Shown in pieces: positions 1-64,000 of a stretch of 64,000 nt of DNA. Location of the stretch: positions 1 to 64,000 of the forward strand of contig NZ_FAOZ01000027.1 in assembly GCF_001536285.1 (NCBI RefSeq), in the 5' to 3' direction. Source of the DNA: Parafrankia irregularis. Its GTDB lineage: Bacteria; Actinomycetota; Actinomycetes; Frankiales; Frankiaceae. The notes under the pieces are model-generated. The model had not been told where the DNA came from, ran no database searches, and was given only the letters and a program-made list of their open reading frames with translations. The translations under genes and the position numbers were made by a program. Position 1 is the stretch's first letter. Every line of letters begins with the position of its first letter.

Positions 1-1
1 C

Positions 2-427
2 GGCCGCCGCCACCGCTTCCCCACCAGCCGGCTACGCACCGCCGTCCACGCCCGTGACCACGGCACCTGTCAGTACCCGGGCTGCGACCACACCCGATGG
101 CTGAACATCCACCACCTCACCGGCTGGGCCAACGGCGGCCACACCGACCTCGACAACCTCACCCTCCTCTGCGGCACCCACCACCGCCACCTCCACGACG
201 AAGGCATCGTGCTCCGCAGAACCCCCGACGGCACCACCACCGCGCTGCTCCCCGACGGCCGCACCCTCACCCCCGCACCACCCGTCACACCCGGGGAACA
301 CCCCACCACCGCCCTCGCCGACGACACCGAACACGTCGCACCAGACGCCGTCACCACCCGCAACGGCGGCCGGCTCAACCTCGGCGAATCCCTCTTCGTA
401 CTCCTCCAGAACCACCCCGCCGCCTAG
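2..427 (+). CDS. HNH endonuclease, DUF222/13E12 type (C-terminal part)
   Basis: The reading frame is already open at base 2, so only the C-terminal part of a longer protein is present. It carries an HNH nuclease signature: a zinc-ligand pair in CQYPGCD, then LNIHHLTGWANGGHTDLDN, then LLCGTHH. This arrangement is typical of the DUF222-plus-HNH proteins that occur in many copies in actinobacteria and are often linked to mobile DNA. About 65 low-complexity residues follow the HNH motif, ending in NHPAA and a TAG stop. The family is expected to nick or cut DNA, but its biological role is poorly known. The N-terminal DUF222 domain lies outside the window. Confidence 0.85.
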   Translation, partial: GRRHRFPTSRLRTAVHARDHGTCQYPGCDHTRWLNIHHLTGWANGGHTDLDNLTLLCGTHHRHLHDEGIVLRRTPDGTTTALLPDGRTLTPAPPVTPGEHPTTALADDTEHVAPDAVTTRNGGRLNLGESLFVLLQNHPAA

Positions 428-551
428 CGCGGAGATGCTGGCCGAGTCGGAGTCGCCCCTTTCGTCTTCGCGGGGTCCGGGAGACATCCCGGTGCGTTGC
501 GAGGGGCGGGTTGGCCCGCTATGGTCAGGAACATTCGGATCGACGTCGATG

Positions 552-565
552 TCGACATTGATGTC
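552..565. promoter_or_regulatory. Candidate operator dyad upstream of the crotonase gene
   Basis: TCGACATTGATGTC contains the inverted repeat GACAT-TG-ATGTC and lies 28 bp before the crotonase ATG. The same 14 bases recur with one change (TCGACATTGGTGTC) at 5452-5465, at the 5' end of the acyl-CoA dehydrogenase operon. The recurrence suggests one regulator, plausibly TetR-like, for both units. The identity of that regulator is inference. Confidence 0.45.
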
Positions 566-592
566 GGGGCCATTGTCCTCAAGGGAGCAGCC

Positions 593-1342
593 ATGTCCGT
601 CGACGTCGACCGGCGCGGTCCGGTCATGGTGGTCACCATCAACCGGCCAGAGGCGGCCAACGCGCTCGACGCGCCCACCATGTCGGGGCTCGGCCACGCG
701 TTCGAGCAGGCGGAGAAGGACGACGAGGTGCGTGCCGTCGTCCTGACCGGTGCGGGTGAGCGGGTCTTCTGCGCGGGCATGGACCTGAAGGCGTTCCTGT
801 CGGGCACCGTCGCCGACATCGACGGTCCCGGGATCGGCATCTTCACCCGGCGGGTGTTCCCGAAGCCGATCATCGGCGCTATCAACGGAACTGCCGTCGG
901 TGGCGGCTTCGAGCTGGCACTGGCCTGTGATCTGCTGGTGGCCGCCGAGTCGGCCCGCTTCGGTCTGCCGGAGGTCAAGCGCGGCCTCATCGCCGCGGGC
1001 GGGGGCACCCGGCTGCCCCAGCGGATCCCGCTGCCGCTGGCCCTGGAGCTGGGGCTGACCGGTGCTCCGGTCAGCGCCGCCAGGCTGGGGGAGATGGGCC
1101 TGGTCAACAGGGTCGTCCCGGTCGCCGAGGTGCTGCCCGTCGCGTTGGAGCTGGCTGACCAGATCGCCGCGAACGGGCCACTGGCGGTGCAGGTCACCAA
1201 GGCGATGATGGTCGGCGAGCTGACCGCCGCCGACTGGGACGGCATCGCGGCGACCGTCGCGCCGGTGTTCGGCAGCGAGGACGCCAAGGAGGGGGCCCGC
1301 GCCTTCGCCGAGAAGCGTCCGCCGAACTGGGTCGGCCGCTGA
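593..1342 (+). CDS. Enoyl-CoA hydratase/isomerase family protein
   Basis: This 249-aa crotonase-fold protein probably hydrates or isomerises enoyl-CoA intermediates in the cytoplasm. The CoA and oxyanion-hole segments are visible: AGERVFCAGMDLKAF (residues about 54-68) and GTAVGGGFELALACDL (about 98-113), followed by FGLPEVKRGLIAAGGG. The length matches the family. The frame is open further upstream, but the ATG at 593 is preceded by AAGGGAG at a good distance and makes a normal N-terminus. It lies 67 bp before an acyl-CoA ligase gene on the same strand, so the two probably form one catabolic unit. The exact acyl substrate cannot be read from the sequence. Confidence 0.9.
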   Translation: MSVDVDRRGPVMVVTINRPEAANALDAPTMSGLGHAFEQAEKDDEVRAVVLTGAGERVFCAGMDLKAFLSGTVADIDGPGIGIFTRRVFPKPIIGAINGTAVGGGFELALACDLLVAAESARFGLPEVKRGLIAAGGGTRLPQRIPLPLALELGLTGAPVSAARLGEMGLVNRVVPVAEVLPVALELADQIAANGPLAVQVTKAMMVGELTAADWDGIAATVAPVFGSEDAKEGARAFAEKRPPNWVGR

Positions 1343-1409
1343 GCCACGACGCTGCGTCCACGCTCCGTCCACCTGCCTGCCTGTCTGCCTGTCACGAGGA
1401 GGAGTCGCC

Positions 1410-3053
1410 GTGTCCGATCCGCGTTGGGTGACCAGGCCGGTTCCCGGCCAGCTGGCGGATCAGTGGCGAAGCCGCGGGCTGTGGGACGACACGCCGATGG
1501 GCGTGAAGATCGACGCGGCGCTGCGAGCCCACGCCGAGCAGACCGTCCGCATCCACTCCCAGGAACGGCCGTGGGCGGGGACGTTCGGTGACCTGCGGGC
1601 GCAGGCTCTGGCCCTGGCGGGCGGGCTGTCGGCGCGTGGCGTGCGGGAGGGGGACGCGGTCGCGTTCCAGCTTCCGAACTGGGTCGAGGCCGCGGCGGCG
1701 TTCTACGCCAGCACCTTCCTCGGCGCGGTGGTCGTGCCGATCGTGCACTTCTACGGCCCGAAGGAGGTCGGCTACATCCTGCGCCGGACGGAGGTCACGG
1801 CGTTCGTCACGGCCGCCGGCTTCGGCCGCCGTGACTACCTGGACGACCTCGAGAGCGTCTGCGCCAACGCGCCGTCGTTGAAGGTCGTCGGCGTGGTCGG
1901 AGCCTACGTCCGGCGGCTGCCCGCCGGTGCGGTCACCTTCGAGGAGCTCACCGGCGGGCCCGCGCTGGCCGAACCAGCCGCGCCTGACCCCGACGCGCCG
2001 GTGCTGGTCGCGTACACATCCGGCACGACGGCCGACCCGAAGGGCGTCATCCACTCGCACAACACCCTGGGAGCGGAGGCGCGCCAGCTCGGCGCGATGG
2101 GCGCCAACGGTGGGCTGCCGTCGCTGACCGGCACACCCGTCGGCCACTTCATGGGGATGATCGGCGCGCTGCTCATCCCGGTCCTGCGGGGCGACTCCGT
2201 CGACCTGATCGACGTCTGGGATCCGGCCCGGGTTCTCGCGACGATGCTCGAGTACGGGCTGACGGCCGGCTCGGGCGCGACCTACTTCCTCACCAGCCTG
2301 CTCGACCACCCGGACCTGACCGACGAGCATCTGCGCTACCTGCGGTTCGCCGGGCTTGGCGGTGCGGCGGTGCCCGTCGCCGTCACGGAGAAGGCGAAGG
2401 CCGCCGGGGTCTCCGTCGTGCGCATGTACGGCTCGACGGAGCATCCGTCGATCACCGGGTCGCGTCACGAGCACGACGAGCGGCTGCGCCTGCGCACCGA
2501 CGGCGTCGCCCTCGACGGCGTCGAGCTGAAGCTGCTGGACGACGAGGGCCAGCCGGTCGCCGTCGGCCAGCCCGGCGAGATCTGGAGCCGGGGCCCGGAC
2601 TGCTGCATCGGCTACACCGACACGGCGCTCACCCGCGCCACCTTCGACGCCGACGGCTGGTACCGCACGGAGGACATCGGCGTTCTCGACGCCGACGGCG
2701 CCCTGACGATCACCGACCGCAAGAAGGACATCATCATCCGCGGCGGTGAGAACATCAGTGCCGCGGAGGTCGAGGAGCTGCTGCTCAAGACCATGCCCGA
2801 GGTCCTGGAGGCGGCCGTGGTGGCGGTTCCCGACACCCGCCTCGGGGAGAAGCCGTGCGCGCTGCTGCGCCTGGCACCGGGATCGGCCGTGCGGGACGTC
2901 GACGACATCCGCGAGCTGCTGCTCGCCGCGGGACTCGGCCGCCAGAAGCTGCCCGAGTTCGTCGAGGTCGTCGAGGACTTCCCCCGAACCTCCACCGGAA
3001 AGATCATCAAGGCGCAGATCAGACGGCAGATCGCGCCGCGCTACACCGCGTAG
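1410..3053 (+). CDS. Fatty-acyl-CoA / carboxylic acid-CoA ligase (AMP-forming)
   Basis: This 547-aa ANL-superfamily enzyme should activate a carboxylic acid to its acyl-AMP and then acyl-CoA. The core motifs occur in order: YTSGTTADPKG (about residues 202-212), YGSTEHPS, GWYRTEDIG, DRKKDIIIRGGENISAAEVE, and PRTSTGKIIK with the catalytic lysine near the C-terminus. The GTG start at 1410 has the strong ribosome site AGGAGG. It lies between a crotonase and a convergent dehydrogenase operon, consistent with a beta-oxidation-like pathway. The substrate is unknown; FadD-like enzymes of actinobacteria act on fatty, aromatic or steroid side-chain acids. Confidence 0.92.
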   Translation: MSDPRWVTRPVPGQLADQWRSRGLWDDTPMGVKIDAALRAHAEQTVRIHSQERPWAGTFGDLRAQALALAGGLSARGVREGDAVAFQLPNWVEAAAAFYASTFLGAVVVPIVHFYGPKEVGYILRRTEVTAFVTAAGFGRRDYLDDLESVCANAPSLKVVGVVGAYVRRLPAGAVTFEELTGGPALAEPAAPDPDAPVLVAYTSGTTADPKGVIHSHNTLGAEARQLGAMGANGGLPSLTGTPVGHFMGMIGALLIPVLRGDSVDLIDVWDPARVLATMLEYGLTAGSGATYFLTSLLDHPDLTDEHLRYLRFAGLGGAAVPVAVTEKAKAAGVSVVRMYGSTEHPSITGSRHEHDERLRLRTDGVALDGVELKLLDDEGQPVAVGQPGEIWSRGPDCCIGYTDTALTRATFDADGWYRTEDIGVLDADGALTITDRKKDIIIRGGENISAAEVEELLLKTMPEVLEAAVVAVPDTRLGEKPCALLRLAPGSAVRDVDDIRELLLAAGLGRQKLPEFVEVVEDFPRTSTGKIIKAQIRRQIAPRYTA

Positions 3054-3056
3054 GCC

Positions 3057-3099
3057 CCCCTGCTCGCGCGTACCGCCCGGACGTACGCGCGAGCAGGGG
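3057..3099. terminator. Bidirectional hairpin terminator
   Basis: This is a perfect 17-bp inverted repeat (left arm 3057-3073, right arm 3083-3099) with a 9-nt loop. It lies exactly between the stop of the acyl-CoA ligase (+) and the stop of the acyl-CoA dehydrogenase (-). There is no U-tract, which is usual for high-GC actinobacteria. Its position between convergent genes suggests it ends transcription from both sides. Confidence 0.8.
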
Positions 3100-3111
3100 A
3101 GGCCTGGCTGC

Positions 3112-4290
3112 CTATGCTCGCGGCAGGCCGAGGAGCTGGCGGCCGATCAGGCCGCGCATGATCTCCGAGGCGCCGCCGGAGATCGTCAGGGCCCGACCCC
3201 AGAGGAAGTTGTGGTACCAGCGGTCGGCGACCGCCGCCCCGGCCTCGTCGATGGCGACCGACGAGGTGATGATGCCCATCGCGATCTCCGTCAGGGCGAC
3301 GTTGGTCTCCGTGTAGGCGAGCTTGGCGACGGGGCCGTCGCTGGGATGCTCGTCGTCGACCAGGATCCGCTCCACGGTGTCGCGCACGATGAGCTTCACC
3401 TCCTCGACGCGGGCGAGCGCCTCGGCGAGGGTGGCCTGGGTGTCCTCATGCTCCAGCGCGGCGGTGCCGTCGGGGAGCCGGGCGGCGCGGGCCAGCGCGA
3501 CCAGGTCGTCGAACATCCGCTCCAGCTGCAGCGAGTTCGCGCCGACGAAGGCGCGTTCGGACGCCAGCCCCGAGGTGACGACCTTCCAGCCGCCGTTCAC
3601 CTCGCCGAGCACGTGCTCGGGCCCGAGGCGGACACCGTCCAGGAAGACCTCGCAGAACTCGGCGTAACCGGTCATCTCGCGAATCGGCCGGATCTCGATG
3701 CCGGGCAGGTCCATCGGGATGACGAACGCGGTGATGCCGGCGTGCCGGTTCACGGACGGGTCGGTGCGGGCCAGCAGCATGCCCATGTCGGCCCACTGGG
3801 CGTCGGTGCTCCAGATCTTCTGACCGGTCACGGTGAACCCGTCCCCGTCCCCGGCGGCGTCCGGCTCCGCGCGGGTGCGCAGGGAGGCCAGGTCGCTGCC
3901 GACATCCGGCTCGCTGAACAGCTGGCACCAGACGTGCTCGCCGGCGCGGATACGCGGCAGCAGCTGGGCCTTCTGCTCGTCGGAGCCGAACTCGATGATG
4001 GCGTGGCTGGCCAGCATCACCTGGTCGAGCGGCCGGTAGACATCGCCGCGGATGAGCTCCTCCATCAGCACCAGGTCGTGCTGGGGGAGATGGTCCGCGC
4101 GGCCACCCCACTGCACCGGCCAGCCGGCACCGAGGAAGCCGGCCTCGTACAGGGCCCGCAGCCATTCCCGGATCGCCCGCTCCTCGTCGGCGTCCGCGGG
4201 GACCCGTACCCCCTCGCCCTGCATCGGCACGCCGTGCTCGGCGATGAAGGCACGGACCCGGGCGCGGTACTCCTCGAGGTCAGTGCGCAT
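3112..4290 (-). CDS. Acyl-CoA dehydrogenase, subunit with C-terminal RQLLGLPR (FadE-like)
   Basis: This 392-aa flavoprotein should oxidise an acyl-CoA to the 2-enoyl-CoA. Visible signatures are WCQLFSEPDVGSDLASL (FAD/substrate loop), VTGQKIWST, and the C-terminal TISGGASEIMRGLIGRQLLGLPR typical of the larger partner in actinobacterial heteromeric dehydrogenases. Its start overlaps the end of a second, divergent dehydrogenase gene by 11 bp, so the two are translationally coupled. They probably form an alpha2beta2 enzyme like those known for steroid and cholate side chains. The pairing is inferred from arrangement and family, and the substrate is not identified. Confidence 0.9.
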   Translation of the reverse strand: MRTDLEEYRARVRAFIAEHGVPMQGEGVRVPADADEERAIREWLRALYEAGFLGAGWPVQWGGRADHLPQHDLVLMEELIRGDVYRPLDQVMLASHAIIEFGSDEQKAQLLPRIRAGEHVWCQLFSEPDVGSDLASLRTRAEPDAAGDGDGFTVTGQKIWSTDAQWADMGMLLARTDPSVNRHAGITAFVIPMDLPGIEIRPIREMTGYAEFCEVFLDGVRLGPEHVLGEVNGGWKVVTSGLASERAFVGANSLQLERMFDDLVALARAARLPDGTAALEHEDTQATLAEALARVEEVKLIVRDTVERILVDDEHPSDGPVAKLAYTETNVALTEIAMGIITSSVAIDEAGAAVADRWYHNFLWGRALTISGGASEIMRGLIGRQLLGLPRA

Positions 4291-5470
4291 CGGTCCATCC
4301 TTCGGTGTCGGCGAGCGAGCGGGCGGCCGCTCGCGGGTTCGCGGCGAGGCGGGCGTCCTGGTGCACCCGGCGCTGGTAGAGGTGCAGGCCGTACTCCCAG
4401 GTGAAGCCGATGGCGCCGGTCAGCTGGAGCAGGTCGTGCAGGATGTGGCCGGCGCCCGAGCTGACGCTCAGCGAGGCGAGGGCGACGGCCCGCCGGATCC
4501 GCCGCGCCCGTGCCTGCTCCTGCGCCTGTGACGGCGCGTGTGACGGCGCCTGCTCCTGCGACTGGGGCTCGGCGTCGAACTGCCGGGCCGCCTCATGGAC
4601 GAGCAGCGCCATGCCGCGGACCCGCACGGCGTGGTCGGCGAGCCGGTGCTGGACGGCCTGGAACCCGCCGATCGGCCGGCCGAAGGCCTGGCGCTGGCCG
4701 GTGTAGGCGACGGTGCGGTCCAGCGCCCGCTGGGTGCCGCCGATCGCGTCGGCGGCGAGGAGCAGCTCGTACAGTGCGTCGGCGTGAACCGGTGCCGCGA
4801 TGCGCTGCCCGCGGCCGGCGGTCACCGTGACATCCGCGCAGGTCCTGGTGATGTCGAAACCGTGCCGGGACGGTTCGCCGCTCCAGTCGCCAGGGTCGGC
4901 CAGGAGCAGTAGCTCGTCGCGGGTGCGGTCGAGGAGCAGCAGCGCGTCGGCGTCGGGTCCGCCGTCGACCAGCCGGGCGGTCCGACCGTCGGGACCGAGC
5001 CGGCCGAACGCGCAGATGCGTGCGCCGGCGGCGATGTCGTCGAGCAGCCCGCCCACGACCGGATCACCGCCGGTGCCGGTGGCCCCTGCGGTCTGCGCGG
5101 TCTCGGCGCTCTGCGCGGCCTCGGCGAGAGCGTGGGCACTCGCGGTGAGCCCGGCGAACGGGCTGGGATGCAGAGCGGCTCCGAGCTCCATGGCCGCGGT
5201 GACGGCGGCGTCGACCCGCAGGCCGAAGCCTCCCCGGGCCTCCGGAACGCAGAAGCCCGGCAGGCCGAGCTCGGCCAGGGGCTCCCACCGCTCACGCCAG
5301 GTGGTCTCGACCGTCGACGGAAGCTCCTGCCAGACGGTCCCCAGGGTCCCGCGCAGGGCGTCGCGAAGCGCGACGATGTCGTCGGAGGCGAAGGTGGTAG
5401 TCAGAACGGCGTCAACTCCTGTGCCTTGCCGGCTGCCGAGGCGTACCAATCTCGACATTGGTGTCAACAT
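4280..5470 (-). CDS. Acyl-CoA dehydrogenase, partner subunit
   Basis: This is the first gene of the two-subunit dehydrogenase operon. The conserved block GQRQAFGRPIGGFQAVQHRL supplies the FAD-contacting arginine/glutamine segment, and TGAIGFTWEYGLHLYQRR is typical near the C-terminus. The region around residues 290-315 is a Gln/Ala/Pro-rich linker (repeated SQ/AQ units). The start is uncertain. The longest frame begins at 5470, but that ATG and the next (5458) overlap a putative operator. An AGGAG at 5420-5416 precedes a CTG codon at 5404, which would give a normal N-terminus (TTTFASDDIVALRDALRG). A non-ATG start near 5404 is therefore quite possible. Confidence 0.85.
   Translation of the reverse strand: MLTPMSRLVRLGSRQGTGVDAVLTTTFASDDIVALRDALRGTLGTVWQELPSTVETTWRERWEPLAELGLPGFCVPEARGGFGLRVDAAVTAAMELGAALHPSPFAGLTASAHALAEAAQSAETAQTAGATGTGGDPVVGGLLDDIAAGARICAFGRLGPDGRTARLVDGGPDADALLLLDRTRDELLLLADPGDWSGEPSRHGFDITRTCADVTVTAGRGQRIAAPVHADALYELLLAADAIGGTQRALDRTVAYTGQRQAFGRPIGGFQAVQHRLADHAVRVRGMALLVHEAARQFDAEPQSQEQAPSHAPSQAQEQARARRIRRAVALASLSVSSGAGHILHDLLQLTGAIGFTWEYGLHLYQRRVHQDARLAANPRAAARSLADTEGWTDAH
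5452..5465. promoter_or_regulatory. Second copy of the shared operator dyad
   Basis: TCGACATTGGTGTC matches 13 of 14 bases with 552-565 and is followed at once by a related half-copy, CAACATTGAT (5465-5474). It sits at the 5' end of the dehydrogenase operon, where a repressor would block transcription. Confidence 0.45.
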
Positions 5471-5616
5471 TGATACTCTTGCGCCCCGATGCCCCCCGTC
5501 AAGTCGCGGTGGCGGCCAGGCCGGCCCCGGCAGTCGTGATGTCGTCGCTCCAGTGACCGCTGCCCACCGAGGGCTGAGCGCACGCCAGGCCTGCCAGGGA
5601 CGGTGCCGAATCGGCG

Positions 5617-6531
5617 CTATTTCACCGCCAACGGATTCAGGGGTGTCCCCACGCCGTTCGCGACCTTCAACGCCGGCGCTGCCAGGAGGAACTCATAAAC
5701 TCCGTCGGCTGCGCAGTCCGCGGCGAGCGCCTCCAGGTCGAACATCTCACCGAGTGTCATCCCCATGTCCCTGATGAGGACGTAATGCACCGGCATGATG
5801 GCACCCGGATCGCCGGTCGGATACCGCTCGACCGCCCAGTTGTCGGCCGCCAGCGCCGCCACGTCGTGCTCACGAAGCCACTCGCAGCACTCCAGGGTGA
5901 GGCCGGGCTCGCCGCTCATGAACTCGGCGGCCGAGCCCTCGGTGAACCGCCGTGTCCACCCGGTACGCACGAGCAGGATGCTGCCGGGTGCCAGGGTGAC
6001 GCCCTGGCGGTCGAGGGTCGCGTCCAGTTCGCCTGGGCTGATCCCGTGGTCCGGCGCCAGGCAGTCGACGCCGTGGAAACGCGCCACGTCCGCGAGCACG
6101 GCCGGCCCGATGACCCCCCGCGCGATTCGGTCGATGGCGAGCCTGTCAGCTCCCTGCGGGGTGATCGACGACGCGGGCACTTCGTTGTAGCAGAAGCCGT
6201 CGTAGAAGACATGCGCAAGGCCGTCCCACTGCGTGGCGCACTGCAACGGCATGACGATGAAGTCGTCCGCGAACCCCGCACCGTCGGGATACACGGACTG
6301 GCCCGTCATCGACATCAGATGGACGGGGTTCACCCGCCCGCCCAATCCGATCTGCGGGCCTTTGGAGGAGAGGGTGTACCCCAGATCGAACACACGTCCC
6401 GTCCGCGCCAGCGCCGCCCCCGCGGCGACCCGAGCCGGCGTGATCAGGTTCAGCGTTCCGATCTCGTCGTCCGCTCCCCAGCGCCCCCAGTTCGACAGGT
6501 CACGGCCAACCGCGCGGAAGTCCCTGGTCAT
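5617..6531 (-). CDS. Cyclase-family protein (putative metal-dependent hydrolase, PF04199)
   Basis: This 304-aa protein belongs to the cyclase / kynurenine-formamidase-like family. The segment CATQWDGLAHVFYDG carries the family's acidic/histidine metal-binding pattern, and the N-terminus NWGRWGADDEIGTLNLITP is characteristic. Members hydrolyse amides or lactones and are common in aromatic and steroid catabolic clusters. The ATG overlaps the stop of the upstream SDR gene by 4 bp (ATGA), so the two are co-translated. The substrate cannot be deduced. Confidence 0.88.
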   Translation of the reverse strand: MTRDFRAVGRDLSNWGRWGADDEIGTLNLITPARVAAGAALARTGRVFDLGYTLSSKGPQIGLGGRVNPVHLMSMTGQSVYPDGAGFADDFIVMPLQCATQWDGLAHVFYDGFCYNEVPASSITPQGADRLAIDRIARGVIGPAVLADVARFHGVDCLAPDHGISPGELDATLDRQGVTLAPGSILLVRTGWTRRFTEGSAAEFMSGEPGLTLECCEWLREHDVAALAADNWAVERYPTGDPGAIMPVHYVLIRDMGMTLGEMFDLEALAADCAADGVYEFLLAAPALKVANGVGTPLNPLAVK

Positions 6532-7379
6532 CCTTTGGCGGGTGGCTCGGCGCGGCCGAGGGCGACCTCGTGACCGCCGAAGCGGGGCTCCACGACGGCG
6601 GACCAGTCCGGCCCCCGGCGGACGCTGGTGCCGCCGTCGATGTTGACGATCTGGCCGGTGATCCGGCTCGCGCGATCCGACAGGAGGAACACGATCAACT
6701 GCGCGACGTCGTCCACCTGTGTGGCGCCACCGAGCGGGCTGTTGGCGTCATAGCTCTCGTAGACCGGTGTGCCGGGCTGGACGAAACCCATGATCTCGGT
6801 CGCGGTGAGACCGGGGCGCACCGCGTTGAAACGGATACCGGCCTCGCCGTACTCGTCCGCGGCGTTGCGGATCAGGGCTTCGACCCCGGCCTTCGCGACG
6901 GGGTAGGCGCCGAAGAACGGATGGGTGAGGTGCCCCGCGATGGAGGAGAGGCCGACGAAGGAGCCTTTGCCGGCGCGGGCGAAGATCGGCACGGCGTGCT
7001 TCGCGAGCAGGAACGTCCCGATCACGTTCAGGCTGATGACACGCTCGAACTCGGAGACCTTCTGCAGGTGCAGCGGGGCGAGGGCACCGCCGCCCCCGGC
7101 GTTCGCGACGACACCGTCGAGCCCGTCACGCCACTGCGCCGCCGCCGCCACGACCCGCTGGACGTCCGACTCGTTCGTGACGTCCGCGACGTGCCAGGTC
7201 ACGGCCTCGCGGCCGACCTTCGCGTTGATGCCCTCCGCGGCTGATTCCAGGGTTGCCTGGGTACGCCCGCAGATGGTGACCCACGCACCCTCGTGGGCCA
7301 GTGCGGCCGCGATCCCTGAACCGATCCCGGTCCCGCCGCCGGTTACCAGGATGGAATGCCCCTCGACCGAGCCAACCAT
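6528..7379 (-). CDS. SDR-family oxidoreductase
   Basis: This is a classical short-chain dehydrogenase of 283 aa. It has the Rossmann motif TGGGTGIG near residue 13, VANAGGGG for the adenine-ring pocket, and a catalytic serine in GLSSIAG followed by YPVAK. The C-terminus has NIDGGTSVRRGPDW, then a tail of about 25 residues longer than usual. It should interconvert a hydroxyl and a keto group with NAD(P)(H). It is coupled by a 4-bp overlap to the downstream cyclase-family gene, so a beta-hydroxyacyl or cyclic alcohol step in the same pathway is likely. Confidence 0.9.
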   Translation of the reverse strand: MVGSVEGHSILVTGGGTGIGSGIAAALAHEGAWVTICGRTQATLESAAEGINAKVGREAVTWHVADVTNESDVQRVVAAAAQWRDGLDGVVANAGGGGALAPLHLQKVSEFERVISLNVIGTFLLAKHAVPIFARAGKGSFVGLSSIAGHLTHPFFGAYPVAKAGVEALIRNAADEYGEAGIRFNAVRPGLTATEIMGFVQPGTPVYESYDANSPLGGATQVDDVAQLIVFLLSDRASRITGQIVNIDGGTSVRRGPDWSAVVEPRFGGHEVALGRAEPPAKG

Positions 7380-7469
7380 GTCGCCACCCTCCGACCCGGA
7401 AACCAGTTGCCGCCGTACGACGACAATGACGGCCAGACCGGGAGCTGGCCGCCGCCTTCGACTGTTTGA

Positions 7470-8027
7470 CTATTTGACGTTTACGTTCGTGCCGGTGCCG
7501 GTGCCGGTGCCGGTGCCGGTGCCGGTGTGTCTTGTGACGACCGTGGCGCTGTTGTCGGCATAGGTCACCTCGCGGGCGATCAGCCCGTCGCGAAAGGTGA
7601 CATAGATGGCCATCGGTGTGCTGGCGAGGTAGTCCGACGACGGATCGTCGACGGAGTCGGGGTACATCGCCGCCGCGGCCGGGCCACGAAGCACCATGCG
7701 CATCAGGCCGTCCGCGGCGATGGTTCCGGTCACCGCGTCGACGGCGAGATGGTCCCAGTCCATCCACAGCATGCGATAGGCGCGGGCCAGCCCGGCGGCG
7801 AAACCGGCCACGAACGCGTCGCGCCCCTCGCCTGTCAGCCCGCCGGCCGGATGGGACCTGAGTACGAAGTCCGGCGTCACGGCCGCGCCGAGGGCCTCGA
7901 GGTCACCGACGATCTCGGCGGTCACGCGGCGTTCCAGTACAGCGAGCATGGCGCGCTCGCGATCGTCCTGGGCTGCCGCGAGCCGGTCGCGGAGCCGGGC
8001 GATCGATGCCGCTGGGTCAGTGTCCAT
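7470..8027 (-). CDS. SnoaL/NTF2-like protein with a simple-repeat tail
   Basis: This 185-aa protein has a predicted NTF2-like alpha+beta cone fold (ERRVTAEIVGDLEALGAAVTPDFVLRSHP followed by the family-type strand IYVTFRDGLIAREVTYAD). Such proteins can be isomerases, hydratases or ligand binders in catabolic clusters. Its C-terminus is a run of alternating Thr-Gly residues encoded by a hexanucleotide repeat (7489-7524) and ends NVNVK, so the tail length may vary. It is the first gene on the minus strand, 90 bp upstream of the SDR gene. The function is not assignable. Confidence 0.75.
   Translation of the reverse strand: MDTDPAASIARLRDRLAAAQDDRERAMLAVLERRVTAEIVGDLEALGAAVTPDFVLRSHPAGGLTGEGRDAFVAGFAAGLARAYRMLWMDWDHLAVDAVTGTIAADGLMRMVLRGPAAAAMYPDSVDDPSSDYLASTPMAIYVTFRDGLIAREVTYADNSATVVTRHTGTGTGTGTGTGTNVNVK
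7489..7524. repeat. Six perfect GTGCCG hexanucleotide repeats
   Basis: Six perfect tandem copies of GTGCCG lie inside the 3' end of the SnoaL-like gene and encode a Thr-Gly tail on the minus strand. Because the unit is a multiple of three, slippage would change tail length without shifting the frame. Confidence 0.9.
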
Positions 8028-8506
8028 CCATCATCCCGGGTCCTGTTCCCTTCCGGATCGCCGGCGAGCGGTTGTCGCGAAGGGCTACCACTGGCTGGGG
8101 GCCGGTGCCGCGCGCTCGGAGGGCGTACGCGACAGAGCTAACCATTTGACCGACCATGTTACAAGTGGCACTTGATGTCCTACCCTTCGATGCCCGCGGA
8201 CCGGCCGGGTGGGAGGAGGGGACGTCCGAGGTGAGACAAAATTGAGATTATGTGCCACCATGTCACGCATGGGTCATGGTGGCGCGGCACGGCCGCTGCG
8301 TCCATGCGCCCTGCCTGACGAGGTCCTGTCTGACGAGATGCCGCTCCGCCGCGGCGGGTGTGCCCCTGCCCGCCGGCATCGGCACCGAAGCGGCGCTCGT
8401 CACCGGGATCGAGTGCATCAGTAGCCGCAGTAGCTGTGCAGCGGCCGGCCGGCGCAGTCTCCGCCAGTCGCCAGCCGCGCCCATAGCTCTTGAGGGGATG
8501 AGCCAG
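8028..8506. promoter_or_regulatory. Divergent promoter region with two dyads
   Basis: These 479 bp separate the minus-strand SnoaL operon from the plus-strand DUF7064/P450 operon. I see no convincing gene. Two structures stand out. CAAGTG-G-CACTTG at 8162-8174 is a compact palindrome of the size bound by TetR-like repressors. A perfect 9-bp inverted repeat pairs GCCACCATG at 8254-8262 with its complement at 8275-8283 across a 12-nt spacer. Both are candidates for control of the divergent units. Confidence 0.45.
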
Positions 8507-9682
8507 ATGGCACCGAAGGACATCGGAGCGCTGCGCGGCGCGGACGAGACTCTCACCCACCAGATCGTCGACACGTTCGCCACGGTGTCCGAGTCCGACC
8601 TGGCCTGGACCGAGAAGATCTGGGGTTCGCTCGCCAGCGTCGACGGTTCGCTGCAGGTCGACTTCGGCCTGGGGAAGTACCAGAACCGTGGCATCATCGA
8701 CGGTTTCGCCGGCGTCTCCCGGGGCCGCGAACAATGGACCGTCCGGGGTAGCCGCGAGCTGCGCACCGCGCCCGAGCTGATGGGTATCGGCCCGATCGAG
8801 TACGAGATCATCGATCCGCTGACCAAGGTGCGGTTCCGGCTGGCGGAGAACGACATCCAGCCGATCTCCTTCGACCTGGTCCTGTCCGGGGTGACGCAGC
8901 CGTTCTTCGAGGATCGCAACCTCGTCCGCAACCGGCACACCGGCCGCGTCGACGTGAACATCGTCCGCTATCACCAGGGTGGCTGGGCTTCCGGCACGGT
9001 CACCGTCAACGGTGAGACGTACGAGGTGCGCCCGGAGACGTGGTTCGGCTACCGGGATCATTCCTGGGGTGTGCGGCAGGCCGTCGGCGCCGCCCCCACC
9101 GATCTCGCGCCACGCCGCTCAGCCACGCCGAAGCCGGGCGCCGCCCCGGTGAAGGGGCTCATGAAATGGGCGCCGGTGTTCCTTCGCCGCGCCGACGGAA
9201 CGTACTACGAGACGGCCATCTTCATCGCCGGCGGAGCCTGGGGCTACACGTCGGCCTACGTGAACGAGGCGGGCGGGCGGCAGAACGCGGTGCGCCACGC
9301 CGAGCCGCACATGGCCTACGACCCGCGCACCCGTTTCGTGAAGGGTGGCGAGCTGCACCTGACCATGGAGTCCGGTGAGCAGCGGGTCATCGAGGTCGAG
9401 GCGCTGGGGGAGTCCGGCTTCTTCCTCAAGACCGGGCTCTACGGCGAGTGGAAGGGCCAGATCCACGGAAGCTGGAAGGGAAAGCTGCACCTGGACGGCG
9501 AGTACATCGCGGACTGCTGGTCGGACGAGTCGCTGCGCGAGCTCGGCCAGTTCCGCGACACGCCTGTCCGGGTCCGGGAGGGAGACGCGGTGGGTTACGG
9601 AATCATGGAAAGCATCATCGGCGGTGAATGGCCGGAGCTCGGCCTCACCGCCGACTCGGACCACCAGGTGTCGTACTCATGA
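8507..9682 (+). CDS. DUF7064-like protein partnered with a P450
   Basis: This protein of about 391 aa has no obvious catalytic motif that I recognise. Its all-beta, AttH/lipocalin-like character (WFGYRDHSWGVRQ, LDGEYIADCW, repeated strand patterns) resembles DUF7064-type proteins that occur beside P450 and acyl-CoA genes in actinobacteria. I chose the ATG at 8507 because GAGGGG lies 9 bp upstream; an ATG at 8498 is also in frame. The stop overlaps the P450 ATG by 4 bp, so the two proteins are made together. It may bind or modify the P450 substrate, which is inference. Confidence 0.65.
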   Translation: MAPKDIGALRGADETLTHQIVDTFATVSESDLAWTEKIWGSLASVDGSLQVDFGLGKYQNRGIIDGFAGVSRGREQWTVRGSRELRTAPELMGIGPIEYEIIDPLTKVRFRLAENDIQPISFDLVLSGVTQPFFEDRNLVRNRHTGRVDVNIVRYHQGGWASGTVTVNGETYEVRPETWFGYRDHSWGVRQAVGAAPTDLAPRRSATPKPGAAPVKGLMKWAPVFLRRADGTYYETAIFIAGGAWGYTSAYVNEAGGRQNAVRHAEPHMAYDPRTRFVKGGELHLTMESGEQRVIEVEALGESGFFLKTGLYGEWKGQIHGSWKGKLHLDGEYIADCWSDESLRELGQFRDTPVRVREGDAVGYGIMESIIGGEWPELGLTADSDHQVSYS

Positions 9683-10896
9683 CGACGGCGGCCGTGACCG
9701 AGACCGAGGGCGACTTTGTGCGGCGGATCAACGTTCTGGACCCGGAGTTCTACGTTGATCCGTGGGATGCCTACCGGTGGTTAAGGGAGCAGGCGCCGGT
9801 CTTCTGGGATCCGGTGCAGCGGCTGTGGGTGATCTCCCGCTTCGAGGATGTCGTCACCGTCGAGAAGGACGGGGTGCGTTACTCCTCCTACGAAGGCTCC
9901 CGCCCCCACATCGACCTGCGCGAAGAACTGTCCATGATCAATATGGACGACCCTGGCCACCAGGCGCAGCGCAATCTCGTCGCCAGCCAGTTCACCCCGC
10001 GCGCGGTGCGCCGGCACGAGCAGCACGTCCGCGACGTCGTCACGGAGATCCTCGACGCGGTGACCCCGCTCGGGGAGTGCGAGGCGATCGAGGCGATCGC
10101 CTCACGCCTGCCCGCCATCATGATCAGTGATCTCCTCGGCTACCCGAGGGACCAGTGGGAGCGGGTCCGGCACTGGTCCGAGCAGATCATGCTGCTCTCC
10201 GGCCAGACATCACCGGACGGGCCACCGCACGTCACACATCCGGAGATCCCCGCGCTCATCAAGGACTTCTACGAGGGCACTCTCGAGGTCGTCAAGGCCC
10301 GGCGCGCCGAGCCACGCGACGATCTCATCTCGGTGTGGGCGAACCGTCCCGACTGGAACACCAAGAAGGTTCTCGACGAGATCCTCCTGGTGCTCGACGG
10401 CGGGGCGGAGACGACCCGCACCGTCATCGGCACGATGATCCGCGACCTCGCCCTGCAGCCGGACCAGCGGGCCCTGCTGCTCGAGCGGCCCGAACTGCTG
10501 ACGTCCAAGGCCGTCGAGGAGTTCATCCGGTGGGTGTCGCCGGTGCTCAACATGCGGCGCACCGCGACCGAGGACCACGAGCTACACGGCCAGCACATCC
10601 GCCGCGGCGACCAGCTCCTGCTGCTCTACCCGGCGGCGAACCGCGACCCGCGGGTGTTCGCCGACCCGGAGACCCTGGACGTCGCCCGGACCGCTCCCCG
10701 GCATGTGGCGTTCGGATTCGGCACCCATGTCTGCCTGGGCGCGCATCTGGCCCGCCTCGAGCTGCGGGTGATGTTCGAGGAACTGCTGCGCCGGATGCCG
10801 GACTGGGAGCTCGTCGACCCGACCGAGCCGAAAGTTCTCCCCGCCACCTTCACCCGGGCGTACGACCAGATCCGCATCCGGTTCACCCCGAGCTGA
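9679..10896 (+). CDS. Cytochrome P450
   Basis: This 405-aa bacterial class I P450 has the I-helix oxygen-activation segment DGGAETTRTV, the ExxR motif in EEFIRW, and the heme loop FGFGTHVCLGAHLARLE with the axial cysteine near residue 352. It should hydroxylate a hydrophobic substrate using ferredoxin and a reductase, neither of which is adjacent. The ATG at 9679 overlaps the stop of the upstream gene (ATGA). It is followed closely by a phosphotransferase gene. The substrate is unknown; the neighbourhood suggests a lipid, terpenoid or steroid-like acid. Confidence 0.95.
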   Translation: MTTAAVTETEGDFVRRINVLDPEFYVDPWDAYRWLREQAPVFWDPVQRLWVISRFEDVVTVEKDGVRYSSYEGSRPHIDLREELSMINMDDPGHQAQRNLVASQFTPRAVRRHEQHVRDVVTEILDAVTPLGECEAIEAIASRLPAIMISDLLGYPRDQWERVRHWSEQIMLLSGQTSPDGPPHVTHPEIPALIKDFYEGTLEVVKARRAEPRDDLISVWANRPDWNTKKVLDEILLVLDGGAETTRTVIGTMIRDLALQPDQRALLLERPELLTSKAVEEFIRWVSPVLNMRRTATEDHELHGQHIRRGDQLLLLYPAANRDPRVFADPETLDVARTAPRHVAFGFGTHVCLGAHLARLELRVMFEELLRRMPDWELVDPTEPKVLPATFTRAYDQIRIRFTPS

Positions 10897-10930
10897 CCAG
10901 CCGGCGGGGACGACAAGAAACAGGTGCACC

Positions 10931-12034
10931 ATGCGGGACGACTACGGTCTCGAACGTTTAGCCGCGTGGCTGCGGGACCAGATGCCGGCAGCCACCGACG
11001 TCCGGATCGAGAACGCCGACCGGGTCACGTTCGGCTATTCGGCGGAGATCAGCGTGCTCACCCTCGCGTGGCACGCCGGCGGCGCCGACCACCGCCGGGA
11101 GGTCGTCCTCCGGCTCAGCCCGCGAAGCCCCGGGCTGCTCGAGCCGTACGACATGGAACGGCAGTTCACCATTCTGCGCGGGCTGGAGAACAGCGCTGTC
11201 CGCAGCCCGGCGGTGCTGTGGCTGGAGCCGTCCGGCTCCGTGCTGGGGCGCCCGTTCTACGTGATGGAGCGGGTGCCCGGCGAGGTATACGAGGACCGAA
11301 TACCCGCCGAGCTCGACGCGAGCCCCGACACCATCCGCCGCATGTCGGAGGGGATCGTCGAGCAGATCGCCGCGATCCACCGGGTCGACCTGCGGGAAAG
11401 CGGCCTGGTCGCGCTCGGAGACGGCCGGACCTACCTGGACGACGAGCTCGGGCGCTGGGCATCCGAGCTGCACCGGGTGCGCAAGGACCGGCTGCCGGCC
11501 CTGGAACGGCTGCTCGACGTGCTGCGAGAGCAGCAGCCCGCGCCCTCGGAGACGGTCACCCTCGTGCACGGCGACGTGAAACCGGGGAACTTCGCCTTCG
11601 TCGACGGCGAGGTGACCGGCGTGTTCGACTGGGAACTCACCGCCCTCGGCGACCCGCTGGCGGACCTCGGCTACCTCGAACTGTTCTGGGCGACGCCGGT
11701 CTTCATCACCGGCCGGCCCGGGGCGCTCACCTTCGACGAGGCCCTCGCCTACTACGAGAAACTGACCGGCCTCCCGGTCCGGCACCGGGAGTGGTACAAG
11801 GCGTTCCAGACCTTCAAGACCTGCGTGATCCTGCTCGTCGGCGCGATGCTGTTCGACAGCGGAGCCAGCGACGAGCTGCGTTTCGCGCAGATGGGCCTAG
11901 CCATTCCGCATTTCACCCGGGCCGCGCTACACGACCTGGGCGTCGACGAGGACCTCGAGACCGGCCCGGTACTGGCCGGCCGCGAACGCTATCGCGAGGT
12001 CCGCGACCGCCTCGCCGCGGGTTCGTCCGCCTGA
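10931..12034 (+). CDS. Phosphotransferase family protein (APH / ACAD10-N-like)
   Basis: This 367-aa protein has the protein-kinase-like aminoglycoside phosphotransferase fold. The catalytic loop LVHGDVKPGNFAF and the metal-binding VFDWELTALGDPLADLGYLE are intact. Homologues next to acyl-CoA dehydrogenases are thought to phosphorylate hydroxylated acyl-CoAs rather than antibiotics, which fits its position directly after a P450 that would introduce a hydroxyl. It starts 34 bp after the P450 stop with an AGGTG ribosome site. A mutated copy of its last 30 or so codons lies at 35999-36100. Confidence 0.88.
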   Translation: MRDDYGLERLAAWLRDQMPAATDVRIENADRVTFGYSAEISVLTLAWHAGGADHRREVVLRLSPRSPGLLEPYDMERQFTILRGLENSAVRSPAVLWLEPSGSVLGRPFYVMERVPGEVYEDRIPAELDASPDTIRRMSEGIVEQIAAIHRVDLRESGLVALGDGRTYLDDELGRWASELHRVRKDRLPALERLLDVLREQQPAPSETVTLVHGDVKPGNFAFVDGEVTGVFDWELTALGDPLADLGYLELFWATPVFITGRPGALTFDEALAYYEKLTGLPVRHREWYKAFQTFKTCVILLVGAMLFDSGASDELRFAQMGLAIPHFTRAALHDLGVDEDLETGPVLAGRERYREVRDRLAAGSSA

Positions 12035-12276
12035 GTTTCGGATGGGGCTGCGGATGGTCTGCGGTGCGATCAACCCCGCAGTGGTTTCTGTGATGGCCGC
12101 CGTCCGCGCCGGATATCGCCCCATACGAACTACCTGACCGAGGTGGAGACAGACTTTCCTCCGGACGCGCCGGTAGGGAAGATTCCCGGGGTCGCAGCTC
12201 GCGCGACACACTGGCCGATTCTCGCACGCAAGTACGTGATGTGATCGCGAGTCGTTGGATCTGGCATGATCCGCGC

Positions 12277-13884
12277 ATGGGGGACGGAACTGCCAGACCT
12301 TCGCTTACGGCCGCGCTGCGTGAGCCGGTCAAGCTGCTGATCTCCTATGCGGAGGAAGATCGGGATTGGGCTGCTTGGATTGACCACCAGATGGAGGACC
12401 TTCCCTGTGAGGTCCTCAACAGAAGTGGTGACTTCCTTCCGGGAGTGAACCGCCGGAGGGCGTCGCTGCGTGGATTGGTCGAGGCCGATGTGGTCTTGGT
12501 CGTGCTGTCCTCGGCCTACCTCGATTCCGGCTGGGCGGCGGATGTCGCACGGTTGAAGCGGCAGCGGGTCGGCGCACCGCGACTACGCGGTGTCGTGGTT
12601 CTGGTGCGGGTGGAAGACGGTGTTGTGCCTCCCGGGCCGCTTGGCCGATCGCGGACCCCGATGGTCGACTTGTTGAGCCGGAGCGACAGTTCGGCGGGCG
12701 CCGCCCTCGTATCGGTGGTCAGTGCTGCGATCGATGCGTCGCCTGTTACCCGAAGCGGGTCGCGGCAAGGCCCGTGGTGGCGTACTCCGCGAGGCAGAGG
12801 GAAAGGTCTGGTAGCAGCGGCGGTGATGGCGGGCGTTGCCGTCATCGTAACGATCATCATGCCACGGCTCACGGCCGGCGGTTCCCAGAAGTCGGGCTGT
12901 GGTGTGCGGCTCACCGAGGTCGGCGTGATCGATACTGGTGGTGCCCGGGTTTACGACGCCGTGACGGCACCGGACGGTCGGTTGCTCGCCCTCCGCCGGA
13001 ACGATGGTGTTGTTTCACTGTGGAATGTCGCCGAACCCGCTCGGGCGGTCGAGGTGGGCGAACTCTATGTCGCCGGCGCCGGTGTGGTGGGTGGCATGGC
13101 CTTCGGTCGGGACGGTCGAACTCTGGCGGCGGTCACCGGTGATGTTGCGACCGTGGCGTGGTGGGATATTTCAGACCCGGCGGCTCCAGTTGTTTCGTCG
13201 ACGATGGCCGGCCGGATAACCATCGTCTATACGATGGCGTTGTCCGCTGACGGTCGGATTCTCGCGATCGGCGGTCTGGCGGGGGCTGTGAAAGCCGTGG
13301 AGTTCTGGGACGTCACTGATCCGTCGAGGCCGTTCCGGGCCGGTGCGCTGGAGGACGCCGTGCAGGACGGCACCGTGGACTCGGTGGCTTTTTCTCCCGT
13401 CGGCCGGGTCCTGGCAGTGGCTGGTAGGTTAGGTGACTCCGCCGGGCTCTGGGACGTCACCGACCCTGCTCGGCCGGTGCGTCGGTCGACCCTCGTCGGT
13501 CGTCCGGCCAATCTCGGTGACATGGTGGCGGTGGCGTTCTCCTCGGACGGACGGACACTCGCGACAGCGGGTCGGTTCGGCGACGAGGTGACCTTGTGGG
13601 ATGTGACCGATCCGGCACGACCACGCAGGCACGGGTCAGTCGTCGGATCCACAGCAGACATCGCCTCGCTGGCGTTCTCCTTCGATGGGAGGTTGCTCGC
13701 CTCGGCGAGCAACGGCAGCGACGAGATCGTGTTGATGACCATCGAGAAGGGCGTGGCGAGCCGGGCGAGCAGCATCGACACGGGCGAACAGGAAGCCGAC
13801 TTCGCCGCGTTCGCTGCGGCTGGTTGCCTGCTGGTGACGGCCAACGCCGATCCTGTTGTGCGGCTGTGGACTGCAAGTCGGTGA
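12277..13884 (+). CDS. TIR domain / transmembrane / WD40 protein 1
   Basis: The protein is 535 aa from the ATG at 12277; a GTG at 12241 would add 12 residues. The N-terminal TIR-like domain (about residues 15-135) begins VKLLISYAEEDRDWAAW. A single transmembrane helix follows (GLVAAAVMAGVAVIVTIIM), then about 320 residues forming seven WD40-like blades with repeated FSPxGRxLA and LWDVTDP units. The usual catalytic glutamate of NADase TIR domains is not seen: the region after SSAYLDSGW reads AADVARL. This may be a non-catalytic TIR. A second TIR-WD40 gene begins 6 bp downstream, so the two are surely co-expressed. A signalling or defence role is inference. Confidence 0.82.
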   Translation: MGDGTARPSLTAALREPVKLLISYAEEDRDWAAWIDHQMEDLPCEVLNRSGDFLPGVNRRRASLRGLVEADVVLVVLSSAYLDSGWAADVARLKRQRVGAPRLRGVVVLVRVEDGVVPPGPLGRSRTPMVDLLSRSDSSAGAALVSVVSAAIDASPVTRSGSRQGPWWRTPRGRGKGLVAAAVMAGVAVIVTIIMPRLTAGGSQKSGCGVRLTEVGVIDTGGARVYDAVTAPDGRLLALRRNDGVVSLWNVAEPARAVEVGELYVAGAGVVGGMAFGRDGRTLAAVTGDVATVAWWDISDPAAPVVSSTMAGRITIVYTMALSADGRILAIGGLAGAVKAVEFWDVTDPSRPFRAGALEDAVQDGTVDSVAFSPVGRVLAVAGRLGDSAGLWDVTDPARPVRRSTLVGRPANLGDMVAVAFSSDGRTLATAGRFGDEVTLWDVTDPARPRRHGSVVGSTADIASLAFSFDGRLLASASNGSDEIVLMTIEKGVASRASSIDTGEQEADFAAFAAAGCLLVTANADPVVRLWTASR

Positions 13885-13890
13885 CGTCGG

Positions 13891-15543
13891 GTGGGCCGCG
13901 ATACAGGAACCGGGCCAGAGATGGCGTCCGAGCCGCTGTTGGCTCATCGGGTTTTCTTCATCTCCTACACCAGAGCTGACCAGGCCTGGGCCGAATGGGT
14001 GGCCTGGGAGGTCGAGTCGATGGGCGGTAAGTCCATCATCCAGGTGTGGGATTTTGTTCCAGGCACGGTCTGGACGCAGCGGATGATCGACGGCGTGGCC
14101 AGTTCAGACCACGTGCTGGCACTGCTTTCTGCCCGCTATCTCACGTCGGTGTACGGCCAGGCCGAATGGGAGGACGCTCACCGGAAGGATCCGAGGGGGT
14201 TCGATCGCAAACTGATACCGATCCGGCTTGAGGACTGCGAGCGTCCGGGACCGCTGGGTGGGATCGTTTCCTTCGACCTGTTCGGTTGTGAAGCACACGA
14301 AGCCCGGCTGCGGCTGCGGGACAATCTCACGTCGCTGGTTTCCGGACGGTTGAAGCCGCTTGCACCACCACCCTTCCCCGGCCCGCGCCCCGCCCGAGGT
14401 GATGGGGCGCGCTACCCCGGAGATGGATTCACCGTCCCAGCCGCCGGTCTGTCGCGACGGAGAATTCTTTACACCGCCACCGCAGGTACTGCTGCGGCCA
14501 TGGCCGGCGGCGCGACGGCCGGGATCGTCCTGGCCGGGGTGTTCGGCGGCGACGGCGGAGCCTACGAATCGACGCCGCCGTCGAGCATGCTCGCCGGTCA
14601 CACGGCCGGCGTCACGGGGATTTCCTTCTCGCCGGACGGGCGTACGCTGGCGACCGGTAGCCAGGACGGTTCGGTGATCCTCTGGGACGTGGTCGACGCC
14701 GCAGCACAGGCGGCGCCTGCCGCGGTCGTCGCCACGACGTTGGACGGACACTCCGACGGCGTGAACGGGGTCGCCTTCTCCGCCGCGGGTGGGCTGCTCG
14801 CCTCGGCGGCTGGCGACGCCACCGTCGTGCTGTGGGACACCTCGGACCCGGTCCGCTCAACGGCCTTGGTCACGCTGATAGGGCACGAGGACGTCGTGTA
14901 TACCGCAGTGTTCTCTGCGGATGGGCGCTTGTTGGCGACCGGTAGCTACGACGAGAAGGTGGCATTGTGGGATGTCACCGGGGCACTTGCATCTGCGGCC
15001 GGTGGCCAGGCGGTATCGGTGCGTCCGCTGGCCGTGCTGACCGAGCACACTTCGCCTGTGCCGGCCGTGTCCTTCACCTCGGTCGGGCGCACGCTCGCCA
15101 CCGGCAGTTGGGACGGGAGCGTAATGCTCTGGGATGTTCGCGACCCGACGAGTCCGCAACGCCTGGCGAACCTGCGCCAAGGAGGCGGCTACGTGCACGC
15201 CATCGGGTTCTCGGGCGATGGACGACTGCTGGCAACGGGGATCGACGACCGAAACGCGACGGTCTGGGACGTCTCGAACCTCGCGAAGCCGACGTTCGTC
15301 GACCTCGCAGACCACACCAGCTCGGTCAACGCCGTGGTTTTCGCGCCAGACGGGCTGACGTTGGCGACCGGTAGCGGGGACGCAACGGTCATTCTCTGGG
15401 ACGTCACTGCTCCGGACCGGCCCAGCAGAAAGATCATCCTGCCCACCCGATCCGGCGGGGTGGCCGCTTTGGCTATGGCGCCGGACGGGCGGACGCTCGC
15501 CGCTGGTACGAACGGCGGCGCGATGCTGTGGCGGCTACGTTGA
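13891..15543 (+). CDS. TIR domain / transmembrane / seven-blade WD40 protein 2
   Basis: This 550-aa protein has the same layout as its upstream neighbour. The TIR domain is at about residues 20-150 (VFFISYTRADQAWAEWV), followed by a Pro-rich linker and SRRRIL before a hydrophobic helix (about 195-220). Seven clear WD40 repeats then run to the end, each with a GH/WD spacing such as SFSPDGRTLATGSQDGSVILW. Here the segment SARYLTSVYGQAEWEDA keeps a glutamate where TIR NADases have the catalytic residue. The protein could therefore be an active NAD+-cleaving partner with an extracytoplasmic or cytoplasmic propeller sensor; membrane topology is uncertain. The start may be GTG 13891 or ATG 13921. 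Confidence 0.85.
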   Translation: MGRDTGTGPEMASEPLLAHRVFFISYTRADQAWAEWVAWEVESMGGKSIIQVWDFVPGTVWTQRMIDGVASSDHVLALLSARYLTSVYGQAEWEDAHRKDPRGFDRKLIPIRLEDCERPGPLGGIVSFDLFGCEAHEARLRLRDNLTSLVSGRLKPLAPPPFPGPRPARGDGARYPGDGFTVPAAGLSRRRILYTATAGTAAAMAGGATAGIVLAGVFGGDGGAYESTPPSSMLAGHTAGVTGISFSPDGRTLATGSQDGSVILWDVVDAAAQAAPAAVVATTLDGHSDGVNGVAFSAAGGLLASAAGDATVVLWDTSDPVRSTALVTLIGHEDVVYTAVFSADGRLLATGSYDEKVALWDVTGALASAAGGQAVSVRPLAVLTEHTSPVPAVSFTSVGRTLATGSWDGSVMLWDVRDPTSPQRLANLRQGGGYVHAIGFSGDGRLLATGIDDRNATVWDVSNLAKPTFVDLADHTSSVNAVVFAPDGLTLATGSGDATVILWDVTAPDRPSRKIILPTRSGGVAALAMAPDGRTLAAGTNGGAMLWRLR

Positions 15544-15718
15544 CCACTTTCGCGGGCTGACCGCCCCGGTCCGCACCGATCCCGCGGTCCGCGTTGGGCC
15601 AGTTGCGTGTGGTGGGATGTGTGGACAAAAAGATGCGCTGCGCTGTCGAATACGTGATCCAACAGAGCCAAGGCGTAGGCGTGGCGTCTCGCGACCACCA
15701 CTACACTTGCGGTGAGAT

Positions 15719-15733
15719 CTACTATGGATGTAG
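15719..15733. promoter_or_regulatory. Candidate TetR auto-operator
   Basis: CTAC-TATGGAT-GTAG forms a short dyad 10 bp before the tetR GTG start. An outer inverted pair, CACTAC at 15699-15704 and GTAGTG at 15730-15735, extends it. This position is typical for self-repression by TetR-family proteins. Confidence 0.4.
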
Positions 15734-15742
15734 TGTGCCGTC

Positions 15743-16333
15743 GTGGCCAGTCGGCGGGATGACCTTCTTGACGCGGCGATCGGCCTGCTCGGGGAGCAGG
15801 GCGTTCGGGCGTTGACGCATCGCGCGGTGGATGCCGCCGCAGGCCTGCCCGCGGGGTCGACGTCCAACTACTTCCGGACGAAGGAGGCGCTGTTCGACGC
15901 GATCGTGGAGCGGGTACCGGCACGGGAGCGGGCGAACTTCGAGGAGCTGGCCGCGCACCTGGCGCCGCGGACGACGACGGACCTGGCGAAGGCCCTGGCC
16001 GCCTTCGCCCGTGACAGCGCGGGTCGTGAGCGGGCGCTGACCTTGTCCCGGTACGCGATCCTCGTCGAGGCTTCCCGTCGGCCTGAGCTGCGGGAGCGGC
16101 TGGCGGATTCAGGCGCCCGGGTGAACGCCTGGTTCACCACCTGGCTGCGCCTGGTGGGGTCGACGGACCCCGACCACCACCTCCATGTCGTCGGCAACTA
16201 CCTGACCGGTCTCGTTCTCCACCAGTTGGCGATCCCCGACCCGGACTTCGACCCGACGGCGCACCTCGACGCGCTGCTGAGATCACTGATCCAGACCCAG
16301 CATGAGCAGGGCTCACAGGCCAGCGGCTCCTGA
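15743..16333 (+). CDS. TetR/AcrR family transcriptional regulator
   Basis: This 196-aa repressor starts with GTG. The N-terminal helix-turn-helix is visible in LLDAAIGLLGEQGVRALTHRAV and GLPAGSTSNYFRTKEALFDAI (residues about 7-52). The C-terminal domain (TetR_C type) should bind a small ligand. It follows the TIR-WD40 pair by 200 bp and precedes a maleylpyruvate-isomerase-fold gene on the same strand, which is its likeliest target along with itself. The ligand is unknown. Confidence 0.9.
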   Translation: MASRRDDLLDAAIGLLGEQGVRALTHRAVDAAAGLPAGSTSNYFRTKEALFDAIVERVPARERANFEELAAHLAPRTTTDLAKALAAFARDSAGRERALTLSRYAILVEASRRPELRERLADSGARVNAWFTTWLRLVGSTDPDHHLHVVGNYLTGLVLHQLAIPDPDFDPTAHLDALLRSLIQTQHEQGSQASGS

Positions 16334-16462
16334 TGAGCTCGGGTGCCAGGCGCCCGGCGCACCATGACCGATCTCGGTGCCGGGAACTTCCCGAACACCT
16401 TGTCTCGCCATGCCTCCGCGGGGTCGCGGCGCGGAGACCCCACCAAGCGTTTGGGAACAGAC

Positions 16463-17122
16463 ATGAACATCGACGACGCCTGGCAGGCCATCGACACCCA
16501 ACGGCTACGGGTCGCTGATCTCCTGGAGGAACTGACCGACGAAGAATGGCGCGCGCCCTCGCTGTGCGGCGGCTGGACGGTGCGGGATGTGGCGGCCCAT
16601 CTGACCCTGCAACAGACAGGGCCGGGCGCGGCGCTTCGCATGGCTGCCCGGTCACCGGGCGGGATGAAGCGGGTAATCCACCGCTCGGCGTGCCTGCGCG
16701 CGGAGATGCCGATCGAGCAGATGATCGCCGAGATTCGCGGAATGGTCGGTTCGCGAAAGCACAACGTGGGCGTCACCTACCGGGAAACCCTCATCGACAT
16801 CCTGGTGCACGGCCTGGACATCGCCATTCCCCTCGACCGGCCCCTCGAGACATCCACCGACGCCGCGGCCGTCGCCGCCGACCGGGTCTGGTCCGTTGCC
16901 TTCCCGTCCTTCGGCTACCCCTTCTTCCCCAGGAAACGACTCAGGGGACTGCGACTCACCGCGTCCGACGCGGACTGGAGCGTCGGGGAGGGTGTGCCCG
17001 TCGACGGTCCCATGGACGCGATCCTGCTGCTGCTCACCGGCCGGACGGCCGCGGTGGAGTGGCTGTCCGGTGAAGGAACGCGGGTCCTGCGGGACGGGCT
17101 CGTGCCCACCCAGGAGCCCTGA
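16463..17122 (+). CDS. Maleylpyruvate isomerase family (mycothiol-dependent / DinB fold) protein
   Basis: This 219-aa protein is a four-helix DinB/MDMPI-type protein. The N-terminal DLLEELTDEEWRAPSLCGGWTVRDVAAHLTLQ is the diagnostic segment, with a conserved His in AAHL. A second His cluster, YRETLIDILVHGLDIAIPL, supplies the other putative metal ligands. Members use mycothiol as cofactor for isomerisation, dehalogenation or thiol-transfer reactions. I chose ATG 16463 rather than the upstream in-frame ATG at 16343 because the protein family begins at this point. Its specific reaction is unknown. Confidence 0.85.
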   Translation: MNIDDAWQAIDTQRLRVADLLEELTDEEWRAPSLCGGWTVRDVAAHLTLQQTGPGAALRMAARSPGGMKRVIHRSACLRAEMPIEQMIAEIRGMVGSRKHNVGVTYRETLIDILVHGLDIAIPLDRPLETSTDAAAVAADRVWSVAFPSFGYPFFPRKRLRGLRLTASDADWSVGEGVPVDGPMDAILLLLTGRTAAVEWLSGEGTRVLRDGLVPTQEP

Positions 17123-17166
17123 TGACACCCCATCGCCGCCGGGACGACTGAGCCACTTGTGGTGAC

Positions 17167-17202
17167 CCGTCTGCATCTGTCACGGGGGGCAGATGCAGAC
17201 GG
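17167..17202. terminator. Bidirectional hairpin terminator
   Basis: Perfect 13-bp arms (CCGTCTGCATCTG at 17167-17179 and its complement at 17190-17202) are separated by a 10-nt loop. The hairpin lies between the convergent maleylpyruvate-isomerase-type gene and the ketoreductase gene. It marks the left edge of the polyketide cluster. Confidence 0.8.
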
Positions 17203-17214
17203 TCGCCCGGCGGC

Positions 17215-18000
17215 TCAGTAGTTGCCGAGGCCGCCGCAGACGTTGAGGGCCTGCGCGGTGACCGCGCCGGCCGCGTCACTGACGAGATAGCGCACCATCG
17301 CGGCGACCTCGTCCGCGGCGACGTACCGCCCGAGCGGAACCCGGGTGGTGATCCGCTCGTGCACCTCCGTCGTCTCCACCCCCCAGATCTCGCTGTAGTG
17401 CTCCCGGACCTGTGCGGCCATCGGTGTCTCGACGAATCCCGGGCAGACCGCGTTGACGGTGATTCCGGTTCTGGCCAGTTCCAGGCCGAGCGCCTTGGAG
17501 AAACCGACCACGCCGTGCTTGGACGCCGAATAGGGCGCTGCGTGCACCACGCCCTGCTTTCCTCCGGTCGACGCGATGTTGATGATCCGCCCATAGGGCT
17601 GCCGCGTCATACCGCCGATGGTCAGCACCCGCTTGGTCACGAGGAAGACGCTCGTGAGGTTCGTGTCGATGACGTCGCGCCAGAGCTCGTCGTCGATCTC
17701 GGCGGTCGCACCGCCCCCGGGCCTGCCGGCGTTGTTCACCAGGATCTCGATCGGGCCGAAACGCTCGACACAGGCGGAGACCAGGCGGTCGACAGCGGCG
17801 GGCGACGTCACGTCGCAGGCATCTCCAGCGACCTCCCAGCCCTCCGCGGCGAGCTTCTCCACGGTGACGGCGACGGCCTCGGCGCGGCGCGAGCAGACGT
17901 AGACGCGGTGGCCCTCGGCGGCGAGAGCGCGGGCAGTTTCCAGTCCGATTCCACTGGTGGCTCCGGTGACAAGGGCGACCCGCCGGGCACTGGCAACCAT
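17215..18000 (-). CDS. Type II polyketide ketoreductase, ActIII-like
   Basis: This 261-aa protein is the same length as the actinorhodin ketoreductase ActIII and very close to it in sequence by eye. It has TGATSGIG (residues 12-19), LVNNAGRPGGGATAE, IASTGGKQGVVHAAPYSASK with the Ser-Tyr-Lys triad, VCPGFVETPMAAQVREHYS, and a C-terminus ending in LNVCGGLGNY. ActIII enzymes reduce one carbonyl (normally C-9) of a poly-beta-ketone tethered to ACP, using NADPH. I chose the ATG at 18000, which gives exactly the ActIII length. The gene is divergent from a radical SAM gene, sharing a promoter region with putative SARP boxes. Confidence 0.95.
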   Translation of the reverse strand: MVASARRVALVTGATSGIGLETARALAAEGHRVYVCSRRAEAVAVTVEKLAAEGWEVAGDACDVTSPAAVDRLVSACVERFGPIEILVNNAGRPGGGATAEIDDELWRDVIDTNLTSVFLVTKRVLTIGGMTRQPYGRIINIASTGGKQGVVHAAPYSASKHGVVGFSKALGLELARTGITVNAVCPGFVETPMAAQVREHYSEIWGVETTEVHERITTRVPLGRYVAADEVAAMVRYLVSDAAGAVTAQALNVCGGLGNY

Positions 18001-18340
18001 GTCTGCTCCATTCCTTCGGACCGGTCCGGACCGGGCCGCGTCGGATCCGGTTCTTCGTGACCGGTGTCGGTCGAGCCGTTTGTAGGCGGGCCCGCTCAAA
18101 TCGTGCTCAAGCCGCCTCCGTGATCGCCGGCCCGGCACTGGACGCAGCCATGGAGTGCGTTCCGACCGGCCTTCGAGAAACCAGAGCGATCGTGGCGTCG
18201 GCCGCGCTGGAGCGCGGCGGCACCACCCGAACGGCCCGAAAGTCCAACGCTGAGCCCCTTCCATCTCACGGCCGACGGTCAGGGACGCCGCACGTCCGAG
18301 TCGACGATGGAAAGGCTCACTCTGCGCGAGGAGCCGGCAG
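18001..18340. promoter_or_regulatory. Divergent promoter region of ketoreductase and radical SAM genes
   Basis: These 340 bp contain no convincing gene. At 18095-18110 there is a direct repeat CTCAA-N6-CTCAA, i.e. TTGAG-N6-TTGAG on the minus strand, with an 11-bp repeat period. That is the geometry of SARP binding sites. A further TCGAGCC lies at 18071-18077. The same repeat occurs in the KS-alpha promoter at 32255-32270. Confidence 0.55.
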
Positions 18341-19810
18341 ATGACACTGACAGAGCACGAGGAACGCACTGATCCGTATCCCCGCAAGTGCTACCTGCCG
18401 TTCATCCTCTACCCGCCGGGAATGCATCGCACCACCGGTGGGAAGGAGTGGCTCGAAAGCCACATCGACATGCACCAGGACGGCGGTGACTTCGTCCTTT
18501 ACATCGGCGTCCCGTTCTGCCGCACGCGCTGCAAGTCGTGTCCCTACTTCGCGAGCCTGCTGCCCGAGAACGACTCCCGTGGCCGCGAGGAGAGGTACGT
18601 GGACGCGCTGGTGCGGGATCTCCGCCACTGGGCGTCGTACCGGAAGTTCGGCACCGGTCGCATCCGCACCATCTTCATCGGCGGGGGGACGGGCAGCATC
18701 CTGCGGACCAGCAGCCTGCGCCGCCTGGTCGACACCGTGCACGAGCTGTTCGAGGTCGCCGACGACGCCGAGTTCACGCTGGAGGGAAACGCGCGCGACT
18801 TCGACGACGAGAAGATCGAGTACGTCGCGCAGTCGAAGATCAACCGGTTGAGTCTCGGTGTCCAGTCGTTCCAGCCCGAGATTCTCGGGGTCATCGGGTC
18901 GCCGCACGCGGCCGAGGACAGTGCCCGGGTCATCCGGGCGTTCCAGGCCAGGGGCTTCCGCAACATCCAGCTCGACCTCATGTACAACATGCCGGGGCAC
19001 ACGCTCGACATCTGGAAGCGTGACCTGGAGACGCTGGCGACGCTCGACGTGCCGCACTTCACGATCTACCTCTACCGCATTCACCGGGACACCATCCAGG
19101 ACAAGCTCATCAGCCGGGGCCGGCTCAGCGCGCCGAAGGACCCGGAGGGCCCGATGGTGAAGGCGATGTATCGAGAGGCCGTCGAGATAGCCGAGCAGAT
19201 GGGTTACACCATGTACATGGTCGACCATTTCTGCAAGCCCGGCTACGAGAACATGTACAACCACTGGAACTGGAAGGTGTACATCGACACCCTGGCTGTC
19301 GGCCCCGGCTCCTACAGCTACTTCGACGGCTACCGCCTGGGCACCGAGACCGATGTCGAGAAGTACATCGACGCCGTGGAAAGCGGTGACTTCCTGATCA
19401 GCACCATCACCGACGAGCTCTCGCCCCGGGTCGAGCGCGAGCGGTACGTCGTCTTCGCTCTGCTCTACTACGAGATCGAGTACTCCTTCTACCGGGACAA
19501 GTTCGGGACGTCTTTCCTGGAGGACTTCACCGACGAACTGGCGCGGCTCGAACGCAAGGGACTCGTCGAGCTGACCGACGACCGGATGCGACTGACCCAG
19601 CTCGGGCTGATCTGGCACACCAACGTCATTCTCGAGTTCTTCAACCCGTCGTTCTGGAACGACTCGGACTCCCTGAACGAGCCGAACTGGTCCCTGAACG
19701 GCGTCATGGTCGAGGTCGGCGCGCACAGCCGCGAGTACTGGCTGGGCGACCGGGGCGTGACCTTCTTCCCGGCCGCGCCCGACGCGGACCCGACCCTCGC
19801 GACGGCGTAG
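18341..19810 (+). CDS. Radical SAM enzyme, HemN/HemW-like
   Basis: This 489-aa protein has the radical SAM cluster motif CRTRCKSC (C60, C64, C67; CX3CX2C), the SAM-binding GGGTGS (about 114-119), and LSLGVQSFQPEILGVIGSPH with DLMYNMPGHTLD as in coproporphyrinogen-oxidase-like enzymes. The C-terminal part resembles the HemN extension. HemN-like enzymes in secondary metabolism include class C radical methylases and cyclopropanases; true HemW or HemN would not be expected inside a polyketide cluster. It starts with a GAGGAG ribosome site and heads a plus-strand operon with SRPBCC, ligase and cyclase genes. The reaction on the polyketide, if any, is unknown. Confidence 0.88.
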   Translation: MTLTEHEERTDPYPRKCYLPFILYPPGMHRTTGGKEWLESHIDMHQDGGDFVLYIGVPFCRTRCKSCPYFASLLPENDSRGREERYVDALVRDLRHWASYRKFGTGRIRTIFIGGGTGSILRTSSLRRLVDTVHELFEVADDAEFTLEGNARDFDDEKIEYVAQSKINRLSLGVQSFQPEILGVIGSPHAAEDSARVIRAFQARGFRNIQLDLMYNMPGHTLDIWKRDLETLATLDVPHFTIYLYRIHRDTIQDKLISRGRLSAPKDPEGPMVKAMYREAVEIAEQMGYTMYMVDHFCKPGYENMYNHWNWKVYIDTLAVGPGSYSYFDGYRLGTETDVEKYIDAVESGDFLISTITDELSPRVERERYVVFALLYYEIEYSFYRDKFGTSFLEDFTDELARLERKGLVELTDDRMRLTQLGLIWHTNVILEFFNPSFWNDSDSLNEPNWSLNGVMVEVGAHSREYWLGDRGVTFFPAAPDADPTLATA

Positions 19811-19820
19811 GAGGCCGACG

Positions 19821-20300
19821 ATGACCGACGTACGGGAACCCGAAGCGCCGGAGTCAGGCGCAGTGAGGGCCGGAACCCAGGACTTCCTCGCGTCCGCGAC
19901 GGTGACGGTCGGCGCGAACATGCATGACATCTGGGCGGTGTGGGTCGATGTCAACGCCTGGAAAAGCTGGGACACCGGCATCGAGAGCACGAAGCTGCAC
20001 GGCAACTTCAAGGCCGGCAACACCTTCACCCTCACCCCGGCCGGGGGCCAGCCGATGGAGGTCACCATCACCTCCGTCACCCAGGGGGAGGAGTTCTCCG
20101 ACGAGACCGTCCTGCCGTTCGGCACGATCCGGACGAGTCATCGCATGGAGCCACTCGGCGGGCTGGTACGGCTCACCCATGAGGTCCGCGCGGAGATCGC
20201 CGAGGACGCGGTGGAGATGTTCGGGGTGAAGATCTGGCCGCATCTGCAGAGCGGCCTGTCCACCGCGCTCAACGAACTCGCCGAGATCGTGGCGAACTGA
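19821..20300 (+). CDS. SRPBCC-fold protein (polyketide cyclase/dehydrase-like)
   Basis: This 159-aa protein has a single START/SRPBCC helix-grip domain: ASATVTVGANMHDIWAVWVDVNAWKSWDTGIESTKL is the typical N-terminal strand-helix-Trp pattern, and a long amphipathic C-terminal helix ends the protein. The family binds hydrophobic or polyketide-like ligands; in type II clusters such proteins can act as cyclases or chaperones. It lies 10 bp after the radical SAM gene and 11 bp before a ligase gene. A role in binding the radical SAM substrate is possible but unproven. Confidence 0.8.
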   Translation: MTDVREPEAPESGAVRAGTQDFLASATVTVGANMHDIWAVWVDVNAWKSWDTGIESTKLHGNFKAGNTFTLTPAGGQPMEVTITSVTQGEEFSDETVLPFGTIRTSHRMEPLGGLVRLTHEVRAEIAEDAVEMFGVKIWPHLQSGLSTALNELAEIVAN

Positions 20301-20311
20301 GGCCATCCGCG

Positions 20312-21883
20312 GTGTCTCCCGACAAGCTCGTGTCCCTGCTGGACCGGGGCACCCGCCCCGGCGTGTTCGGCGCCTGCGTCCAACACGCCGGGGCCACCCA
20401 CACGGCACGTCAGGTGCGCGCGGCGGTCACCCGACGCGCGCGCCGGCTGCTGGACCACGGTGTCGCCGCCGGCGACCGGGTGCTGCTGGTCTGTGACCAC
20501 GACCTGGATGCCGTGGTCACCCTGGCCGCGGCGAGCGCGCTGGGGCTGCGGGTGCTGATGCCCTACAACCTGGCGGCGGCCGCCGTGCCCGAGTGGCGGT
20601 CCATCGCGACCGCCGCCGGGCCGGACGCCGTCGTGCACCAGCGCCGTGACGGCGTCGGCCTCGCCGATCTGCGGGCGGTCTGTCCGCGCCTCGTCGGCCT
20701 GAGCGACCTGGGTGCCCTGAGCGACCTGGATGCCCCGAGCGGGCACGACGAGGACGACGAGGACGACGAGACGCTTCCCATCGCGTGTCCCGATCCCGTG
20801 GACGGATTCCTGGTCCTGTTCACCAGCGGCACCACCGGCGCTCCGAAGGCCATCAGCCTGAGTGAGGACGTCGTCGCCCGCCGGGTGATGGCCGTGACGG
20901 AGCGGCTCGCGTTCGGCTCCGACGCGCGGGTGTTCATGTCCGGTCTGCTCAACAACACGACCGGCGTCATCTTCTCCTTCGGCGCGCTGGCGCACGGCGC
21001 GACGCTGATCATCCCGGACGGCCGGGACGTCTCCACCTGGCCCGCGCAGGTCGCCCGGTCACGTGCCAGCCACATCATGCTGCGGCCGGTGGCGATGGAG
21101 CGGTTCGTGGCGGCCGTGGTCGCCGGCGGCACGGACCTGTCCTGCCTGCGGGTCGTCGCCTACGGAGCGGCTCCGATGCCACATCGGCTGCTGGAACTCG
21201 GCCGCCGGCTGATGCCGTGCGACTGGGTGCAGGGCTACGGCCTCAGCGAGACTTACGGCCCGTTCTGCTGGCTCGACGAGACCGCGCACCGGCAGCGACG
21301 ATTCGAGGACACCTACTGCGTCGGACGGCCGGACCGCACCGTGGGGGTCCGCCTCGAGCCACTGCCGGGCCATCCCGACGGCGTGGGAGAGATCGTCGTG
21401 CGCGGCGACCTGATGATGGACGGCTACCTCGACATCACGACCGGTCGCCTCGACCCGCCGGGTCCCTGGCTGCGCACCGGCGACATGGGCGCCTTCGGCC
21501 CGGACGGTGATCTGCTGCTCAAGGGCCGTATCGGAACCAGCGTGCTCAGCCAGGACGGCCACCGCATCTATCCGGAGGAGGTCGAGACCGTCCTCGCCGG
21601 CATGCCGGGTGTCGGTGAGGTCGTCGTCGTCGGCCTGAGCGGCGGCGGCGAGAACGATCACACCCGGACGCCGGTCGCCTGCCTGTGGGGGCCTGTCACC
21701 CACGACGGCCCGGCGGCGCTGCGCCGGGCGACGGCCGAGTTCCTGATTCCCCGGCTGAGCAGGGAGAAATGGCCTGATCTGATCTACGCGAGCGCGGATC
21801 CGTTTCCCAAGAGCGGAAACGACAAGATCCTCCGTGCTGAGACCGAGCGGGCGATCGACCGGCAGGCGCTGTTCCCGCTCTGA
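20312..21883 (+). CDS. Adenylate-forming acyl ligase of the polyketide cluster
   Basis: This 523-aa ANL enzyme has LFTSGTTGAPKAISL (about 170), QGYGLSETYGPF, a degenerate WLRTGDMG, GRIGTSVLSQDG, and the C-terminal FPKSGNDKIL containing the catalytic lysine. It should adenylate a carboxylic acid and load CoA or the ACP. A repeated SDLGALSDLDAP segment and an acidic DEDDEDDE run precede the P-loop, which is unusual. In aromatic polyketide clusters such ligases activate starter acids or late acyl groups. The start is GTG. It is followed by a tri-domain cyclase on the same strand. Confidence 0.88.
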   Translation: MSPDKLVSLLDRGTRPGVFGACVQHAGATHTARQVRAAVTRRARRLLDHGVAAGDRVLLVCDHDLDAVVTLAAASALGLRVLMPYNLAAAAVPEWRSIATAAGPDAVVHQRRDGVGLADLRAVCPRLVGLSDLGALSDLDAPSGHDEDDEDDETLPIACPDPVDGFLVLFTSGTTGAPKAISLSEDVVARRVMAVTERLAFGSDARVFMSGLLNNTTGVIFSFGALAHGATLIIPDGRDVSTWPAQVARSRASHIMLRPVAMERFVAAVVAGGTDLSCLRVVAYGAAPMPHRLLELGRRLMPCDWVQGYGLSETYGPFCWLDETAHRQRRFEDTYCVGRPDRTVGVRLEPLPGHPDGVGEIVVRGDLMMDGYLDITTGRLDPPGPWLRTGDMGAFGPDGDLLLKGRIGTSVLSQDGHRIYPEEVETVLAGMPGVGEVVVVGLSGGGENDHTRTPVACLWGPVTHDGPAALRRATAEFLIPRLSREKWPDLIYASADPFPKSGNDKILRAETERAIDRQALFPL

Positions 21884-22005
21884 AACGCCGCGTTCTGAGC
21901 GCAGGCCCCCCGGAGGCCCTGTGCTCCGGGGCCCTGTGTTCCGGGGGCCCACGCTCCGACCGCTCACCGTCGACCAGACCAAGCCCGTCCTGAGGGAGAC
22001 CAGCC

Positions 22006-23499
22006 GTGCGATATCACGCCAGCCACTCCATCGTCTGCGACACGCCTCCAGAACAGGTCTACGACGTGATCCGCCGCAGCCGGGACTGGCCGACGCTGCT
22101 TGAGCCGTGCCAGTCCGTCACCGTCCTGTCGGAAGAGCCCGACGGGGAGCACATCGAGATCTCCGCGCTCGTGGGCGGCGAACCGATGACCTGGCAGTCC
22201 CACCGCCGGTTCCACACCGACCTGTTCGGTGTGTCGGCCACCGTCGTCGTGCCCATGCCGCTGGTGAAGGCGATGACCACCACGTGGCGGGTGATAGGAG
22301 TCAACGCCACCCAGTGCGTGCTGCTCCTGGAGCATGACTACGACCTGTGCGACGACATCGGCGGCCAGGTCGAGGGCGTGACGACCCATGATCAGGCCGA
22401 GCGGTTCATCGGGGCGGCGATCGACGCGAACTCCCGCACCGAGCTGGGTAACCTCCGTGGCGCGGCGCATCGGGCGGCGGCCGGGGCGGCGCAGGCGGAT
22501 GGGGGAGACGCGATCGGACTGGACGGCTTCCTACGTCATTCGGTGGTCCTGCGGGCGGATCCGGACACGGTGTACGGGCTGATCCGCTCGACCGACTCCT
22601 GGCCCCGCCTGTTCGCCGCCTGCGTCGGCACCTCGGTGCTGGAGCGTTCCGATGACCAGGAAACGGTCCGCGTCGAGGCGGAGCAGGACGGAAGGCCGGT
22701 CGCCTGGAACACCCGCCGCCGCTACGTCGACTCCGTGCGGCGGGTCGAGTACGACCTTCCGGTGCCGATGCCCTTCCTGGAGTCGATGCACGGTGTCTGG
22801 CGGGTCGTGCCGCTGGAGAACGGCCGCTGCCTGCTGACGGTGGACCGCCACTGGCGGCTGCTGGCCGACGTCCGCGGTATCCGTGACGGGATCAGCACCC
22901 GGTCCGAGGCCGCGGCGTTCGTCCGTGACTTCGTCGACGGGAACGCCGCCGCCGAGATGCTCGCGATCCGGGCCTTCGTCGAGGAGAACACCGAAGCGCT
23001 GGTGTCGTTGACCAGCCGCTACCGCCTGCCGCACAGCCCTGACCGGGTTTTCGCGCTGCTGGCCGACATCGGTGGCTGGCCGGCGATGCTGGATCATCTC
23101 GACTCCCTGGACGTGCTCTACGACGACGGCGCCCACCAGGAGTTCACGATGAAGGTACGAACCGCGCCGGGTACGGCAGGGTCGGCCGGTGAGCTGGAGT
23201 GCATCCGCAGCGTCCGGCACTGTGACGAGCGGACGCTGTCGATCACCTACTTCCAGCCACAGCCACCGCCGGCCATGCTCCGCCATGCGGGCCACTGGCA
23301 GGTCCGCGGCATCGCGGGCGGCAGCGAGGTGATCTCGCACCACACCGTGGTCCTCGATCGCGACGGCTCCGCGGAGGTGTCCGGTGCGCATGAGCTCCGG
23401 CGGCGGAAGACCCTGGTCGCCGACCTGTTGGAACGCAACAGCCGGGCGACGGTGGACGCCTGCGGGCGGGCTCTGGACCGCTCCGCCGGCCAGCCGTGA
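22006..23499 (+). CDS. Three-domain SRPBCC aromatase/cyclase
   Basis: The protein is 497 aa. Domain 1 (about 1-150) begins YHASHSIVCDTPPEQVYDVI; domain 2 (about 172-330) begins LRHSVVLRADPDTVYGLIRS; domain 3 (about 334-490) begins SRYRLPHSPDRVFALLADIG. All three share the strand-helix-W pattern (SRDWP, TDSWP, IGGWP) and a conserved VVVPMPL or LPVPMPF loop in the first two. Actinorhodin-type aromatase/cyclases have two such domains (about 310 aa) and TcmN types have one, so three in tandem is unusual. It should direct first-ring folding and dehydration of the nascent polyketide. The stop overlaps the next gene by 4 bp. Confidence 0.9.
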   Translation: MRYHASHSIVCDTPPEQVYDVIRRSRDWPTLLEPCQSVTVLSEEPDGEHIEISALVGGEPMTWQSHRRFHTDLFGVSATVVVPMPLVKAMTTTWRVIGVNATQCVLLLEHDYDLCDDIGGQVEGVTTHDQAERFIGAAIDANSRTELGNLRGAAHRAAAGAAQADGGDAIGLDGFLRHSVVLRADPDTVYGLIRSTDSWPRLFAACVGTSVLERSDDQETVRVEAEQDGRPVAWNTRRRYVDSVRRVEYDLPVPMPFLESMHGVWRVVPLENGRCLLTVDRHWRLLADVRGIRDGISTRSEAAAFVRDFVDGNAAAEMLAIRAFVEENTEALVSLTSRYRLPHSPDRVFALLADIGGWPAMLDHLDSLDVLYDDGAHQEFTMKVRTAPGTAGSAGELECIRSVRHCDERTLSITYFQPQPPPAMLRHAGHWQVRGIAGGSEVISHHTVVLDRDGSAEVSGAHELRRRKTLVADLLERNSRATVDACGRALDRSAGQP

Positions 23500-24824
23500 G
23501 CAGGGCCGCCCCGGCCGGCGGGACGGGCGTGCCCGAAGCCACGGCGGCGAACGGCTCGGGTGCCACGGCCGCGGTGCCTGGCCTCGGCGGCTCGCCGGAC
23601 GTCCGGCGAGCACGTCCGGCGCGGGTTCCCGCCGCCGTGATGGAGGCCTGCGGGTACTTCCTTCCCCGCCTCATGTTTCTGCAGGCCCGGTACGCACCGC
23701 AGATCCACTGGGGTGATGTCGCGCTGGCACTCGACGGCTTCGGGCTCACCGAGATCGATCTGGGCTCGGCCGGGTTCTGGGACGAGTGGAGGGCCCGCTG
23801 GACCGCGCGGGCCGAGGTCTACGTGGCGGCGGCCGTGGCCTCGACCACTGCCGCCGGGCAGGCCCGCGCCTATCGGGGTGCGGCCGCCTGTTACCACTGG
23901 GCGGAGTTCATGGACTTCGGTGACCGGGCCCGCAAACTGGGCCTGCGCCACCTGGTGCGGACCTGCTTCGAACGCAGCCTGACCAGTCCCGATCCGGCGC
24001 AGGACGGCCTCGGCGACCTGGGCGGCGACCTGGGCGGCGACCTGGGTGGAGGCGTGCGCCGAGAGGCGAGGGCCCTCCCGGCGGGGAGCGTTTCCGCGGA
24101 ACCGGTGCCGTACTGGCTCTACCTTCCGCCGCGACGGGCGCGCGATGCCGATCGGCCGTTGGCGTGTGTCGTCCTGTCCAACGGGCTCGACTCGATGACG
24201 GAGGTCGAGATCCTCTCGTTGGCGGAGGCGTACCTCGACCGGGGGATCGCGGCTGTGCTGTTCGAGGGCCCGGGCCAGGGCCTGGACGCCGGTCAGACGC
24301 CCCTGCGCGTCGATATGGAGAGCGTCGTCGCGGCGCTGCTGGACGCGCTGCGCGCGGACAGTCGCCTCGCGGCCGATCGGATGGCCTTTCTCGGCGTCAG
24401 CTTCGGTGGTTATCTCGCGTTGCGGGTGGCTCGGACGCTCGGGCCGTCACTGCGATGCGTGGTCAACTTCTCCGGTGGCCCGCGTATCGCCCCGTTTGCG
24501 ACCCTGCCGCGCCGGCTGCGCGACGACTTCCGCTACACCTTCGGCGGCGGCGAGCCGCTCGACGACGACGACATGCAGCACCGCTTCGACGCACTTGCGT
24601 TTCCGCCAGATCCCGCACCGCATACCCGGGTGCTCAGCGTCCACGGCGCGCTTGACGACATCTTCCCACTCGCCGACCTGGTGGAGCTCGACCGGGCATG
24701 GGGTACCGGACACGAGTTGGTGACACACGAAAGCGAAGCACACGTGTGCCTGAATATGATCAACCTGTGTGGAATCGAGATAGCGGACTGGGTGGCACAC
24801 CACCTGCGGCCCGATCCGCGCTGA
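23496..24824 (+). CDS. Alpha/beta hydrolase, FrsA / DPO-hydrolase-like
   Basis: This 442-aa protein has a helical N-terminal region and a C-terminal alpha/beta-hydrolase core. The nucleophile elbow is GVSFGGYL (Ser near 302), the acid is in HGALDDIFP, and the histidine is in SEAHVC. The architecture matches 2,6-dihydropseudooxynicotine-hydrolase-type C-C hydrolases, a group that also includes the fungal Ayg1 enzyme that shortens a polyketide. A retro-Claisen or chain-release role is therefore an attractive inference. A GDLG unit is repeated three times (DNA about 24010-24050) in a linker. The GTG start overlaps the cyclase stop by 4 bp. Confidence 0.85.
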   Translation: MSRAAPAGGTGVPEATAANGSGATAAVPGLGGSPDVRRARPARVPAAVMEACGYFLPRLMFLQARYAPQIHWGDVALALDGFGLTEIDLGSAGFWDEWRARWTARAEVYVAAAVASTTAAGQARAYRGAAACYHWAEFMDFGDRARKLGLRHLVRTCFERSLTSPDPAQDGLGDLGGDLGGDLGGGVRREARALPAGSVSAEPVPYWLYLPPRRARDADRPLACVVLSNGLDSMTEVEILSLAEAYLDRGIAAVLFEGPGQGLDAGQTPLRVDMESVVAALLDALRADSRLAADRMAFLGVSFGGYLALRVARTLGPSLRCVVNFSGGPRIAPFATLPRRLRDDFRYTFGGGEPLDDDDMQHRFDALAFPPDPAPHTRVLSVHGALDDIFPLADLVELDRAWGTGHELVTHESEAHVCLNMINLCGIEIADWVAHHLRPDPR

Positions 24825-24909
24825 GTCGGATACCCCGCGACATGTTCCGTGCCGGCGCCCTGCTCTGTCGGTGTGGTGCCAGTCCTGTACCGCTGCCCCG
24901 GAGGATCCG

Positions 24910-25917
24910 GTGAACATGAGCCCACCGAGCCAGCCCCTGCCCGCGTCGCCGTCGGCACCTGCCGCCGCGGTCGGTACCAGGGTGTGGCACCGCTTCCGGA
25001 TACCGGCGCGGCCGCCGTTCCGGTGGGACCATTCCCTCGATTTCGTCTGCGGCTTTCCAGCCACCCGAGGCGAGCAGGTCGTCGCCGGAGCGCACCTGGT
25101 GAAAGCCTGGCGTATCGACGGCTGTTTGCTCCTTACCAGGATTGGCCCGTGGCCGGCCGACGACGAGGGCGCAGGCGCCGACCCTGGCGGGGGCCCGGGT
25201 GTGGGCGGTGATGGTCCCGGTGTCGAGGTGACTGTCGCCGCGCCGCATTCGCCATCCGAGGACGTTCTCGACGCGCTTACCGACCGGCTGCGTTTCTACC
25301 TCTCCCTGGATGACGACCTGACCGCCTTCGCGGCGGCCGCGGCGGCCGATCCTCCGTTCGCCCGGGTGGAACACCGTCTGCACGGTTATCACCAGGTCAA
25401 GTTCCCCTCGCCGTACGAGAACATCGTGTGGGCGATCCTTGCCCAGCGGACCCCCATCACCGCTGCCCGTGCCGTGAAGCTACGGCTGATGCAGCACCTC
25501 AACCCGCCGTTGGCGGGCTTCGGGGCCGAGGTGACACCGTTCCCGAGTCCTGACCAGCTCGCCGAACTCCCGCTCGAGGTTCTCACCGGGATCCTGGGAA
25601 ACAGCCGCAAGGCGGGGTACGTGTCCGGCTCGGTCCGGCGTCTCCTGGAGATCGAGGAGACGTTCCTGCGCACCGGCGACGTCGACGAGGTGGAGCGGTT
25701 CCTGCTGTCGCTGCCCGGAATCGGACCGTGGTCGGCGACGTTCGTCATGATCAGAGGGCTGGGGCGGATGGAGCGCCTGCCCACGGACACCGAGCTGCTC
25801 AAGGCCGGCCGGCGGGTGTACGGCGCGGAGGTGTCCGCGTCGGACCTGGTTTCCCTGGCGGCGCCGTACGGCGCCCAGGTCGGCTACTGGGCGCACTACC
25901 TGAGGGCGGGCGGATGA
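24910..25917 (+). CDS. HhH-GPD DNA glycosylase, AlkA-like
   Basis: This protein of about 335 aa looks like an alkylpurine or 3-methyladenine DNA glycosylase. The N-terminal half has the AlkA-type fold segment, then VKFPSPYENIVWAILAQRT. The helix-hairpin-helix LLSLPGIGPWSATFVMIRG is followed by LPTDTELL with the catalytic aspartate. GGAGG at 24900-24904 serves GTG 24910 or ATG 24916. It sits 85 bp after the hydrolase gene and overlaps a nucleosidase gene by 4 bp. Its presence inside the polyketide cluster may be chance, or it may protect against a DNA-damaging product; the sequence does not decide. Confidence 0.85.
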   Translation: MNMSPPSQPLPASPSAPAAAVGTRVWHRFRIPARPPFRWDHSLDFVCGFPATRGEQVVAGAHLVKAWRIDGCLLLTRIGPWPADDEGAGADPGGGPGVGGDGPGVEVTVAAPHSPSEDVLDALTDRLRFYLSLDDDLTAFAAAAAADPPFARVEHRLHGYHQVKFPSPYENIVWAILAQRTPITAARAVKLRLMQHLNPPLAGFGAEVTPFPSPDQLAELPLEVLTGILGNSRKAGYVSGSVRRLLEIEETFLRTGDVDEVERFLLSLPGIGPWSATFVMIRGLGRMERLPTDTELLKAGRRVYGAEVSASDLVSLAAPYGAQVGYWAHYLRAGG

Positions 25918-26606
25918 GAGGGCTGGACGGGGCACCGGGCTCGGAGTGGGCGCAGGCCGACATGCCTCCCCAGGTCGGCGCGGGCGAGATCGACCTGCAG
26001 GCACCGCCGGAGGACGGGGTCCGGAAGTGGCTCGTGGCGGCGGCGACCGAAGCCGAGGTCGCGGCACTTCCGCGCGACCATCCGGCGCTGCTCGCGGTGC
26101 TGATCACGGGAGCGGGCAAGACCGCCGCCGCCGTCGCTGTCAGCGCGGCGCTGGCCCGGCTCGACGACCCGACGTCGATCGGCGTGATCAACGTCGGTAC
26201 CGCGGGCGGGCTGGACGAAACCGGTGCCCGGCTGCGTTGGCCGAGTACGGCCTGGGCCTGGGACCTGGATGCCGCGAGCCTCAACGCGCTCGGCATTCCG
26301 GTGCGCGGCCAGCTCGCGCTGTCCGGTGGCGACGGATCGGTGATCGCCACCGGCGACCGTTTCGTCGCCGGTGGATCCCTGCGGACCGCCCTGCAGGCGC
26401 GGGCCGCGCTGGTGGACATGGAGTGCTACTCGGTCGCCGCGGCCTGCCATGCCTTCGGGACGCCGGTTCGTGCCGTCAAATGGGTCTCCGACGCCGCGGA
26501 CGAGTCGGCGTCGGACGACTGGGGCGTCGCGGTGCCGCGCGGGGCCGCCGTTCTCGCCGAGGCCACCGTCGACTTCCTCGATCGTTTCCGCCCGCACCCG
26601 GCCTGA
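25914..26606 (+). CDS. MTA/SAH nucleosidase-family protein
   Basis: This 230-aa protein resembles the PNP/UDP phosphorylase superfamily, nearest to 5'-methylthioadenosine/S-adenosylhomocysteine nucleosidase. It has GVINVGTAGGLD for the base/phosphate site, VDMECYSVAAAC containing the Met-Glu ribose-binding pair, and VKWVSDAADESA with the catalytic aspartate. It would cleave the glycosidic bond of MTA, SAH or 5'-deoxyadenosine. 5'-Deoxyadenosine is a by-product of the radical SAM enzyme encoded upstream, so a scavenging link is plausible. It is co-translated with the DNA glycosylase (ATGA). Its divergent N-terminus lowers certainty of substrate. Confidence 0.75.
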   Translation: MRGLDGAPGSEWAQADMPPQVGAGEIDLQAPPEDGVRKWLVAAATEAEVAALPRDHPALLAVLITGAGKTAAAVAVSAALARLDDPTSIGVINVGTAGGLDETGARLRWPSTAWAWDLDAASLNALGIPVRGQLALSGGDGSVIATGDRFVAGGSLRTALQARAALVDMECYSVAAACHAFGTPVRAVKWVSDAADESASDDWGVAVPRGAAVLAEATVDFLDRFRPHPA

Positions 26607-27255
26607 CTGGTCGGGATCGCCGGCATTCCCGCCGGTGACGGATATCCGACAGGAATGGGCTGCGTTGTGTTGTTCCTGTGCCGAGCCGGCCGGCCGCAGG
26701 CACCGCTAAACCAGTGCCAGGAGTCCGGCGGGCGGAGATTTTCCGCCATCCGGCTATTCGGTCCGATGGTCGCGGTTCAGGTGCGGACCACCCCGTTGAC
26801 CAGAGCATTCTTCGGATCGGTGCCCGGAGCAACGGCCAACACTCCGCAGTCCGCGGGACGATACATCTACCGCAGCCAAAGGCCATCGCGCTCCGTTTGC
26901 GGCCACAACAACCTTCAAGATCCCGGTTGCTGTGATCCAGGTCATGTTTGCCGAGAATTCAGCGCTGGCGCGAGGCTTACTCCGGCAATGCGGAGGGGTT
27001 AGGATCAACTTCGAGAGGGGGCTGGGATCCTGAACCACGGGGCTGGGTATTATGGTCGGTTGGAGATCTCGGGGGAGGACCTTCTACATCGCTGTAGATG
27101 GTTGTCTGCCGGCATTCGCGCGTCGCAGGGGATCGGTGCGGAGCGGCTTCCCGTTCTCGTTCGGCTCCAGCGCCAGACGACCTGGCCGGGTGCGGCGTGC
27201 TCCACGCCCGGGCCATTACCTTCTCCGTCGGTCGGGGGTATTCCGCTGATTCCCC
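26607..27255. other. Intergenic region before the SARP gene
   Basis: About 650 bp with lower GC than the surroundings and no convincing coding frame or RNA. It presumably holds the promoter and leader of the SARP regulator gene. I did not find a clear copy of the 11-bp-spaced TTGAG repeat here; isolated TTCAAG and TTCGAG elements occur near 26914 and 27010. Confidence 0.4.
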
Positions 27256-28089
27256 ATGTCAGTTTCAGTCAGTCCCATATCTAGCGACACGAAGCCCGCG
27301 GCTCCGCCCGCACGCGTCGTGTCCGATTCGGACGGGGGCGATATGAAATTCAAGGTACTCGGCCGTGTCGAGATCGCGAACGGCACCGCCTCGACAGCGC
27401 TCGCCAGGTCGAAGATCGGCCATATGCTCTCGTTGCTCCTGGCCATGAACAACGAGACCGTCAGCGTGGACATGCTGATCGACGAGCTGTGGGGGGAGCA
27501 GGTCCCCCGCAGCGCGCAGGCCACGCTGCAGACCTACGTCTATATGGCACGGAAGATGTTCACCGAGAGTCTGCGGGTCCCGAACGCCCAACGCCTGCTG
27601 GTTACCCAGTCGCCCGGTTACATGCTCGCGGCCGACCAGGACGCGATCGACTCGGTCGTCTTCGAGCGCCTGGTCCGGGAAGGCAGCGAGAGCCTGGAGC
27701 GGGGTGACCCGGAATCGACCGTCGTCACGCTCACCGACGCGCTGAAGATGTCCCGCGGGTGCCCGTTCGCGGGCATGCCGACCGGGACGGCCCTCAAGGC
27801 GCACGTCACCTATCTTCAGGAACTCCGCCTGACCGCTCTCGGTCTTCGCATCGATGCCCGAGAACAGCTCGGGCGGCACCGGGACATCATTCCCGAGCTA
27901 CGTTCCCTGGTGGCCGAACACCCGCTCAACGAGGGATTCCACGCCCAGCTGATCAAGTCGCTGCTGCGCTGCGGTCGGCGGGCGGAGGCGCTGCAGGCCT
28001 ACCAGCGACTCTGGCAGATCCTGGACGCCGAGCTCGGACTCCAGCCGACGCCCGAGGTCCAGCGGCTGCACCACGAGGTCCTTGGGTAG
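27256..28089 (+). CDS. SARP-family pathway activator
   Basis: This 277-aa protein has a winged-helix DNA-binding domain of the OmpR type at its N-terminus (MKFKVLGRVEIANG, then LIDELWGEQVPRSAQATLQTYVYMARK) and a BTAD bacterial transcriptional activation domain after about residue 120 (FERLVREGSESLERGD to the end). This small two-domain form is the ActII-ORF4/RedD type that switches on antibiotic clusters. It should bind the TTGAG repeats in the two divergent biosynthetic promoters. The start may be ATG 27256 or, more like other SARPs, ATG 27343, which is preceded by GGGGG. Confidence 0.92.
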   Translation: MSVSVSPISSDTKPAAPPARVVSDSDGGDMKFKVLGRVEIANGTASTALARSKIGHMLSLLLAMNNETVSVDMLIDELWGEQVPRSAQATLQTYVYMARKMFTESLRVPNAQRLLVTQSPGYMLAADQDAIDSVVFERLVREGSESLERGDPESTVVTLTDALKMSRGCPFAGMPTGTALKAHVTYLQELRLTALGLRIDAREQLGRHRDIIPELRSLVAEHPLNEGFHAQLIKSLLRCGRRAEALQAYQRLWQILDAELGLQPTPEVQRLHHEVLG

Positions 28090-28128
28090 GTCGGGGCAGG
28101 CCGGCCCGGCCCGCCGGGGCCGGGCCCC

Positions 28129-28208
28129 GGCCCTGGCGCGGTGCGGCCCTGGCGCGGTGCGGCCCTGGCGCGGTGCGGCCCTGGCGCGGTGCGGCCCTGG
28201 CGCGGTGC
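28129..28208. repeat. Five perfect copies of a 16-bp tandem repeat
   Basis: The unit GGCCCTGGCGCGGTGC is repeated five times without change, followed by a degenerate sixth start. It lies in the 245-bp gap between the convergent SARP and metallo-beta-lactamase-fold genes. It contains no spacers, so it is not a CRISPR. It may act as a transcription barrier or be a neutral minisatellite. Confidence 0.9.
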
Positions 28209-28334
28209 GGCCCCGGCGGGCGACCGACATTCGGCGAAGGCGCAGTGTTCTTTTCGGATCGTTCGGGCAGGCCGGGCACGCCGGCCGCAGCGATCACGCT
28301 GTCAGCGGCGCGCCCGATCCGCCCTCGGCGGTGC

Positions 28335-29258
28335 TCAGGCCAGGCAGGTCGGCAGACGCCCCCGGTTGTACGCCACCATCTCGGCGAAGACCGGCCCGAC
28401 GTCCAGCGGCGGAGCGTCCGGTCCTCCGACCACCTCGGCGTACGCGCGGTGCAGGTTCCCGACCACCCGCTCCGGGTCGAGCAGGTGACCGAACTCGCCC
28501 GGCCCTGCCGCGCGGGCGGCCCGGCTGATCGACCAGCCGGCCGCGACCCCTTCGGCGGCGATCTGTTGAATCCAGCGCAGGTACGCCACGTTCTCGGCGA
28601 ACACCTCCGGCCCGGCGACCGCTCCGTGCCCGCAGACGACAGTGGCCGGTTCGAGGGCGCGCAGACGTTCGATCGCCGTGAGCGATCCCGCTACCGAACC
28701 CATCAGTGTGAACGGCGTGCAGCCCGACAGGACGACGTCGCCGGTGAACAGGACCCGCTGTTCGGGCAGCCAGGCCACGATGTCGTTGCTGGTGTGCGCC
28801 GGCCCGACGTGGATCAGCTCGACGCGGTGCCGACCGACCGTCAGCGCGACCCGGTCGGCGAAGGTGAGCGTCGGGGCCGGCACCTGGAGGTCGCCCCAGT
28901 CGACGTCCGGCCACAGGCCGGTCAGGGCGAGACCTGTGCTGGCCAGCTCCTCGGCGGCCCGCTCGTGCGCGATGATCTCGGCCGCTGGTCCGAACACCTG
29001 ATTGCCGAACGTGTGATCGCCGTGGTGATGGGTGTTCACCACCGTTCGGCGCGGCCCCGCGCCGAATCCGTCGACGGTCTCCCGCAGCTTCCGGGCACGG
29101 TTCAGGGTGGCGAGCGTGTCGATGACGACGACCCCGTCGGGGCCGACGACCAGGCCCGCGTTGCTCACACACCACCCACCGGGCAGCTGGGTGTAGGCGT
29201 AGACGTCCTCGGCGACCTCGACCAGCTCTGATCTGGTCGAGGTCGCCGCTGCTGTCAC
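28335..29258 (-). CDS. Metallo-beta-lactamase-fold polyketide cyclase, ActIV-like
   Basis: This 307-aa protein has the zinc-binding motif THHHGDH (residues 76-82), the further ligands GPAHTSNDIVAWLP and FTGDVVLSG, and VVCGHGAV. The N-terminus (AEDVYAYTQLPGGWCVSNAGLVVG) and the C-terminal HLLDPERVVGNLHRAYAEVVG match the ActIV second-ring cyclase/thioesterase group of type II polyketide clusters. It should close a later ring and release the chain from ACP. It is the last gene of the KS-CLF-ACP operon and overlaps the ACP stop/start by 4 bp. Confidence 0.9.
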   Translation of the reverse strand: MTAAATSTRSELVEVAEDVYAYTQLPGGWCVSNAGLVVGPDGVVVIDTLATLNRARKLRETVDGFGAGPRRTVVNTHHHGDHTFGNQVFGPAAEIIAHERAAEELASTGLALTGLWPDVDWGDLQVPAPTLTFADRVALTVGRHRVELIHVGPAHTSNDIVAWLPEQRVLFTGDVVLSGCTPFTLMGSVAGSLTAIERLRALEPATVVCGHGAVAGPEVFAENVAYLRWIQQIAAEGVAAGWSISRAARAAGPGEFGHLLDPERVVGNLHRAYAEVVGGPDAPPLDVGPVFAEMVAYNRGRLPTCLA

Positions 29259-29539
29259 GGCCGCGCCGCCACGGGGGCGGGGAGCTCGCCGGCCCCGGGT
29301 GCCCCGTTCACGAGGTCGAGCAGGTCACGTGGGGTCTGCATCTCGAAGATGTCGGCGTCGGGAATACGCACGCCGTACTCCTGGGCGATGCGTGCGGCCG
29401 CCTCCATCAGGGCCAGGGAGTCATACCCGAGTTCGGTGAACTCGGTGTCCGCCAGGTCGGTCGACGCCACCTCGGCGATCGGTTCTCCGGCGACCGCCAC
29501 CAGCAGGTGGCACAGCTCGTCAAGGGTCATGGCAGCCAT
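29255..29539 (-). CDS. Acyl carrier protein (type II PKS)
   Basis: This 94-aa ACP has the phosphopantetheine attachment site ELGYDSLALMEAAARI with Ser at about residue 41, and the acidic helix II/III typical of the family (GVRIPDADIFEMQTPRDLLDLVN). It carries the growing chain for the minimal PKS. I chose the ATG at 29539; an ATG at 29530 is also in frame. It lies 21 bp downstream of the CLF gene and overlaps the cyclase gene by 4 bp, an order (KS-CLF-ACP) standard for aromatic polyketide clusters. Confidence 0.95.
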   Translation of the reverse strand: MAAMTLDELCHLLVAVAGEPIAEVASTDLADTEFTELGYDSLALMEAAARIAQEYGVRIPDADIFEMQTPRDLLDLVNGAPGAGELPAPVAARP

Positions 29540-29559
29540 GAACGTTCGTCCTCTCGGTG

Positions 29560-30798
29560 TCAGGGTGTTTCGCTGCCCGGTCGCGGGCTTCGACGGACGA
29601 CGACGGCCGAGTTGAACCCCCACCGACCGCGCCCCAGCACCAGTGCATGGGCCAGGTCGGCTGGTCTCGGAGCGTCGCGCACGAGGTCGATCCGGTAGCT
29701 GTCGGGGACCCTGTCGGTGGCAGCGGTCGGAGGGATCAACCCGTCACGCATGGCCATCAGCGCGACGGCCACGTCGACCGGTCCGCCGCCCGAATACAGC
29801 CGGCCCGTGACCGCCTTCGGCACGGTGACCGGGACGCCGCACGCCCCGAACAGCTCGGTGATCGTCTCGGCCTCGCTGCGGTCCAGCTCGGCGACGCCGG
29901 CGCCGTCGGCGAAGACCACGTCGACGTCGGCCGGGCCGATACCCGCGTCCTCGAGCGCCAGCAGTGCCGCGCGGCCGAGCGCGGGCCGCCCACCCGACCA
30001 GGGCGGCGGGTCGAAGGTCGACCCGTAGCCGGCGATCTCGCCGTAGAGAGTCTGGGCACCACGAGAGGCAGCCGTGCCGGCGTCCTCCAGGACCAGAATC
30101 GCCCCGCCCTCGCCTGGCACATATCCGCGTGCGTCCGTGTCGAAAGGCAGATAGGCCCGATCCGGATCGGTGGCGGTACTCACCTGACCACCTGAAAGCT
30201 GGGCGGCCCATCCCCACGGATCGAGGGCCGAGTCGGCCCCGCCGGTGAGCATCATCGGCGTCCCGCGCCTGACGGCCCGGCAGGCATGACCGATCGCGTC
30301 CAGCCCACCGGCCTGCTCGGCCACCAGCGCGCCGCTCGGGCCACGCAGCGTGTTGCGGATGGAGATCTGACCGGTGCTCACCGCGTAGAACCAGGCGAAG
30401 GACTCGTAGACGCTGACCGCGGCCGGGCCGGTCGTCCACAGCTTGCGGAACTCACGGTGCGTGAACTCGAACCCGCCGCAGGCGTTGGACGTGATCACAC
30501 CGGTCTCGTAGTCGGTGTAGGTGCCCGGCTCGACCTTGGCGTCCCGCAGCGCCCAGTCCGCCGCGATCAGTACGAACCGGGTGGATATATCGGTCTGGAC
30601 CAGCAGGCGGCTCGGCAGCAGCTCCGCCGGGTTCAACCCGGTGATCTGGCCCGCGAGCCGAGCCGGAAACCCGGATGTGTCGAACCGGGTCAGCTCGGAT
30701 ATGCCAGAACGGCGATCACAGACGCCCTCCCAGAACGGTTCGAGGCCGAGACCGCCGGGCGCCAGTACCCCGATCCCGGTGACGACGACGGCGCTCAT
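29560..30798 (-). CDS. Ketosynthase beta / chain length factor
   Basis: This 412-aa thiolase-fold protein is the partner of the ketosynthase. The active-site cysteine is replaced by glutamine (VAEQAGGLDAIG, Q162), which is the signature of a chain length factor. It forms the KS-CLF heterodimer that sets polyketide length. Gatekeeper residues that predict chain length would need alignment, so I do not assign octa-, deca- or longer ketide. Its start overlaps the KS-alpha stop by 4 bp. Confidence 0.96.
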   Translation of the reverse strand: MSAVVVTGIGVLAPGGLGLEPFWEGVCDRRSGISELTRFDTSGFPARLAGQITGLNPAELLPSRLLVQTDISTRFVLIAADWALRDAKVEPGTYTDYETGVITSNACGGFEFTHREFRKLWTTGPAAVSVYESFAWFYAVSTGQISIRNTLRGPSGALVAEQAGGLDAIGHACRAVRRGTPMMLTGGADSALDPWGWAAQLSGGQVSTATDPDRAYLPFDTDARGYVPGEGGAILVLEDAGTAASRGAQTLYGEIAGYGSTFDPPPWSGGRPALGRAALLALEDAGIGPADVDVVFADGAGVAELDRSEAETITELFGACGVPVTVPKAVTGRLYSGGGPVDVAVALMAMRDGLIPPTAATDRVPDSYRIDLVRDAPRPADLAHALVLGRGRWGFNSAVVVRRSPRPGSETP

Positions 30799-32063
30799 GC
30801 CGGGGCGCCCGTCGTACGACGCAGCACCATGGCGCTCTGGAAGCCACCGAACCCGCTGCCCACCGTGAGCACGGCGTCCAGGCGCGCGTCGCGCGCGGTG
30901 ATCGGAACATAGTCGAGGTCACATTCGGGATCACGTTCGTACAGGTTCGCGGTCGGTGGGATCACGCACCGGTCGATCGCCAGCGCGCAGGCGGCGATCT
31001 CGATCGAGCCGATCGCGCCGAGCGAGTGACCGACCATGGACTTGATCGAACTGACCGGTACCCGGTACGCGTCGTCTCCCAGGACCCGCTTGTAGGCGGC
31101 GGTCTCATGCCGGTCGTTCTGCCTCGTGCCGGAGCCGTGCGCGTTGATGTAGTCGATGTGCCCGGGGCCCACCCGAGCGTCGTCCATCGCCACCCGGATC
31201 GCCTCCGCCATCTCACGGCCGTCGGCCTTCAGACCGGTCATGTGATAGGCGTTGCAGCGCGAGGCGTATCCGGCCACCTCCGCGTAGACGCGCGCTCCAC
31301 GCGCCCGGGCGTGCTCGTAGGATTCCAGCACCAGCACCGCGGCGCCCTCGGCGAGCACGAAGCCGTCCCTCGACCGGTCGAACGGCCGCGACGCATGCTC
31401 GGGATCGTCGTTCCGTGGAGTGGTCGCCTTGATCGCGTCGAAGCAGGCGACGACGATCGGGGTGATCGGGGTGTCCGCCGCGCCGGCCAGTGCCACATCG
31501 GCGCGGCCCTCGCGAATCAGCTGACAGGCATGTCCCACGGCGTCGATGCCCGATGTGCAGCCGTTGGAGACCATCGCCACCGGCCCCTGCGCGCCGACGG
31601 TCCAGGCGACTTCCGCCGGCATCCGGCTCGGTATCAGGTAGTCGAACATGTGGGGCGACACCGCGTCGTTGTCCACCACCCAGTCGCGACCGCCGTGAGA
31701 GACGGCGAGGTATTGCCGTTCCAGGCTGGTGGCGGCGGCGACGGCGCTGCCGATGCTGACGGCTATGGCGGCCGGATCCACGCGATCGACGTCCAGACCG
31801 CTGTCGCTCACCGCCTCACGCGCGCACACCACCGCGAACTGCGCGGCCCGGTCCATGCGCTGCGTCTCCTGCGCCGTCAGCCCGTCCACCGCCGGATCGA
31901 ACGACGCCTCGGCGGCGACCTGGGAGCGGAAGGGCGACGCGTCGAACATGGAGATCGTCCGGGTGGCCGTGCGCCCGGAGGCCAGCATTTCCCAGAATGC
32001 CTCGCGGTCGCCGCCGCCCGGCGTCCGCACGCCAATTCCCGAGATAACGACCCGGCGGTTCAC
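30795..32063 (-). CDS. Ketosynthase alpha (type II PKS)
   Basis: This 422-aa condensing enzyme has Cys169 in SNGCTSGIDAVG, His309 in NAHGSGTRQND and His346 in SMVGHSLGAIG, a complete catalytic triad. With CLF and ACP it forms the minimal PKS that builds a poly-beta-ketone from malonyl units. The frame is open far upstream, but the GTG at 32063 follows GTGGAGCGGGCAC and gives the standard KS length. It heads the operon KS-CLF-ACP-MBL cyclase and is divergent from an MFS exporter. No malonyl transferase or phosphopantetheinyl transferase is in the window, as is usual when these come from fatty-acid synthesis. Confidence 0.97.
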   Translation of the reverse strand: MNRRVVISGIGVRTPGGGDREAFWEMLASGRTATRTISMFDASPFRSQVAAEASFDPAVDGLTAQETQRMDRAAQFAVVCAREAVSDSGLDVDRVDPAAIAVSIGSAVAAATSLERQYLAVSHGGRDWVVDNDAVSPHMFDYLIPSRMPAEVAWTVGAQGPVAMVSNGCTSGIDAVGHACQLIREGRADVALAGAADTPITPIVVACFDAIKATTPRNDDPEHASRPFDRSRDGFVLAEGAAVLVLESYEHARARGARVYAEVAGYASRCNAYHMTGLKADGREMAEAIRVAMDDARVGPGHIDYINAHGSGTRQNDRHETAAYKRVLGDDAYRVPVSSIKSMVGHSLGAIGSIEIAACALAIDRCVIPPTANLYERDPECDLDYVPITARDARLDAVLTVGSGFGGFQSAMVLRRTTGAPA

Positions 32064-32254
32064 GTGCCCGCTCCACGGTCGCAGAAACCAGACCAGGGAA
32101 CCATCGTCAACCTTTCCTTCAGGCCCGGCCGTCCAGGGTGCGAGCTGCCTCCCCGAAACTTCTCCGTCCGGTGCCACACGGTAGGTTGACGACTGGTTCT
32201 CGAACATCGCTGAGCGCCCGGTCGCGCACGAATCAGACGATCTCCGCCGCATCT

Positions 32255-32270
32255 TTGAGTGGAGATTGAG
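32255..32270. promoter_or_regulatory. Putative SARP box in the KS-alpha / MFS divergent promoter
   Basis: TTGAG-N6-TTGAG has two TTGAG units starting 11 bp apart, in the 289-bp gap between the KS-alpha and exporter genes. The same repeat, on the other strand, is in the ketoreductase/radical SAM promoter. SARPs bind heptameric direct repeats with 11-bp period, so this is a good candidate for the cluster's activator site. Confidence 0.6.
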
Positions 32271-32352
32271 TACGGCCCCAGACCGCCCTGATAGGACGTC
32301 CTGAACACCTTTTCCACGCACGTCCAGGTATCTCGCGTCGGATGGAGGCAGC

Positions 32353-33879
32353 ATGTCGTCGACACCGGTCGACCTCACGGGCGACGAGGCGGCGCCGGGG
32401 AGCGCCGCCGGACCACCCCCGATATCGGAAGCGGCCGCGGCCGAGGACGCCACACCTCCCGATCGCCAGGAGGCAGGTGCCGACGACCAGGTGGTGGGGC
32501 GACACGTATGGCTCGTCTCCGGCGTCGTCGTCGTCGGCGCGTTCATGACGCAGCTCGACGGTGCCCTGGTGAACGTCGGACTGGCGACCGTGGCCCAGGA
32601 CCTCGGCGCGAGCCTTTCGACCGCCCAGTGGATTGTCAGCGGGTATCTCCTGGCCCTGGTGATCGGCCTTCCGCTGTGCGGATGGGCCAGCCGGAGAATC
32701 GGGGCGGGGTCACTGTGGCTGTGGGTGCTCACCGGTTTCACCGTGACCTCGGCGCTTTGCGCGGCAGCACCGGACATCGGCTCCCTCGTCGCCGCGCGCG
32801 CGGCACAGGGGTTCGCCGGTGGTCTGCTCCTTCCCGCCGGTCAGACAATCATCGCCCAGGTCAGCGGCAAGAAGCTGATGGGCCGAGTGATGAGTACCGT
32901 CGGAATGGCGCTCGTGCTCGGCCCCGCGCTCGGACCGACAGTCGGCGGCCTGCTCATCGCGCATGCGTCCTGGCGGTGGCTGTTCCTGGTGAACATTCCG
33001 GTGGGCGTCGTGGGCCTGTGGCTCGGCCGCAGGCTCATCCCGCGCGGTGACCGGGCGCCAGGCTCGAACTTCGACCTCACCGGCTTCGCCCTGATCGGTG
33101 TCGCCCTGCCCGCCCTCACCTTCGCGGTCAGCTGGTCCAGCGACCACCACGGACGGTCGCTGCCGCTGATCGCCATCCCCCTGCTGGTCGGAGCGGTGGC
33201 GCTCGCAGCGTTCGTCCGGCGCGGCCGGCGCGTCCAGACGCCGCTGCTGAACACCCGCCTGCTCACCAGGCGGGTGTTCGCCGCGGCCGCGGCGTCCAGC
33301 TTCCTCGCCGGAGTGATCCAGTTCGGCGCGCTGGTGATCTGGGCGCTCTACTTCCAGCTCGCGCGCGGGTACGACGTCGTCGAGACGGGCCTCGCGATGA
33401 TCGGTTTCGCGGCAGGCGCCGCGGTGTTGCCGGTGGCCGGCCGGCTGACCGACCGGTTCGGCGGTGGCCCGGTGTCCCTCGCCGGCGGGTTGCTGACCAC
33501 CGTGGCGTTCGTTCCGGTGGCGCTGCTCCCGGACGGCATCGACATGATCGTCATCGAGGGCTGTCTGTTCGTACTGGGTGTCGGCAACGCACTGTCCGTC
33601 GTTCCGTCCTCCACCGCGGCGTACGTCGCGGTGGAACCGGCGCAGCTCCCGGATGCCGTCACGATGATCAACGTCTTTCTCCGGCTTGGTGGCGCGGTCG
33701 GGGCGGCCCTGCTGGTCACGGTGCTCAGCTGGTCCGCGGGCACCGACGTCACGGCGGCAGGCAGCACCGGGAGCGCGACCTTCCACGCGCCGTTCTGGTG
33801 CCTGTGCGCGCTGTCGGGGCTGTTCGTCGCCTCGGCGAGCTGGCTGGTGGCATCCACGGGGCGACCGGCCCGGCGGTGA
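32353..33879 (+). CDS. MFS drug exporter, DHA2 (EmrB/QacA) type
   Basis: This is a 508-aa membrane protein with about 14 hydrophobic helices after a polar N-terminus of about 55 residues. The motif FMTQLDGALVNVGLATVAQD in helix 1 and PRxGPxxGG-like motif C (LVLGPALGPTVGGLL) are typical of 14-TM proton-driven efflux pumps. It should export the polyketide or related toxic compounds. It has its own GGAGG ribosome site, is divergent from KS-alpha and shares the SARP-box region. The next gene is convergent. Confidence 0.92.
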   Translation: MSSTPVDLTGDEAAPGSAAGPPPISEAAAAEDATPPDRQEAGADDQVVGRHVWLVSGVVVVGAFMTQLDGALVNVGLATVAQDLGASLSTAQWIVSGYLLALVIGLPLCGWASRRIGAGSLWLWVLTGFTVTSALCAAAPDIGSLVAARAAQGFAGGLLLPAGQTIIAQVSGKKLMGRVMSTVGMALVLGPALGPTVGGLLIAHASWRWLFLVNIPVGVVGLWLGRRLIPRGDRAPGSNFDLTGFALIGVALPALTFAVSWSSDHHGRSLPLIAIPLLVGAVALAAFVRRGRRVQTPLLNTRLLTRRVFAAAAASSFLAGVIQFGALVIWALYFQLARGYDVVETGLAMIGFAAGAAVLPVAGRLTDRFGGGPVSLAGGLLTTVAFVPVALLPDGIDMIVIEGCLFVLGVGNALSVVPSSTAAYVAVEPAQLPDAVTMINVFLRLGGAVGAALLVTVLSWSAGTDVTAAGSTGSATFHAPFWCLCALSGLFVASASWLVASTGRPARR

Positions 33880-33913
33880 TCGGACGTTGATCAGACGGAG
33901 ATGATCCGGCGGA

Positions 33914-33973
33914 CCGCCGCCGGCCCCGTTGTCCTCGGCGCCGGGTCACCCGAGGGGGCGGAGCCGGCGGCGG
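33914..33973. terminator. Nested hairpin between convergent genes
   Basis: Outer arms CCGCCGCCGGC (33914-33924) and its complement (33963-33973) enclose a second hairpin, CCTCGG at 33933-33938 with CCGAGG at 33950-33955. The structure lies between the exporter (+) and the SDR gene (-). Just beyond, GGGCGTGAC is repeated three times (34054-34080). Confidence 0.5.
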
Positions 33974-34096
33974 CCTCGCGCGCACCAGCCGCGAGCCGGG
34001 CGGTCGAAGTCCTGGGGCCGAACACGATGAGCCCGAAACGTTCCCGTCGAGGCGGGCGTGACGGGCGTGACGGGCGTGACGGGCAACCGCGAAGAA

Positions 34097-34888
34097 TCAG
34101 GCGGTTGCCCCGCCGTCGACGCTGATCACCTGGCCGGTGATCCATCTGGCGGCGTCGCTCACCAGGAACGACACGACATCGGCGACGTCCTGAGGCTGGC
34201 CCGGGCGCCCGAGGGGCGACGGATGGGCCGGCGCTGCCCCGCTGTCGGCCGGCACGACGTCGGCCGGCACGGCGCCCGACGTCGTCGGGCCAGCCGTCGT
34301 CGGGCCAGCCGGGTCCGCCGGACCGATGCGCAGCGAGTTGACGGTGATACCGCGGGTACCGAACTCCTTCGCGGCGACCTTCCCCAACGTCTCCCTTGCG
34401 GCCATACTCGCCGCGAAGGCCGCCGAACCCACTGTCGGAGCCGCCACCACGGTGGAGGAGAGGATGACGATCCTTCCCCACTCGGCGAGGCGGCTGCTTG
34501 CCTCCCTCAGCAGGTGCACCGTGCCCCGGACGTTGACGGCCAGGGTCTGGTCGAGGACGTCGGTCTCCAGTTCGGCCACCAAACGTGCCGTGCCGTCGGT
34601 GGGGTTGCTGACGACGAAGTCGACCCGCCCGTAGTCGGCGAGCACCTCGCCGAACAGATCAGCGACCTGGTCGGCCCTCGTCAGGTCGACCTGGCGCATG
34701 CTCGCCGAGCAGCCGGCGGCCGTCAGCTCCGCCACGAGACCGCGGGCCGCCGCCGCGGCGGGGGCGTGATGGGCGACGACCACATGATGACCATCGGCGG
34801 CGAGCCGCTGGCAGATGGCCGCGCCAACACCGTGTGTGCCTCCGGTGACGACGGCCACGTTCCCGGTGAGCTCCACGCCCCACGACAC
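34097..34888 (-). CDS. Degenerate SDR-family protein
   Basis: This 263-aa protein has a normal Rossmann start (VVTGGTHGVG) and the end ITGQVISVDGGATA of a classical SDR. Its active site is altered. The usual NNAG is replaced by VSNPTDG, and the usual YxASK reads FAASM, so both the catalytic Tyr and Lys are lost. A low-complexity Pro/Ala/Thr loop (PAGPTTAGPTTSG) replaces part of the substrate lid. It may be a non-enzymatic NAD(P)-binding or ligand-binding protein, or a decaying ketoreductase. It is the last gene of the SRPBCC-MarR-SDR operon, 16 bp after the MarR gene. Confidence 0.8.
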   Translation of the reverse strand: MSWGVELTGNVAVVTGGTHGVGAAICQRLAADGHHVVVAHHAPAAAAARGLVAELTAAGCSASMRQVDLTRADQVADLFGEVLADYGRVDFVVSNPTDGTARLVAELETDVLDQTLAVNVRGTVHLLREASSRLAEWGRIVILSSTVVAAPTVGSAAFAASMAARETLGKVAAKEFGTRGITVNSLRIGPADPAGPTTAGPTTSGAVPADVVPADSGAAPAHPSPLGRPGQPQDVADVVSFLVSDAARWITGQVISVDGGATA

Positions 34889-34904
34889 CTTCCGTCAGGT
34901 CGGA

Positions 34905-35408
34905 CTATCCGGCTTCGCGGTCGGTGCCGGCACGCTGGACGTCGCCGGCGCCGCCCGCGGCATCCGACGTGGCTTCGACCCCGAACTGGGCCAGCCTGCG
35001 CAGCTCCGCCATGAGCGGACCGGGGGCGTCGCCGAAGAAGGCCTCGTCGGCGTCCTCGACGACCTTGAACGCACGCAGCGCCAGGGCGGCTCCCGCATCG
35101 GTCACCACGATGACCTTCGCCCGGGTGTCCCGGGTGTCGGGACGCCGTTCGACGAGCCCGCGGCTTTCGAGGCGGCGAAGCACCTCGGAGGTCATCTTCA
35201 CATCCGTGGCGGCCTGCGCGGCGATCGTGACCTGGTTTGGCTGCTGGCCCTGCCTGTTGAGCCACCAGGCGCACGCCAGCAGCACGAACTGAACGTGGGT
35301 GAGCCCCAGCGGCCCGAGTGCGTCGGCCACGGAGCGCTGCCAGCGCAGAGTGGTCCGCCAGAGGAGAAAGCCCGGGCTGTCGGCGGGGCCGCCAGCGAAC
35401 CGGGTCAC
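34905..35408 (-). CDS. MarR-family transcriptional regulator
   Basis: This 167-aa winged-helix regulator has the DNA-binding core TIAAQAATDVKMTSEVLRRLESRGLVERRPDTRDTRAKVIVVT, with the wing in RPDTRDTRAK. MarR proteins usually bind as dimers to palindromes and are released by phenolic ligands, which suits a cluster making aromatic products. It overlaps the upstream SRPBCC gene by 4 bp. A perfect palindrome at 35873-35897, just upstream of the operon, is the probable autoregulatory site. Confidence 0.9.
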   Translation of the reverse strand: MTRFAGGPADSPGFLLWRTTLRWQRSVADALGPLGLTHVQFVLLACAWWLNRQGQQPNQVTIAAQAATDVKMTSEVLRRLESRGLVERRPDTRDTRAKVIVVTDAGAALALRAFKVVEDADEAFFGDAPGPLMAELRRLAQFGVEATSDAAGGAGDVQRAGTDREAG

Positions 35409-35851
35409 GGTGTGGGTGTGCCCTGGGGGACGCTCCCGGAAGACGCCGCGGTGAAGAGGTCGGCCATGGCCTCCGGGAAGTCCTCGCTGATCTGCGGGCC
35501 CAGCTCCGGCCCGACGTCGTCGGATCCCGGGCCGCTGATCTCCAGGTGGTGCGTGACCTTCGTCCGGCCCGGCTCCAGCGGGATGAGCACGTGCCGGAAC
35601 AGCAGGGTCAGCTCGCCGAACTGGGTCTGGTCGGCGTAGACCTTCGGCTCGTCAAGCTCGACGATCTTCGACCGGAACGTGTCCTGGCCGGCAGGGGTCA
35701 CCGAGAGCTCCGTGCCCACGACGAAAGGGCCGTGGAGCTCGAAGGTGTCACTGCGATCGCTCAGTTTCACGCCCGAATGCAGGTCACGCAGCGCGGCCCA
35801 GACCGCCTCGGGGGCGGCATCCGCAACGGCGCTGTACTCGGTGGTCCACAT
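35405..35851 (-). CDS. SRPBCC-fold protein, first gene of the MarR operon
   Basis: This 148-aa protein has one helix-grip domain: MWTTEYSAVADAAPEAVWAAL, a central beta-sheet with LLFRHVLIPLEPGRTKVTHHLEI, and a C-terminal helix (SEDFPEAMADLFTAA). It may bind the polyketide or an intermediate, as ligand-binding cyclase-like proteins do. It starts 21 bp from a 25-bp palindrome that probably controls the operon. No catalytic role can be assigned. Confidence 0.8.
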   Translation of the reverse strand: MWTTEYSAVADAAPEAVWAALRDLHSGVKLSDRSDTFELHGPFVVGTELSVTPAGQDTFRSKIVELDEPKVYADQTQFGELTLLFRHVLIPLEPGRTKVTHHLEISGPGSDDVGPELGPQISEDFPEAMADLFTAASSGSVPQGTPTP

Positions 35852-35872
35852 GGCTGTCCCCTCGTCGATTGA

Positions 35873-35897
35873 CTACGCACAGATTATCTGTGCGTAG
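35873..35897. promoter_or_regulatory. Perfect 25-bp palindrome, probable MarR operator
   Basis: The arm CTACGCACAGA (35873-35883) and its exact complement (35887-35897) are separated by TTA. The site lies 21 bp upstream of the SRPBCC-MarR-SDR operon. Size and symmetry match MarR dimer operators. Confidence 0.75.
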
Positions 35898-35998
35898 ATG
35901 GTCGAGACAAGGATTATGTCGTCCTGTCGAGGGCGAGCGTGTCGCAGCCCGTGTGTGACCATCCGTCTCGAACCAGTGACGTTCCTGAGACTCGGATG

Positions 35999-36100
35999 TC
36001 GACGAGGACCTCGAGACCGGCCCGGTGCTGGCCGGCGGCGAGCGTTACCGTCAGGTCCGCGACCGGCTCGCCGCGCGGTCCTCCGCCTGGGTTCGGTGGA
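35999..36100 (+). pseudogene. 3'-end fragment of a phosphotransferase gene
   Basis: About 100 bp closely match the end of the intact phosphotransferase gene (11942-12042). The encoded stretch is DEDLETGPVLAGGERYRQVR. The stop codon TGA of the intact gene is changed to TGG here, and the rest of the gene is missing. It is a remnant from duplication or rearrangement, next to a tRNA fragment and a broken integrase. Confidence 0.75.
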
Positions 36101-36183
36101 CGTCGCCGCGGCTGTCTGGGTCGGCTGGGGCGACGACGTCACCGGACCACCGCCCGGACCCGCTCGGCTCGGGGTGGCGACCT

Positions 36184-36230
36184 TCGGCCTGAAAGGCGGA
36201 AGGTCGGCGGTTCGACCCCGCCCCTGCCCA
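36184..36230 (+). pseudogene. 3' half of a tRNA-Phe gene (probable attachment-site remnant)
   Basis: The anticodon stem-loop TCGGC-CTGAAAG-GCGGA (anticodon GAA, one stem mismatch) is followed by a 5-nt variable loop. An intact T-arm comes next (GGCGG-TTCGACC-CCGCC, 36206-36222), then an acceptor 3' strand CCTGCCC and discriminator A. The 5' half (D-arm and acceptor 5' strand) is not present. A tRNA 3' half next to an integrase remnant is the usual scar of a site-specific integrative element. Confidence 0.7.
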
Positions 36231-36312
36231 CTCTCCCCCTCTGGCCAGCGCAAACGTCGACCGGCCGGTTCAACCGTCCGTCGCACAGCGCTGGAACAGA
36301 GGAAAACTTTCG

Positions 36313-36702
36313 ATGACGGCTTCCCGGCCCCGGCAGCCCAAAACCTTGATCGCTGGCCCGTTCCAGCCCGTGATCAACTCCTTCCGGCTCCACCTGAGCG
36401 CCGAAGGCAAGTCCCCCAAAACGATCCGCACGTACGTCGAGGCGGCGCAGTGGTTCGCCGCCGCGCACCTGCTCGCGCACACCTCGCACACCGACTAGGA
36501 GGACGTGACCGCGGACGACGTCCGCGCGTGGCTGGTCTACCTTCTCGATCACTACTCGGATAGCTATGCCAACAACCAGTTCCGGGCGTTGCAGCAGGTC
36601 TTCAAGTGGTTCGCCGAGGAGGAAGAGGTCGGCAACCCGATGGGCCGGCTGAAGCCGCCCAAGGTCGCAGAGAAGATCGTCCCGGTCTTCACCGAGAGGA
36701 TC
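36313..36702 (+). pseudogene. Tyrosine-recombinase/integrase remnant with internal stop
   Basis: The frame starting ATG 36313 encodes a SAM-like core-binding domain of phage integrases: FRLHLSAEGKSPKTIRTYVE, then after an in-frame TAG at 36496-36498 the same frame resumes with VTADDVRAWLVYLLDHYSD and NNQFRALQQVFKWFAEEEE, NPMGRLKPPKV. The catalytic domain with Arg-His-Arg-Tyr is absent, as the match ends near 36702 (VFTERIGDG). The gene is therefore inactivated twice, by a nonsense codon and by truncation. Confidence 0.8.
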
Positions 36703-36918
36703 GGGGATGGTGGGCTGGTGGTTCGAGTTGTGCGCCTTGAGCAAGTAGCTGGCCTGGTCGGCGCTGAACCCCCGGTGCACCTTGTAGGTGCGGTGGTGAG
36801 TGCTGCTGCTGGCCCGCCGGTGGCGGCGAGGACATGGATGGGGTAGGGGTAGCCGTTGTGGCGTACCGTCGGCCGTGTGCTGGAAGTGGCGGTCCAGGCG
36901 GCGGCGAGCTCACCTCAC

Positions 36919-37743
36919 TCAGCCGGCGGCGGCCGCGGATTGTTGTGAGCGCACCGCGGCACGTAGAGCCGGAACGGCCGGGCCCGCGACCATCTCCACA
37001 GCGGCCAGGCGGTGCCGCAGTTCGCGGCGCACCCGCCGGCCGCGCAGTGCGCCGATCTGGCCGGCGGCGAGCAGCGCGGCCAGGCTCGCCGGGGCCGGAT
37101 CGGCAGTGTGACCGGCGCCGGCAACGGCGGCGCGGCCGGGACTGCGGCTACGGCTGCTGCCAGGGGTGCCGCGGAGGGCTTCGTCTACCGCGTGTTGGAG
37201 GCGGAGCACCATCACCCGGTCGCGCACCGTCACACCCGTCGCCGGAATGATTCCGATGATTCGGCGGTGCTCCAGCCTGATCCAGCCGCCGTCCGCGAGG
37301 TGCTGCCGCACGATCCGGTCGGTGCCGCGAGGCCGCCGACCCACCCAGTATCGCCAGGACCGCTCGCGGCCGGACGCCGCGATCTCGGTGATCAGCTTCG
37401 CGTGCAGCGGGTCGGTGGACGAGGCGCCCGCACTGCTCGGTGGCCGTCCTGGACGGGCCGAGCTGGGCTGCGGGCCCCGTCCGTGCGGGCTCCGTCCGCG
37501 CTGGGTTGCGCCGCGCCGAGCCGGGCTGTGCCGGGCTGGGCCGTGTGCGGCGGAGGTGCCGCCGGAGGGGGTGACGAGCAGGACCCGGCCGTTGTCGTCG
37601 GCGATCACCCCCTGGTGCAGCAGGTCGGTGAGGGCGGCCGCACGCAGGGAGAGGCCCAGGTAGGGCGACCTGTGCATACGGTTGTGCTCCAGGTCGTAGG
37701 CGAGTAGGAACAGCTGGGCAGGCAGGGACGACGGCGGTTCCAC
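36919..37743 (-). CDS. GPP34 (GOLPH3-like) family protein
   Basis: This 274-aa protein starts with PAQLFLLAYDLEHNRM and LGLSLRAAALTDLLHQGVIADDNG, which is the bacterial GPP34 signature. The C-terminal helices (ATGVTVRDRVMVLRLQHAV, AALLAAGQIGALRGRRVRREL) complete the fold. The middle (about 65-110) is a Pro/Arg/Ser-rich insertion of low complexity. Eukaryotic relatives bind phosphatidylinositol phosphate at the Golgi; the role of the many actinobacterial paralogues is unknown. It is the first intact gene after the integration scar. Confidence 0.88.
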   Translation of the reverse strand: MEPPSSLPAQLFLLAYDLEHNRMHRSPYLGLSLRAAALTDLLHQGVIADDNGRVLLVTPSGGTSAAHGPARHSPARRGATQRGRSPHGRGPQPSSARPGRPPSSAGASSTDPLHAKLITEIAASGRERSWRYWVGRRPRGTDRIVRQHLADGGWIRLEHRRIIGIIPATGVTVRDRVMVLRLQHAVDEALRGTPGSSRSRSPGRAAVAGAGHTADPAPASLAALLAAGQIGALRGRRVRRELRHRLAAVEMVAGPAVPALRAAVRSQQSAAAAG

Positions 37744-37934
37744 GGATCTCTTCCTCCTTGGTCGTGTCCGGCGGGTGGTCGCGGCCCGGCGGTCGCGGTG
37801 TCGGCCGATCCGTCCGGCAGCGGTGAGGCCCTGCTTTCAGACCGCCTTCATTTTTCTCAGCCGGACGGGCGCCCGCAGGCGTGCAGCGGAGGGGTATGCA
37901 AGCGGGCGGGTTCGTGTGGACGGGCGTGCGCCGG

Positions 37935-38243
37935 CTAGATGTGATCTGGCGGTTCCTGCTCCGCCGCCCGGTCCTGCTCCGCATTCCGCTCGTGCTCCGC
38001 ATCCTGGTTGCCCTCTGCCGCCCGGTCGCCGGCTTCGGGATGGGTGGCGGGCATGCGTGGAGGGCGACCGCGGCGGGGGAGGGCGCTGACGTCCCGCGGT
38101 AGCCGGCCTCGGTCGGCGAGTGCCGCGCGGAGCAGGTGTTCGATCTGGGCGTTGGTGCTGCGCAGCTCGTCCGACGCCCAGCGTGCCAGCGCGTCGTGCA
38201 CGGCGGGGTCGAGCCGCAGCAGGATTTTCTTTCGTTCAGCCAC
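37935..38243 (-). CDS. Small ribbon-helix-helix-like protein
   Basis: This 102-aa protein begins AERKKILLRLDPAVHDALARWASDELRSTNAQIEHLLRAAL, the short strand plus two helices of a CopG/Arc-type DNA-binding or antitoxin domain. The remaining half is polar and charged (Glu/Asp/Arg/Pro-rich). It lies 23 bp downstream of an SPFH-domain gene in the same orientation. It may bind the paired TGATATCA sites upstream of that operon. No toxin gene is adjacent. Confidence 0.75.
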   Translation of the reverse strand: MAERKKILLRLDPAVHDALARWASDELRSTNAQIEHLLRAALADRGRLPRDVSALPRRGRPPRMPATHPEAGDRAAEGNQDAEHERNAEQDRAAEQEPPDHI

Positions 38244-38266
38244 GGGCTCTCACTGGCTTTCCTCGC

Positions 38267-39211
38267 TCAGGTGTACAGCGATCCGGCGTTGATGACCGGC
38301 TGGGTCGACTGTTCGCTGCACAGAACGACGAGCAGGTTGCTGACCATGCTCGCCTTGCGTTCGTCATCCAGGTCGATGATGTTCTCCTGGTCGAGGCGGG
38401 TCAGCGCGGCCTCGACCATGCCCACCGCGCCCTCGACGATGCGTGACCGGGCCGCCACGACCGCTCCGGCCTGCTGGCGGCGCAGCATCGCCTGGGCGAT
38501 CTCCGGTGCATAGGCCAGGCGGGTGATGCGTGACTCGATGACCTGGACTCCGGCGGAGGCGACGCGGGCCGCGATCTCGCCCGAGAGTTTCGCGGTGATC
38601 TCCTCGGCGTTGTCGCGTAGCGACATGATCTCGGGTGCGGCGTCGTAGGGGTAGCTGGTCGCGATGTGCCGGACGGCGGTCTCGGACTGGATGGCGACGA
38701 ACTCGACGAAGTCGTCCACCTCGAAGACGGCCTGGGCGGTGTCCTCCACCTGCCAGACGACCACGGCGGAGATCTCGATCGGGTTGCCGTCGGCGTCGTT
38801 GACCTTCGCGACACCGCTCTCGTGGTTGCGGATCCGGGTGGAGACCTTGTGCCGGGTGGTGAACGGGTTCACCCAGCGCAGGCCGGTGGTGCGGATCGTT
38901 CCGGTGTACCGCCCGAACAGTGCGACGACACGCGCCTCACCCGGTGCCACTGCGGTGAGGCCGCACAGGGCGACGATCGAGGCGATGAGGCCCAGCAGGC
39001 CGACGACGATGAGCACCACCCCCGGTGCGGGGTGTCCACTGGCGGCGACGACGATGCCGACAACGGCGGCTCCTAGGCAGATCAGCGATCCCGCCAGGCT
39101 CAGTACCAGGGCAAACAGCCCGGAGACGTCGTGAGCGGGATGTTCACGGACGTTCGGTTCGGGCATGTCGACAACGTGATCGGTCCCGCTTCGTGGTGCC
39201 TCGGTGGTCAT
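38267..39211 (-). CDS. SPFH / band-7 domain membrane protein
   Basis: This 314-aa protein has two N-terminal hydrophobic helices (about residues 30-55 and 63-85). An SPFH domain follows: [30 protein letters not shown], then [35 protein letters not shown], then [30 protein letters not shown]. It is a stomatin/flotillin-like scaffold expected at the membrane. It forms an operon with the downstream ribbon-helix-helix gene. Confidence 0.92.
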
Positions 39212-39381
39212 CTTCGCCTCCAGGCGTGGCTGGTCGAACGTTGTGGGGACGCGCCCGTAGCGCCGGCCCTACCGGACGCACTTTCTCGTCTGTCCGGGTG
39301 ACTGCGGGCCGAGGCGTGGCCCTGTGACCCGCCCCGTGATCCATCCGGTGATCTGCCTTGTGGCCCGCCTCGTGACCACTC

Positions 39382-39404
39382 TGATATCAAAGTGATATCA
39401 CTTT
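39382..39404. promoter_or_regulatory. Paired TGATATCA sites and 16-bp palindrome
   Basis: TGATATCA occurs at 39382-39389 and again at 39393-39400, starts 11 bp apart. The second copy is the centre of the perfect palindrome AAAGTGATATCACTTT (39389-39404). The AT-rich site lies upstream of the SPFH operon on one side and the ABC-ATPase remnant on the other. The helical spacing suits a ribbon-helix-helix or GntR-type regulator. Confidence 0.55.
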
Positions 39405-39456
39405 AACTCGCCGCGATGACGTCGTCCACCATGCGGAGGGCAGCCGGAGGTGACGG

Positions 39457-39558
39457 ATGGCGGACAGGCGGCTGGAGATCGACGGGGTGCGCAAGCGCTA
39501 CGGGGAGGTCACCGCCCGCACCTCGGTTCACCATGCTCGACCACCGCGGCGCGGGTGA
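39457..39558 (+). pseudogene. N-terminal fragment of an ABC transporter ATPase gene
   Basis: With a good ribosome site (GGAGG, 6 bp upstream) the frame encodes ADRRLEIDGVRKRYGEVTA, the typical first strand of an ABC ATPase. The similarity then stops and the frame ends at 39558, before any Walker A motif. It is a 5' stub of a lost transporter gene. Confidence 0.6.
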
Positions 39559-39745
39559 TTCCATGACAGCCGGTGTGGCGGCCGCGCTGGCCCGCTGCGC
39601 TGACCTGGGACCGGGCATCGCGGCTTGGTGCCGCGGCCGGTGCGCTGAACACCACCCGGCACGGGCTCGCCACCGGCGAACGGGACCTGATCGAACGCCT
39701 GGCCACACGGGTGGACGTCCGCCCGGCCAACGGGGCGTACCCGAA
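39528..39745 (+). pseudogene. C-terminal fragment of a PfkB-family sugar kinase, frameshifted
   Basis: One frame encodes DHRGAGDSMTAGVAAALARC, the PfkB anion-hole/catalytic motif (GAGDS). After a frameshift near 39615-39625 another frame continues RLGAAAGALNTTRHGLATGE and RDLIERLATRVDVRPA, as at the end of 1-phosphofructokinase-like proteins. The N-terminal two-thirds of the kinase is missing. It abuts the ABC-ATPase stub, so a deletion probably joined the two. Confidence 0.65.
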
Positions 39746-40235
39746 GTCTCGGAAAAGGCTGGCCCATGCAGCGACGTGGAGCTGCTCCGCCGGGGCTGGG
39801 CAACGGCCACGGCTCTCGCTGCACCCGCGGCGTCGGGTGTCGTGGATCTCGCAGGGCTCGCCGGCGACGCCGATACCTGAACGTGGTCTGGATGCCTGAA
39901 CGTGACCTGCAGCCGTCCCTGGGCGCGGGCCGAAGGCCCCGTCGAGAGTTCCACGTGGTTCACCTGCGTCGGGTGGCGCGGCCCCGTCCACGATCAGCGA
40001 CCACGTCCCGTCGCCTCGATTCACGTCGCCTCGCATCGCGTCGCCTCGCATCGCGTCACAGATTGGGCCAGCGGCGCCCGTCGCGGCACCGGAAACACCT
40101 CCATTCCCGCCATTTCTGTGATCACGCTCACGATTCATGTGGCCCGTGATCGCTGAACCCTCGGGCATTCGAGTGACGTGTCAGATGTGTGGGGCCCCGC
40201 GGGGCCGAGATCGAGGTAAAGGAGATTGACGAAGA
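39746..40235. other. Non-coding stretch with a 15-bp triplicate repeat
   Basis: I see no supportable gene. At 40009-40053 a 15-bp unit starting CGTCGCCTCG occurs three times in tandem, the last two copies identical (CGTCGCCTCGCATCG). The end of the region contains the ribosome site AAAGGAGA (about 40218) of the next gene. Confidence 0.5.
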
Positions 40236-40591
40236 ATGCGAAGGCTATTTTCGGCGCGCCGCGTCGTCGTTCTGGCGGCGCTGGCCCTCCTGGCCGCACT
40301 GGCTGGACCTGCGACAGCGGCGTCGGCCGCCGCCCCCGGCCAGCTCATTCTGTGCTCGAACGGGGGCTACGATTTTTTGTGAGCTTCCCCGGTCGGGGTG
40401 GCCTGTCCACTTTCATCATCCCGAACGGCAGCTGCCACTCCACCTCGCTGGGCGGGAACTACAACGAGCAGATCGACGTCTACCGGTGGGACGGAGGTGA
40501 GCATTACCTCGGCTCGACCATCTACAACGGTTCGGTCGGCCTGGTCGTCGTGACCATCGGCGGGCCCAGTTACTACGCCTACGTTCCCTGA
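40236..40591 (+). pseudogene. Small secreted protein gene with a frameshift in a T6 run
   Basis: ATG 40236 opens a classical signal peptide (RRLFSARRVVVLAALALLAA, then AGPATAASAAAP). The mature part starts GQLILCSNGGYDF, and the frame stops at 40380-40382 just after six T residues at 40373-40378. Adding one base would continue into FVSFPGRGGLSTFIIPNGSC and NYNEQIDVYRWDGG, ending YYAYVP at 40591. The intended product would be about 118 aa, secreted and beta-rich. Either a recent mutation, a sequencing slip or slippage explains the break. The family is not recognised. Confidence 0.65.
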
Positions 40592-40615
40592 CGGCGGATC
40601 CTGCCGCCGGAACGT
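40581..40615. terminator. Hairpin at the end of the secreted-protein gene
   Basis: CGGCGG (40592-40597) pairs with CCGCCG (40604-40609) around a 6-nt loop. The outer arms ACGTTC (40581-40586) and GAACGT (40610-40615) extend it. It overlaps the stop codon of the preceding gene. Confidence 0.5.
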
Positions 40616-40791
40616 CCCGGAGGCAGGCTGAGTCAGCCGGCCGGCCGTTTCCGAAGGCGTCGGCGTTCGCACGTGGCGATCTGCCCGTGAGCACCGCGGC
40701 GCTGTTCTCCGTCGCGGCGGCACGGCGGCGGTCACATCCGAACGCCTTCCGGCTCCGGGTGTGCTGAAGACCGCGATGACGTGCACCCGAT

Positions 40792-41883
40792 TCAGGAGCC
40801 GAACAGGCCGGCGAGCTGTTCGCTCACCGTCGTCAGATGGTGCAGGGTCCCGTACCGGCGCCAGGTCTTCCCGTTTCCGCCCGTCGCCCGGCCTTCGGCG
40901 ACCCCCGCGATCCAGCGGTCGGCAGGACAGTGCTCACGGCCGGCGAAGTGTGGCGATCTGTACAGTAGGCCGGCGACCGGGCTCATCGCGACCGCGCCTT
41001 TGCCTATTCCGTGGCGGCCCCGGAACAGGTCGATACTCCGACCGATGATCCACTGGCCGTCACTCGTGTAGCGCAGTGTGGCCTTCTGAGAAGCCCACCG
41101 AGGCGGCGGGTCGGCGTCCGCGTCCGGGTTCGCGACGGCATAGTCGCCGAATGCCAGCGGCCGGTCGGGCAGGCTCGCCACGACTGCGCGGTAGGCCGCC
41201 CACTCCGTCCGGTCGATGGGTGAGAGGCCGGCGGGCACGTGCGACAGGCTCGAGGGGAAAGCCGTGCCCGCGATGGTGGCACTGCGCCAACCAGTGGGAA
41301 ACGGAAGACCGAGCAGCTCGGACCTGAACGCGTCCGACAGCGGGCCGGGATCAGCCTTGACGTGTGTGCCCAGGTCAAGGACGAGGTCGACCTCACCAGG
41401 TGCGACTCGCAACAACGCCAGGAGCTTGGTCAGCCTGGCCCCGTTGTCGACGGACGGCCACTCGTCCGGCGGCAGTCGGAGGCAGACGCCCAGCCCGTGT
41501 CGGTGATTCACCTCGGCGACGGCCGCGTTGTAGAGCTCGGTCTGGTTCAGAGACGTCGTTGGGATGGGCTCGAGGCCGAACTGGGCGAGGTCGTCGACAA
41601 AGGCCCCGAGGAGGTGGGTGCCCACACCCGACCGTTCGTTCCGGAAGTGCCTGAGATCGACGAACGCCGGTCCGGTCCAACTGTCGGCGATGCCCAGGAG
41701 CAGGTTATCGAGGTGCTTGCCGACCGTGTTCTTCGGCTCCTTCGTCTTGAAGTCCCTCGGCACGGGCGGGGCCACCAGCATCGGGATCATTCCCGAACGC
41801 GTCTGGCGGGACGCCTCCCGGAGAGCTTCCCGCTCACCACCTCTCGCCAGCAGGATCGGCACATACCGCAATCCACCAGCCAC
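40792..41883 (-). CDS. Beta-family protein (T4 beta protein-like, PF14350)
   Basis: This 363-aa protein opens with RYVPILLARGGEREALREA, the conserved start of the beta protein family. Other visible segments are AFVDLRHF, VDLVLDLGTHVKAD, AFGDYAVANPD and LRYTSDGQWIIGRS, consistent with a predicted TIM-barrel-like fold. In bacteria and phages the family's function is unknown, though it often lies near mobile or defence genes. It stands alone here, in the scarred region between the integrase remnant and the CooC-like gene. Confidence 0.75.
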   Translation of the reverse strand: MAGGLRYVPILLARGGEREALREASRQTRSGMIPMLVAPPVPRDFKTKEPKNTVGKHLDNLLLGIADSWTGPAFVDLRHFRNERSGVGTHLLGAFVDDLAQFGLEPIPTTSLNQTELYNAAVAEVNHRHGLGVCLRLPPDEWPSVDNGARLTKLLALLRVAPGEVDLVLDLGTHVKADPGPLSDAFRSELLGLPFPTGWRSATIAGTAFPSSLSHVPAGLSPIDRTEWAAYRAVVASLPDRPLAFGDYAVANPDADADPPPRWASQKATLRYTSDGQWIIGRSIDLFRGRHGIGKGAVAMSPVAGLLYRSPHFAGREHCPADRWIAGVAEGRATGGNGKTWRRYGTLHHLTTVSEQLAGLFGS

Positions 41884-42069
41884 AGGAGATCTCCCGTCGC
41901 GTTCGGGGATCAGGTCTACTCATCCAGTAACAGGATTCCACGCCTTTCGTGACGGCTCTGCCACTTCTGGTATTTGGCCCCCGGGTCGACCTTTTCCTCG
42001 TCGACGGCGCCGGGCTGGCTCTCGTCTACGACGCGACCCGATCCGCCCGCGATCTTGCGACCTACTACG

Positions 42070-42240
42070 TCGCGGGGTCAGGGCGACCGCGACGGGAGAA
42101 TGCCCGTCGAGCAGGGACGGCAGCGTGAACCTGACGATCACGAGATAGCTGAGGACGAGGCCGACGAGCGCGGCCAGCCCGCGCCAACGGGCAACCGCGA
42201 CAACCACGGCGGCGGCGAGGAACGCGATCCAGCCGATGGG
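42070..42240 (-). pseudogene. YibE/F-family membrane protein fragment
   Basis: The minus strand encodes PIGWIAFLAAAVVVAVARWR and GLAALVGLVLSYLVIVRFTL, PSLLDGHSPVAVALT, which resembles the middle of YibE/F multi-helix membrane proteins. Similarity ends on both sides, and downstream residues are Arg-rich noise. Only about 55 of roughly 400 residues remain. The rest of 41884-42709 holds no other supportable gene. Confidence 0.5.
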
Positions 42241-42530
42241 CGCTCGCCTCGGTACCCCTAACCACCGCGATCGCCGCACGCCGCCTCACGACGACACCCC
42301 CCAAGCGCACAATCCCCTCCGGCCGTCGCGGACACGGCCGACACGGCTCCTGGTGTCACGTCGACACCGACACCCAACCCCTCCCTATCGGTCCACCCAG
42401 AAGACCGGGCGGTTCCGCCCGCGGGCCGGCCGGTTCTTGCCGCGGGCGAGGGCCCGGCCGGGGACGGCGTCGGCCGGATGCCCGGCCCGTCCCTGTTCCG
42501 CGCCGGCGGTCGCGCACCTGTCGGGCTATC

Positions 42531-42549
42531 GAAAATGAATACCGTTATC
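42531..42549. promoter_or_regulatory. Zur-box-like site
   Basis: GAAAATGAATACCGTTATC is AT-rich in a GC-rich context. Its left half equals the actinobacterial Zur/Fur-family half-site GAAAATGA; the right half matches only partly. It lies about 160 bp upstream of the CooC-like ATPase. The assignment is tentative. Confidence 0.3.
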
Positions 42550-42635
42550 CTTGCGGTGAGTGCGCGCCACGGGGCGCTCGCGGGCGGCCCTGGCACCGTG
42601 CGCTCCGGGCGGGCCTGCCGGCGTCCCTGGCTCCC

Positions 42636-42675
42636 TGTTCGTCCGACCTGATTCGTGTTCGTCCGACCTGATTCG
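42636..42675. repeat. Perfect 20-bp tandem duplication upstream of the CooC-like gene
   Basis: TGTTCGTCCGACCTGATTCG is present twice in a row (42636-42655 and 42656-42675), ending 34 bp before the ATPase ATG. It may be a recent duplication or a paired regulatory site in the leader. Confidence 0.85.
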
Positions 42676-42709
42676 CGGCAGCGCCGCCACGACATCGAGG
42701 AACATCGCC

Positions 42710-43678
42710 ATGAAGATCGCTTTCGTCGGCAAGGGTGGCAGCGGGAAGACCACGCTGTCCTCGCTCGTCGCCCGCCACCTCGTTGGCCAGGGCCGCGCCG
42801 TGCTGGCCCTGGATGCCGACATCAACCAGCACCTGGCGGTTGCTCTCGGCCTCGACGAGCACCTCGCGGCGTCGATACCCACGCTTGGCGACCATCTCGA
42901 CCTGATCAAGGATTACCTGCGCGGTGACAACCCGCGTATCCCGTCCGCCCGTGAGATGGTCAAGACGACGCCGCCCGGCCACGGCTCACGGCTGCTCACC
43001 GTCACCGGGCCCAGCCCGATCCACGAGCGGCTCAGCGTCGACGCGAACGGGGTCCGCCTCATGGTCACCGGAGCGTTCACCGAGGAGGACCTCGGCGTGG
43101 CGTGCTACCACTCCAAGGTCGGCGCGGTCGAGCTCCTGCTCAACCATCTGATCGACGGGCCCGACGAGCATGTTGTCGTCGACATGACCGCCGGTGCGGA
43201 CGCGTTCGCCTCCGGGCTGTTCACTCGTTTCGACCGGACCTTTCTCGTCGCCGAGCCCACCCGCAAGGGCGTCGCCGTCCACGAGCAGTACCGCCGGTAT
43301 GCCGCCGATCACGGCATACCGATCTCCGTCATCGGTAACAAGATCCATGACGAGCGGGACGTGGCGTTCCTGCGTGACCATGTCGGCGACGATTTGCTCG
43401 TCCACCTGGAGCAGTCGGCCGCGGTCCGGGCCCAGGAACAGGGCAGCCCGGCCGGTGCGGTCGCTCTGGAAGCCGCCAACGTGGCGGCCCTGGACTGCAT
43501 CGTCGCCGCCATCGAGGGCACCAAGCGCGACTGGGACCGTCTGCACCGGCAGATGATCGAGTTTCATGTGAAGAACGCCCGCTCCTGGGCGAACGACGCG
43601 GTCGGCACCGACCTGTCCTGCCAGATCGACCCCGACTTCAGGCTGGACGCCCGGGCCGTACTGACGGCGGCCGTCTGA
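42710..43678 (+). CDS. CooC/MinD-type P-loop ATPase
   Basis: This 322-aa protein has a deviant Walker A motif GKGGSGKTT at residues 7-15, ALDADINQHL (Walker A' region), and VVVDMTAGADAF near residue 160. CooC-like ATPases help insert nickel or other metals into enzymes such as CO dehydrogenase; MinD/Mrp relatives handle Fe-S clusters or localisation. A GAGG ribosome site supports ATG 42710, and the upstream open frame looks non-coding. No CO dehydrogenase or nickel enzyme gene is nearby, so the client is unknown. A possible Zur-like site and a 20-bp duplication lie upstream. Confidence 0.85.
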   Translation: MKIAFVGKGGSGKTTLSSLVARHLVGQGRAVLALDADINQHLAVALGLDEHLAASIPTLGDHLDLIKDYLRGDNPRIPSAREMVKTTPPGHGSRLLTVTGPSPIHERLSVDANGVRLMVTGAFTEEDLGVACYHSKVGAVELLLNHLIDGPDEHVVVDMTAGADAFASGLFTRFDRTFLVAEPTRKGVAVHEQYRRYAADHGIPISVIGNKIHDERDVAFLRDHVGDDLLVHLEQSAAVRAQEQGSPAGAVALEAANVAALDCIVAAIEGTKRDWDRLHRQMIEFHVKNARSWANDAVGTDLSCQIDPDFRLDARAVLTAAV

Positions 43679-43697
43679 GCGAGGACGATGGCCATCT

Positions 43698-44969
43698 CTA
43701 TCGGAGGAAGTTCCTGCGGTTCGACGGCCGTAGCCGATCAACGGACGGTGTCAGGCCATCACCTTTCGGCCCGGCGGGGGCCGAGCCGCCGCGGTGGGCC
43801 AGGGCGAGTGTCGCGCCGGCGGCGAGGAGGACCGCGAGGGCAGCGAAACCGTAGGTGAGGGTGGTGAGGGAGGCTACGGCGGCGACAAGCAGCGGGCCGC
43901 CGGCGTCGCCGAGTTCGCGGCCGAGTTCGGCGGAGCCCATGGTCTGGCCGAGGCGTTCGGTGGGGGCGCCTGCGGCCAGCGCGGCGAAGCCCAGCGGCAT
44001 GATCAGGCCGGTGCCCACGCCGATAAGGGTGGCGCCGGCGAGTACGCCCGTCAGGCCGGGCAGCATGGCGGCGGCGAGGCCGGCGGCGGTGATCGCCAGT
44101 CCCGCGGCCAGGCCGGCGCGGGTCGTGAGACGTTTCTGGTCGAGGGCGCGGCCGGCCCGTGGCTGGGTGAGCGCGGCGCAGGCGGCGAGCACGGACACCG
44201 CCGCGCCGGTGGCCAGGGTGCCCAGCCCGGCCGCCCGGCCTGTGACGGGCAGGAAGCCGACCCCGACGGACAGGGCCGCGGTCGCCGCGGCCAGTGCTCC
44301 GGTCGGGGCGAGAAACGTCGGGTCGGCGAGCCGCCGGGCGAGATCGAGTACCGTCTGTCGGGTCTTGGGGAGCGGCGGTACGACGGGCACGGCCAGCGCG
44401 GCCCACAGGGCGACCGCCGCGCCGAGCGCCGCGAGGACCGCGAACAGCAGCCGCAGGCCGCCGGCCCACACCAGCACTCCACCGAGCAGTGGGCCGAGGG
44501 TGTAGCCGATCGACTTGTAGAAGCCGTAGGAGCCGAAGGCCCGGCCGTGTCTGGCGGCGGGGTTGAGCCGGGCGACCAGGGCGGAGGCCGACGGTGAGAA
44601 GGCCGACGCCGCGGCGCCCTGGCCGAGGCGGGCGGCCCACAGCCAGCCGGGGCTGTCCGCGACGGCGTACAGCGCGGAGGCGAGGGCGAAGGCCACCAGG
44701 CCACCGAGCAGCACTGGGCGGGCTCCAATGCGGTCCGCGAGGCTGCCGAACAGAGGCTTGAGCAGCACCTCGGCGCCGTCGTACAGGGCGAGCAGCCCGC
44801 CGAGCACCAGCAGCGAGGTGACCGCGTCGTCGGAGAAGCCGCCGAGATTGGCCGCGATGCCGTGGGCGCCGAAGGCGGTGGTGAACCCCGCCGCGTACAG
44901 CGGCCACATCTGCCGCGGGGGAGCCGGATGCGCGTGCGCTGGCGGGGTCATCGGTGCTGGCCGGGTCAT
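43698..44969 (-). CDS. MFS transporter next to a ChrB-like gene
   Basis: This 423-aa, 12-helix major facilitator has motif A (GSLADRIGARPVLLGG) between helices 2 and 3 and repeated Ala/Leu/Gly-rich helices. Its start overlaps the stop of the upstream ChrB-like gene by 4 bp (ATGA), so the two form an operon. An efflux role in metal or oxyanion resistance is suggested by the partner, but it is not a ChrA-type chromate transporter. A short His/Pro-rich N-terminus precedes helix 1. The substrate is unknown. Confidence 0.88.
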   Translation of the reverse strand: MTRPAPMTPPAHAHPAPPRQMWPLYAAGFTTAFGAHGIAANLGGFSDDAVTSLLVLGGLLALYDGAEVLLKPLFGSLADRIGARPVLLGGLVAFALASALYAVADSPGWLWAARLGQGAAASAFSPSASALVARLNPAARHGRAFGSYGFYKSIGYTLGPLLGGVLVWAGGLRLLFAVLAALGAAVALWAALAVPVVPPLPKTRQTVLDLARRLADPTFLAPTGALAAATAALSVGVGFLPVTGRAAGLGTLATGAAVSVLAACAALTQPRAGRALDQKRLTTRAGLAAGLAITAAGLAAAMLPGLTGVLAGATLIGVGTGLIMPLGFAALAAGAPTERLGQTMGSAELGRELGDAGGPLLVAAVASLTTLTYGFAALAVLLAAGATLALAHRGGSAPAGPKGDGLTPSVDRLRPSNRRNFLR

Positions 44970-45517
44970 CGGTCGTGCAGGGCGCGGAAGACGCGCTCGG
45001 CGTAGTCCTCGCAGGCGGCGGCGCACTCCCTGAGCCGTATGCCGGCCTGGGCCGCCTCCGGCGCGCCGAAGACGTCGCGCGCGGTCAGGTCGCGGTGCCA
45101 GCGCCGCAGCCGCTCCAGGGACTGCTCCTCCTCCTCAAGCTCGGCCAGAGTGAACTTGGCGGTGCTGATCTCCCTGGCCAGCTCTGCGCCGTACTTGTCG
45201 CAGTCGGCCAGGAACTCCGCCCAGTCCGCGGACCGTGCGGCGGTGAACAGTGCCTGGAAGCGGGCGACGTCCTCGGGGCCGCGCCCGGCTGCGTTCAGGG
45301 CCAGGGCCTGCCCGCCGGCCTGCTTGGTCTGCGCGAGAGCGTTGGCGATGCCATCGGCGAAAACCGGTACGTCCGGCACGGCCCACACGCCCTGGCCGAG
45401 CAGTAGCGCGCCGATCCTGCGCAGTTCCCGCCAGACTGCCACCCGATGCCGGGATGGTTCCGCCGGCATTTTGATCACAAGGACGAGCCAACGACTCTCC
45501 CGATCGGCATCCGTCAC
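44966..45517 (-). CDS. ChrB N-terminal-domain-like protein
   Basis: This 183-aa protein matches the N-terminal domain of chromate-resistance protein ChrB: RWLVLVIKMPAEPSRHRVAVWRELRRIGALLLGQGVWAVPD, then an extended helical region (FTLAELEEEEQSLERLRRWHRDL). ChrB acts as a chromate-responsive regulator in proteobacteria; stand-alone N-domain versions in actinobacteria are probably regulators too. It heads an operon with an MFS transporter. An inverted repeat just upstream (45527-45542) may be its binding site. Confidence 0.82.
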   Translation of the reverse strand: MTDADRESRWLVLVIKMPAEPSRHRVAVWRELRRIGALLLGQGVWAVPDVPVFADGIANALAQTKQAGGQALALNAAGRGPEDVARFQALFTAARSADWAEFLADCDKYGAELAREISTAKFTLAELEEEEQSLERLRRWHRDLTARDVFGAPEAAQAGIRLRECAAACEDYAERVFRALHDR

Positions 45518-45526
45518 GCTTCAAAA

Positions 45527-45542
45527 TGTATCAGCGGTTACA
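45527..45542. promoter_or_regulatory. Dyad before the ChrB-like operon
   Basis: TGTATC-AGCG-GTTACA is an imperfect inverted repeat (5 of 6 bases pair) in an AT-rich stretch, 10 bp upstream of the ChrB-like start. It is a candidate operator. Confidence 0.4.
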
Positions 45543-45627
45543 AAAACGATCAGTGCTGTCGGATAACTGGTAGGCCCTGAGTGTCCGCTTCCCGTTAGCG
45601 ACAGCGGAAATCGCCTGGCCAAGGTCG

Positions 45628-46155
45628 TCACGGCGGTCGCGGGGCCGGCGCGGCTGACACGCGCCCGCCGGTAGGGAGCAGCCGCGGAACGACGCGGACG
45701 TAGGCGGCCATGCCGACGAACTCGACGAGGGTCTGGGTGACGACAGCGACGGCGGCCAAGGCGAGGTGGTCGGGCAGAGCGAGGGCGAGTGGGAGCACGA
45801 CGAGGGAGTTGCGGGTGGCGCCGGTGAACACGATCGCCCGGCTGGCGGGGACGTCGAGACGGAACAGGCGGGCGACGGCGAGCCCGGCGCCGGCCACCAC
45901 CAGCAGGAACAGTACGTAGAAAGGCACCAGCCCGACGAAAGGCACCAGCCCGACGAGGTCGGCGAGGTTGTCGTCCAGTTCAGGAATCTGGGAGGCGACG
46001 ACGGTGACCAGGGTGGCGACCATCAGCGGCACCATGAGTGTTCCCGCCCCGGCCATGACGGCTCGTCCACTGCGGCGGCGGGCAGCCCACGCCTGGACCG
46101 TCCAGGCCAGGCCGAGTGGCAGCACGATGAGGACGGCGAAGGCTGCGAGAGGCAC
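45628..46155 (-). pseudogene. Truncated ACR3-like arsenite transporter (C-terminal half)
   Basis: The frame encodes 175 aa with about five hydrophobic helices. FTGATRNSLVVLPLALALP and AVVTQTLVEFVGMAAYVRVVPRLLP match the C-terminal half of ACR3/BASS-type arsenite permeases, which normally have about 10 helices and 320-400 aa. No N-terminal half is found upstream. An 18-bp tandem duplication (45919-45936 and 45937-45954) repeats VGLVPF. Most likely this is a remnant, although a half-size protein cannot be excluded. Confidence 0.65.
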
Positions 46156-46233
46156 CGTCCTGCCCGGCCCACCACAGCTGTCCGCTCATCCTGACCCGGT
46201 CGTCCCCGCGCTGAGACCGGCAGGTCCGCGGGC

Positions 46234-46265
46234 TTGCATCCGGTACCCGGGTACAGCCTTACCGT
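46234..46265 (+). promoter_or_regulatory. MerR-type promoter with central palindrome
   Basis: A -35-like TTGCAT (46234-46239) and a -10-like TACCGT (46260-46265) are separated by 20 bp (19 bp if the -10 is read one base earlier). The perfect palindrome GTACCCGGGTAC (46243-46254) lies between them. Over-long spacing with a dyad in the spacer is the hallmark of MerR-activated promoters. The MerR gene itself is in the operon that follows. Confidence 0.7.
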
Positions 46266-46317
46266 CGAGGCGTGAACGCCGGCACACGGCGCGACCAGGC
46301 CTGACAGGAGAAGCCCG

Positions 46318-46662
46318 ATGTCCTCCACCGGAGATGTGCCGTACATGGACGCCTGCACGCTGCCGAGTACCGCCCGGCCGCTGCGGATCGCCGAGTTCGA
46401 CGCCCTGTTCGCGGCCACCCTGCACCGGACGGAACGCGTCAACGCCCGCCATCTGCGGCTGACCCTGACCGGACGTGACGGGCTGAAGGAGACCGTCCGC
46501 GACCTGACTGACCGGGAAAGCCGGTGCTGTTCGTTCTTCACCTTCACCGTGACTCCCGCCGGCGACCAGGTCGTCCTCGACGTCGAGGTGCCTGACACAC
46601 AGACCGCGGTACTCGACGGCCTGGCCACGCTTGCCGCCGAAGCCGCACCTGCGGCCCGATGA
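46318..46662 (+). CDS. Conserved hypothetical protein of MerR operons
   Basis: This 114-aa soluble protein has no recognised domain. Its middle contains RDLTDRESRCCSFFTFTVTP with a vicinal Cys-Cys pair that could bind a thiophilic metal, flanked by beta-strand-like segments. It starts with ATG after AGGAGA and ends overlapping the MerR gene by 4 bp. Its position as first gene of a MerR-controlled operon suggests a role in metal sequestration or transfer. Confidence 0.7.
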   Translation: MSSTGDVPYMDACTLPSTARPLRIAEFDALFAATLHRTERVNARHLRLTLTGRDGLKETVRDLTDRESRCCSFFTFTVTPAGDQVVLDVEVPDTQTAVLDGLATLAAEAAPAAR

Positions 46663-47153
46663 TCGGGGAAGGGCTGCGTTCCGGTGAGCTGGCCGCCGCG
46701 GCCGGGGTGAACCCCCAGACCCTGCGCTACTACGAACGGCGAGGGCTGCTCGCCGAACCGGAACGAACCCCTGGCGGGCACCGGCTCTACCCACCTGACG
46801 CGGTGACCCTGCTCGGCGTGATCAAGGCCGCGCAGCGGCTCGGGTTCACCCTCGACGAGGTCGCCGACCTGCTCGACACCGGCCGCCGCCGACATCCCGC
46901 CGGGGCGCTGAAGGAACGCGCACTGGCCAAACTCGACGAGATCAACAGCAGGATCCGCGACCTGGAAACGATCAGAGCCGCGCTGGTGGGCGTGGTCGAG
47001 GCCGGCTGCGACAGTCTCACCGACTGCACCTGCCCGGACTGCCCCCTGCCCTACATCGAGATCGCCCGACGGCCACCCGGCCGTTCCGAAACCATCCCAC
47101 CGGGCCCAGCCATCTCGCCCAGCCCCGCCGCCCGCACGAGGAGCGAACCGTGA
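46659..47153 (+). CDS. MerR-family metal-responsive regulator
   Basis: This 164-aa protein has the MerR helix-turn-helix and wing RSGELAAAAGVNPQTLRYYE, RRGLLAEPERTPGGHRLYP, then a coiled coil around 75-115. The metal-binding end is Cys-rich (EAGCDSLTDCTCPDCPLP), resembling Hg(II) or other soft-metal sensors. It should bend the long-spacer promoter at 46234-46265 and activate its own operon. The metal could be mercury, arsenic-related or another soft ion. Confidence 0.9.
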   Translation: MIGEGLRSGELAAAAGVNPQTLRYYERRGLLAEPERTPGGHRLYPPDAVTLLGVIKAAQRLGFTLDEVADLLDTGRRRHPAGALKERALAKLDEINSRIRDLETIRAALVGVVEAGCDSLTDCTCPDCPLPYIEIARRPPGRSETIPPGPAISPSPAARTRSEP

Positions 47154-47512
47154 CCGCCACACCCACCGACCCCCGGACCACCGTGTCGCCGACCGCCGCG
47201 GGACCGTTCGAGATCCGGACAGCCTCGGAGCAGCCCTTTTCCTCAGCCCGATCCCGGACGTCGCGCCGGGCTGCCATGTCGATGCGGCTGGCGATACTCG
47301 CCTGCGCCGCGTGCTGCTCGCTGCCGCTCCTGGTCGGCGTGGGACTGCTCACCGCCGGAACCGCCGCCGCGATCAACCAGACTCTGAGCGGCGCCGCGAT
47401 CGCATTGGCCGTCCTCGCGGTGCTGTTTCTGGGATGGCGCCAACGCCGCAGGATCGCCGAGCGAACCGCGGCCGGCAGGTCCTGTGGCTGCGACGGAGGA
47501 CGCGCCTGCTGA
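47150..47512 (+). CDS. MerT-like small membrane protein
   Basis: This 120-aa protein has two hydrophobic helices (AILACAACCSLPLLVGVGLL and LSGAAIALAVLAVLFLGW). A Cys-Cys pair sits in the first helix, and a Cys-rich end has CGC and a final Cys. Paired cysteines in helix 1 are typical of mercuric transporters MerT/MerC, which pass Hg(II) inward to a reductase. No merA gene is in the window. It overlaps MerR by 4 bp and ends the operon. Confidence 0.7.
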   Translation: MTATPTDPRTTVSPTAAGPFEIRTASEQPFSSARSRTSRRAAMSMRLAILACAACCSLPLLVGVGLLTAGTAAAINQTLSGAAIALAVLAVLFLGWRQRRRIAERTAAGRSCGCDGGRAC

Positions 47513-47597
47513 CCCCCGACAGAACCGTACGGGGTCGTCGGGCCGTCTGCGGATGAGGGGTGACGCCTGCCGCGACCAGCCCGCCGACCACCGCTCC

Positions 47598-50243
47598 TCA
47601 CGGTCCGACGGACGGTTCCGGTTCCTGCGCGGGTGGTTGGCCGGGGGCGTCCTGCGGTGCCATGACCGGGTTGGGGGCGGCGGGCAGGGACAGGACCATG
47701 GTGAGCCCGCCGCCGGGTGTCTCCTCAGGGGTGAGGGTGCCGCCCATGGCTTCGGTGAGGCCACGGGAGAGCGCGAGGCCGAGGCCGACGCCGGTGGTGT
47801 TGTCGTGGTCGCCGAGGCGTTGGAACGGCTGGAAGACGTTGTCGTGCTGGGCGGGGGGAATGCCGGGCCCGCGGTCGATGACGCGCAGCTCGACGCGGCC
47901 CGCGAGGGCGCTGGCGGTGATGATCGGTGGGGTGCCCGCGGGGGCGTGGCGCAGGGCGTTGGCGACGAGGTTGACGATCACTCGTTCCAGCAGGGCCGGG
48001 TCGGCATGGACGGCGGGCAGGTCGTCGGAGACCTGCACGATGATCTTGTTGGCGGGTGGGCCGATCTCGTCGAGCGCAGGGGGGACGATGTCGTCGAGGC
48101 CGATGGGGCGGGGGAAGACGCTCAGCGCGCCGGCCTGCAGGCGGGACATGTCGAGCAGGTTCTCGACCAGGCGGGTCAGCTTGTCGAGGGATTCGTCGGC
48201 GGTGGCGAGGAGCTCCGCCTGCTCGTCGTCGGTGAGGGTGATGTCGTGGCCGCGTAGTCCGCTGATGGAGGCCTTGGCTGCGGCGAGTGGGGTGCGCAGG
48301 TCGTGGCTGACGGCGGTGAGCAGGGCGGTGCGGACCTTGTCGGCCGCGGCGATGGGCGCCGCTTCGGCTGCGGCCTCGCGGAGTCGGTGCTGGTCGAGGG
48401 CGACAGCGGCCTGAGCGGCGAAGGCGGTGAGGATCCGCCGGTCGGCGGCGGGCAGTGACCGCCCGGTCAGCGCGAGGCACAGGTCGTCGCGCACGGGAAT
48501 GTTGACGCGGTCGCCGTCGTGGCGGGCGCCGGTCCCCGCCGGTGCCTGATCGTCTCCGACCGTCATAACGGGGCGCCACTCGCTGCTGGTCTGGTCGTCG
48601 TCGGTGCGTTCGAGCAGCGTGACCGAGGTCATCCCGAAGGTCTCCTGGGCCTGGGCGAGGAGGGCGGGCAGGGCGTTCTCACCGCGCAGGACGCTGCCGG
48701 CGAGCGTGGAGAGGGTGGCGGCCTCGGCGGAGGCACGCACGGCCTGCCCGTAGCGCCGCGCGGAGGTGGACACGACCCGGCCGACCAGCCCGGCGACGAG
48801 GACGAAGCCGAGCAGGGCCAGCACGTTGTCGCCGTCCGCGATGCTCCAGGTGTTGATCGGCTCGGTGAAGTAGTAGTTGAGCAGCAGCGAGCTGGCGATC
48901 GCGCAGAACAGCGCGGGGCCGAATCCGCCGACCAGCGCCACCGTGACGGTGATCAGCAGGTAGGCGAGCATCTCCGTGGTCAGGTTGAACGTGCCGCGGA
49001 TGCTGGTGAGCCCGGCGGTGAGCGCCGGGACGAGCGCCAGAGTGAGCAGCGTGCCGAGGATCCGTCGGCGCGGCTCCAGGGCCGACCGGCTGTCCGGCAG
49101 CCGCCAGCCGCGGATTCGGCGGGGCGCCTCCTCCTCGGCGCCGGTTCGGGCCGGTCGGTGGCCCCAGGCCTCGGGATGGGTGACCAGGTGGACGTCGATC
49201 GGGCCGGACAGGCTGGTCGTGGTGACGCCGATGCCGGGGCTGAGCATGTGGGCGAGGCGCCCGCGGCGGCTGGCGCCGAGTACGAGCTGCGTGGTGTTCT
49301 CGGCGCGGGCGAAGTCGAGGAGTGCGGTGGGGACGTCGTCGCCGATGACCTGGTGGTAGCTGCCGCCGAGGCTTTCGACGAGCGTGCGTTGGCGGGCGAG
49401 TGCGGAGGGGTCGGCGCCGGTGAGGCCGTCGGAGCGGGCGACGTGGACGGCGAGCAGGTCGGCGCCTTTGCTGCGGGCGGCGATCCGGGAGGCGCGGCGG
49501 ATGAGGGTGTCGCCCTCGGGGCCGCCGGTGAGCGCGACGACGACGCGCTCGCGGGTCTCCCAGGTGCCGCCGATGCCGTGGTCGGTGCGGTAGCGGTCGA
49601 GCTGGTCGTCGACCTTCCCGGCGAGCCAGAGCAGGGCGAGCTCACGTAGCGCGGTGAGGTTGCCGACGCGGAAGTAGTTGGCCAGGGCGGCGTCCACCTT
49701 CTCGGGGCCGTAGATGTTGCCGTGCGCCATCCGGCGACGCAGTGCCTCGGGGGCCATGTCGACGAGTTCGACCTGGTCGGCGCGGCGGACGACCTCGTCG
49801 GGCACGGTCTCGCGCTGCGGGACGCCGGTGATGGTCTCGACGACGTCGTTGAGCGATTCCAGGTGCTGGACGTTGACGGTGGAGATGACGTCGATGCCGG
49901 CGGCGAGCAGGTCCTGGATGTCCTGCCAACGCTTCTCGTGCCGGCTGCCCGGGATGTTGGTGTGGGCCAGTTCGTCCACGAACGCGACCTGGGGCTGGCG
50001 GGCGAGGATGCCATCGAGATCCATCTCGGTGAACGAGCCGCCCCGGTACTCCAGGATCTGGCGCGGAACGATCTCCAGGCCGTCGAGCATCGCGGACGTA
50101 CGCGGCCGGCCGTGGGTCTCGACGAAGCCGACCACGACGTCGGTGCCCCGTTCCGCGCGGCGGTGGGCCTCGTCGAGCGCCGCGTACGTCTTCCCGACCC
50201 CGGGCGCGGCACCCAGGTAGATCCGCAGAGTTCCTCGTGTCAC
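47598..50243 (-). CDS. kdpD: Sensor histidine kinase KdpD
   Basis: This protein is about 881 aa from GTG 50243. The cytoplasmic N-terminus has the KdpD domain with YLGAAPGVGKTY (Walker A) and FVDELAHTNIPGSRH, followed by a USP-like domain. Four transmembrane helices lie around residues 395-500. The kinase core has SHDLRTPLAAAKASISG with the phospho-His and a HATPase end (GVGLGLALSRGLTEAMGG). It senses potassium limitation and phosphorylates KdpE. It is divergent from the kdpFABC operon, while its partner kdpE lies at the other end of that operon, an unusual split. The frame is open further upstream, but family alignment favours 50243. Confidence 0.93.
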   Translation of the reverse strand: MTRGTLRIYLGAAPGVGKTYAALDEAHRRAERGTDVVVGFVETHGRPRTSAMLDGLEIVPRQILEYRGGSFTEMDLDGILARQPQVAFVDELAHTNIPGSRHEKRWQDIQDLLAAGIDVISTVNVQHLESLNDVVETITGVPQRETVPDEVVRRADQVELVDMAPEALRRRMAHGNIYGPEKVDAALANYFRVGNLTALRELALLWLAGKVDDQLDRYRTDHGIGGTWETRERVVVALTGGPEGDTLIRRASRIAARSKGADLLAVHVARSDGLTGADPSALARQRTLVESLGGSYHQVIGDDVPTALLDFARAENTTQLVLGASRRGRLAHMLSPGIGVTTTSLSGPIDVHLVTHPEAWGHRPARTGAEEEAPRRIRGWRLPDSRSALEPRRRILGTLLTLALVPALTAGLTSIRGTFNLTTEMLAYLLITVTVALVGGFGPALFCAIASSLLLNYYFTEPINTWSIADGDNVLALLGFVLVAGLVGRVVSTSARRYGQAVRASAEAATLSTLAGSVLRGENALPALLAQAQETFGMTSVTLLERTDDDQTSSEWRPVMTVGDDQAPAGTGARHDGDRVNIPVRDDLCLALTGRSLPAADRRILTAFAAQAAVALDQHRLREAAAEAAPIAAADKVRTALLTAVSHDLRTPLAAAKASISGLRGHDITLTDDEQAELLATADESLDKLTRLVENLLDMSRLQAGALSVFPRPIGLDDIVPPALDEIGPPANKIIVQVSDDLPAVHADPALLERVIVNLVANALRHAPAGTPPIITASALAGRVELRVIDRGPGIPPAQHDNVFQPFQRLGDHDNTTGVGLGLALSRGLTEAMGGTLTPEETPGGGLTMVLSLPAAPNPVMAPQDAPGQPPAQEPEPSVGP

Positions 50244-50318
50244 CTGCCCATGGTGCTGTCGGCGGCACTCTCCCGGAAGGCCCCGCGACCGCCTCATCCG
50301 GCAATTTTCATGATCGCC

Positions 50319-50358
50319 GTTAGTGTTCTGTTAGAAAGTGCCGCGTCCCCGTTAGAAA
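50319..50358. promoter_or_regulatory. KdpE-type operator upstream of the kdp operon
   Basis: GTTAG occurs at 50319, 50330 and 50351, spaced 11 and 21 bp, i.e. one and two helical turns. The first two form GTTAGTGTTCTGTTAGAA (50319-50336). A near copy, GTGAGAGTTCTGTGAGAA, occurs at 56492-56509. OmpR-type regulators such as KdpE bind direct repeats of this kind. Confidence 0.6.
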
Positions 50359-50477
50359 CCTGTGAGTGATCGCCAAAACCGGGACCGATCGCGCTTTACT
50401 AAGCGACGCCGCGCGCCCGGCCGTCCGTTCGTGGCGGTCCGGGCGGGAACGGCCTTTGTCGCTGTAGAGGAGGGCTT

Positions 50478-50561
50478 GTGCTCGACGTGGTGTACGTAGC
50501 GCTGACACTTGGGTGTTTCGCGCTGCTGGCGTTTGTTCTGCGGGGGGTCGAGCGGCTGTGA
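50478..50561 (+). CDS. 27-residue membrane peptide upstream of kdpF
   Basis: GTG 50478 follows the ribosome site GAGGAGG and encodes a 27-aa peptide with one hydrophobic helix ([18 protein letters not shown]) and a basic/acidic end (RGVERL). Its stop overlaps the kdpF start by 4 bp. Similar tiny hydrophobic peptides precede kdpF in other actinobacteria. It may be a second KdpF-like stabilising subunit. Confidence 0.65.
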
Positions 50562-50647
50562 CCGCGGAGAACATCGCCGGTCTCGTTCTGGCGATAGGGC
50601 TGGGCATCCTCATGATCGCGGCTTTGCTGTTCCCGGAGCGTTTCTAG
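50558..50647 (+). CDS. kdpF: K+-transporting ATPase subunit KdpF
   Basis: This 29-aa single-helix peptide ([20 protein letters not shown], ending FPERF) is typical of KdpF, which stabilises the KdpABC complex in the membrane. The GTG start overlaps the preceding peptide gene, and its TAG stop shares a base with the kdpA GTG. Confidence 0.88.
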
Positions 50648-52356
50648 TGTCGACCACGACCGCGGGAATCCTGGTTGTCGTGCTGCTGGTCGCCGCGCTG
50701 GTGGCGACGTATCGGCCTTTCGGCGACTACATGTACCGGGTGTATTCGAGTGAGAAGCACCTGCCGGTGGAGCGGGCGATCTACCGGCTGACCGGCGTGA
50801 ATCCGAACGTGGGCCAGCGGTGGACCGTCTACGCCCGCAGCGTGCTGGCGTTCTCCGCCGTGTCGGTGCTCTTCCTGTACCTGATGCAGCGTGTCCAGGA
50901 CCATCTGCCATGGGATCTGGGCTTCTCCGGAGTCTCGCCGGCGCTTGCCTGGAACACGGCCGTCAGCTTCACCACCAACACCAACTGGCAGGCCTACTCC
51001 GGTGAGTCGACGATGTCGCACTTCACCCAGATGGTCGGCCTGGCGGTGCAGAACTTCGCCTCGGCCGCGGTCGGGATCTCGGTGGCGATCGCGGTGGTCC
51101 GCGGATTTGCGCGCCGCCGGGCACCCGTCGCGGCCGGGCCGGGCAGCATGGACAGCGTCGTCGGCACCGGGGATGAGATCGGTAACTTCTGGGTCGACCT
51201 GACCAGGACGATCGTGCGCATCCTGCTGCCGATCTGCGTGATCGGGGCGATCGTTCTGATCGCGGGCGGGGCCATCCAGAACCTGCACGGCACCCGGGTC
51301 GTGTCGACCCTGGCCGGCGGCGAGCAGGCGATCACCGGCGGGGCGGTGGCCAGCCAGGAGGTCATCAAGGAAGTCGGCACGAACGGCGGCGGCTTCTACA
51401 ACGTCAACTCGGCGCACCCGTTCGAGAACCCGACGACCTGGACGAACCTGTTCGAGATCTACCTCCTGCTCATGATCAGCTTCTCGCTGCCCCGCACCTT
51501 CGGCCGCATGGTGGGCGATCGTCGCCAGGGCCTGGCGATTGTCTCGGCGATGGCGGTCATCGCGCTGGGTAGCCTCGCGGTGAACATGGCCTTCCAGGGA
51601 GCGCACCACGGCACGGTCCCTGAGGCGGTCGGTGCGGCGACCGAGGGCACGGATGCTCGTTTCGGCGTCGCGAACTCGGCGTTGTTCGCCACCGCCACGA
51701 CTCTGACCTCTACGGGGGCGGTGAACTCCTTCCACGACTCCTACACGAGCCTGGGAGGTGCGACCCTGCTGTTCAACATGATGCTCGGCGAGGTCGCGCC
51801 GGGCGGCGTCGGATCCGGGCTTTACGGAATGCTCGTCCTCGCCGTGGTGACGGTGTTCGTGGCCGGCCTGATGATCGGCCGGACCCCCGAATATGTCGGG
51901 AAGAAGATCGGTGCACGGGAGATGAAGTTCGCGTCGCTGTACTTCCTGACGACTCCGATCATCGTGCTGCTTGGCACCGGAATCGCCATGGCGATGCCGG
52001 GTCAGCGGGCCGGCATGCTCAACAGCGGAGCGCACGGCCTGTCGGAGGTTCTCTACGCCTTCACCTCGGCCGGTAACAACAATGGCTCCGCGTTCGCCGG
52101 AATCACCGTGAACACGACCTGGTACAACACGGCGCTGGGCCTGGCGATGATGTTCGGGCGATTCCTGCCGATGCTCTTCGTACTCGGTCTGGCGGGCTCC
52201 CTGGCCCGGCAGGCGCCGGTTCCCGTCACCGCCGGGACGTTGCCGACGCATCGGCCTCAGTTCGTCGGGATGCTCGCCGGCGTCACGCTGATCATCGTCG
52301 CGCTGACCTTCTTCCCCGCGCTGGCTCTCGGGCCGTTCGCGGAAGGGATTCACTGA
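50647..52356 (+). CDS. kdpA: K+-transporting ATPase subunit KdpA
   Basis: This 569-aa membrane subunit forms the potassium channel part of the Kdp complex. Its selectivity-filter-like loops are clear: [32 protein letters not shown], and [12 protein letters not shown]. The rest is about ten transmembrane helices. The GTG at 50647 overlaps the kdpF stop by one base; the open frame upstream is the shadow of the small genes. It is translationally coupled to kdpB by one base. Confidence 0.97.
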
Positions 52357-54581
52357 TGAGCACCACCACTCTCGCCGCGCGCGCGGAGACCGCGGGCGAC
52401 AGGCAGCAGCCCTCCCCGGACCAGCCACACCGGGTCGGCGGCGGCCTGCTCGACCCGAAGCAGATGTGGAAGTCGCTGCCCAGTGCGCTGCGCAAGCTCG
52501 ACCCACGCACGCTATGGCGTAATCCGGTGATGCTGATCGTCGAGGTCGGCGCGGCGTTCACCACCATCCTCGCGATCACCGACCCGTCGGTGTTCGGCTG
52601 GCTGATCACCGCCTGGCTGTGGCTTACCGTCGTGTTCGCCAACCTGGCCGAGGCCGTGGCCGAGGGCCGCGGGAAGGCGCAGGCCCAGGCGCTGCGCCGG
52701 GCAAAGACCGACACCCAGGCCCGCCGGCTCGTCGGCTGGGCGCCGGGCAGGCCCGCCGAGGCCGTGGCCGAGGAACTGGTTCCCGCTCCCCGGCTGGCCC
52801 AGAACGACGTGGTGGTCGTCGAGGCGGGGGAGTTCATCCCCGGTGACGGCGACATCGTCGAGGGCATCGCCAGCGTGGACGAGTCCGCGATCACCGGCGA
52901 GTCGGCGCCGGTGATCCGCGAGTCCGGCGGCGACCGCTCCTCGGTCACCGGCGGGACGAAGGTGCTCTCCGACCGCATCGTCGTGCGGATCACCCAGAAG
53001 CCCGGCGAGAGTTTCATCGACCGGATGATCGCCCTGGTCGAGGGGGCGAACCGGCGGAAGACGCCGAACGAGATCGCGCTGAACATCCTGCTGGCCGCGC
53101 TGACTGTCATCTTCCTGTTGGCCGTCGCGACACTGCAGCCGCTGGCGATCTACTCCAAGGCGCAGCAGCCCGCACTGCCGGACACCTCGACCCTGACCGG
53201 TGACGGGATCACCGGGATCGTGCTCGCGTCGCTGCTGGTCTGCCTGATCCCGACCACGATCGGGGCACTGCTGTCCGCGATCGGCATCGCCGGGATGGAT
53301 CGGCTCGTGCAGCGCAACGTGCTGGCGATGAGCGGCCGGGCCGTGGAGGCGGCGGGCGACGTCAACACCCTGCTGCTCGACAAGACCGGAACGATCACCC
53401 TTGGTAACCGGCAGGCGAGCGCGTTCCTCGCGGCCGCCGGTGTCAGTGAGGCGGAGCTGGCGGATGCCGCCCAGCTCTCCTCGCTGGCGGATGAGACACC
53501 TGAGGGGCGTTCGGTCGTCGTGTTCGCGAAGGAGCACCACGGCCTGCGCGAGCGCACCCCGGGGGAGCTGCGGCACGCGACGTTCGTGCACTTCACGGCG
53601 CAGACCCGGATGTCCGGCGTCGACCTCACCGCCGAGCCCACCGACGGGTCCGTGTCCGGCGCCACCGCGGGTGCCCGGCAGGTTCGTAAGGGTGCCGCCA
53701 GCGCGGTCACCCGGTGGGTGCGGGAGAACGGCGGGCAGGTCCCGGCCCAGGTCGGGGAGATCGTGGACGGCATCTCCGCCTCGGGTGGCACCCCGCTGGT
53801 CGTCGGCGAGGTCATCGAGTCCCCGTCGGGCCCGGTCGCGCGGGTCCTCGGGGTCATCCAGCTCAAGGACGTCGTGAAGTCCGGCATGCGGGAGCGTTTC
53901 GACGCGATGCGGCGGATGGGCATCCGCACCATCATGATCACCGGTGACAACCCGCTGACCGCGAAGGCGATCGCGGACGAGGCCGGCGTCGACGACTTCC
54001 TCGCCGAGGCCACCCCGGAGGACAAGCTCGCGCTGATCCGCAAGGAGCAGGCTGGCGGCAAGCTCGTCGCGATGACCGGCGACGGCACCAACGACGCCCC
54101 CGCCCTCGCCCAGGCCGACGTCGGCGTCGCCATGAACACCGGCACCTCCGCCGCCAAGGAAGCCGGCAACATGGTCGATCTCGACAGCAATCCGACGAAG
54201 CTCATCGAGATCGTCGAGATCGGCAAGCAGCTGCTCATCACCCGCGGAGCGCTGACGACGTTCTCCATCGCCAACGACGTCGCGAAGTACTTCGCGATCA
54301 TCCCGGCGATGTTCGCCGGTGTCTACGGCGGGCTGGACAAGCTCAACATCATGCGCCTCGCCAGCCCCGAGTCGGCGATCCTCTCCGCGGTCATCTTCAA
54401 CGCGCTGGTCATCATCGCGCTCATTCCCCTGGCACTGCGCGGGGTGCGGTACACACCGGCGAGTGCGTCGAAGCTGCTCAGTCGCAACCTGTACATCTAC
54501 GGCCTCGGCGGGATCGTCGTCCCGTTCGTCGGCATCAAGATCATCGACCTGCTTGTGCAGTTCATCCCGGGAGTGGGCTGA
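52356..54581 (+). CDS. kdpB: K+-transporting ATPase subunit KdpB
   Basis: This 741-aa P-type ATPase subunit has [11 protein letters not shown] (actuator loop), [13 protein letters not shown] with the phosphorylated Asp342, [10 protein letters not shown] and [20 protein letters not shown]. It drives K+ uptake through KdpA. It is about 40-60 residues longer than the typical KdpB, with an extended N-terminus and an extra Gly/Ser/Thr-rich loop in the nucleotide domain ([17 protein letters not shown]). It is followed 3 bp later by kdpC. Confidence 0.97.
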
Positions 54582-54584
54582 ACC

Positions 54585-55481
54585 ATGTCAACGCTTCCAT
54601 CCTGGATCCGCCAGCATCTGGCGGCGCTGCGGGCACTACTCGTCCTCACCGTGCTCGTCGGCCTCGCCTACCCGCTGGCGATCCTGGCCATCGCGCAGAT
54701 CCCAGGTCTGAAGGGCAAGGCGGACGGCTCCTTCGTCACCAACGCCGAAGGCCAGCGTGTCGGCTCGTCGCTGATCGGTCAGTCGTTCACCGACGCGGAC
54801 GGGAACGCGCTGCCGGCCTATTTCCAGAGCCGGCCCTCCGCCGCCGGTGACGGCTACGACCCGACGTCCACCTCGGCGTCCAACCTCGGCCCCGAGGACG
54901 TCGTCGACAGCATCGACGACCCCGCCACCCCCGACGAGGACGAGAGCGGGCAGAGCCTGCTCACCCAGGTCTGTGAGCGCAGCCTGGCGGTCGGGGAGCG
55001 GGAAGGGGTCGACGGCAGCCGCAGGTACTGCACCGCCTCCGGTGTCGGTGCCGTCCTCGCCGTCTACCACGCCGGGCCCGGGTTCGAAGGCGCCATCACC
55101 CGCGTCGTCAGCGTCAACGAGGCGTGCCCCGCCACCCCGTTCCTCGCCAGCTACCAGGGCGTGGCCGTCGAGTGCCGTACGCCCGGCGATGACATCGCCG
55201 CCGGTGAGCGGGTTCTCGTCCGTGGCGACGCCCCGGAGAAGCCGGTGGTGCCCGCCGACGCCGTGACCGCCAGCGCCAGCGGCCTCGACCCCGGCATCAG
55301 CCCGGCCTACGCCGAGCTGCAGATCCCCCGGATAGCCCGGGAACGAGCTCTGCCTGTCGACGAGGTCCGTGACCTCGTCGACGAGAACACCACGGGCCGG
55401 GCACTGGGCTTCATCGGCGCACCGAACGTCAACGTGCTGGAGCTGAACCTCGACCTCGACCGAGTCAAAGCGGCCCCTTGA
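54585..55481 (+). CDS. kdpC: K+-transporting ATPase subunit KdpC, enlarged
   Basis: This 298-aa protein has the usual N-terminal helix (LVLTVLVGLAYPLAILAIAQ), then GSSLIGQSFTD and YFQSRPSAAGDGYDPTSTSA. The KdpC C-terminus ISPAYAELQIPRIARER and LGFIGAPNVNVLELNLDLD is also present. Typical KdpC is about 190-220 aa; here roughly 90-100 extra residues with four cysteines (VCERS, RYC, EAC, VEC) lie before VPADAVTASASGLDP. The insert faces outside and could be stabilised by disulfides. It is the last kdpFABC gene. Confidence 0.95.
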   Translation: MSTLPSWIRQHLAALRALLVLTVLVGLAYPLAILAIAQIPGLKGKADGSFVTNAEGQRVGSSLIGQSFTDADGNALPAYFQSRPSAAGDGYDPTSTSASNLGPEDVVDSIDDPATPDEDESGQSLLTQVCERSLAVGEREGVDGSRRYCTASGVGAVLAVYHAGPGFEGAITRVVSVNEACPATPFLASYQGVAVECRTPGDDIAAGERVLVRGDAPEKPVVPADAVTASASGLDPGISPAYAELQIPRIARERALPVDEVRDLVDENTTGRALGFIGAPNVNVLELNLDLDRVKAAP

Positions 55482-55607
55482 ACCGAGTCATAGCGAACCC
55501 CTGAGGGGTGGGCTGAGCCCTTGACCCGGCTCAGCTCTCTGGGACCCGCTGGACTCCGGTCGGGGATGCGCTGAACGGAGCCGGCGGCCAACGGCAGGAG
55601 CAGGCTG

Positions 55608-56318
55608 ATGCGAAGCGGACCTGATTCACACCACAGCGGCCGCGTGCTGTTCGTCGAGGACGAACCACAGCTCCTGCGGGCGATGCGGATCACCCTGCAC
55701 GCCAAGGGATACGAGGTCCGCACGGCGGTTGACGGCGGGCACGCCCTGACCGAGGCCGCCGCGCACCCGCCCGACATCGTCGTGCTCGACCTGGGCCTGC
55801 CGGACATGGACGGCATCGACGTCATCCGCGGTCTGCGTGACTGGACCAGCGTCCCGATCATCGTCCTGTCCGGCCGCACCTCCGGACACGACAAGATCGC
55901 ATCCCTGGACGCCGGGGCGGACGACTACATCACCAAGCCCTTCTCCGTCGAGGAGCTTCTCGCCCGGCTGCGTGCCGTCAGCCGGCGCGGGGGCGGCGCC
56001 CGCGTGGGGTCGGTGGCCGACGTGGGCGACTACCGCGTCGACTTCGTGGCCAAGTCCGTCACCTCCAGGGACGGCGGTCACGAATCCGTCCATCTGACGC
56101 CGACCGAGTGGCGGCTGCTCGAAGCGCTGCTGCGCAACCCGGGCACGCTGGTCAGCAGCCGGGCCCTGCTCACCCAGGTCTGGGGGAAGGCCTATGCGGA
56201 CGACACCTCCTCCCTGCGCCTGTACATCAACCGGTTGCGGCGCAAACTCGAACCGGACCCCACCCGACCTCGCTACCTCACCACCGAACCCGGGATGGGC
56301 TACCGCTACCAGCCGTAG
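55608..56318 (+). CDS. kdpE: Response regulator KdpE
   Basis: This 236-aa OmpR-type regulator has FVEDEPQLLRAMR (acidic pocket), phospho-acceptor D61 in VVLDLGLPDMDG, the conserved Lys in YITKPFSVEEL, and a winged helix with LTPTEWRLLEALLRNPG and YINRLRRKLEPDP. It should be phosphorylated by KdpD and activate kdpFABC under potassium limitation. It lies 126 bp after kdpC, so it may be read through from the operon or have its own promoter. Confidence 0.93.
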   Translation: MRSGPDSHHSGRVLFVEDEPQLLRAMRITLHAKGYEVRTAVDGGHALTEAAAHPPDIVVLDLGLPDMDGIDVIRGLRDWTSVPIIVLSGRTSGHDKIASLDAGADDYITKPFSVEELLARLRAVSRRGGGARVGSVADVGDYRVDFVAKSVTSRDGGHESVHLTPTEWRLLEALLRNPGTLVSSRALLTQVWGKAYADDTSSLRLYINRLRRKLEPDPTRPRYLTTEPGMGYRYQP

Positions 56319-56343
56319 CCGTGCCGGCCGGCTGACAACCTCC

Positions 56344-56358
56344 ACGGCCAGTGGCCGT
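56344..56358 (+). terminator. Short hairpin after kdpE
   Basis: ACGGCC and GGCCGT are separated by AGT, 26 bp after the kdpE stop. A weak but well-placed terminator candidate, followed by T-rich sequence (about 56380-56400). Confidence 0.4.
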
Positions 56359-56491
56359 CAAACAGCCCACCCGAGCGTGTTCGGTTGTTTTGTCTTTCCT
56401 GCTCTGCCGCTCCTGATTGTTCGGCGGGAGCATCTGCAGCATGCCACTCGAACGGTGATGTTAAAAGGCTGTTGAAATTCGCCAAGTAGGT

Positions 56492-56509
56492 GTGAGAGTT
56501 CTGTGAGAA
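56492..56509 (+). promoter_or_regulatory. Second KdpE-type motif
   Basis: GTGAGAGTTCTGTGAGAA matches 15 of 18 bases of the kdp promoter motif at 50319-50336 and has the same 11-bp repeat period. It lies about 96 bp upstream of a small membrane-peptide gene and the DUF6919-like gene, suggesting they share KdpDE control. Confidence 0.55.
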
Positions 56510-56604
56510 GCCCTTTCCATCTCCTCGCCGCGGGCAGTCCAATGGGGCTGCACCTCCTACCTCCCGCCTCTCATCGCCACAGGGCTTAGGGAAGGACCAA
56601 GCTC

Positions 56605-56757
56605 ATGGCCGTCCTGCTGCCCCACCCTGCGACCGACATTCCCGTCCTGCTCGCGCTGAGCGCGGTCTGGCTGACCGTCTGGGCGGTACGGGAGACCTCT
56701 CTGCGGAGGGAGCCGGCGTTCCTCGGACCCTCTCATGGGACGGAAGAAACGGATTAG
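56605..56757 (+). CDS. 50-residue membrane peptide
   Basis: ATG 56605 has the ribosome site GGAAGGA upstream. It encodes a peptide with one hydrophobic helix (DIPVLLALSAVWLTVWAV) and a polar C-terminal half. It lies downstream of the second KdpE-type motif. No family is recognised; coding status rests on ribosome site, length and position. Confidence 0.45.
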   Translation: MAVLLPHPATDIPVLLALSAVWLTVWAVRETSLRREPAFLGPSHGTEETD

Positions 56758-56830
56758 CAGTGCCGACCTGGATCTCTCGCAGGGCCGCCCCACAGGGCCC
56801 GGCCTCTGCCGCGCGGAGGAGCGCACCAAG

Positions 56831-57433
56831 GTGACAACCAGACAAATCGCACCTCTGAACTGGCTGACCGCTCGAAATCTCGCCGAGCTGGGCGAGCTGA
56901 CCGCCCGTTGGCTCGAGGGCACCATCGCGACAGGGCCCGCCTACGGCGGGACACTGGACGAGGAGACCAGGACGATTGCCCCCGAGCTGGCCGCCGTCAA
57001 TCGCCACGGGCTTGTCACACTGACTTCTCAGCCCGGTCGGCACATCGGGAGCGGGTGTGGCCAGCGCGCGTTCGTCGAGGGGTTCGCGGACGACGCCAGC
57101 ACACAGATGATCAGGCAGGCGTTGCTGGGCACCGAGATCGTGCTGATCGTCAATCCGCCGGCATGGTCGGTGACCCGTGGCGGCATCCTCCCGCAGAGGC
57201 CGGTGGACATTGCCGTCAAGCTCCACCGCGGCGCGGCGCTCGTCTCGGTGGGGCGCTACCACACACGTACCGACATCCGATATCTCTATGGCACCTGCGG
57301 CGGGTGTAACCGTCGCGCCGTGGCGAGCCTGGGCCGTGCTCACCAGGTCACAGCAATCGATCCCGTGTGGGGGCGTGAGAGCTATCTGTGGGACGCGCTG
57401 GCGGTCGCCGGCCGGGATCCGTCCAGGCGGTGA
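56831..57433 (+). CDS. DUF6919-like protein
   Basis: This 200-aa protein contains LAELGELTARWLEGTIATGPAYGG, LDEETRTIAPELAAVNRHGLVTLTSQPG, then CGQRAFVEGFADD. It resembles DUF6919 proteins, of unknown function, which are frequent in Streptomyces and Frankia. A CGGCN-type Cys pair (YGTCGGCN) near residue 155 could bind metal. GTG 56831 is preceded by GGAGGAG at 9 bp and chosen over the upstream ATG 56735, which overlaps the small peptide gene. It may be under KdpE control. Confidence 0.7.
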   Translation: MTTRQIAPLNWLTARNLAELGELTARWLEGTIATGPAYGGTLDEETRTIAPELAAVNRHGLVTLTSQPGRHIGSGCGQRAFVEGFADDASTQMIRQALLGTEIVLIVNPPAWSVTRGGILPQRPVDIAVKLHRGAALVSVGRYHTRTDIRYLYGTCGGCNRRAVASLGRAHQVTAIDPVWGRESYLWDALAVAGRDPSRR

Positions 57434-57477
57434 CTGCTGAAGATCGCGCGTCGGGACGGGCGTCGACCGCGGGCTGA

Positions 57478-57516
57478 GGCGTCGACGGGTGGACATCGGA
57501 GACCTCCGTCGACGCC
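57478..57516. terminator. Hairpin between convergent DUF6919-like and kup genes
   Basis: GGCGTCGACGG (57478-57488) and its exact complement (57506-57516) form an 11-bp stem with a 17-nt loop, between two converging stops. Confidence 0.6.
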
Positions 57517-57545
57517 GCGGGGTGCGCCTGCTGTTAGCCGTTGCG

Positions 57546-59513
57546 TCAGATCTCGATGTGGGCGCCCATGATGACGGTGCGGTCGCGGGGGAGTCCGAAG
57601 TGTTCGGCGGCGTCGGCGGTGATGTAGGAGGTCGCGATGAACAACCGCTTGCGCCAGCGTGCCATGGTCGGTGCGTCCCCGACGCGAAGCTCGATCTTGG
57701 ACAGGAAGTAGGACGCCTGGTCGAGGTTCAGTCGCTGTCCCTCGATGGTGGCCGGATCGAGTTCCCTGAGCGCGCCGAGCACGTCTGGTTGGTCCATGTA
57801 GCCGAACCGGGCGGTGATGTGGCTGATGCCGTCGTCGGCGTAGCCGAGGTCGTCCACGGCGATCCGCTCGTTCGCCGGGACGCGAGGCACCGGCAGGGTC
57901 TCGACCGACATGATCAGGACGAGGTCGTGGCGTACGTGGTTGTGCTCGACGTTGGCGCGCAGTGCCAGCGGGGCGGTCTGCTTGCCGCGGTTGAGGAACA
58001 CCGCCGTGCCGGGAACCTGGGCCGTGGCCGCCGTGGCCGCGTGTAGCTGGTCGACGAAGTCGCGTAGTGATCCCTCGCGGGTGTGCCGCTGCGCGGTGAC
58101 GATCTGTCGTCCTCGCTGCCAGGTCGTCATGACCGTGAACGCGGTCAATGCGATGAGCAGCGGCAGCCAGGCGCCGTGGACGAGCTTGGTCAGGTTGGCC
58201 GCGACGAACAGGAGGTCGACCAGCAGCAGCACGCTCGCGCCGAGGCCGAGCAGCCATCGCGGTGTCTGCCACGTGTACCGGGCTATGTAGAAGAACATCA
58301 GGGTGGTGATGGTGATCGTCCCGGTGACCGCCATGCCGAACGCGTAGGCGAGGGCCGCCGAGCTGCGGAACGCGAGGACGAGCGTGAGCACCGAGACCAT
58401 CAGCAGCCAGTTGATCCACGGGACGTAGATCTGGCCGATCGTGGACTCCGAGGTGTGGGCGACCCGCAGCCGAGGCAGGTAGCCGAGCTCGGCGGCCTGG
58501 GACGCGACCGAGTACGCCCCGGTGATCACGGCCTGGGAGGCGATGACCGTCGCCGCGGTGGCCAGCAGGACGAGGGGCAGCCGTGCCCAGCCGGGAGCGA
58601 GGAGGAAGAACGGGCTGTTGATGCGATCCGGGTGGTTGAGGATCAGGGCTCCCTGGCCGAGGTAGCTGAGCACGCACGCGGGGAACACGAGCAGCAGCCA
58701 GGCCCGGGTGATCGCCCTGCGGCCGAAGTGTCCCATGTCGGCGTACAGCGCCTCGGCGCCGGTGACCGCGAGCACGACCGCCGCCAGGGCGAAGAATCCG
58801 GTACCGATGTGGTGGATGAGGAAGCTCGCGGCGTAGGTCGGCGACAGTGCCTTGAGGATGGCGGGGTGTTCGGTGATGCCGGCCACCCCGAGCGTGCCGA
58901 TGGTCACGAACCAGACGATCATCACCGGTCCGAAGACCCGGCCTACCGCTGCGGTGCCGCTGCGCTGGACGAGGAACAGCACCACGATGATCACGGCGGT
59001 GATGGGTACGACGAGGTCGCCGAGTGACGGTTGTACGATCTTGAGGCCCTCGACCGCGGACATCACCGAGATCGCCGGGGTGATCATGCTGTCGCCGAAG
59101 AAGAGTGCGGCGCCGAAGATGCCGAGCCCTGCCAGCAGGGCGGTGGTTCGTCGCCCCCGTGGCGTGCCCATCCGCCGCAGCAGGGTGATCAGTGCCATGA
59201 TGCCGCCCTCGCCGTCGTTGTCGGCGCGCATCGCCAGCAGCACGTAGGTGACCGTGACGATGATCATCACGGACCAGAACACCATCGACACCACCCCGAG
59301 CACGGCGTGCGTGCTGACCGGGACGGGGTGCGGGTCCTCCGGGTTGAACACCGTCTGCAGGGTGTAGATCGGGCTGGTCCCGATGTCACCGAACACGACC
59401 CCGAGCGCACCGACCACCAGTGCGAGTCGCACGGTGTCCCGCGCATGCGCACCGTGGGCGTCCGGCGGCGCCGATGCGGGCCCCGGGGCCGCCTGCTGCT
59501 GCCGATCCGTCAC
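57546..59513 (-). CDS. kup: Kup-type low-affinity K+ transporter
   Basis: This 655-aa protein starts with GTG and AGGAAGG. It has LALVVGALGVVFGDIGTSPIYTLQT, the Kup signature, followed by about 12 transmembrane helices (GDSMITPAISVMSAVEG, ALYADMGHFGRRAI). A cytoplasmic C-terminal domain of about 170 residues ends the protein. It imports K+ by proton symport and should serve when potassium is plentiful, complementing the Kdp system encoded nearby. Upstream open frame is not coding. Confidence 0.95.
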   Translation of the reverse strand: MTDRQQQAAPGPASAPPDAHGAHARDTVRLALVVGALGVVFGDIGTSPIYTLQTVFNPEDPHPVPVSTHAVLGVVSMVFWSVMIIVTVTYVLLAMRADNDGEGGIMALITLLRRMGTPRGRRTTALLAGLGIFGAALFFGDSMITPAISVMSAVEGLKIVQPSLGDLVVPITAVIIVVLFLVQRSGTAAVGRVFGPVMIVWFVTIGTLGVAGITEHPAILKALSPTYAASFLIHHIGTGFFALAAVVLAVTGAEALYADMGHFGRRAITRAWLLLVFPACVLSYLGQGALILNHPDRINSPFFLLAPGWARLPLVLLATAATVIASQAVITGAYSVASQAAELGYLPRLRVAHTSESTIGQIYVPWINWLLMVSVLTLVLAFRSSAALAYAFGMAVTGTITITTLMFFYIARYTWQTPRWLLGLGASVLLLVDLLFVAANLTKLVHGAWLPLLIALTAFTVMTTWQRGRQIVTAQRHTREGSLRDFVDQLHAATAATAQVPGTAVFLNRGKQTAPLALRANVEHNHVRHDLVLIMSVETLPVPRVPANERIAVDDLGYADDGISHITARFGYMDQPDVLGALRELDPATIEGQRLNLDQASYFLSKIELRVGDAPTMARWRKRLFIATSYITADAAEHFGLPRDRTVIMGAHIEI

Positions 59514-59713
59514 GGCCGTCCTTCCTGGGTGCTGGCGGCTGCGTGTGCTGGTGGCCCGGCACGCGCGCCCAGACGGTACCGGCCATGCGCACGCAGCGGG
59601 GAGCGTGCGCTGTCCGCCCCGCGGTGGCCTGCGTCGGCCTCGGTACTTCGGTGACCGGTGGAGGCCGTGGTGGTCCGGGACACCGCTCCTGACGAGCGCC
59701 ATAGGCTTGCCCC

Positions 59714-60889
59714 GTGGATGGGGAACACCGCGACACACCCGGATCGCGCCCTCCCGAGCCTGCCTCGGCGTCCACGCTCAGGGATGGAGCTGGCCGGCTG
59801 GGAAGCGCCCTGCGCGGGCCGGTGTCGCTGGTGCACCCTCGGCGCCGCACCGCCGGCCTCGAAGGCCTGCCCCTGGAGGCGCGTGCCTCGGTCGTGGCAT
59901 GCGGGGTGTATCGCCATGGTGAGCGTGACTCGCATCCACGTGGTTTCGACGCGGCGCTGCGCGCCGTGCACGCGGGTCGGGACAGGTTCGTCTGGCTCGG
60001 CCTGTATGAGCCGTCCGAGGATGACCTGGCGGCGGTCGCGGCCACGTTCGGCCTGCATCCGCTCGCGGTGGAAGATGCCGCCCGGAGCCACGAACGCCCC
60101 AAGCTGGACAGCTACGGCGGCACCCTGTTCGCCGTGTTGAAAACCATCCGCTATGTCGAGCACGAGGAGGTCTCCGCCACCTCGGAGATCGTCGAAACCG
60201 GGCAGATCATGGTCTTTCTCGGCCGTGATTTCGTGGTCACCGTCCGTCATGGAGCGTATGGCGAGCTGCAGACGCTGCGCGCCCGTCTGGAAGCCCGCCC
60301 GCATCTGCTCGCCCGCGGCCCGGCGATCGTGCTGCACGCCATCGCCGACCACATCGTCGGCGGCTATCTGAAGGTCGCCGATCGGATACAGAGAGACATC
60401 GATACCCTCGAGAAAGCGGTGTTCGACGACCGGGTCCGCTTTCCCGATGCCGGTGCCGTGTACCAGCTCAAACGGGAAGTGGTGGAGTTCAAGCACGCCG
60501 TGCTGCCGCTGGCCGCACCGTTGCGTGCCCTCGCCGACCCGGACGGCGACGTCGGCCCGATCCCGCCCGAGGTACGTAACCGCTTCCGCGGCACCGAGGA
60601 GAACGTGCAGCGCGTCTCCGAACGCGTCGCCGGATTCGACGAACTGCTCGGCTCGTTCCTGCAGGCCACCCTCGCCCAGGTCTCCGTCGCACAGAACCAG
60701 GACATGCGCAGGATCAGCGCCTGGGCGGCGATCGCCGCTGTCCCCACCGCCACCGCGGGCATCTATGGCATGAACTTCGACCACATGCCCGAACTGCGCC
60801 AGGTCTGGGGTTACCCCGCCGTGTTGGCGTTCATCGTCACAGCCTGCCTCCTGCTCCACCGCGCCTTCAGACGCAACGGCTGGTTGTAG
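59714..60889 (+). CDS. corA: CorA-family divalent cation transporter
   Basis: This 391-aa protein has a long cytoplasmic N-terminal domain with FVWLGLYEPSEDDLAAVAATFGLHPLAVEDA and a long helix region. The C-terminal two-helix channel carries the signature IYGMNFDHMPEL (GMN loop). It should transport Mg2+ (or Co2+/Ni2+). GTG 59714 gives an N-terminus about 40 residues longer than the conserved core. It is divergent from kup, 200 bp away, so potassium and magnesium transport genes are clustered here. Confidence 0.93.
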   Translation: MDGEHRDTPGSRPPEPASASTLRDGAGRLGSALRGPVSLVHPRRRTAGLEGLPLEARASVVACGVYRHGERDSHPRGFDAALRAVHAGRDRFVWLGLYEPSEDDLAAVAATFGLHPLAVEDAARSHERPKLDSYGGTLFAVLKTIRYVEHEEVSATSEIVETGQIMVFLGRDFVVTVRHGAYGELQTLRARLEARPHLLARGPAIVLHAIADHIVGGYLKVADRIQRDIDTLEKAVFDDRVRFPDAGAVYQLKREVVEFKHAVLPLAAPLRALADPDGDVGPIPPEVRNRFRGTEENVQRVSERVAGFDELLGSFLQATLAQVSVAQNQDMRRISAWAAIAAVPTATAGIYGMNFDHMPELRQVWGYPAVLAFIVTACLLLHRAFRRNGWL

Positions 60890-61151
60890 AACCGGACGCC
60901 GGACACGAGCCCACGCCGCGGAAGGTGTACCGAATCGGCCGTCGTGAAGGTCTTTGACGGGCGCTGCTGCGGGCGTGGTAGTCGAGCCCGGGTACGCCTC
61001 TGACCTGGGTCGATGAGCGGCATCGCGGCGAGCCCGAGCAGCACCCGCACGCGGGGAGAACCTGGCGGGAAGCCGGAAATCCATGCTGCGGCGGTTGTGG
61101 CGTTCCGCGGCCCGGGCGTGGTGAGTTCTGGGACCTGAACGGGCCTGAGTT
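60890..61151. other. Gap between corA and tetR genes
   Basis: About 260 bp between convergent genes. I see no convincing gene, repeat or RNA in it. Confidence 0.4.
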
Positions 61152-61868
61152 CTACGGGTTCGACGGGGCGCTGCTGGCCCGGGTGGCCGTACGGGCCGGG
61201 CCTTCTGGCGCCGAGGTCCGCGCGGACGCGTGAGCGGACTGCGCCGACTCCGCTGCCGGCTGCCTCAGTAGTCCGTCGACCAGCGCGTTCAGCATGACGG
61301 CGAAGGTGTGGCCGCGGGCCGGTGGGCGGCCGAGTGCGGCGGCCACGGTCGGGTCGAGCGATGGAACGATGGCGTCGGCGACAACGTCGCCGACAGCCTG
61401 CTCGGGCCAGTCGCGGGCGACATGGCCGACCGTCACATGATCGCCGACGAGCTGGACGACGGCATTGGTCGCGTCGGCGACCTGAGCCCCGCGCAGGCCC
61501 GCCTGGGCGAACTCGCCTGCCAGTGCCAGCCGGGCCGGCCCCATCAGCGCCAGCAGGATTCCCCGCTGATGGGCCAGCTCCACCAGCCCGCGGTGTTCGT
61601 TGATGTTCCCCAGCAGGGAGGTGGCGGCCGACACGATGCGTTCCGCGGGCGACGCGCCGACGACGCCTACCGCGCCGATCGTGTCGCCCATCTGGCCGAG
61701 GACGGTGTCGAGAAGCTCGTCCCGGTTGCCGACGTGCCAGTAGATCGCGGTCGGCGCCACGCCCAGCTCGGCCGCGAGCCTGCGCATCGAGAACTGCTGG
61801 TAGCCGTCCCGCTCCAGCAGCGATCGGGCAGCGGCGATCACCTGGTTCGGGGTGAGGGGATCTCGCAC
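61152..61868 (-). CDS. TetR-family transcriptional regulator
   Basis: This 238-aa protein has the N-terminal helix-turn-helix VIAAARSLLERDGYQQFSMRRLAAELGVAPTAIYWHVGNRDELLDTVL (residues about 9-56) and a TetR_C ligand domain. The C-terminal 35 residues are Ala/Ser/Thr-rich and disordered. It lies downstream of a large acyl-CoA dehydrogenase gene on the same strand with 246 bp between, and probably represses itself and perhaps that lipid-catabolic unit. The ligand is probably an acyl-CoA, by context only. Confidence 0.9.
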   Translation of the reverse strand: MRDPLTPNQVIAAARSLLERDGYQQFSMRRLAAELGVAPTAIYWHVGNRDELLDTVLGQMGDTIGAVGVVGASPAERIVSAATSLLGNINEHRGLVELAHQRGILLALMGPARLALAGEFAQAGLRGAQVADATNAVVQLVGDHVTVGHVARDWPEQAVGDVVADAIVPSLDPTVAAALGRPPARGHTFAVMLNALVDGLLRQPAAESAQSAHASARTSAPEGPARTATRASSAPSNP

Positions 61869-61900
61869 AGTCCGGATGCTACCTACCTGCCGCCCTCATC

Positions 61901-61936
61901 AATTTGCCGCAATTTGCCGCACGTACCGGGTAAATT
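61901..61936. promoter_or_regulatory. Direct and inverted repeats upstream of tetR
   Basis: AATTTGCCGC is repeated back to back at 61901-61910 and 61911-61920. The second copy forms an imperfect dyad with GGTAAATT (61929-61936), 7 of 8 bases. The site is 32 bp upstream of the TetR start and is the likely operator. Confidence 0.5.
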
Positions 61937-62114
61937 CGCCAGCGCCGCGCAGTATTCGTCGTACCGATCAGGTCCTGACCTCGGGTTTGACCGGGACGTC
62001 GAGGCAGATCGACATCGCCCGCCGGTATTGCTCGGCCGTGATCTCGGTGGCGTGACCCGTCGCAGGTACGCCCGCCACGTTTCCGCGCACGTCGACGACA
62101 GACCACAGCCCTGG

Positions 62115-64000
62115 TCAGCCGCGGGGCAGGCCGAGGATCCGCTCGGCGATGACGTTGAGCTGGATCTCCATGGTGCCGCCGCCGATCAGCTGTGTCGGCA
62201 CGCTGAGGTAGCGGTCGACGCGTTCTCCCGCGGGGCCGTCGGCCAGCGCGGCCTTGGCACCGAACCAGCGCATGGACCGCTGGCCGATCTGGGTGACGAG
62301 AAGGCCGGAGGCGGCCTTCGACACGCTGGATTCCGCGCCGGGGCGCAGCCCGGACAGGGTGCGCTGGGTGGTGCGCAGGGCCATCGCCGCCAGCGCGTGG
62401 GCGGTGGCGAACATGGCGCCGATCTCGCGGGTTGTGTCGTGTGGTGCGCTGGCGAGCTCACCCGAGGCTGCAAGGTCGAGTAGTTGGGTCGGGATGTGCT
62501 GCATCCCGCTGATGCTGACGCGTTCGTTACCCAGGGTCGTGCGGGCCAGGGCCCAGCCCCCGTTCACCTCACCGACCAGATGGCGGTCAGGCACGAAGAC
62601 GTCGTCGAGGAAGACCTCGTTGAACAGGTAGCCGCCGTTCGCCTCGCGCAGCGGTCGGATGTCGAGGCCGGGTGCGGCCATGTCGACGAGGAAGTAGGAG
62701 ATGCCCTTGTGCTTGGGGGCCGCAGGGTCGGTTCTGGCCAGGCAGATGCCGTAGTCCGCCTCCCGGGTGCCGGTGTTCCAGACCTTCTGCCCGGTCAGTA
62801 GCCAGCCGCCGTCGGTTTTCACGGCCCGGGTCGACAGGGCGGCGAGGTCGGAGCCGGCGCCCGGCTCGCTGAACAGCTGGCACCACTGGAGATCGCCGCG
62901 CAGCGTCGGTGGGACGAAGTAGTCCTTCTGTTCCTGGGTGCCGTGGGCGAGGATCGTCGGCAGCGCCCAGTCGCCGATGATCAGCCGTGGCTGGGTGACT
63001 CCGGACCGTTCGTACTCCTGCTGGATCACCAGCTGTTCGACCGGGGTCGCGGCGAGGCCATAGGGCTTCGGGTAGTGCGGCACGACGAGGCCTTCGTCCG
63101 CGAGGCGCTGCCGGCGGGCTGGCCCGTCGGCGGGCAGCGCCGCGACCTCGGCGAGCACGCCGGCGATGCGGGCCCGGAACGTGTCGTCCGCGTGCGACAG
63201 GTCGATGCTGAAGTCGCGGGCGGTGTGCTGGACGAGTTCGCCCGTCAGATGTTCCCAGTCGTCGATCGGGCCGAGCAGGTTCTCCAGGACCATCGCTCGA
63301 CGCCAGTAGAAGTGGGCGTCGTGCTCCCAGGTGTAGCCGATCCCGCCCAGCAGTGTGATCGTCTCCAGGCCGATCTCGGTGGCTCGCGGCAGGCAGGCGA
63401 CCGCGGCGCCGGCGGCGGCGATGGCGAGCTGCTCGTCGTCCTGCTCCAGCGCGCGGGCGGCGTCCCAGGCTGACGCCGACATTGTCTCGACGTCGATGAA
63501 CAGTCGGGCGCATTTGTGCTTGATCGCCTGGAACGAGCCGATGGGCCGGCCGAACTGCTCGCGGATCTTCGCGTAGTCGATGCCGGTCGTGACGCACCAC
63601 CGTGCGAGTCCGACCGCCTCGGCGGCGAACAGCACCGCCGCGACCGCGCGGATCTGCGCGGCGTGCACGTGGAGGACCTGTTCCGGGCCGACGGTGACGT
63701 CGGTCAGCGTCACCGTTCCGACGGCGCGGGTGTGGTCGACCGGCGCGCCTGCGGTCGCCTCGACGCCGCCGCCGGGTTCGGCGGTGAACCAGATCTCGTC
63801 GCCGTCCGGGGTGGTCGCGCCGAGAAGCAGGATTGCCGCCCCGGGGGCGCCGAGCACCGGCAGGGTGGTGCCGGCGACCCGGTAGGTGCCGTCGGGGCCG
63901 GGCGTGGCTGTGACGCCGTTGGCCGCGAGCGCCGTGGCCCCGGTCGTGCCGGCCGCGAGCACTGGCAGCAGCCGTTTGCGCAGGCTGTCGTCGCCATACC
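62115..64000 (-). CDS. Double-domain acyl-CoA dehydrogenase (FadE-type), N-terminus beyond window
   Basis: The frame runs off the window end, with YGDDSLRKRLLPVLAAGTTG preceding the first in-window start, so over 625 residues are visible. The first dehydrogenase domain (IREQFGRPIGSFQAIKHKCAR, GGIGYTWEHDAHFYWRRA) is fused to a second complete one (WCQLFSEPGAGSDLAALST, VTGQKVWNTG-like LLTGQKVWNTG, ending MEIQLNVIAERILGLPRG). Two-domain FadE proteins of about 710 aa act like the two-subunit enzymes at 3112-5470. This one may oxidise an unusual or branched acyl-CoA. It is probably controlled by the adjacent TetR. Confidence 0.92.
   Translation of the reverse strand, partial: YGDDSLRKRLLPVLAAGTTGATALAANGVTATPGPDGTYRVAGTTLPVLGAPGAAILLLGATTPDGDEIWFTAEPGGGVEATAGAPVDHTRAVGTVTLTDVTVGPEQVLHVHAAQIRAVAAVLFAAEAVGLARWCVTTGIDYAKIREQFGRPIGSFQAIKHKCARLFIDVETMSASAWDAARALEQDDEQLAIAAAGAAVACLPRATEIGLETITLLGGIGYTWEHDAHFYWRRAMVLENLLGPIDDWEHLTGELVQHTARDFSIDLSHADDTFRARIAGVLAEVAALPADGPARRQRLADEGLVVPHYPKPYGLAATPVEQLVIQQEYERSGVTQPRLIIGDWALPTILAHGTQEQKDYFVPPTLRGDLQWCQLFSEPGAGSDLAALSTRAVKTDGGWLLTGQKVWNTGTREADYGICLARTDPAAPKHKGISYFLVDMAAPGLDIRPLREANGGYLFNEVFLDDVFVPDRHLVGEVNGGWALARTTLGNERVSISGMQHIPTQLLDLAASGELASAPHDTTREIGAMFATAHALAAMALRTTQRTLSGLRPGAESSVSKAASGLLVTQIGQRSMRWFGAKAALADGPAGERVDRYLSVPTQLIGGGTMEIQLNVIAERILGLPRG

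Follow-up and report, generated by a model that had tools for sequence, protein, structure and literature searches.

A HemN-like radical SAM gene in a coelulatin-type type II polyketide cluster of Parafrankia irregularis, and the family to which it belongs

The DNA analysed here, referred to as the window, comprises 64,000 nucleotides of the genome of Parafrankia irregularis (assembly GCF_001536285.1, contig NZ_FAOZ01000027.1, positions 1 to 64,000; genome size 9.54 Mb), and contains a HemN-like radical SAM gene within a type II polyketide synthase (PKS) cluster that is, by annotation and gene size, of the coelulatin (coe) type. The gene product very probably is a CoeI-type, class C-like enzyme that adds one SAM-derived carbon to C2, between two phenols, of the anthraquinone AQ-256, which we take to be 1,3,8-trihydroxyanthraquinone. 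The finding in the window is mostly explained by the published work on CoeI, the HemN-like enzyme (493 aa) encoded by the soil-metagenome coelulatin cluster (PMC9714029); added to that work are the spread of the family, the different synthases found beside it, the missing arginine at the first SAM (SAM I), and the linked DNA-base genes.

Gene cluster organization

The radical SAM open reading frame (18341-19810, plus strand) begins with ATG, preceded by GAGGAG 7 bases 5' of it, and has a GC3 of 0.92. Six genes make up the operon that it heads: the radical SAM gene is followed by those for the SRPBCC protein, the AMP-ligase, the three-SRPBCC cyclase, the AntI-like hydrolase and the HhH-GPD glycosylase, and successive genes are 10, 11, 122, -4 and 46 bases apart; this bears out the sequence-only reading, in which the gene heads a plus-strand operon with the SRPBCC, ligase and cyclase genes. 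The SARP-box promoter that these genes were also proposed to share was not recovered: no SARP-box-type direct repeat was found in 17980-18345, and alignment of four upstream regions gave no obvious conserved block 5' of the Streptomyces and Goekera copies, with degenerate boxes expected to escape both searches. The features of the cluster are as follows.

17215-17997, minus strand: SDR reductase, divergent neighbour; CoeJ-like by size (260 versus 261 aa)
18341-19810, plus strand: HemN-type (class C-like), CoeI-type radical SAM enzyme, 489 aa (domains, tree, motifs; Table 1 of PMC9714029)
18518-18541, plus strand: [4Fe-4S] cluster loop C60-RTR-C64-KS-C67; the signature CRxxCKxCPYF extends to F70 (base 18550)
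18899-18901, plus strand: codon of Ser187; arginine in the aligned HemN, HemW and NocN rows
19821-20300, plus strand: stand-alone SRPBCC protein, 159 aa; its gene directly follows that of the radical SAM enzyme in loci of the close subgroup described below
20312-21883, plus strand: AMP-binding acyl ligase; CoeH-like by annotation
22006-23499, plus strand: three-SRPBCC-domain aromatase/cyclase, 497 aa (Pfam); CoeG-like by size and annotation
23496-24824, plus strand: AntI-type polyketide-trimming hydrolase/lyase (AntI alignment); position and size of CoeF
24871-25917, plus strand: HhH-GPD DNA glycosylase, 348 aa (26.1 bits, just below Pfam's 26.2)
25946-26638: open reading frame without family
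27256-28089, plus strand: SARP regulator; CoeN-like by annotation
28335-29258, minus strand: metallo-beta-lactamase-fold protein, 307 aa; by size only, probably the counterpart of CoeD ('cyclase', 306 aa)
29255-29623, minus strand: acyl carrier protein (ACP; GYDSLALME motif); true start probably internal
29560-30798, minus strand: chain length factor (CLF)
30795-32057, minus strand: ketosynthase (KS) alpha; closest solved relative, the actinorhodin KS
32353-33879, plus strand: MFS exporter; CoeM-like by annotation
34097-34888, minus strand: SDR ketoreductase; CoeE-like by size
34905-35408, minus strand: MarR regulator; CoeL-like by annotation
35405-35851, minus strand: second small SRPBCC protein; kept beside MarR in Goekera (L005) and in a genome of the same family (L017)

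The KS, CLF and ACP genes thus span 29255-32057 on the minus strand. For the SRPBCC protein at 19821-20300 the nearest fold was SMU.440 (3ijt), followed by norcoclaurine synthase and hormone-binding proteins of plants, TcmN ranking 42nd; these matches point to no function.

Identity of the radical SAM protein

The window protein scored 62.1 bits against Pfam Radical_SAM (cut-off 29.5) and 31.4 bits against HemN_C (cut-off 24). It carries the motifs CRTRCKSC (CX3CX2C) and GGGTG, and all 13 aligned family members keep the three cysteines and the GGGTG sequence without exception; its earlier description as a HemN-like radical SAM protein with both motifs intact therefore holds. Over most of its length the predicted fold matched HemN (1olt), with Z 27.3 and an rmsd of 4.1 across 384 aligned residues, the next best match reaching Z 14.2, in a model of pLDDT 68.9 that had only 12 aligned sequences as input and in which loop 62-69 lies below 50.

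It is very improbable that the gene encodes a heme enzyme or chaperone (HemN, HemW or HutW/ChuW) located in the cluster by chance. Such an origin would account for the HemN fold and for the top NCBIfam scores, which are to HutW/ChuW (TIGR04107, 222.8 / 222.9 bits) and HemW (TIGR00539, 181.7 / 182.5 bits), but both scores are below the cut-offs (400 and 205.4), as is that of HemN (TIGR00538, 123.2 bits; cut-off 324.95), and the STM4012 model scored far below its own. The HemW model matches three places in the genome, i.e. the window protein, C32 (134.8 bits) and C1, which with 240.6 bits exceeds the cut-off and represents the genome's own HemW. In the tree, the window protein and 11 relatives form a separate clade (support 100/99). 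Furthermore, a KS homologue was found in the examined flanks at nine of the 12 loci of the family that were recovered by genome scan; the remaining three (L006, L010, L011) are cut by downstream contig ends, with most of the upstream flank present, and are therefore undecisive for KS. HemW, HemN and HutW identity was ruled out by the curated cut-offs, the genome's own HemW and the tree; the phylogenetic placement that had been proposed as a check of the sequence-only reading thus puts the protein outside the HemW clade, with the genome's HemW encoded by another gene.

The tree comprises 32 rows (12 clade rows, eight HemW, six HemN, two STM4012-like, two NosN/NocN-like and two unclassified), with the labels of the reference rows assigned from motif, origin and grouping, except for the genome's own HemW (model score) and a NocN fragment (sequence search). 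The tree program warned of meeting long branches (L049/L050 with the whole coe clade; L003 with L046), and the tree was therefore used for the clade itself and not for its sister group. The alignments omit the frameshifted Parafrankia copy (L006, L016, L018), the truncated L017 and duplicate loci; L008 was taken from residue 29 in the tree and the 32-row alignment, and in two other alignments its first residues are probably out of frame.

Relation to CoeI

The published reaction of CoeI attaches a single SAM-derived carbon at C2 of a trihydroxyanthraquinone: deletion of coeI leads to accumulation of compound 4, and purified CoeI with SAM and dithionite methylates compound 4 (PMC9714029). The methyl product is the only one observed in vitro, and the authors suspect it to be a by-product; whole cells with CoeI also make hydroxymethyl and methoxymethyl forms, and the hydroxymethyl compound reacts non-enzymatically with methanol or DTT, for which an unsaturated ketone is proposed (PMC9714029). 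Of the earlier suggestion that a methyl group or a C-C bond is installed on the polyketide or its starter, one-carbon transfer to the polyketide is what this published relative does, and the part concerning the starter unit found no support.

Compound 4 is described as the des-hydroxymethyl form of compound 2 (PMC9714029), and we therefore read it as 1,3,8-trihydroxyanthraquinone; compound 4 (PMC9714029) and AQ-256, as described in the available part of PMC11165489, were both recorded at m/z 255 [M-H]-. The formula printed for compound 4, C15H10O6, conflicts with its own mass (PMC9714029).

The link between CoeI and the window protein was drawn through Table 1 of PMC9714029 and a common relative, rather than through direct alignment with CoeI (MN601984-MN601997): the best match of CoeI is M. 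deserti (82%; PMC9714029), a Modestobacter that the taxonomy places as Goekera deserti, and the Goekera deserti protein (L005) is 81% identical to the window protein. The CoeI docking residues Lys16 and Thr427 correspond to K16 and T427 of the window protein; neither is invariant in the wider family. No second HemN-like enzyme of an aromatic type II cluster was found among the titles and abstract starts listed by searches of open-access papers, which is weak evidence of absence.

Active-site residues

NocN was found by sequence search with the window protein; its absence from the 50 best rows of each structure comparison carries no weight, as the NocN entries may postdate the structure library. 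Its residues, as given in the available part of PMC12871812, were mapped onto the window protein by HMMER alignment and the 32 aligned rows. In NocN, the second SAM (SAM II) is contacted by Tyr34, which stacks on it, by Asp196, which touches both SAMs, and by Arg153, Ser225 and Tyr96; Arg171 pairs with the SAM I carboxylate, and Tyr276 is catalytic (PMC12871812). The counterparts Tyr54 (NocN Tyr34, HemN Tyr56), Asp212 (Asp196), Arg169 (Arg153) and Arg246 (Arg230) are invariant in 13 of 13 family members; outside the family, Arg246 occurs only in the two NosN/NocN-like rows, the HemN rows having alanine (6/6). The positions of Ser225, Tyr96 and Tyr276 are occupied by Thr241, Phe112 (tyrosine in 9 of 11 other aligned members) and His296 (histidine also in 6/6 HemN rows), respectively.

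At the position of NocN Arg171, serine is found in 12 of the 13 members (Ser187 in the window) and alanine in one, and arginine in 20/20 reference rows. This arginine is a detail of NocN; we know of no published requirement of class C for it. The invariant counterparts speak for the class C-like reading, the changes at Tyr276, Tyr96 and Arg171 against it. The loop CRxxCKxCPYF is common to all 13 aligned members, position 66 being Ser, Ala or Gly in the family and aromatic in 20/20 references; Lys65 is invariant in the family and occurs in 0/20 references. As a guess, Lys65 might replace the missing SAM I arginine. The family thereby raises the question of how HemN-like SAM cleavage proceeds without the usual arginine.

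Distribution of the CoeI-type family

The scan of the genome collection yielded 12 loci of the family, and a plasmid search a thirteenth, on a plasmid of Mixta intestinalis. The hosts comprise Streptomyces, Goekera, Parafrankia, an oxalobacterium, Pseudomonas, Mixta theicola, a gammaproteobacterial MAG, an acetobacterium, Nostoc, a Chlamydiae MAG, Rosenbergiella and Serratia, so that the single published enzyme CoeI is extended to a small family scattered over four phyla (Actinomycetota, Pseudomonadota, Cyanobacteriota and Chlamydiota). Identity to the window protein ranges from 98 to 43%, and the nearest named locus found, in Parafrankia sp. EUN1f (98%), holds a frameshifted copy. The family is rare in the genome samples surveyed: at E <= 1e-90 it was detected in one of 396 Actinomycetota genomes (the window's own only) and in one of 369 genomes from the class to which the Pseudomonas member belongs (that member only), and at E <= 1e-60 in three of 196 relatives, the window's own genome included.

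An SRPBCC or ACP-SRPBCC gene is the first or second gene 3' of the radical SAM gene in 13/13 sources with downstream sequence (the window, L004-L009, L011-L015 and L054; L010 has none). An ACP-cyclase fusion is predicted in L011, L013, L014, L015 and L054, and a separate ACP in Nostoc (L012), based on Pfam for L012 and L013 and on the DSQ motif for L011, L014, L015 and L054; L012 also holds an AMP-binding fragment (8343-8654). The window, L004, L005, L007, L008 and L009 constitute a close subgroup (67-83% identity), defined by the presence at full length of AntI-like, ligase and three-domain cyclase homologues, with the ligase of L008 in two pieces. The co-occurrence with the three-domain cyclase that was earlier proposed as a check was hence observed in all five further loci of this subgroup with enough flank, the three cyclase domains being shown by Pfam for the window protein only.

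Ketosynthase lineages

In the KS tree, which lacks the CLF rows of L007 and L009, the actinobacterial copies fall among the ordinary type II KSs that these actinobacterial genomes also encode (100/100); a second group (100/100) comprises L007-L009, and a third (97/100) the others. The window KS scored 672.6 bits with the actinorhodin KS and 308 bits with 6smo, and the KS of L007 scored 555 bits with 6smo and 369 bits with the actinorhodin KS; 6smo, named in the match a PKS_KS domain protein, is presumably a Photorhabdus Ant-type KS. Judged by this grouping, the KSs beside the family's radical SAM genes represent at least two distinct lineages. From L005 to L007, identity to the window drops only slightly for the radical SAM protein (81 to 75%), but for the KS it goes down from 73 to 44%. 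The better conservation of the radical SAM protein (75 versus 44% in L007) suggests that the same substrate may come from different synthases; L007-L009 as merely diverged coe clusters were disfavoured by the drop in KS identity and the opposite KS best matches. Replacement of the KS would be the simpler reading, though not proven; alternatively, other clusters may have lost the radical SAM gene. The family thus raises the question whether one radical step serves two different KS lineages. In L014, L015 and L054, no more than one KS-like gene was seen, a divergent one (29-34% identity to the window KS across the aligned portion), so that the presence of a complete type II PKS is less certain in these loci.

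Proposed substrate supply and reaction

The product of 23496-24824 matched Photorhabdus AntI (6hxa) with 369 bits (E 2.7e-109) and is homologous to it in two long stretches, in both halves. Its Ser302 and His416 align with AntI Ser245 and His355, the catalytic pair according to the available part of PMC11165489, with a constant offset of 15 between the AntI numbering and the printed chain. As described there, AntI shortens an octaketide and so gives rise to AQ-256, a heptaketide anthraquinone (PMC11165489). With an AntI-type neighbour in the operon, the operon probably makes its own substrate AQ-256, and thus seems to encode both substrate supply and the decorating enzyme. AntI trimming is thereby suggested as the origin of the substrate of the CoeI-type enzyme; a term search of PMC9714029 found no mention of Photorhabdus.

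In the proposed pathway, the actinobacterial KS, CLF and ACP would form an octaketide, which a reductase and the SRPBCC cyclases would convert to a bicycle, and the AntI-like enzyme would trim this to the heptaketide and close the third ring, as shown for Photorhabdus AntI and expected here from homology. The radical SAM enzyme would bind two SAM; SAM I would be cleaved at the iron-sulphur cluster to give the 5'-deoxyadenosyl radical, which would take a hydrogen from the methyl group of SAM II, and the resulting methylene radical would add to C2. Loss of SAH would leave a methylene, from which reduction may yield the methyl form and capture of water the hydroxymethyl form, a split proposed by the authors of the CoeI work. 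One-carbon transfer is shown for CoeI and the two-SAM geometry for NocN, and both are presumed for the window enzyme.

Class C-like methylene transfer might instead take place on an ACP-bound or early cyclised intermediate, before closure of the third ring, rather than on free AQ-256; the SRPBCC gene among the next one or two genes in 13/13 sources with downstream sequence, together with an ACP in six of them, would fit this, as would the examined flanks of L012-L015, in which no AntI-like or ligase homologue was detected at E <= 1e-5. We consider it rather unlikely, however, given that CoeI acts on the finished anthraquinone 4, which accumulates on deletion of coeI (PMC9714029), and that the AntI-like gene is kept in the five other close-subgroup loci with enough flank. 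Formation of a different bond, i.e. cyclopropanation or the bridging of a second molecule through a methylene (cf. YtkT/C10P/Jaw5 and NosN), appears quite unlikely: the enzymes are of the same HemN-like class, and the SRPBCC protein at 19821-20300, for which the coe table has no entry, could redirect the methylene intermediate, but isolated alkenes are lacking in an anthraquinone, the products of CoeI are the methyl and, in cells, the hydroxymethyl compound (PMC9714029), and there is no methyltransferase family among the 30 window proteins scanned with Pfam, so that no C10Q-like partner was seen.

Linked DNA-base genes

The glycosylase gene at 24871-25917 has homologues with 47-50% identity in L004 and L005, where they occupy different places in the cluster, whereas the best paralogues elsewhere in the genomes of the window, L004 and L005 reach only 28-33%. 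The motif GxGPWSA in the helix-hairpin-helix region and the Asp after it are kept in all three. No HhH homologue was found at E <= 1e-5 in the other scan loci (L006 ends before the place). In a tblastn search of the window and 13 loci, an EVE-domain gene was detected in 8 of 10 non-actinobacterial loci (absent in L010, which is 8 kb long, and in L012), with Pfam support in seven and by tblastn in L011, and in none of the four actinobacterial sources.

The coelulatin cluster also has a glycosylase neighbour, ORF11 (267 aa), whose deletion was without effect on production and which the authors place outside the cluster (PMC9714029); if this 'boundary' glycosylase were a resistance gene, a production screen would miss it. 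The yatakemycin cluster encodes a HemN-like enzyme (PMC9714029) and, according to the available part of PMC8626424, the AlkD-type DNA glycosylase YtkR2 for self-resistance; for the aromatic polyketide trioxacarcin, HTH_42-type glycosylases are described in the available part of PMC8934636. The hydroxymethyl product is electrophilic (PMC9714029), in masked form, and the DNA glycosylase encoded alongside may therefore shield the cells that make it. By analogy, it is plausible that the linked HhH-GPD (actinobacteria) or EVE genes (most others) serve self-protection, for which the above are hints. A wider reading, speculative and in our view doubtful as a whole, would have the CoeI clade consist of warhead makers, in which anthraquinones from at least two KS lineages would be turned into a masked ortho-quinone methide that alkylates nucleophiles, DNA among them, with protection by a dedicated HhH-GPD glycosylase (actinobacteria) or an EVE-domain base reader (proteobacteria, Chlamydiota), and with SAM I held without arginine, perhaps via Lys65.

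Comparison with known systems

The window resembles the coe cluster in its MarR, MFS, KS, CLF and ACP genes, two ketoreductases, ligase, radical SAM and SARP genes (by annotation or size), in the 306-aa 'cyclase' (307-aa metallo-beta-lactamase-fold protein in the window) and 487-aa cyclase (497 aa), in the 'aminopeptidase' at the position of the AntI-like gene, and in the DNA-glycosylase neighbour, a correspondence that rests on the names and sizes in Table 1 of PMC9714029 rather than on alignment. The radical SAM proteins are alike in size (493 aa in CoeI, 489 aa in the window) and in CX3CX2C. Unlike the coe table, the window has two extra small SRPBCC genes (19821-20300 and 35405-35851), and the final product may therefore differ.

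With NosN/NocN, as far as described in the available part of PMC12871812, the window protein shares the HemN-like two-domain architecture, the tyrosine that stacks on SAM II, the SAM-bridging aspartate, and Arg246 (NocN Arg230). It differs from NocN in His296, Phe112 and Ser187 in place of Tyr276, Tyr96 and the SAM I residue Arg171, and from both in the substrate class and in its separate clade in the tree.

The HemN-like cyclopropanases YtkT/C10P/Jaw5 (PMC9714029; available part of PMC6050322) likewise transfer one carbon, and the yatakemycin cluster likewise has a glycosylase; unlike in these systems, an isolated alkene substrate and a methyltransferase partner were not seen in the window, and its glycosylase is of the HhH-GPD type, as opposed to the AlkD type of YtkR2 (PMC8626424) and the HTH_42 type of trioxacarcin (PMC8934636), both as given in the available parts of these papers. 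The window shares with the Photorhabdus ant cluster the AntI-type trimming of an octaketide to a heptaketide anthraquinone; unlike the window, antABCDEFGHI as described in the available part of PMC11165489 includes no radical SAM gene, and the window KS is of the actinorhodin type.

Accessory genes of the cluster

A gene for an HhH-GPD glycosylase lies inside the cluster in all three actinobacterial sources with enough flanking sequence, i.e. the window and the relatives' loci L004 and L005 (Goekera deserti); in each of the three, the encoded protein is distant from its paralogues elsewhere in the genome. This glycosylase is a candidate self-protection gene of the actinobacterial clusters. In the non-actinobacterial relatives of the cluster, an EVE-domain gene is repeatedly present (8 of 10).

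Immediately 3' of the radical SAM gene, an apparent ACP-SRPBCC cyclase fusion gene was found in five relatives (L011, L013, L014, L015 and the plasmid-borne L054); the ACP motif of these apparent fusions reads DSQ in place of DSL, and Pfam supports the ACP part in L013 only.

Accessory genes in the window and in the relatives' loci
HhH-GPD glycosylase
window 24871-25917
L004 7182-8144
L005 17773-18636
EVE-domain gene
L007 12003-12515
L008 11887-12294
L009 11959-12396
L011 9155-9562
L013 9439-9945
L014 16456-16872
L015 16469-16885
L054 15930-16343
Apparent ACP-SRPBCC cyclase fusion
L013 11407-12120
L015 11424-12146
L054 10898-11620

Other genes in the window and genome

In the window, the neighbouring genes 12241-13884 and 13891-15543 both encode proteins with a TIR domain at the N terminus and WD40 repeats at the C terminus; the two may form a pair that serves in defence or signalling. 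Downstream of the cluster, the window also contains a gene for a 'Beta protein' family protein (PF14350; 40792-41883). Elsewhere in the same genome (G000), at 479-2751 of locus L003 on contig C32, the STM4012-like radical SAM gene is adjoined by a second ORF that has CX3CX2C near its start, as judged by eye.

Frameshifted, truncated and plasmid-borne copies

The radical SAM and ligase genes of the draft copy in Parafrankia EUN1f (L006) carry frameshifts (near 10345 and 12621), which are perhaps sequencing errors. In L017, a genome of the same family, the radical SAM match stops at codon 206, beside an SRPBCC remnant. A distant version of the cluster is carried by the IncFII-type plasmid NZ_CP028272.1 of Mixta intestinalis (L054, 9482-18927), a location that fits the patchy spread of the cluster.
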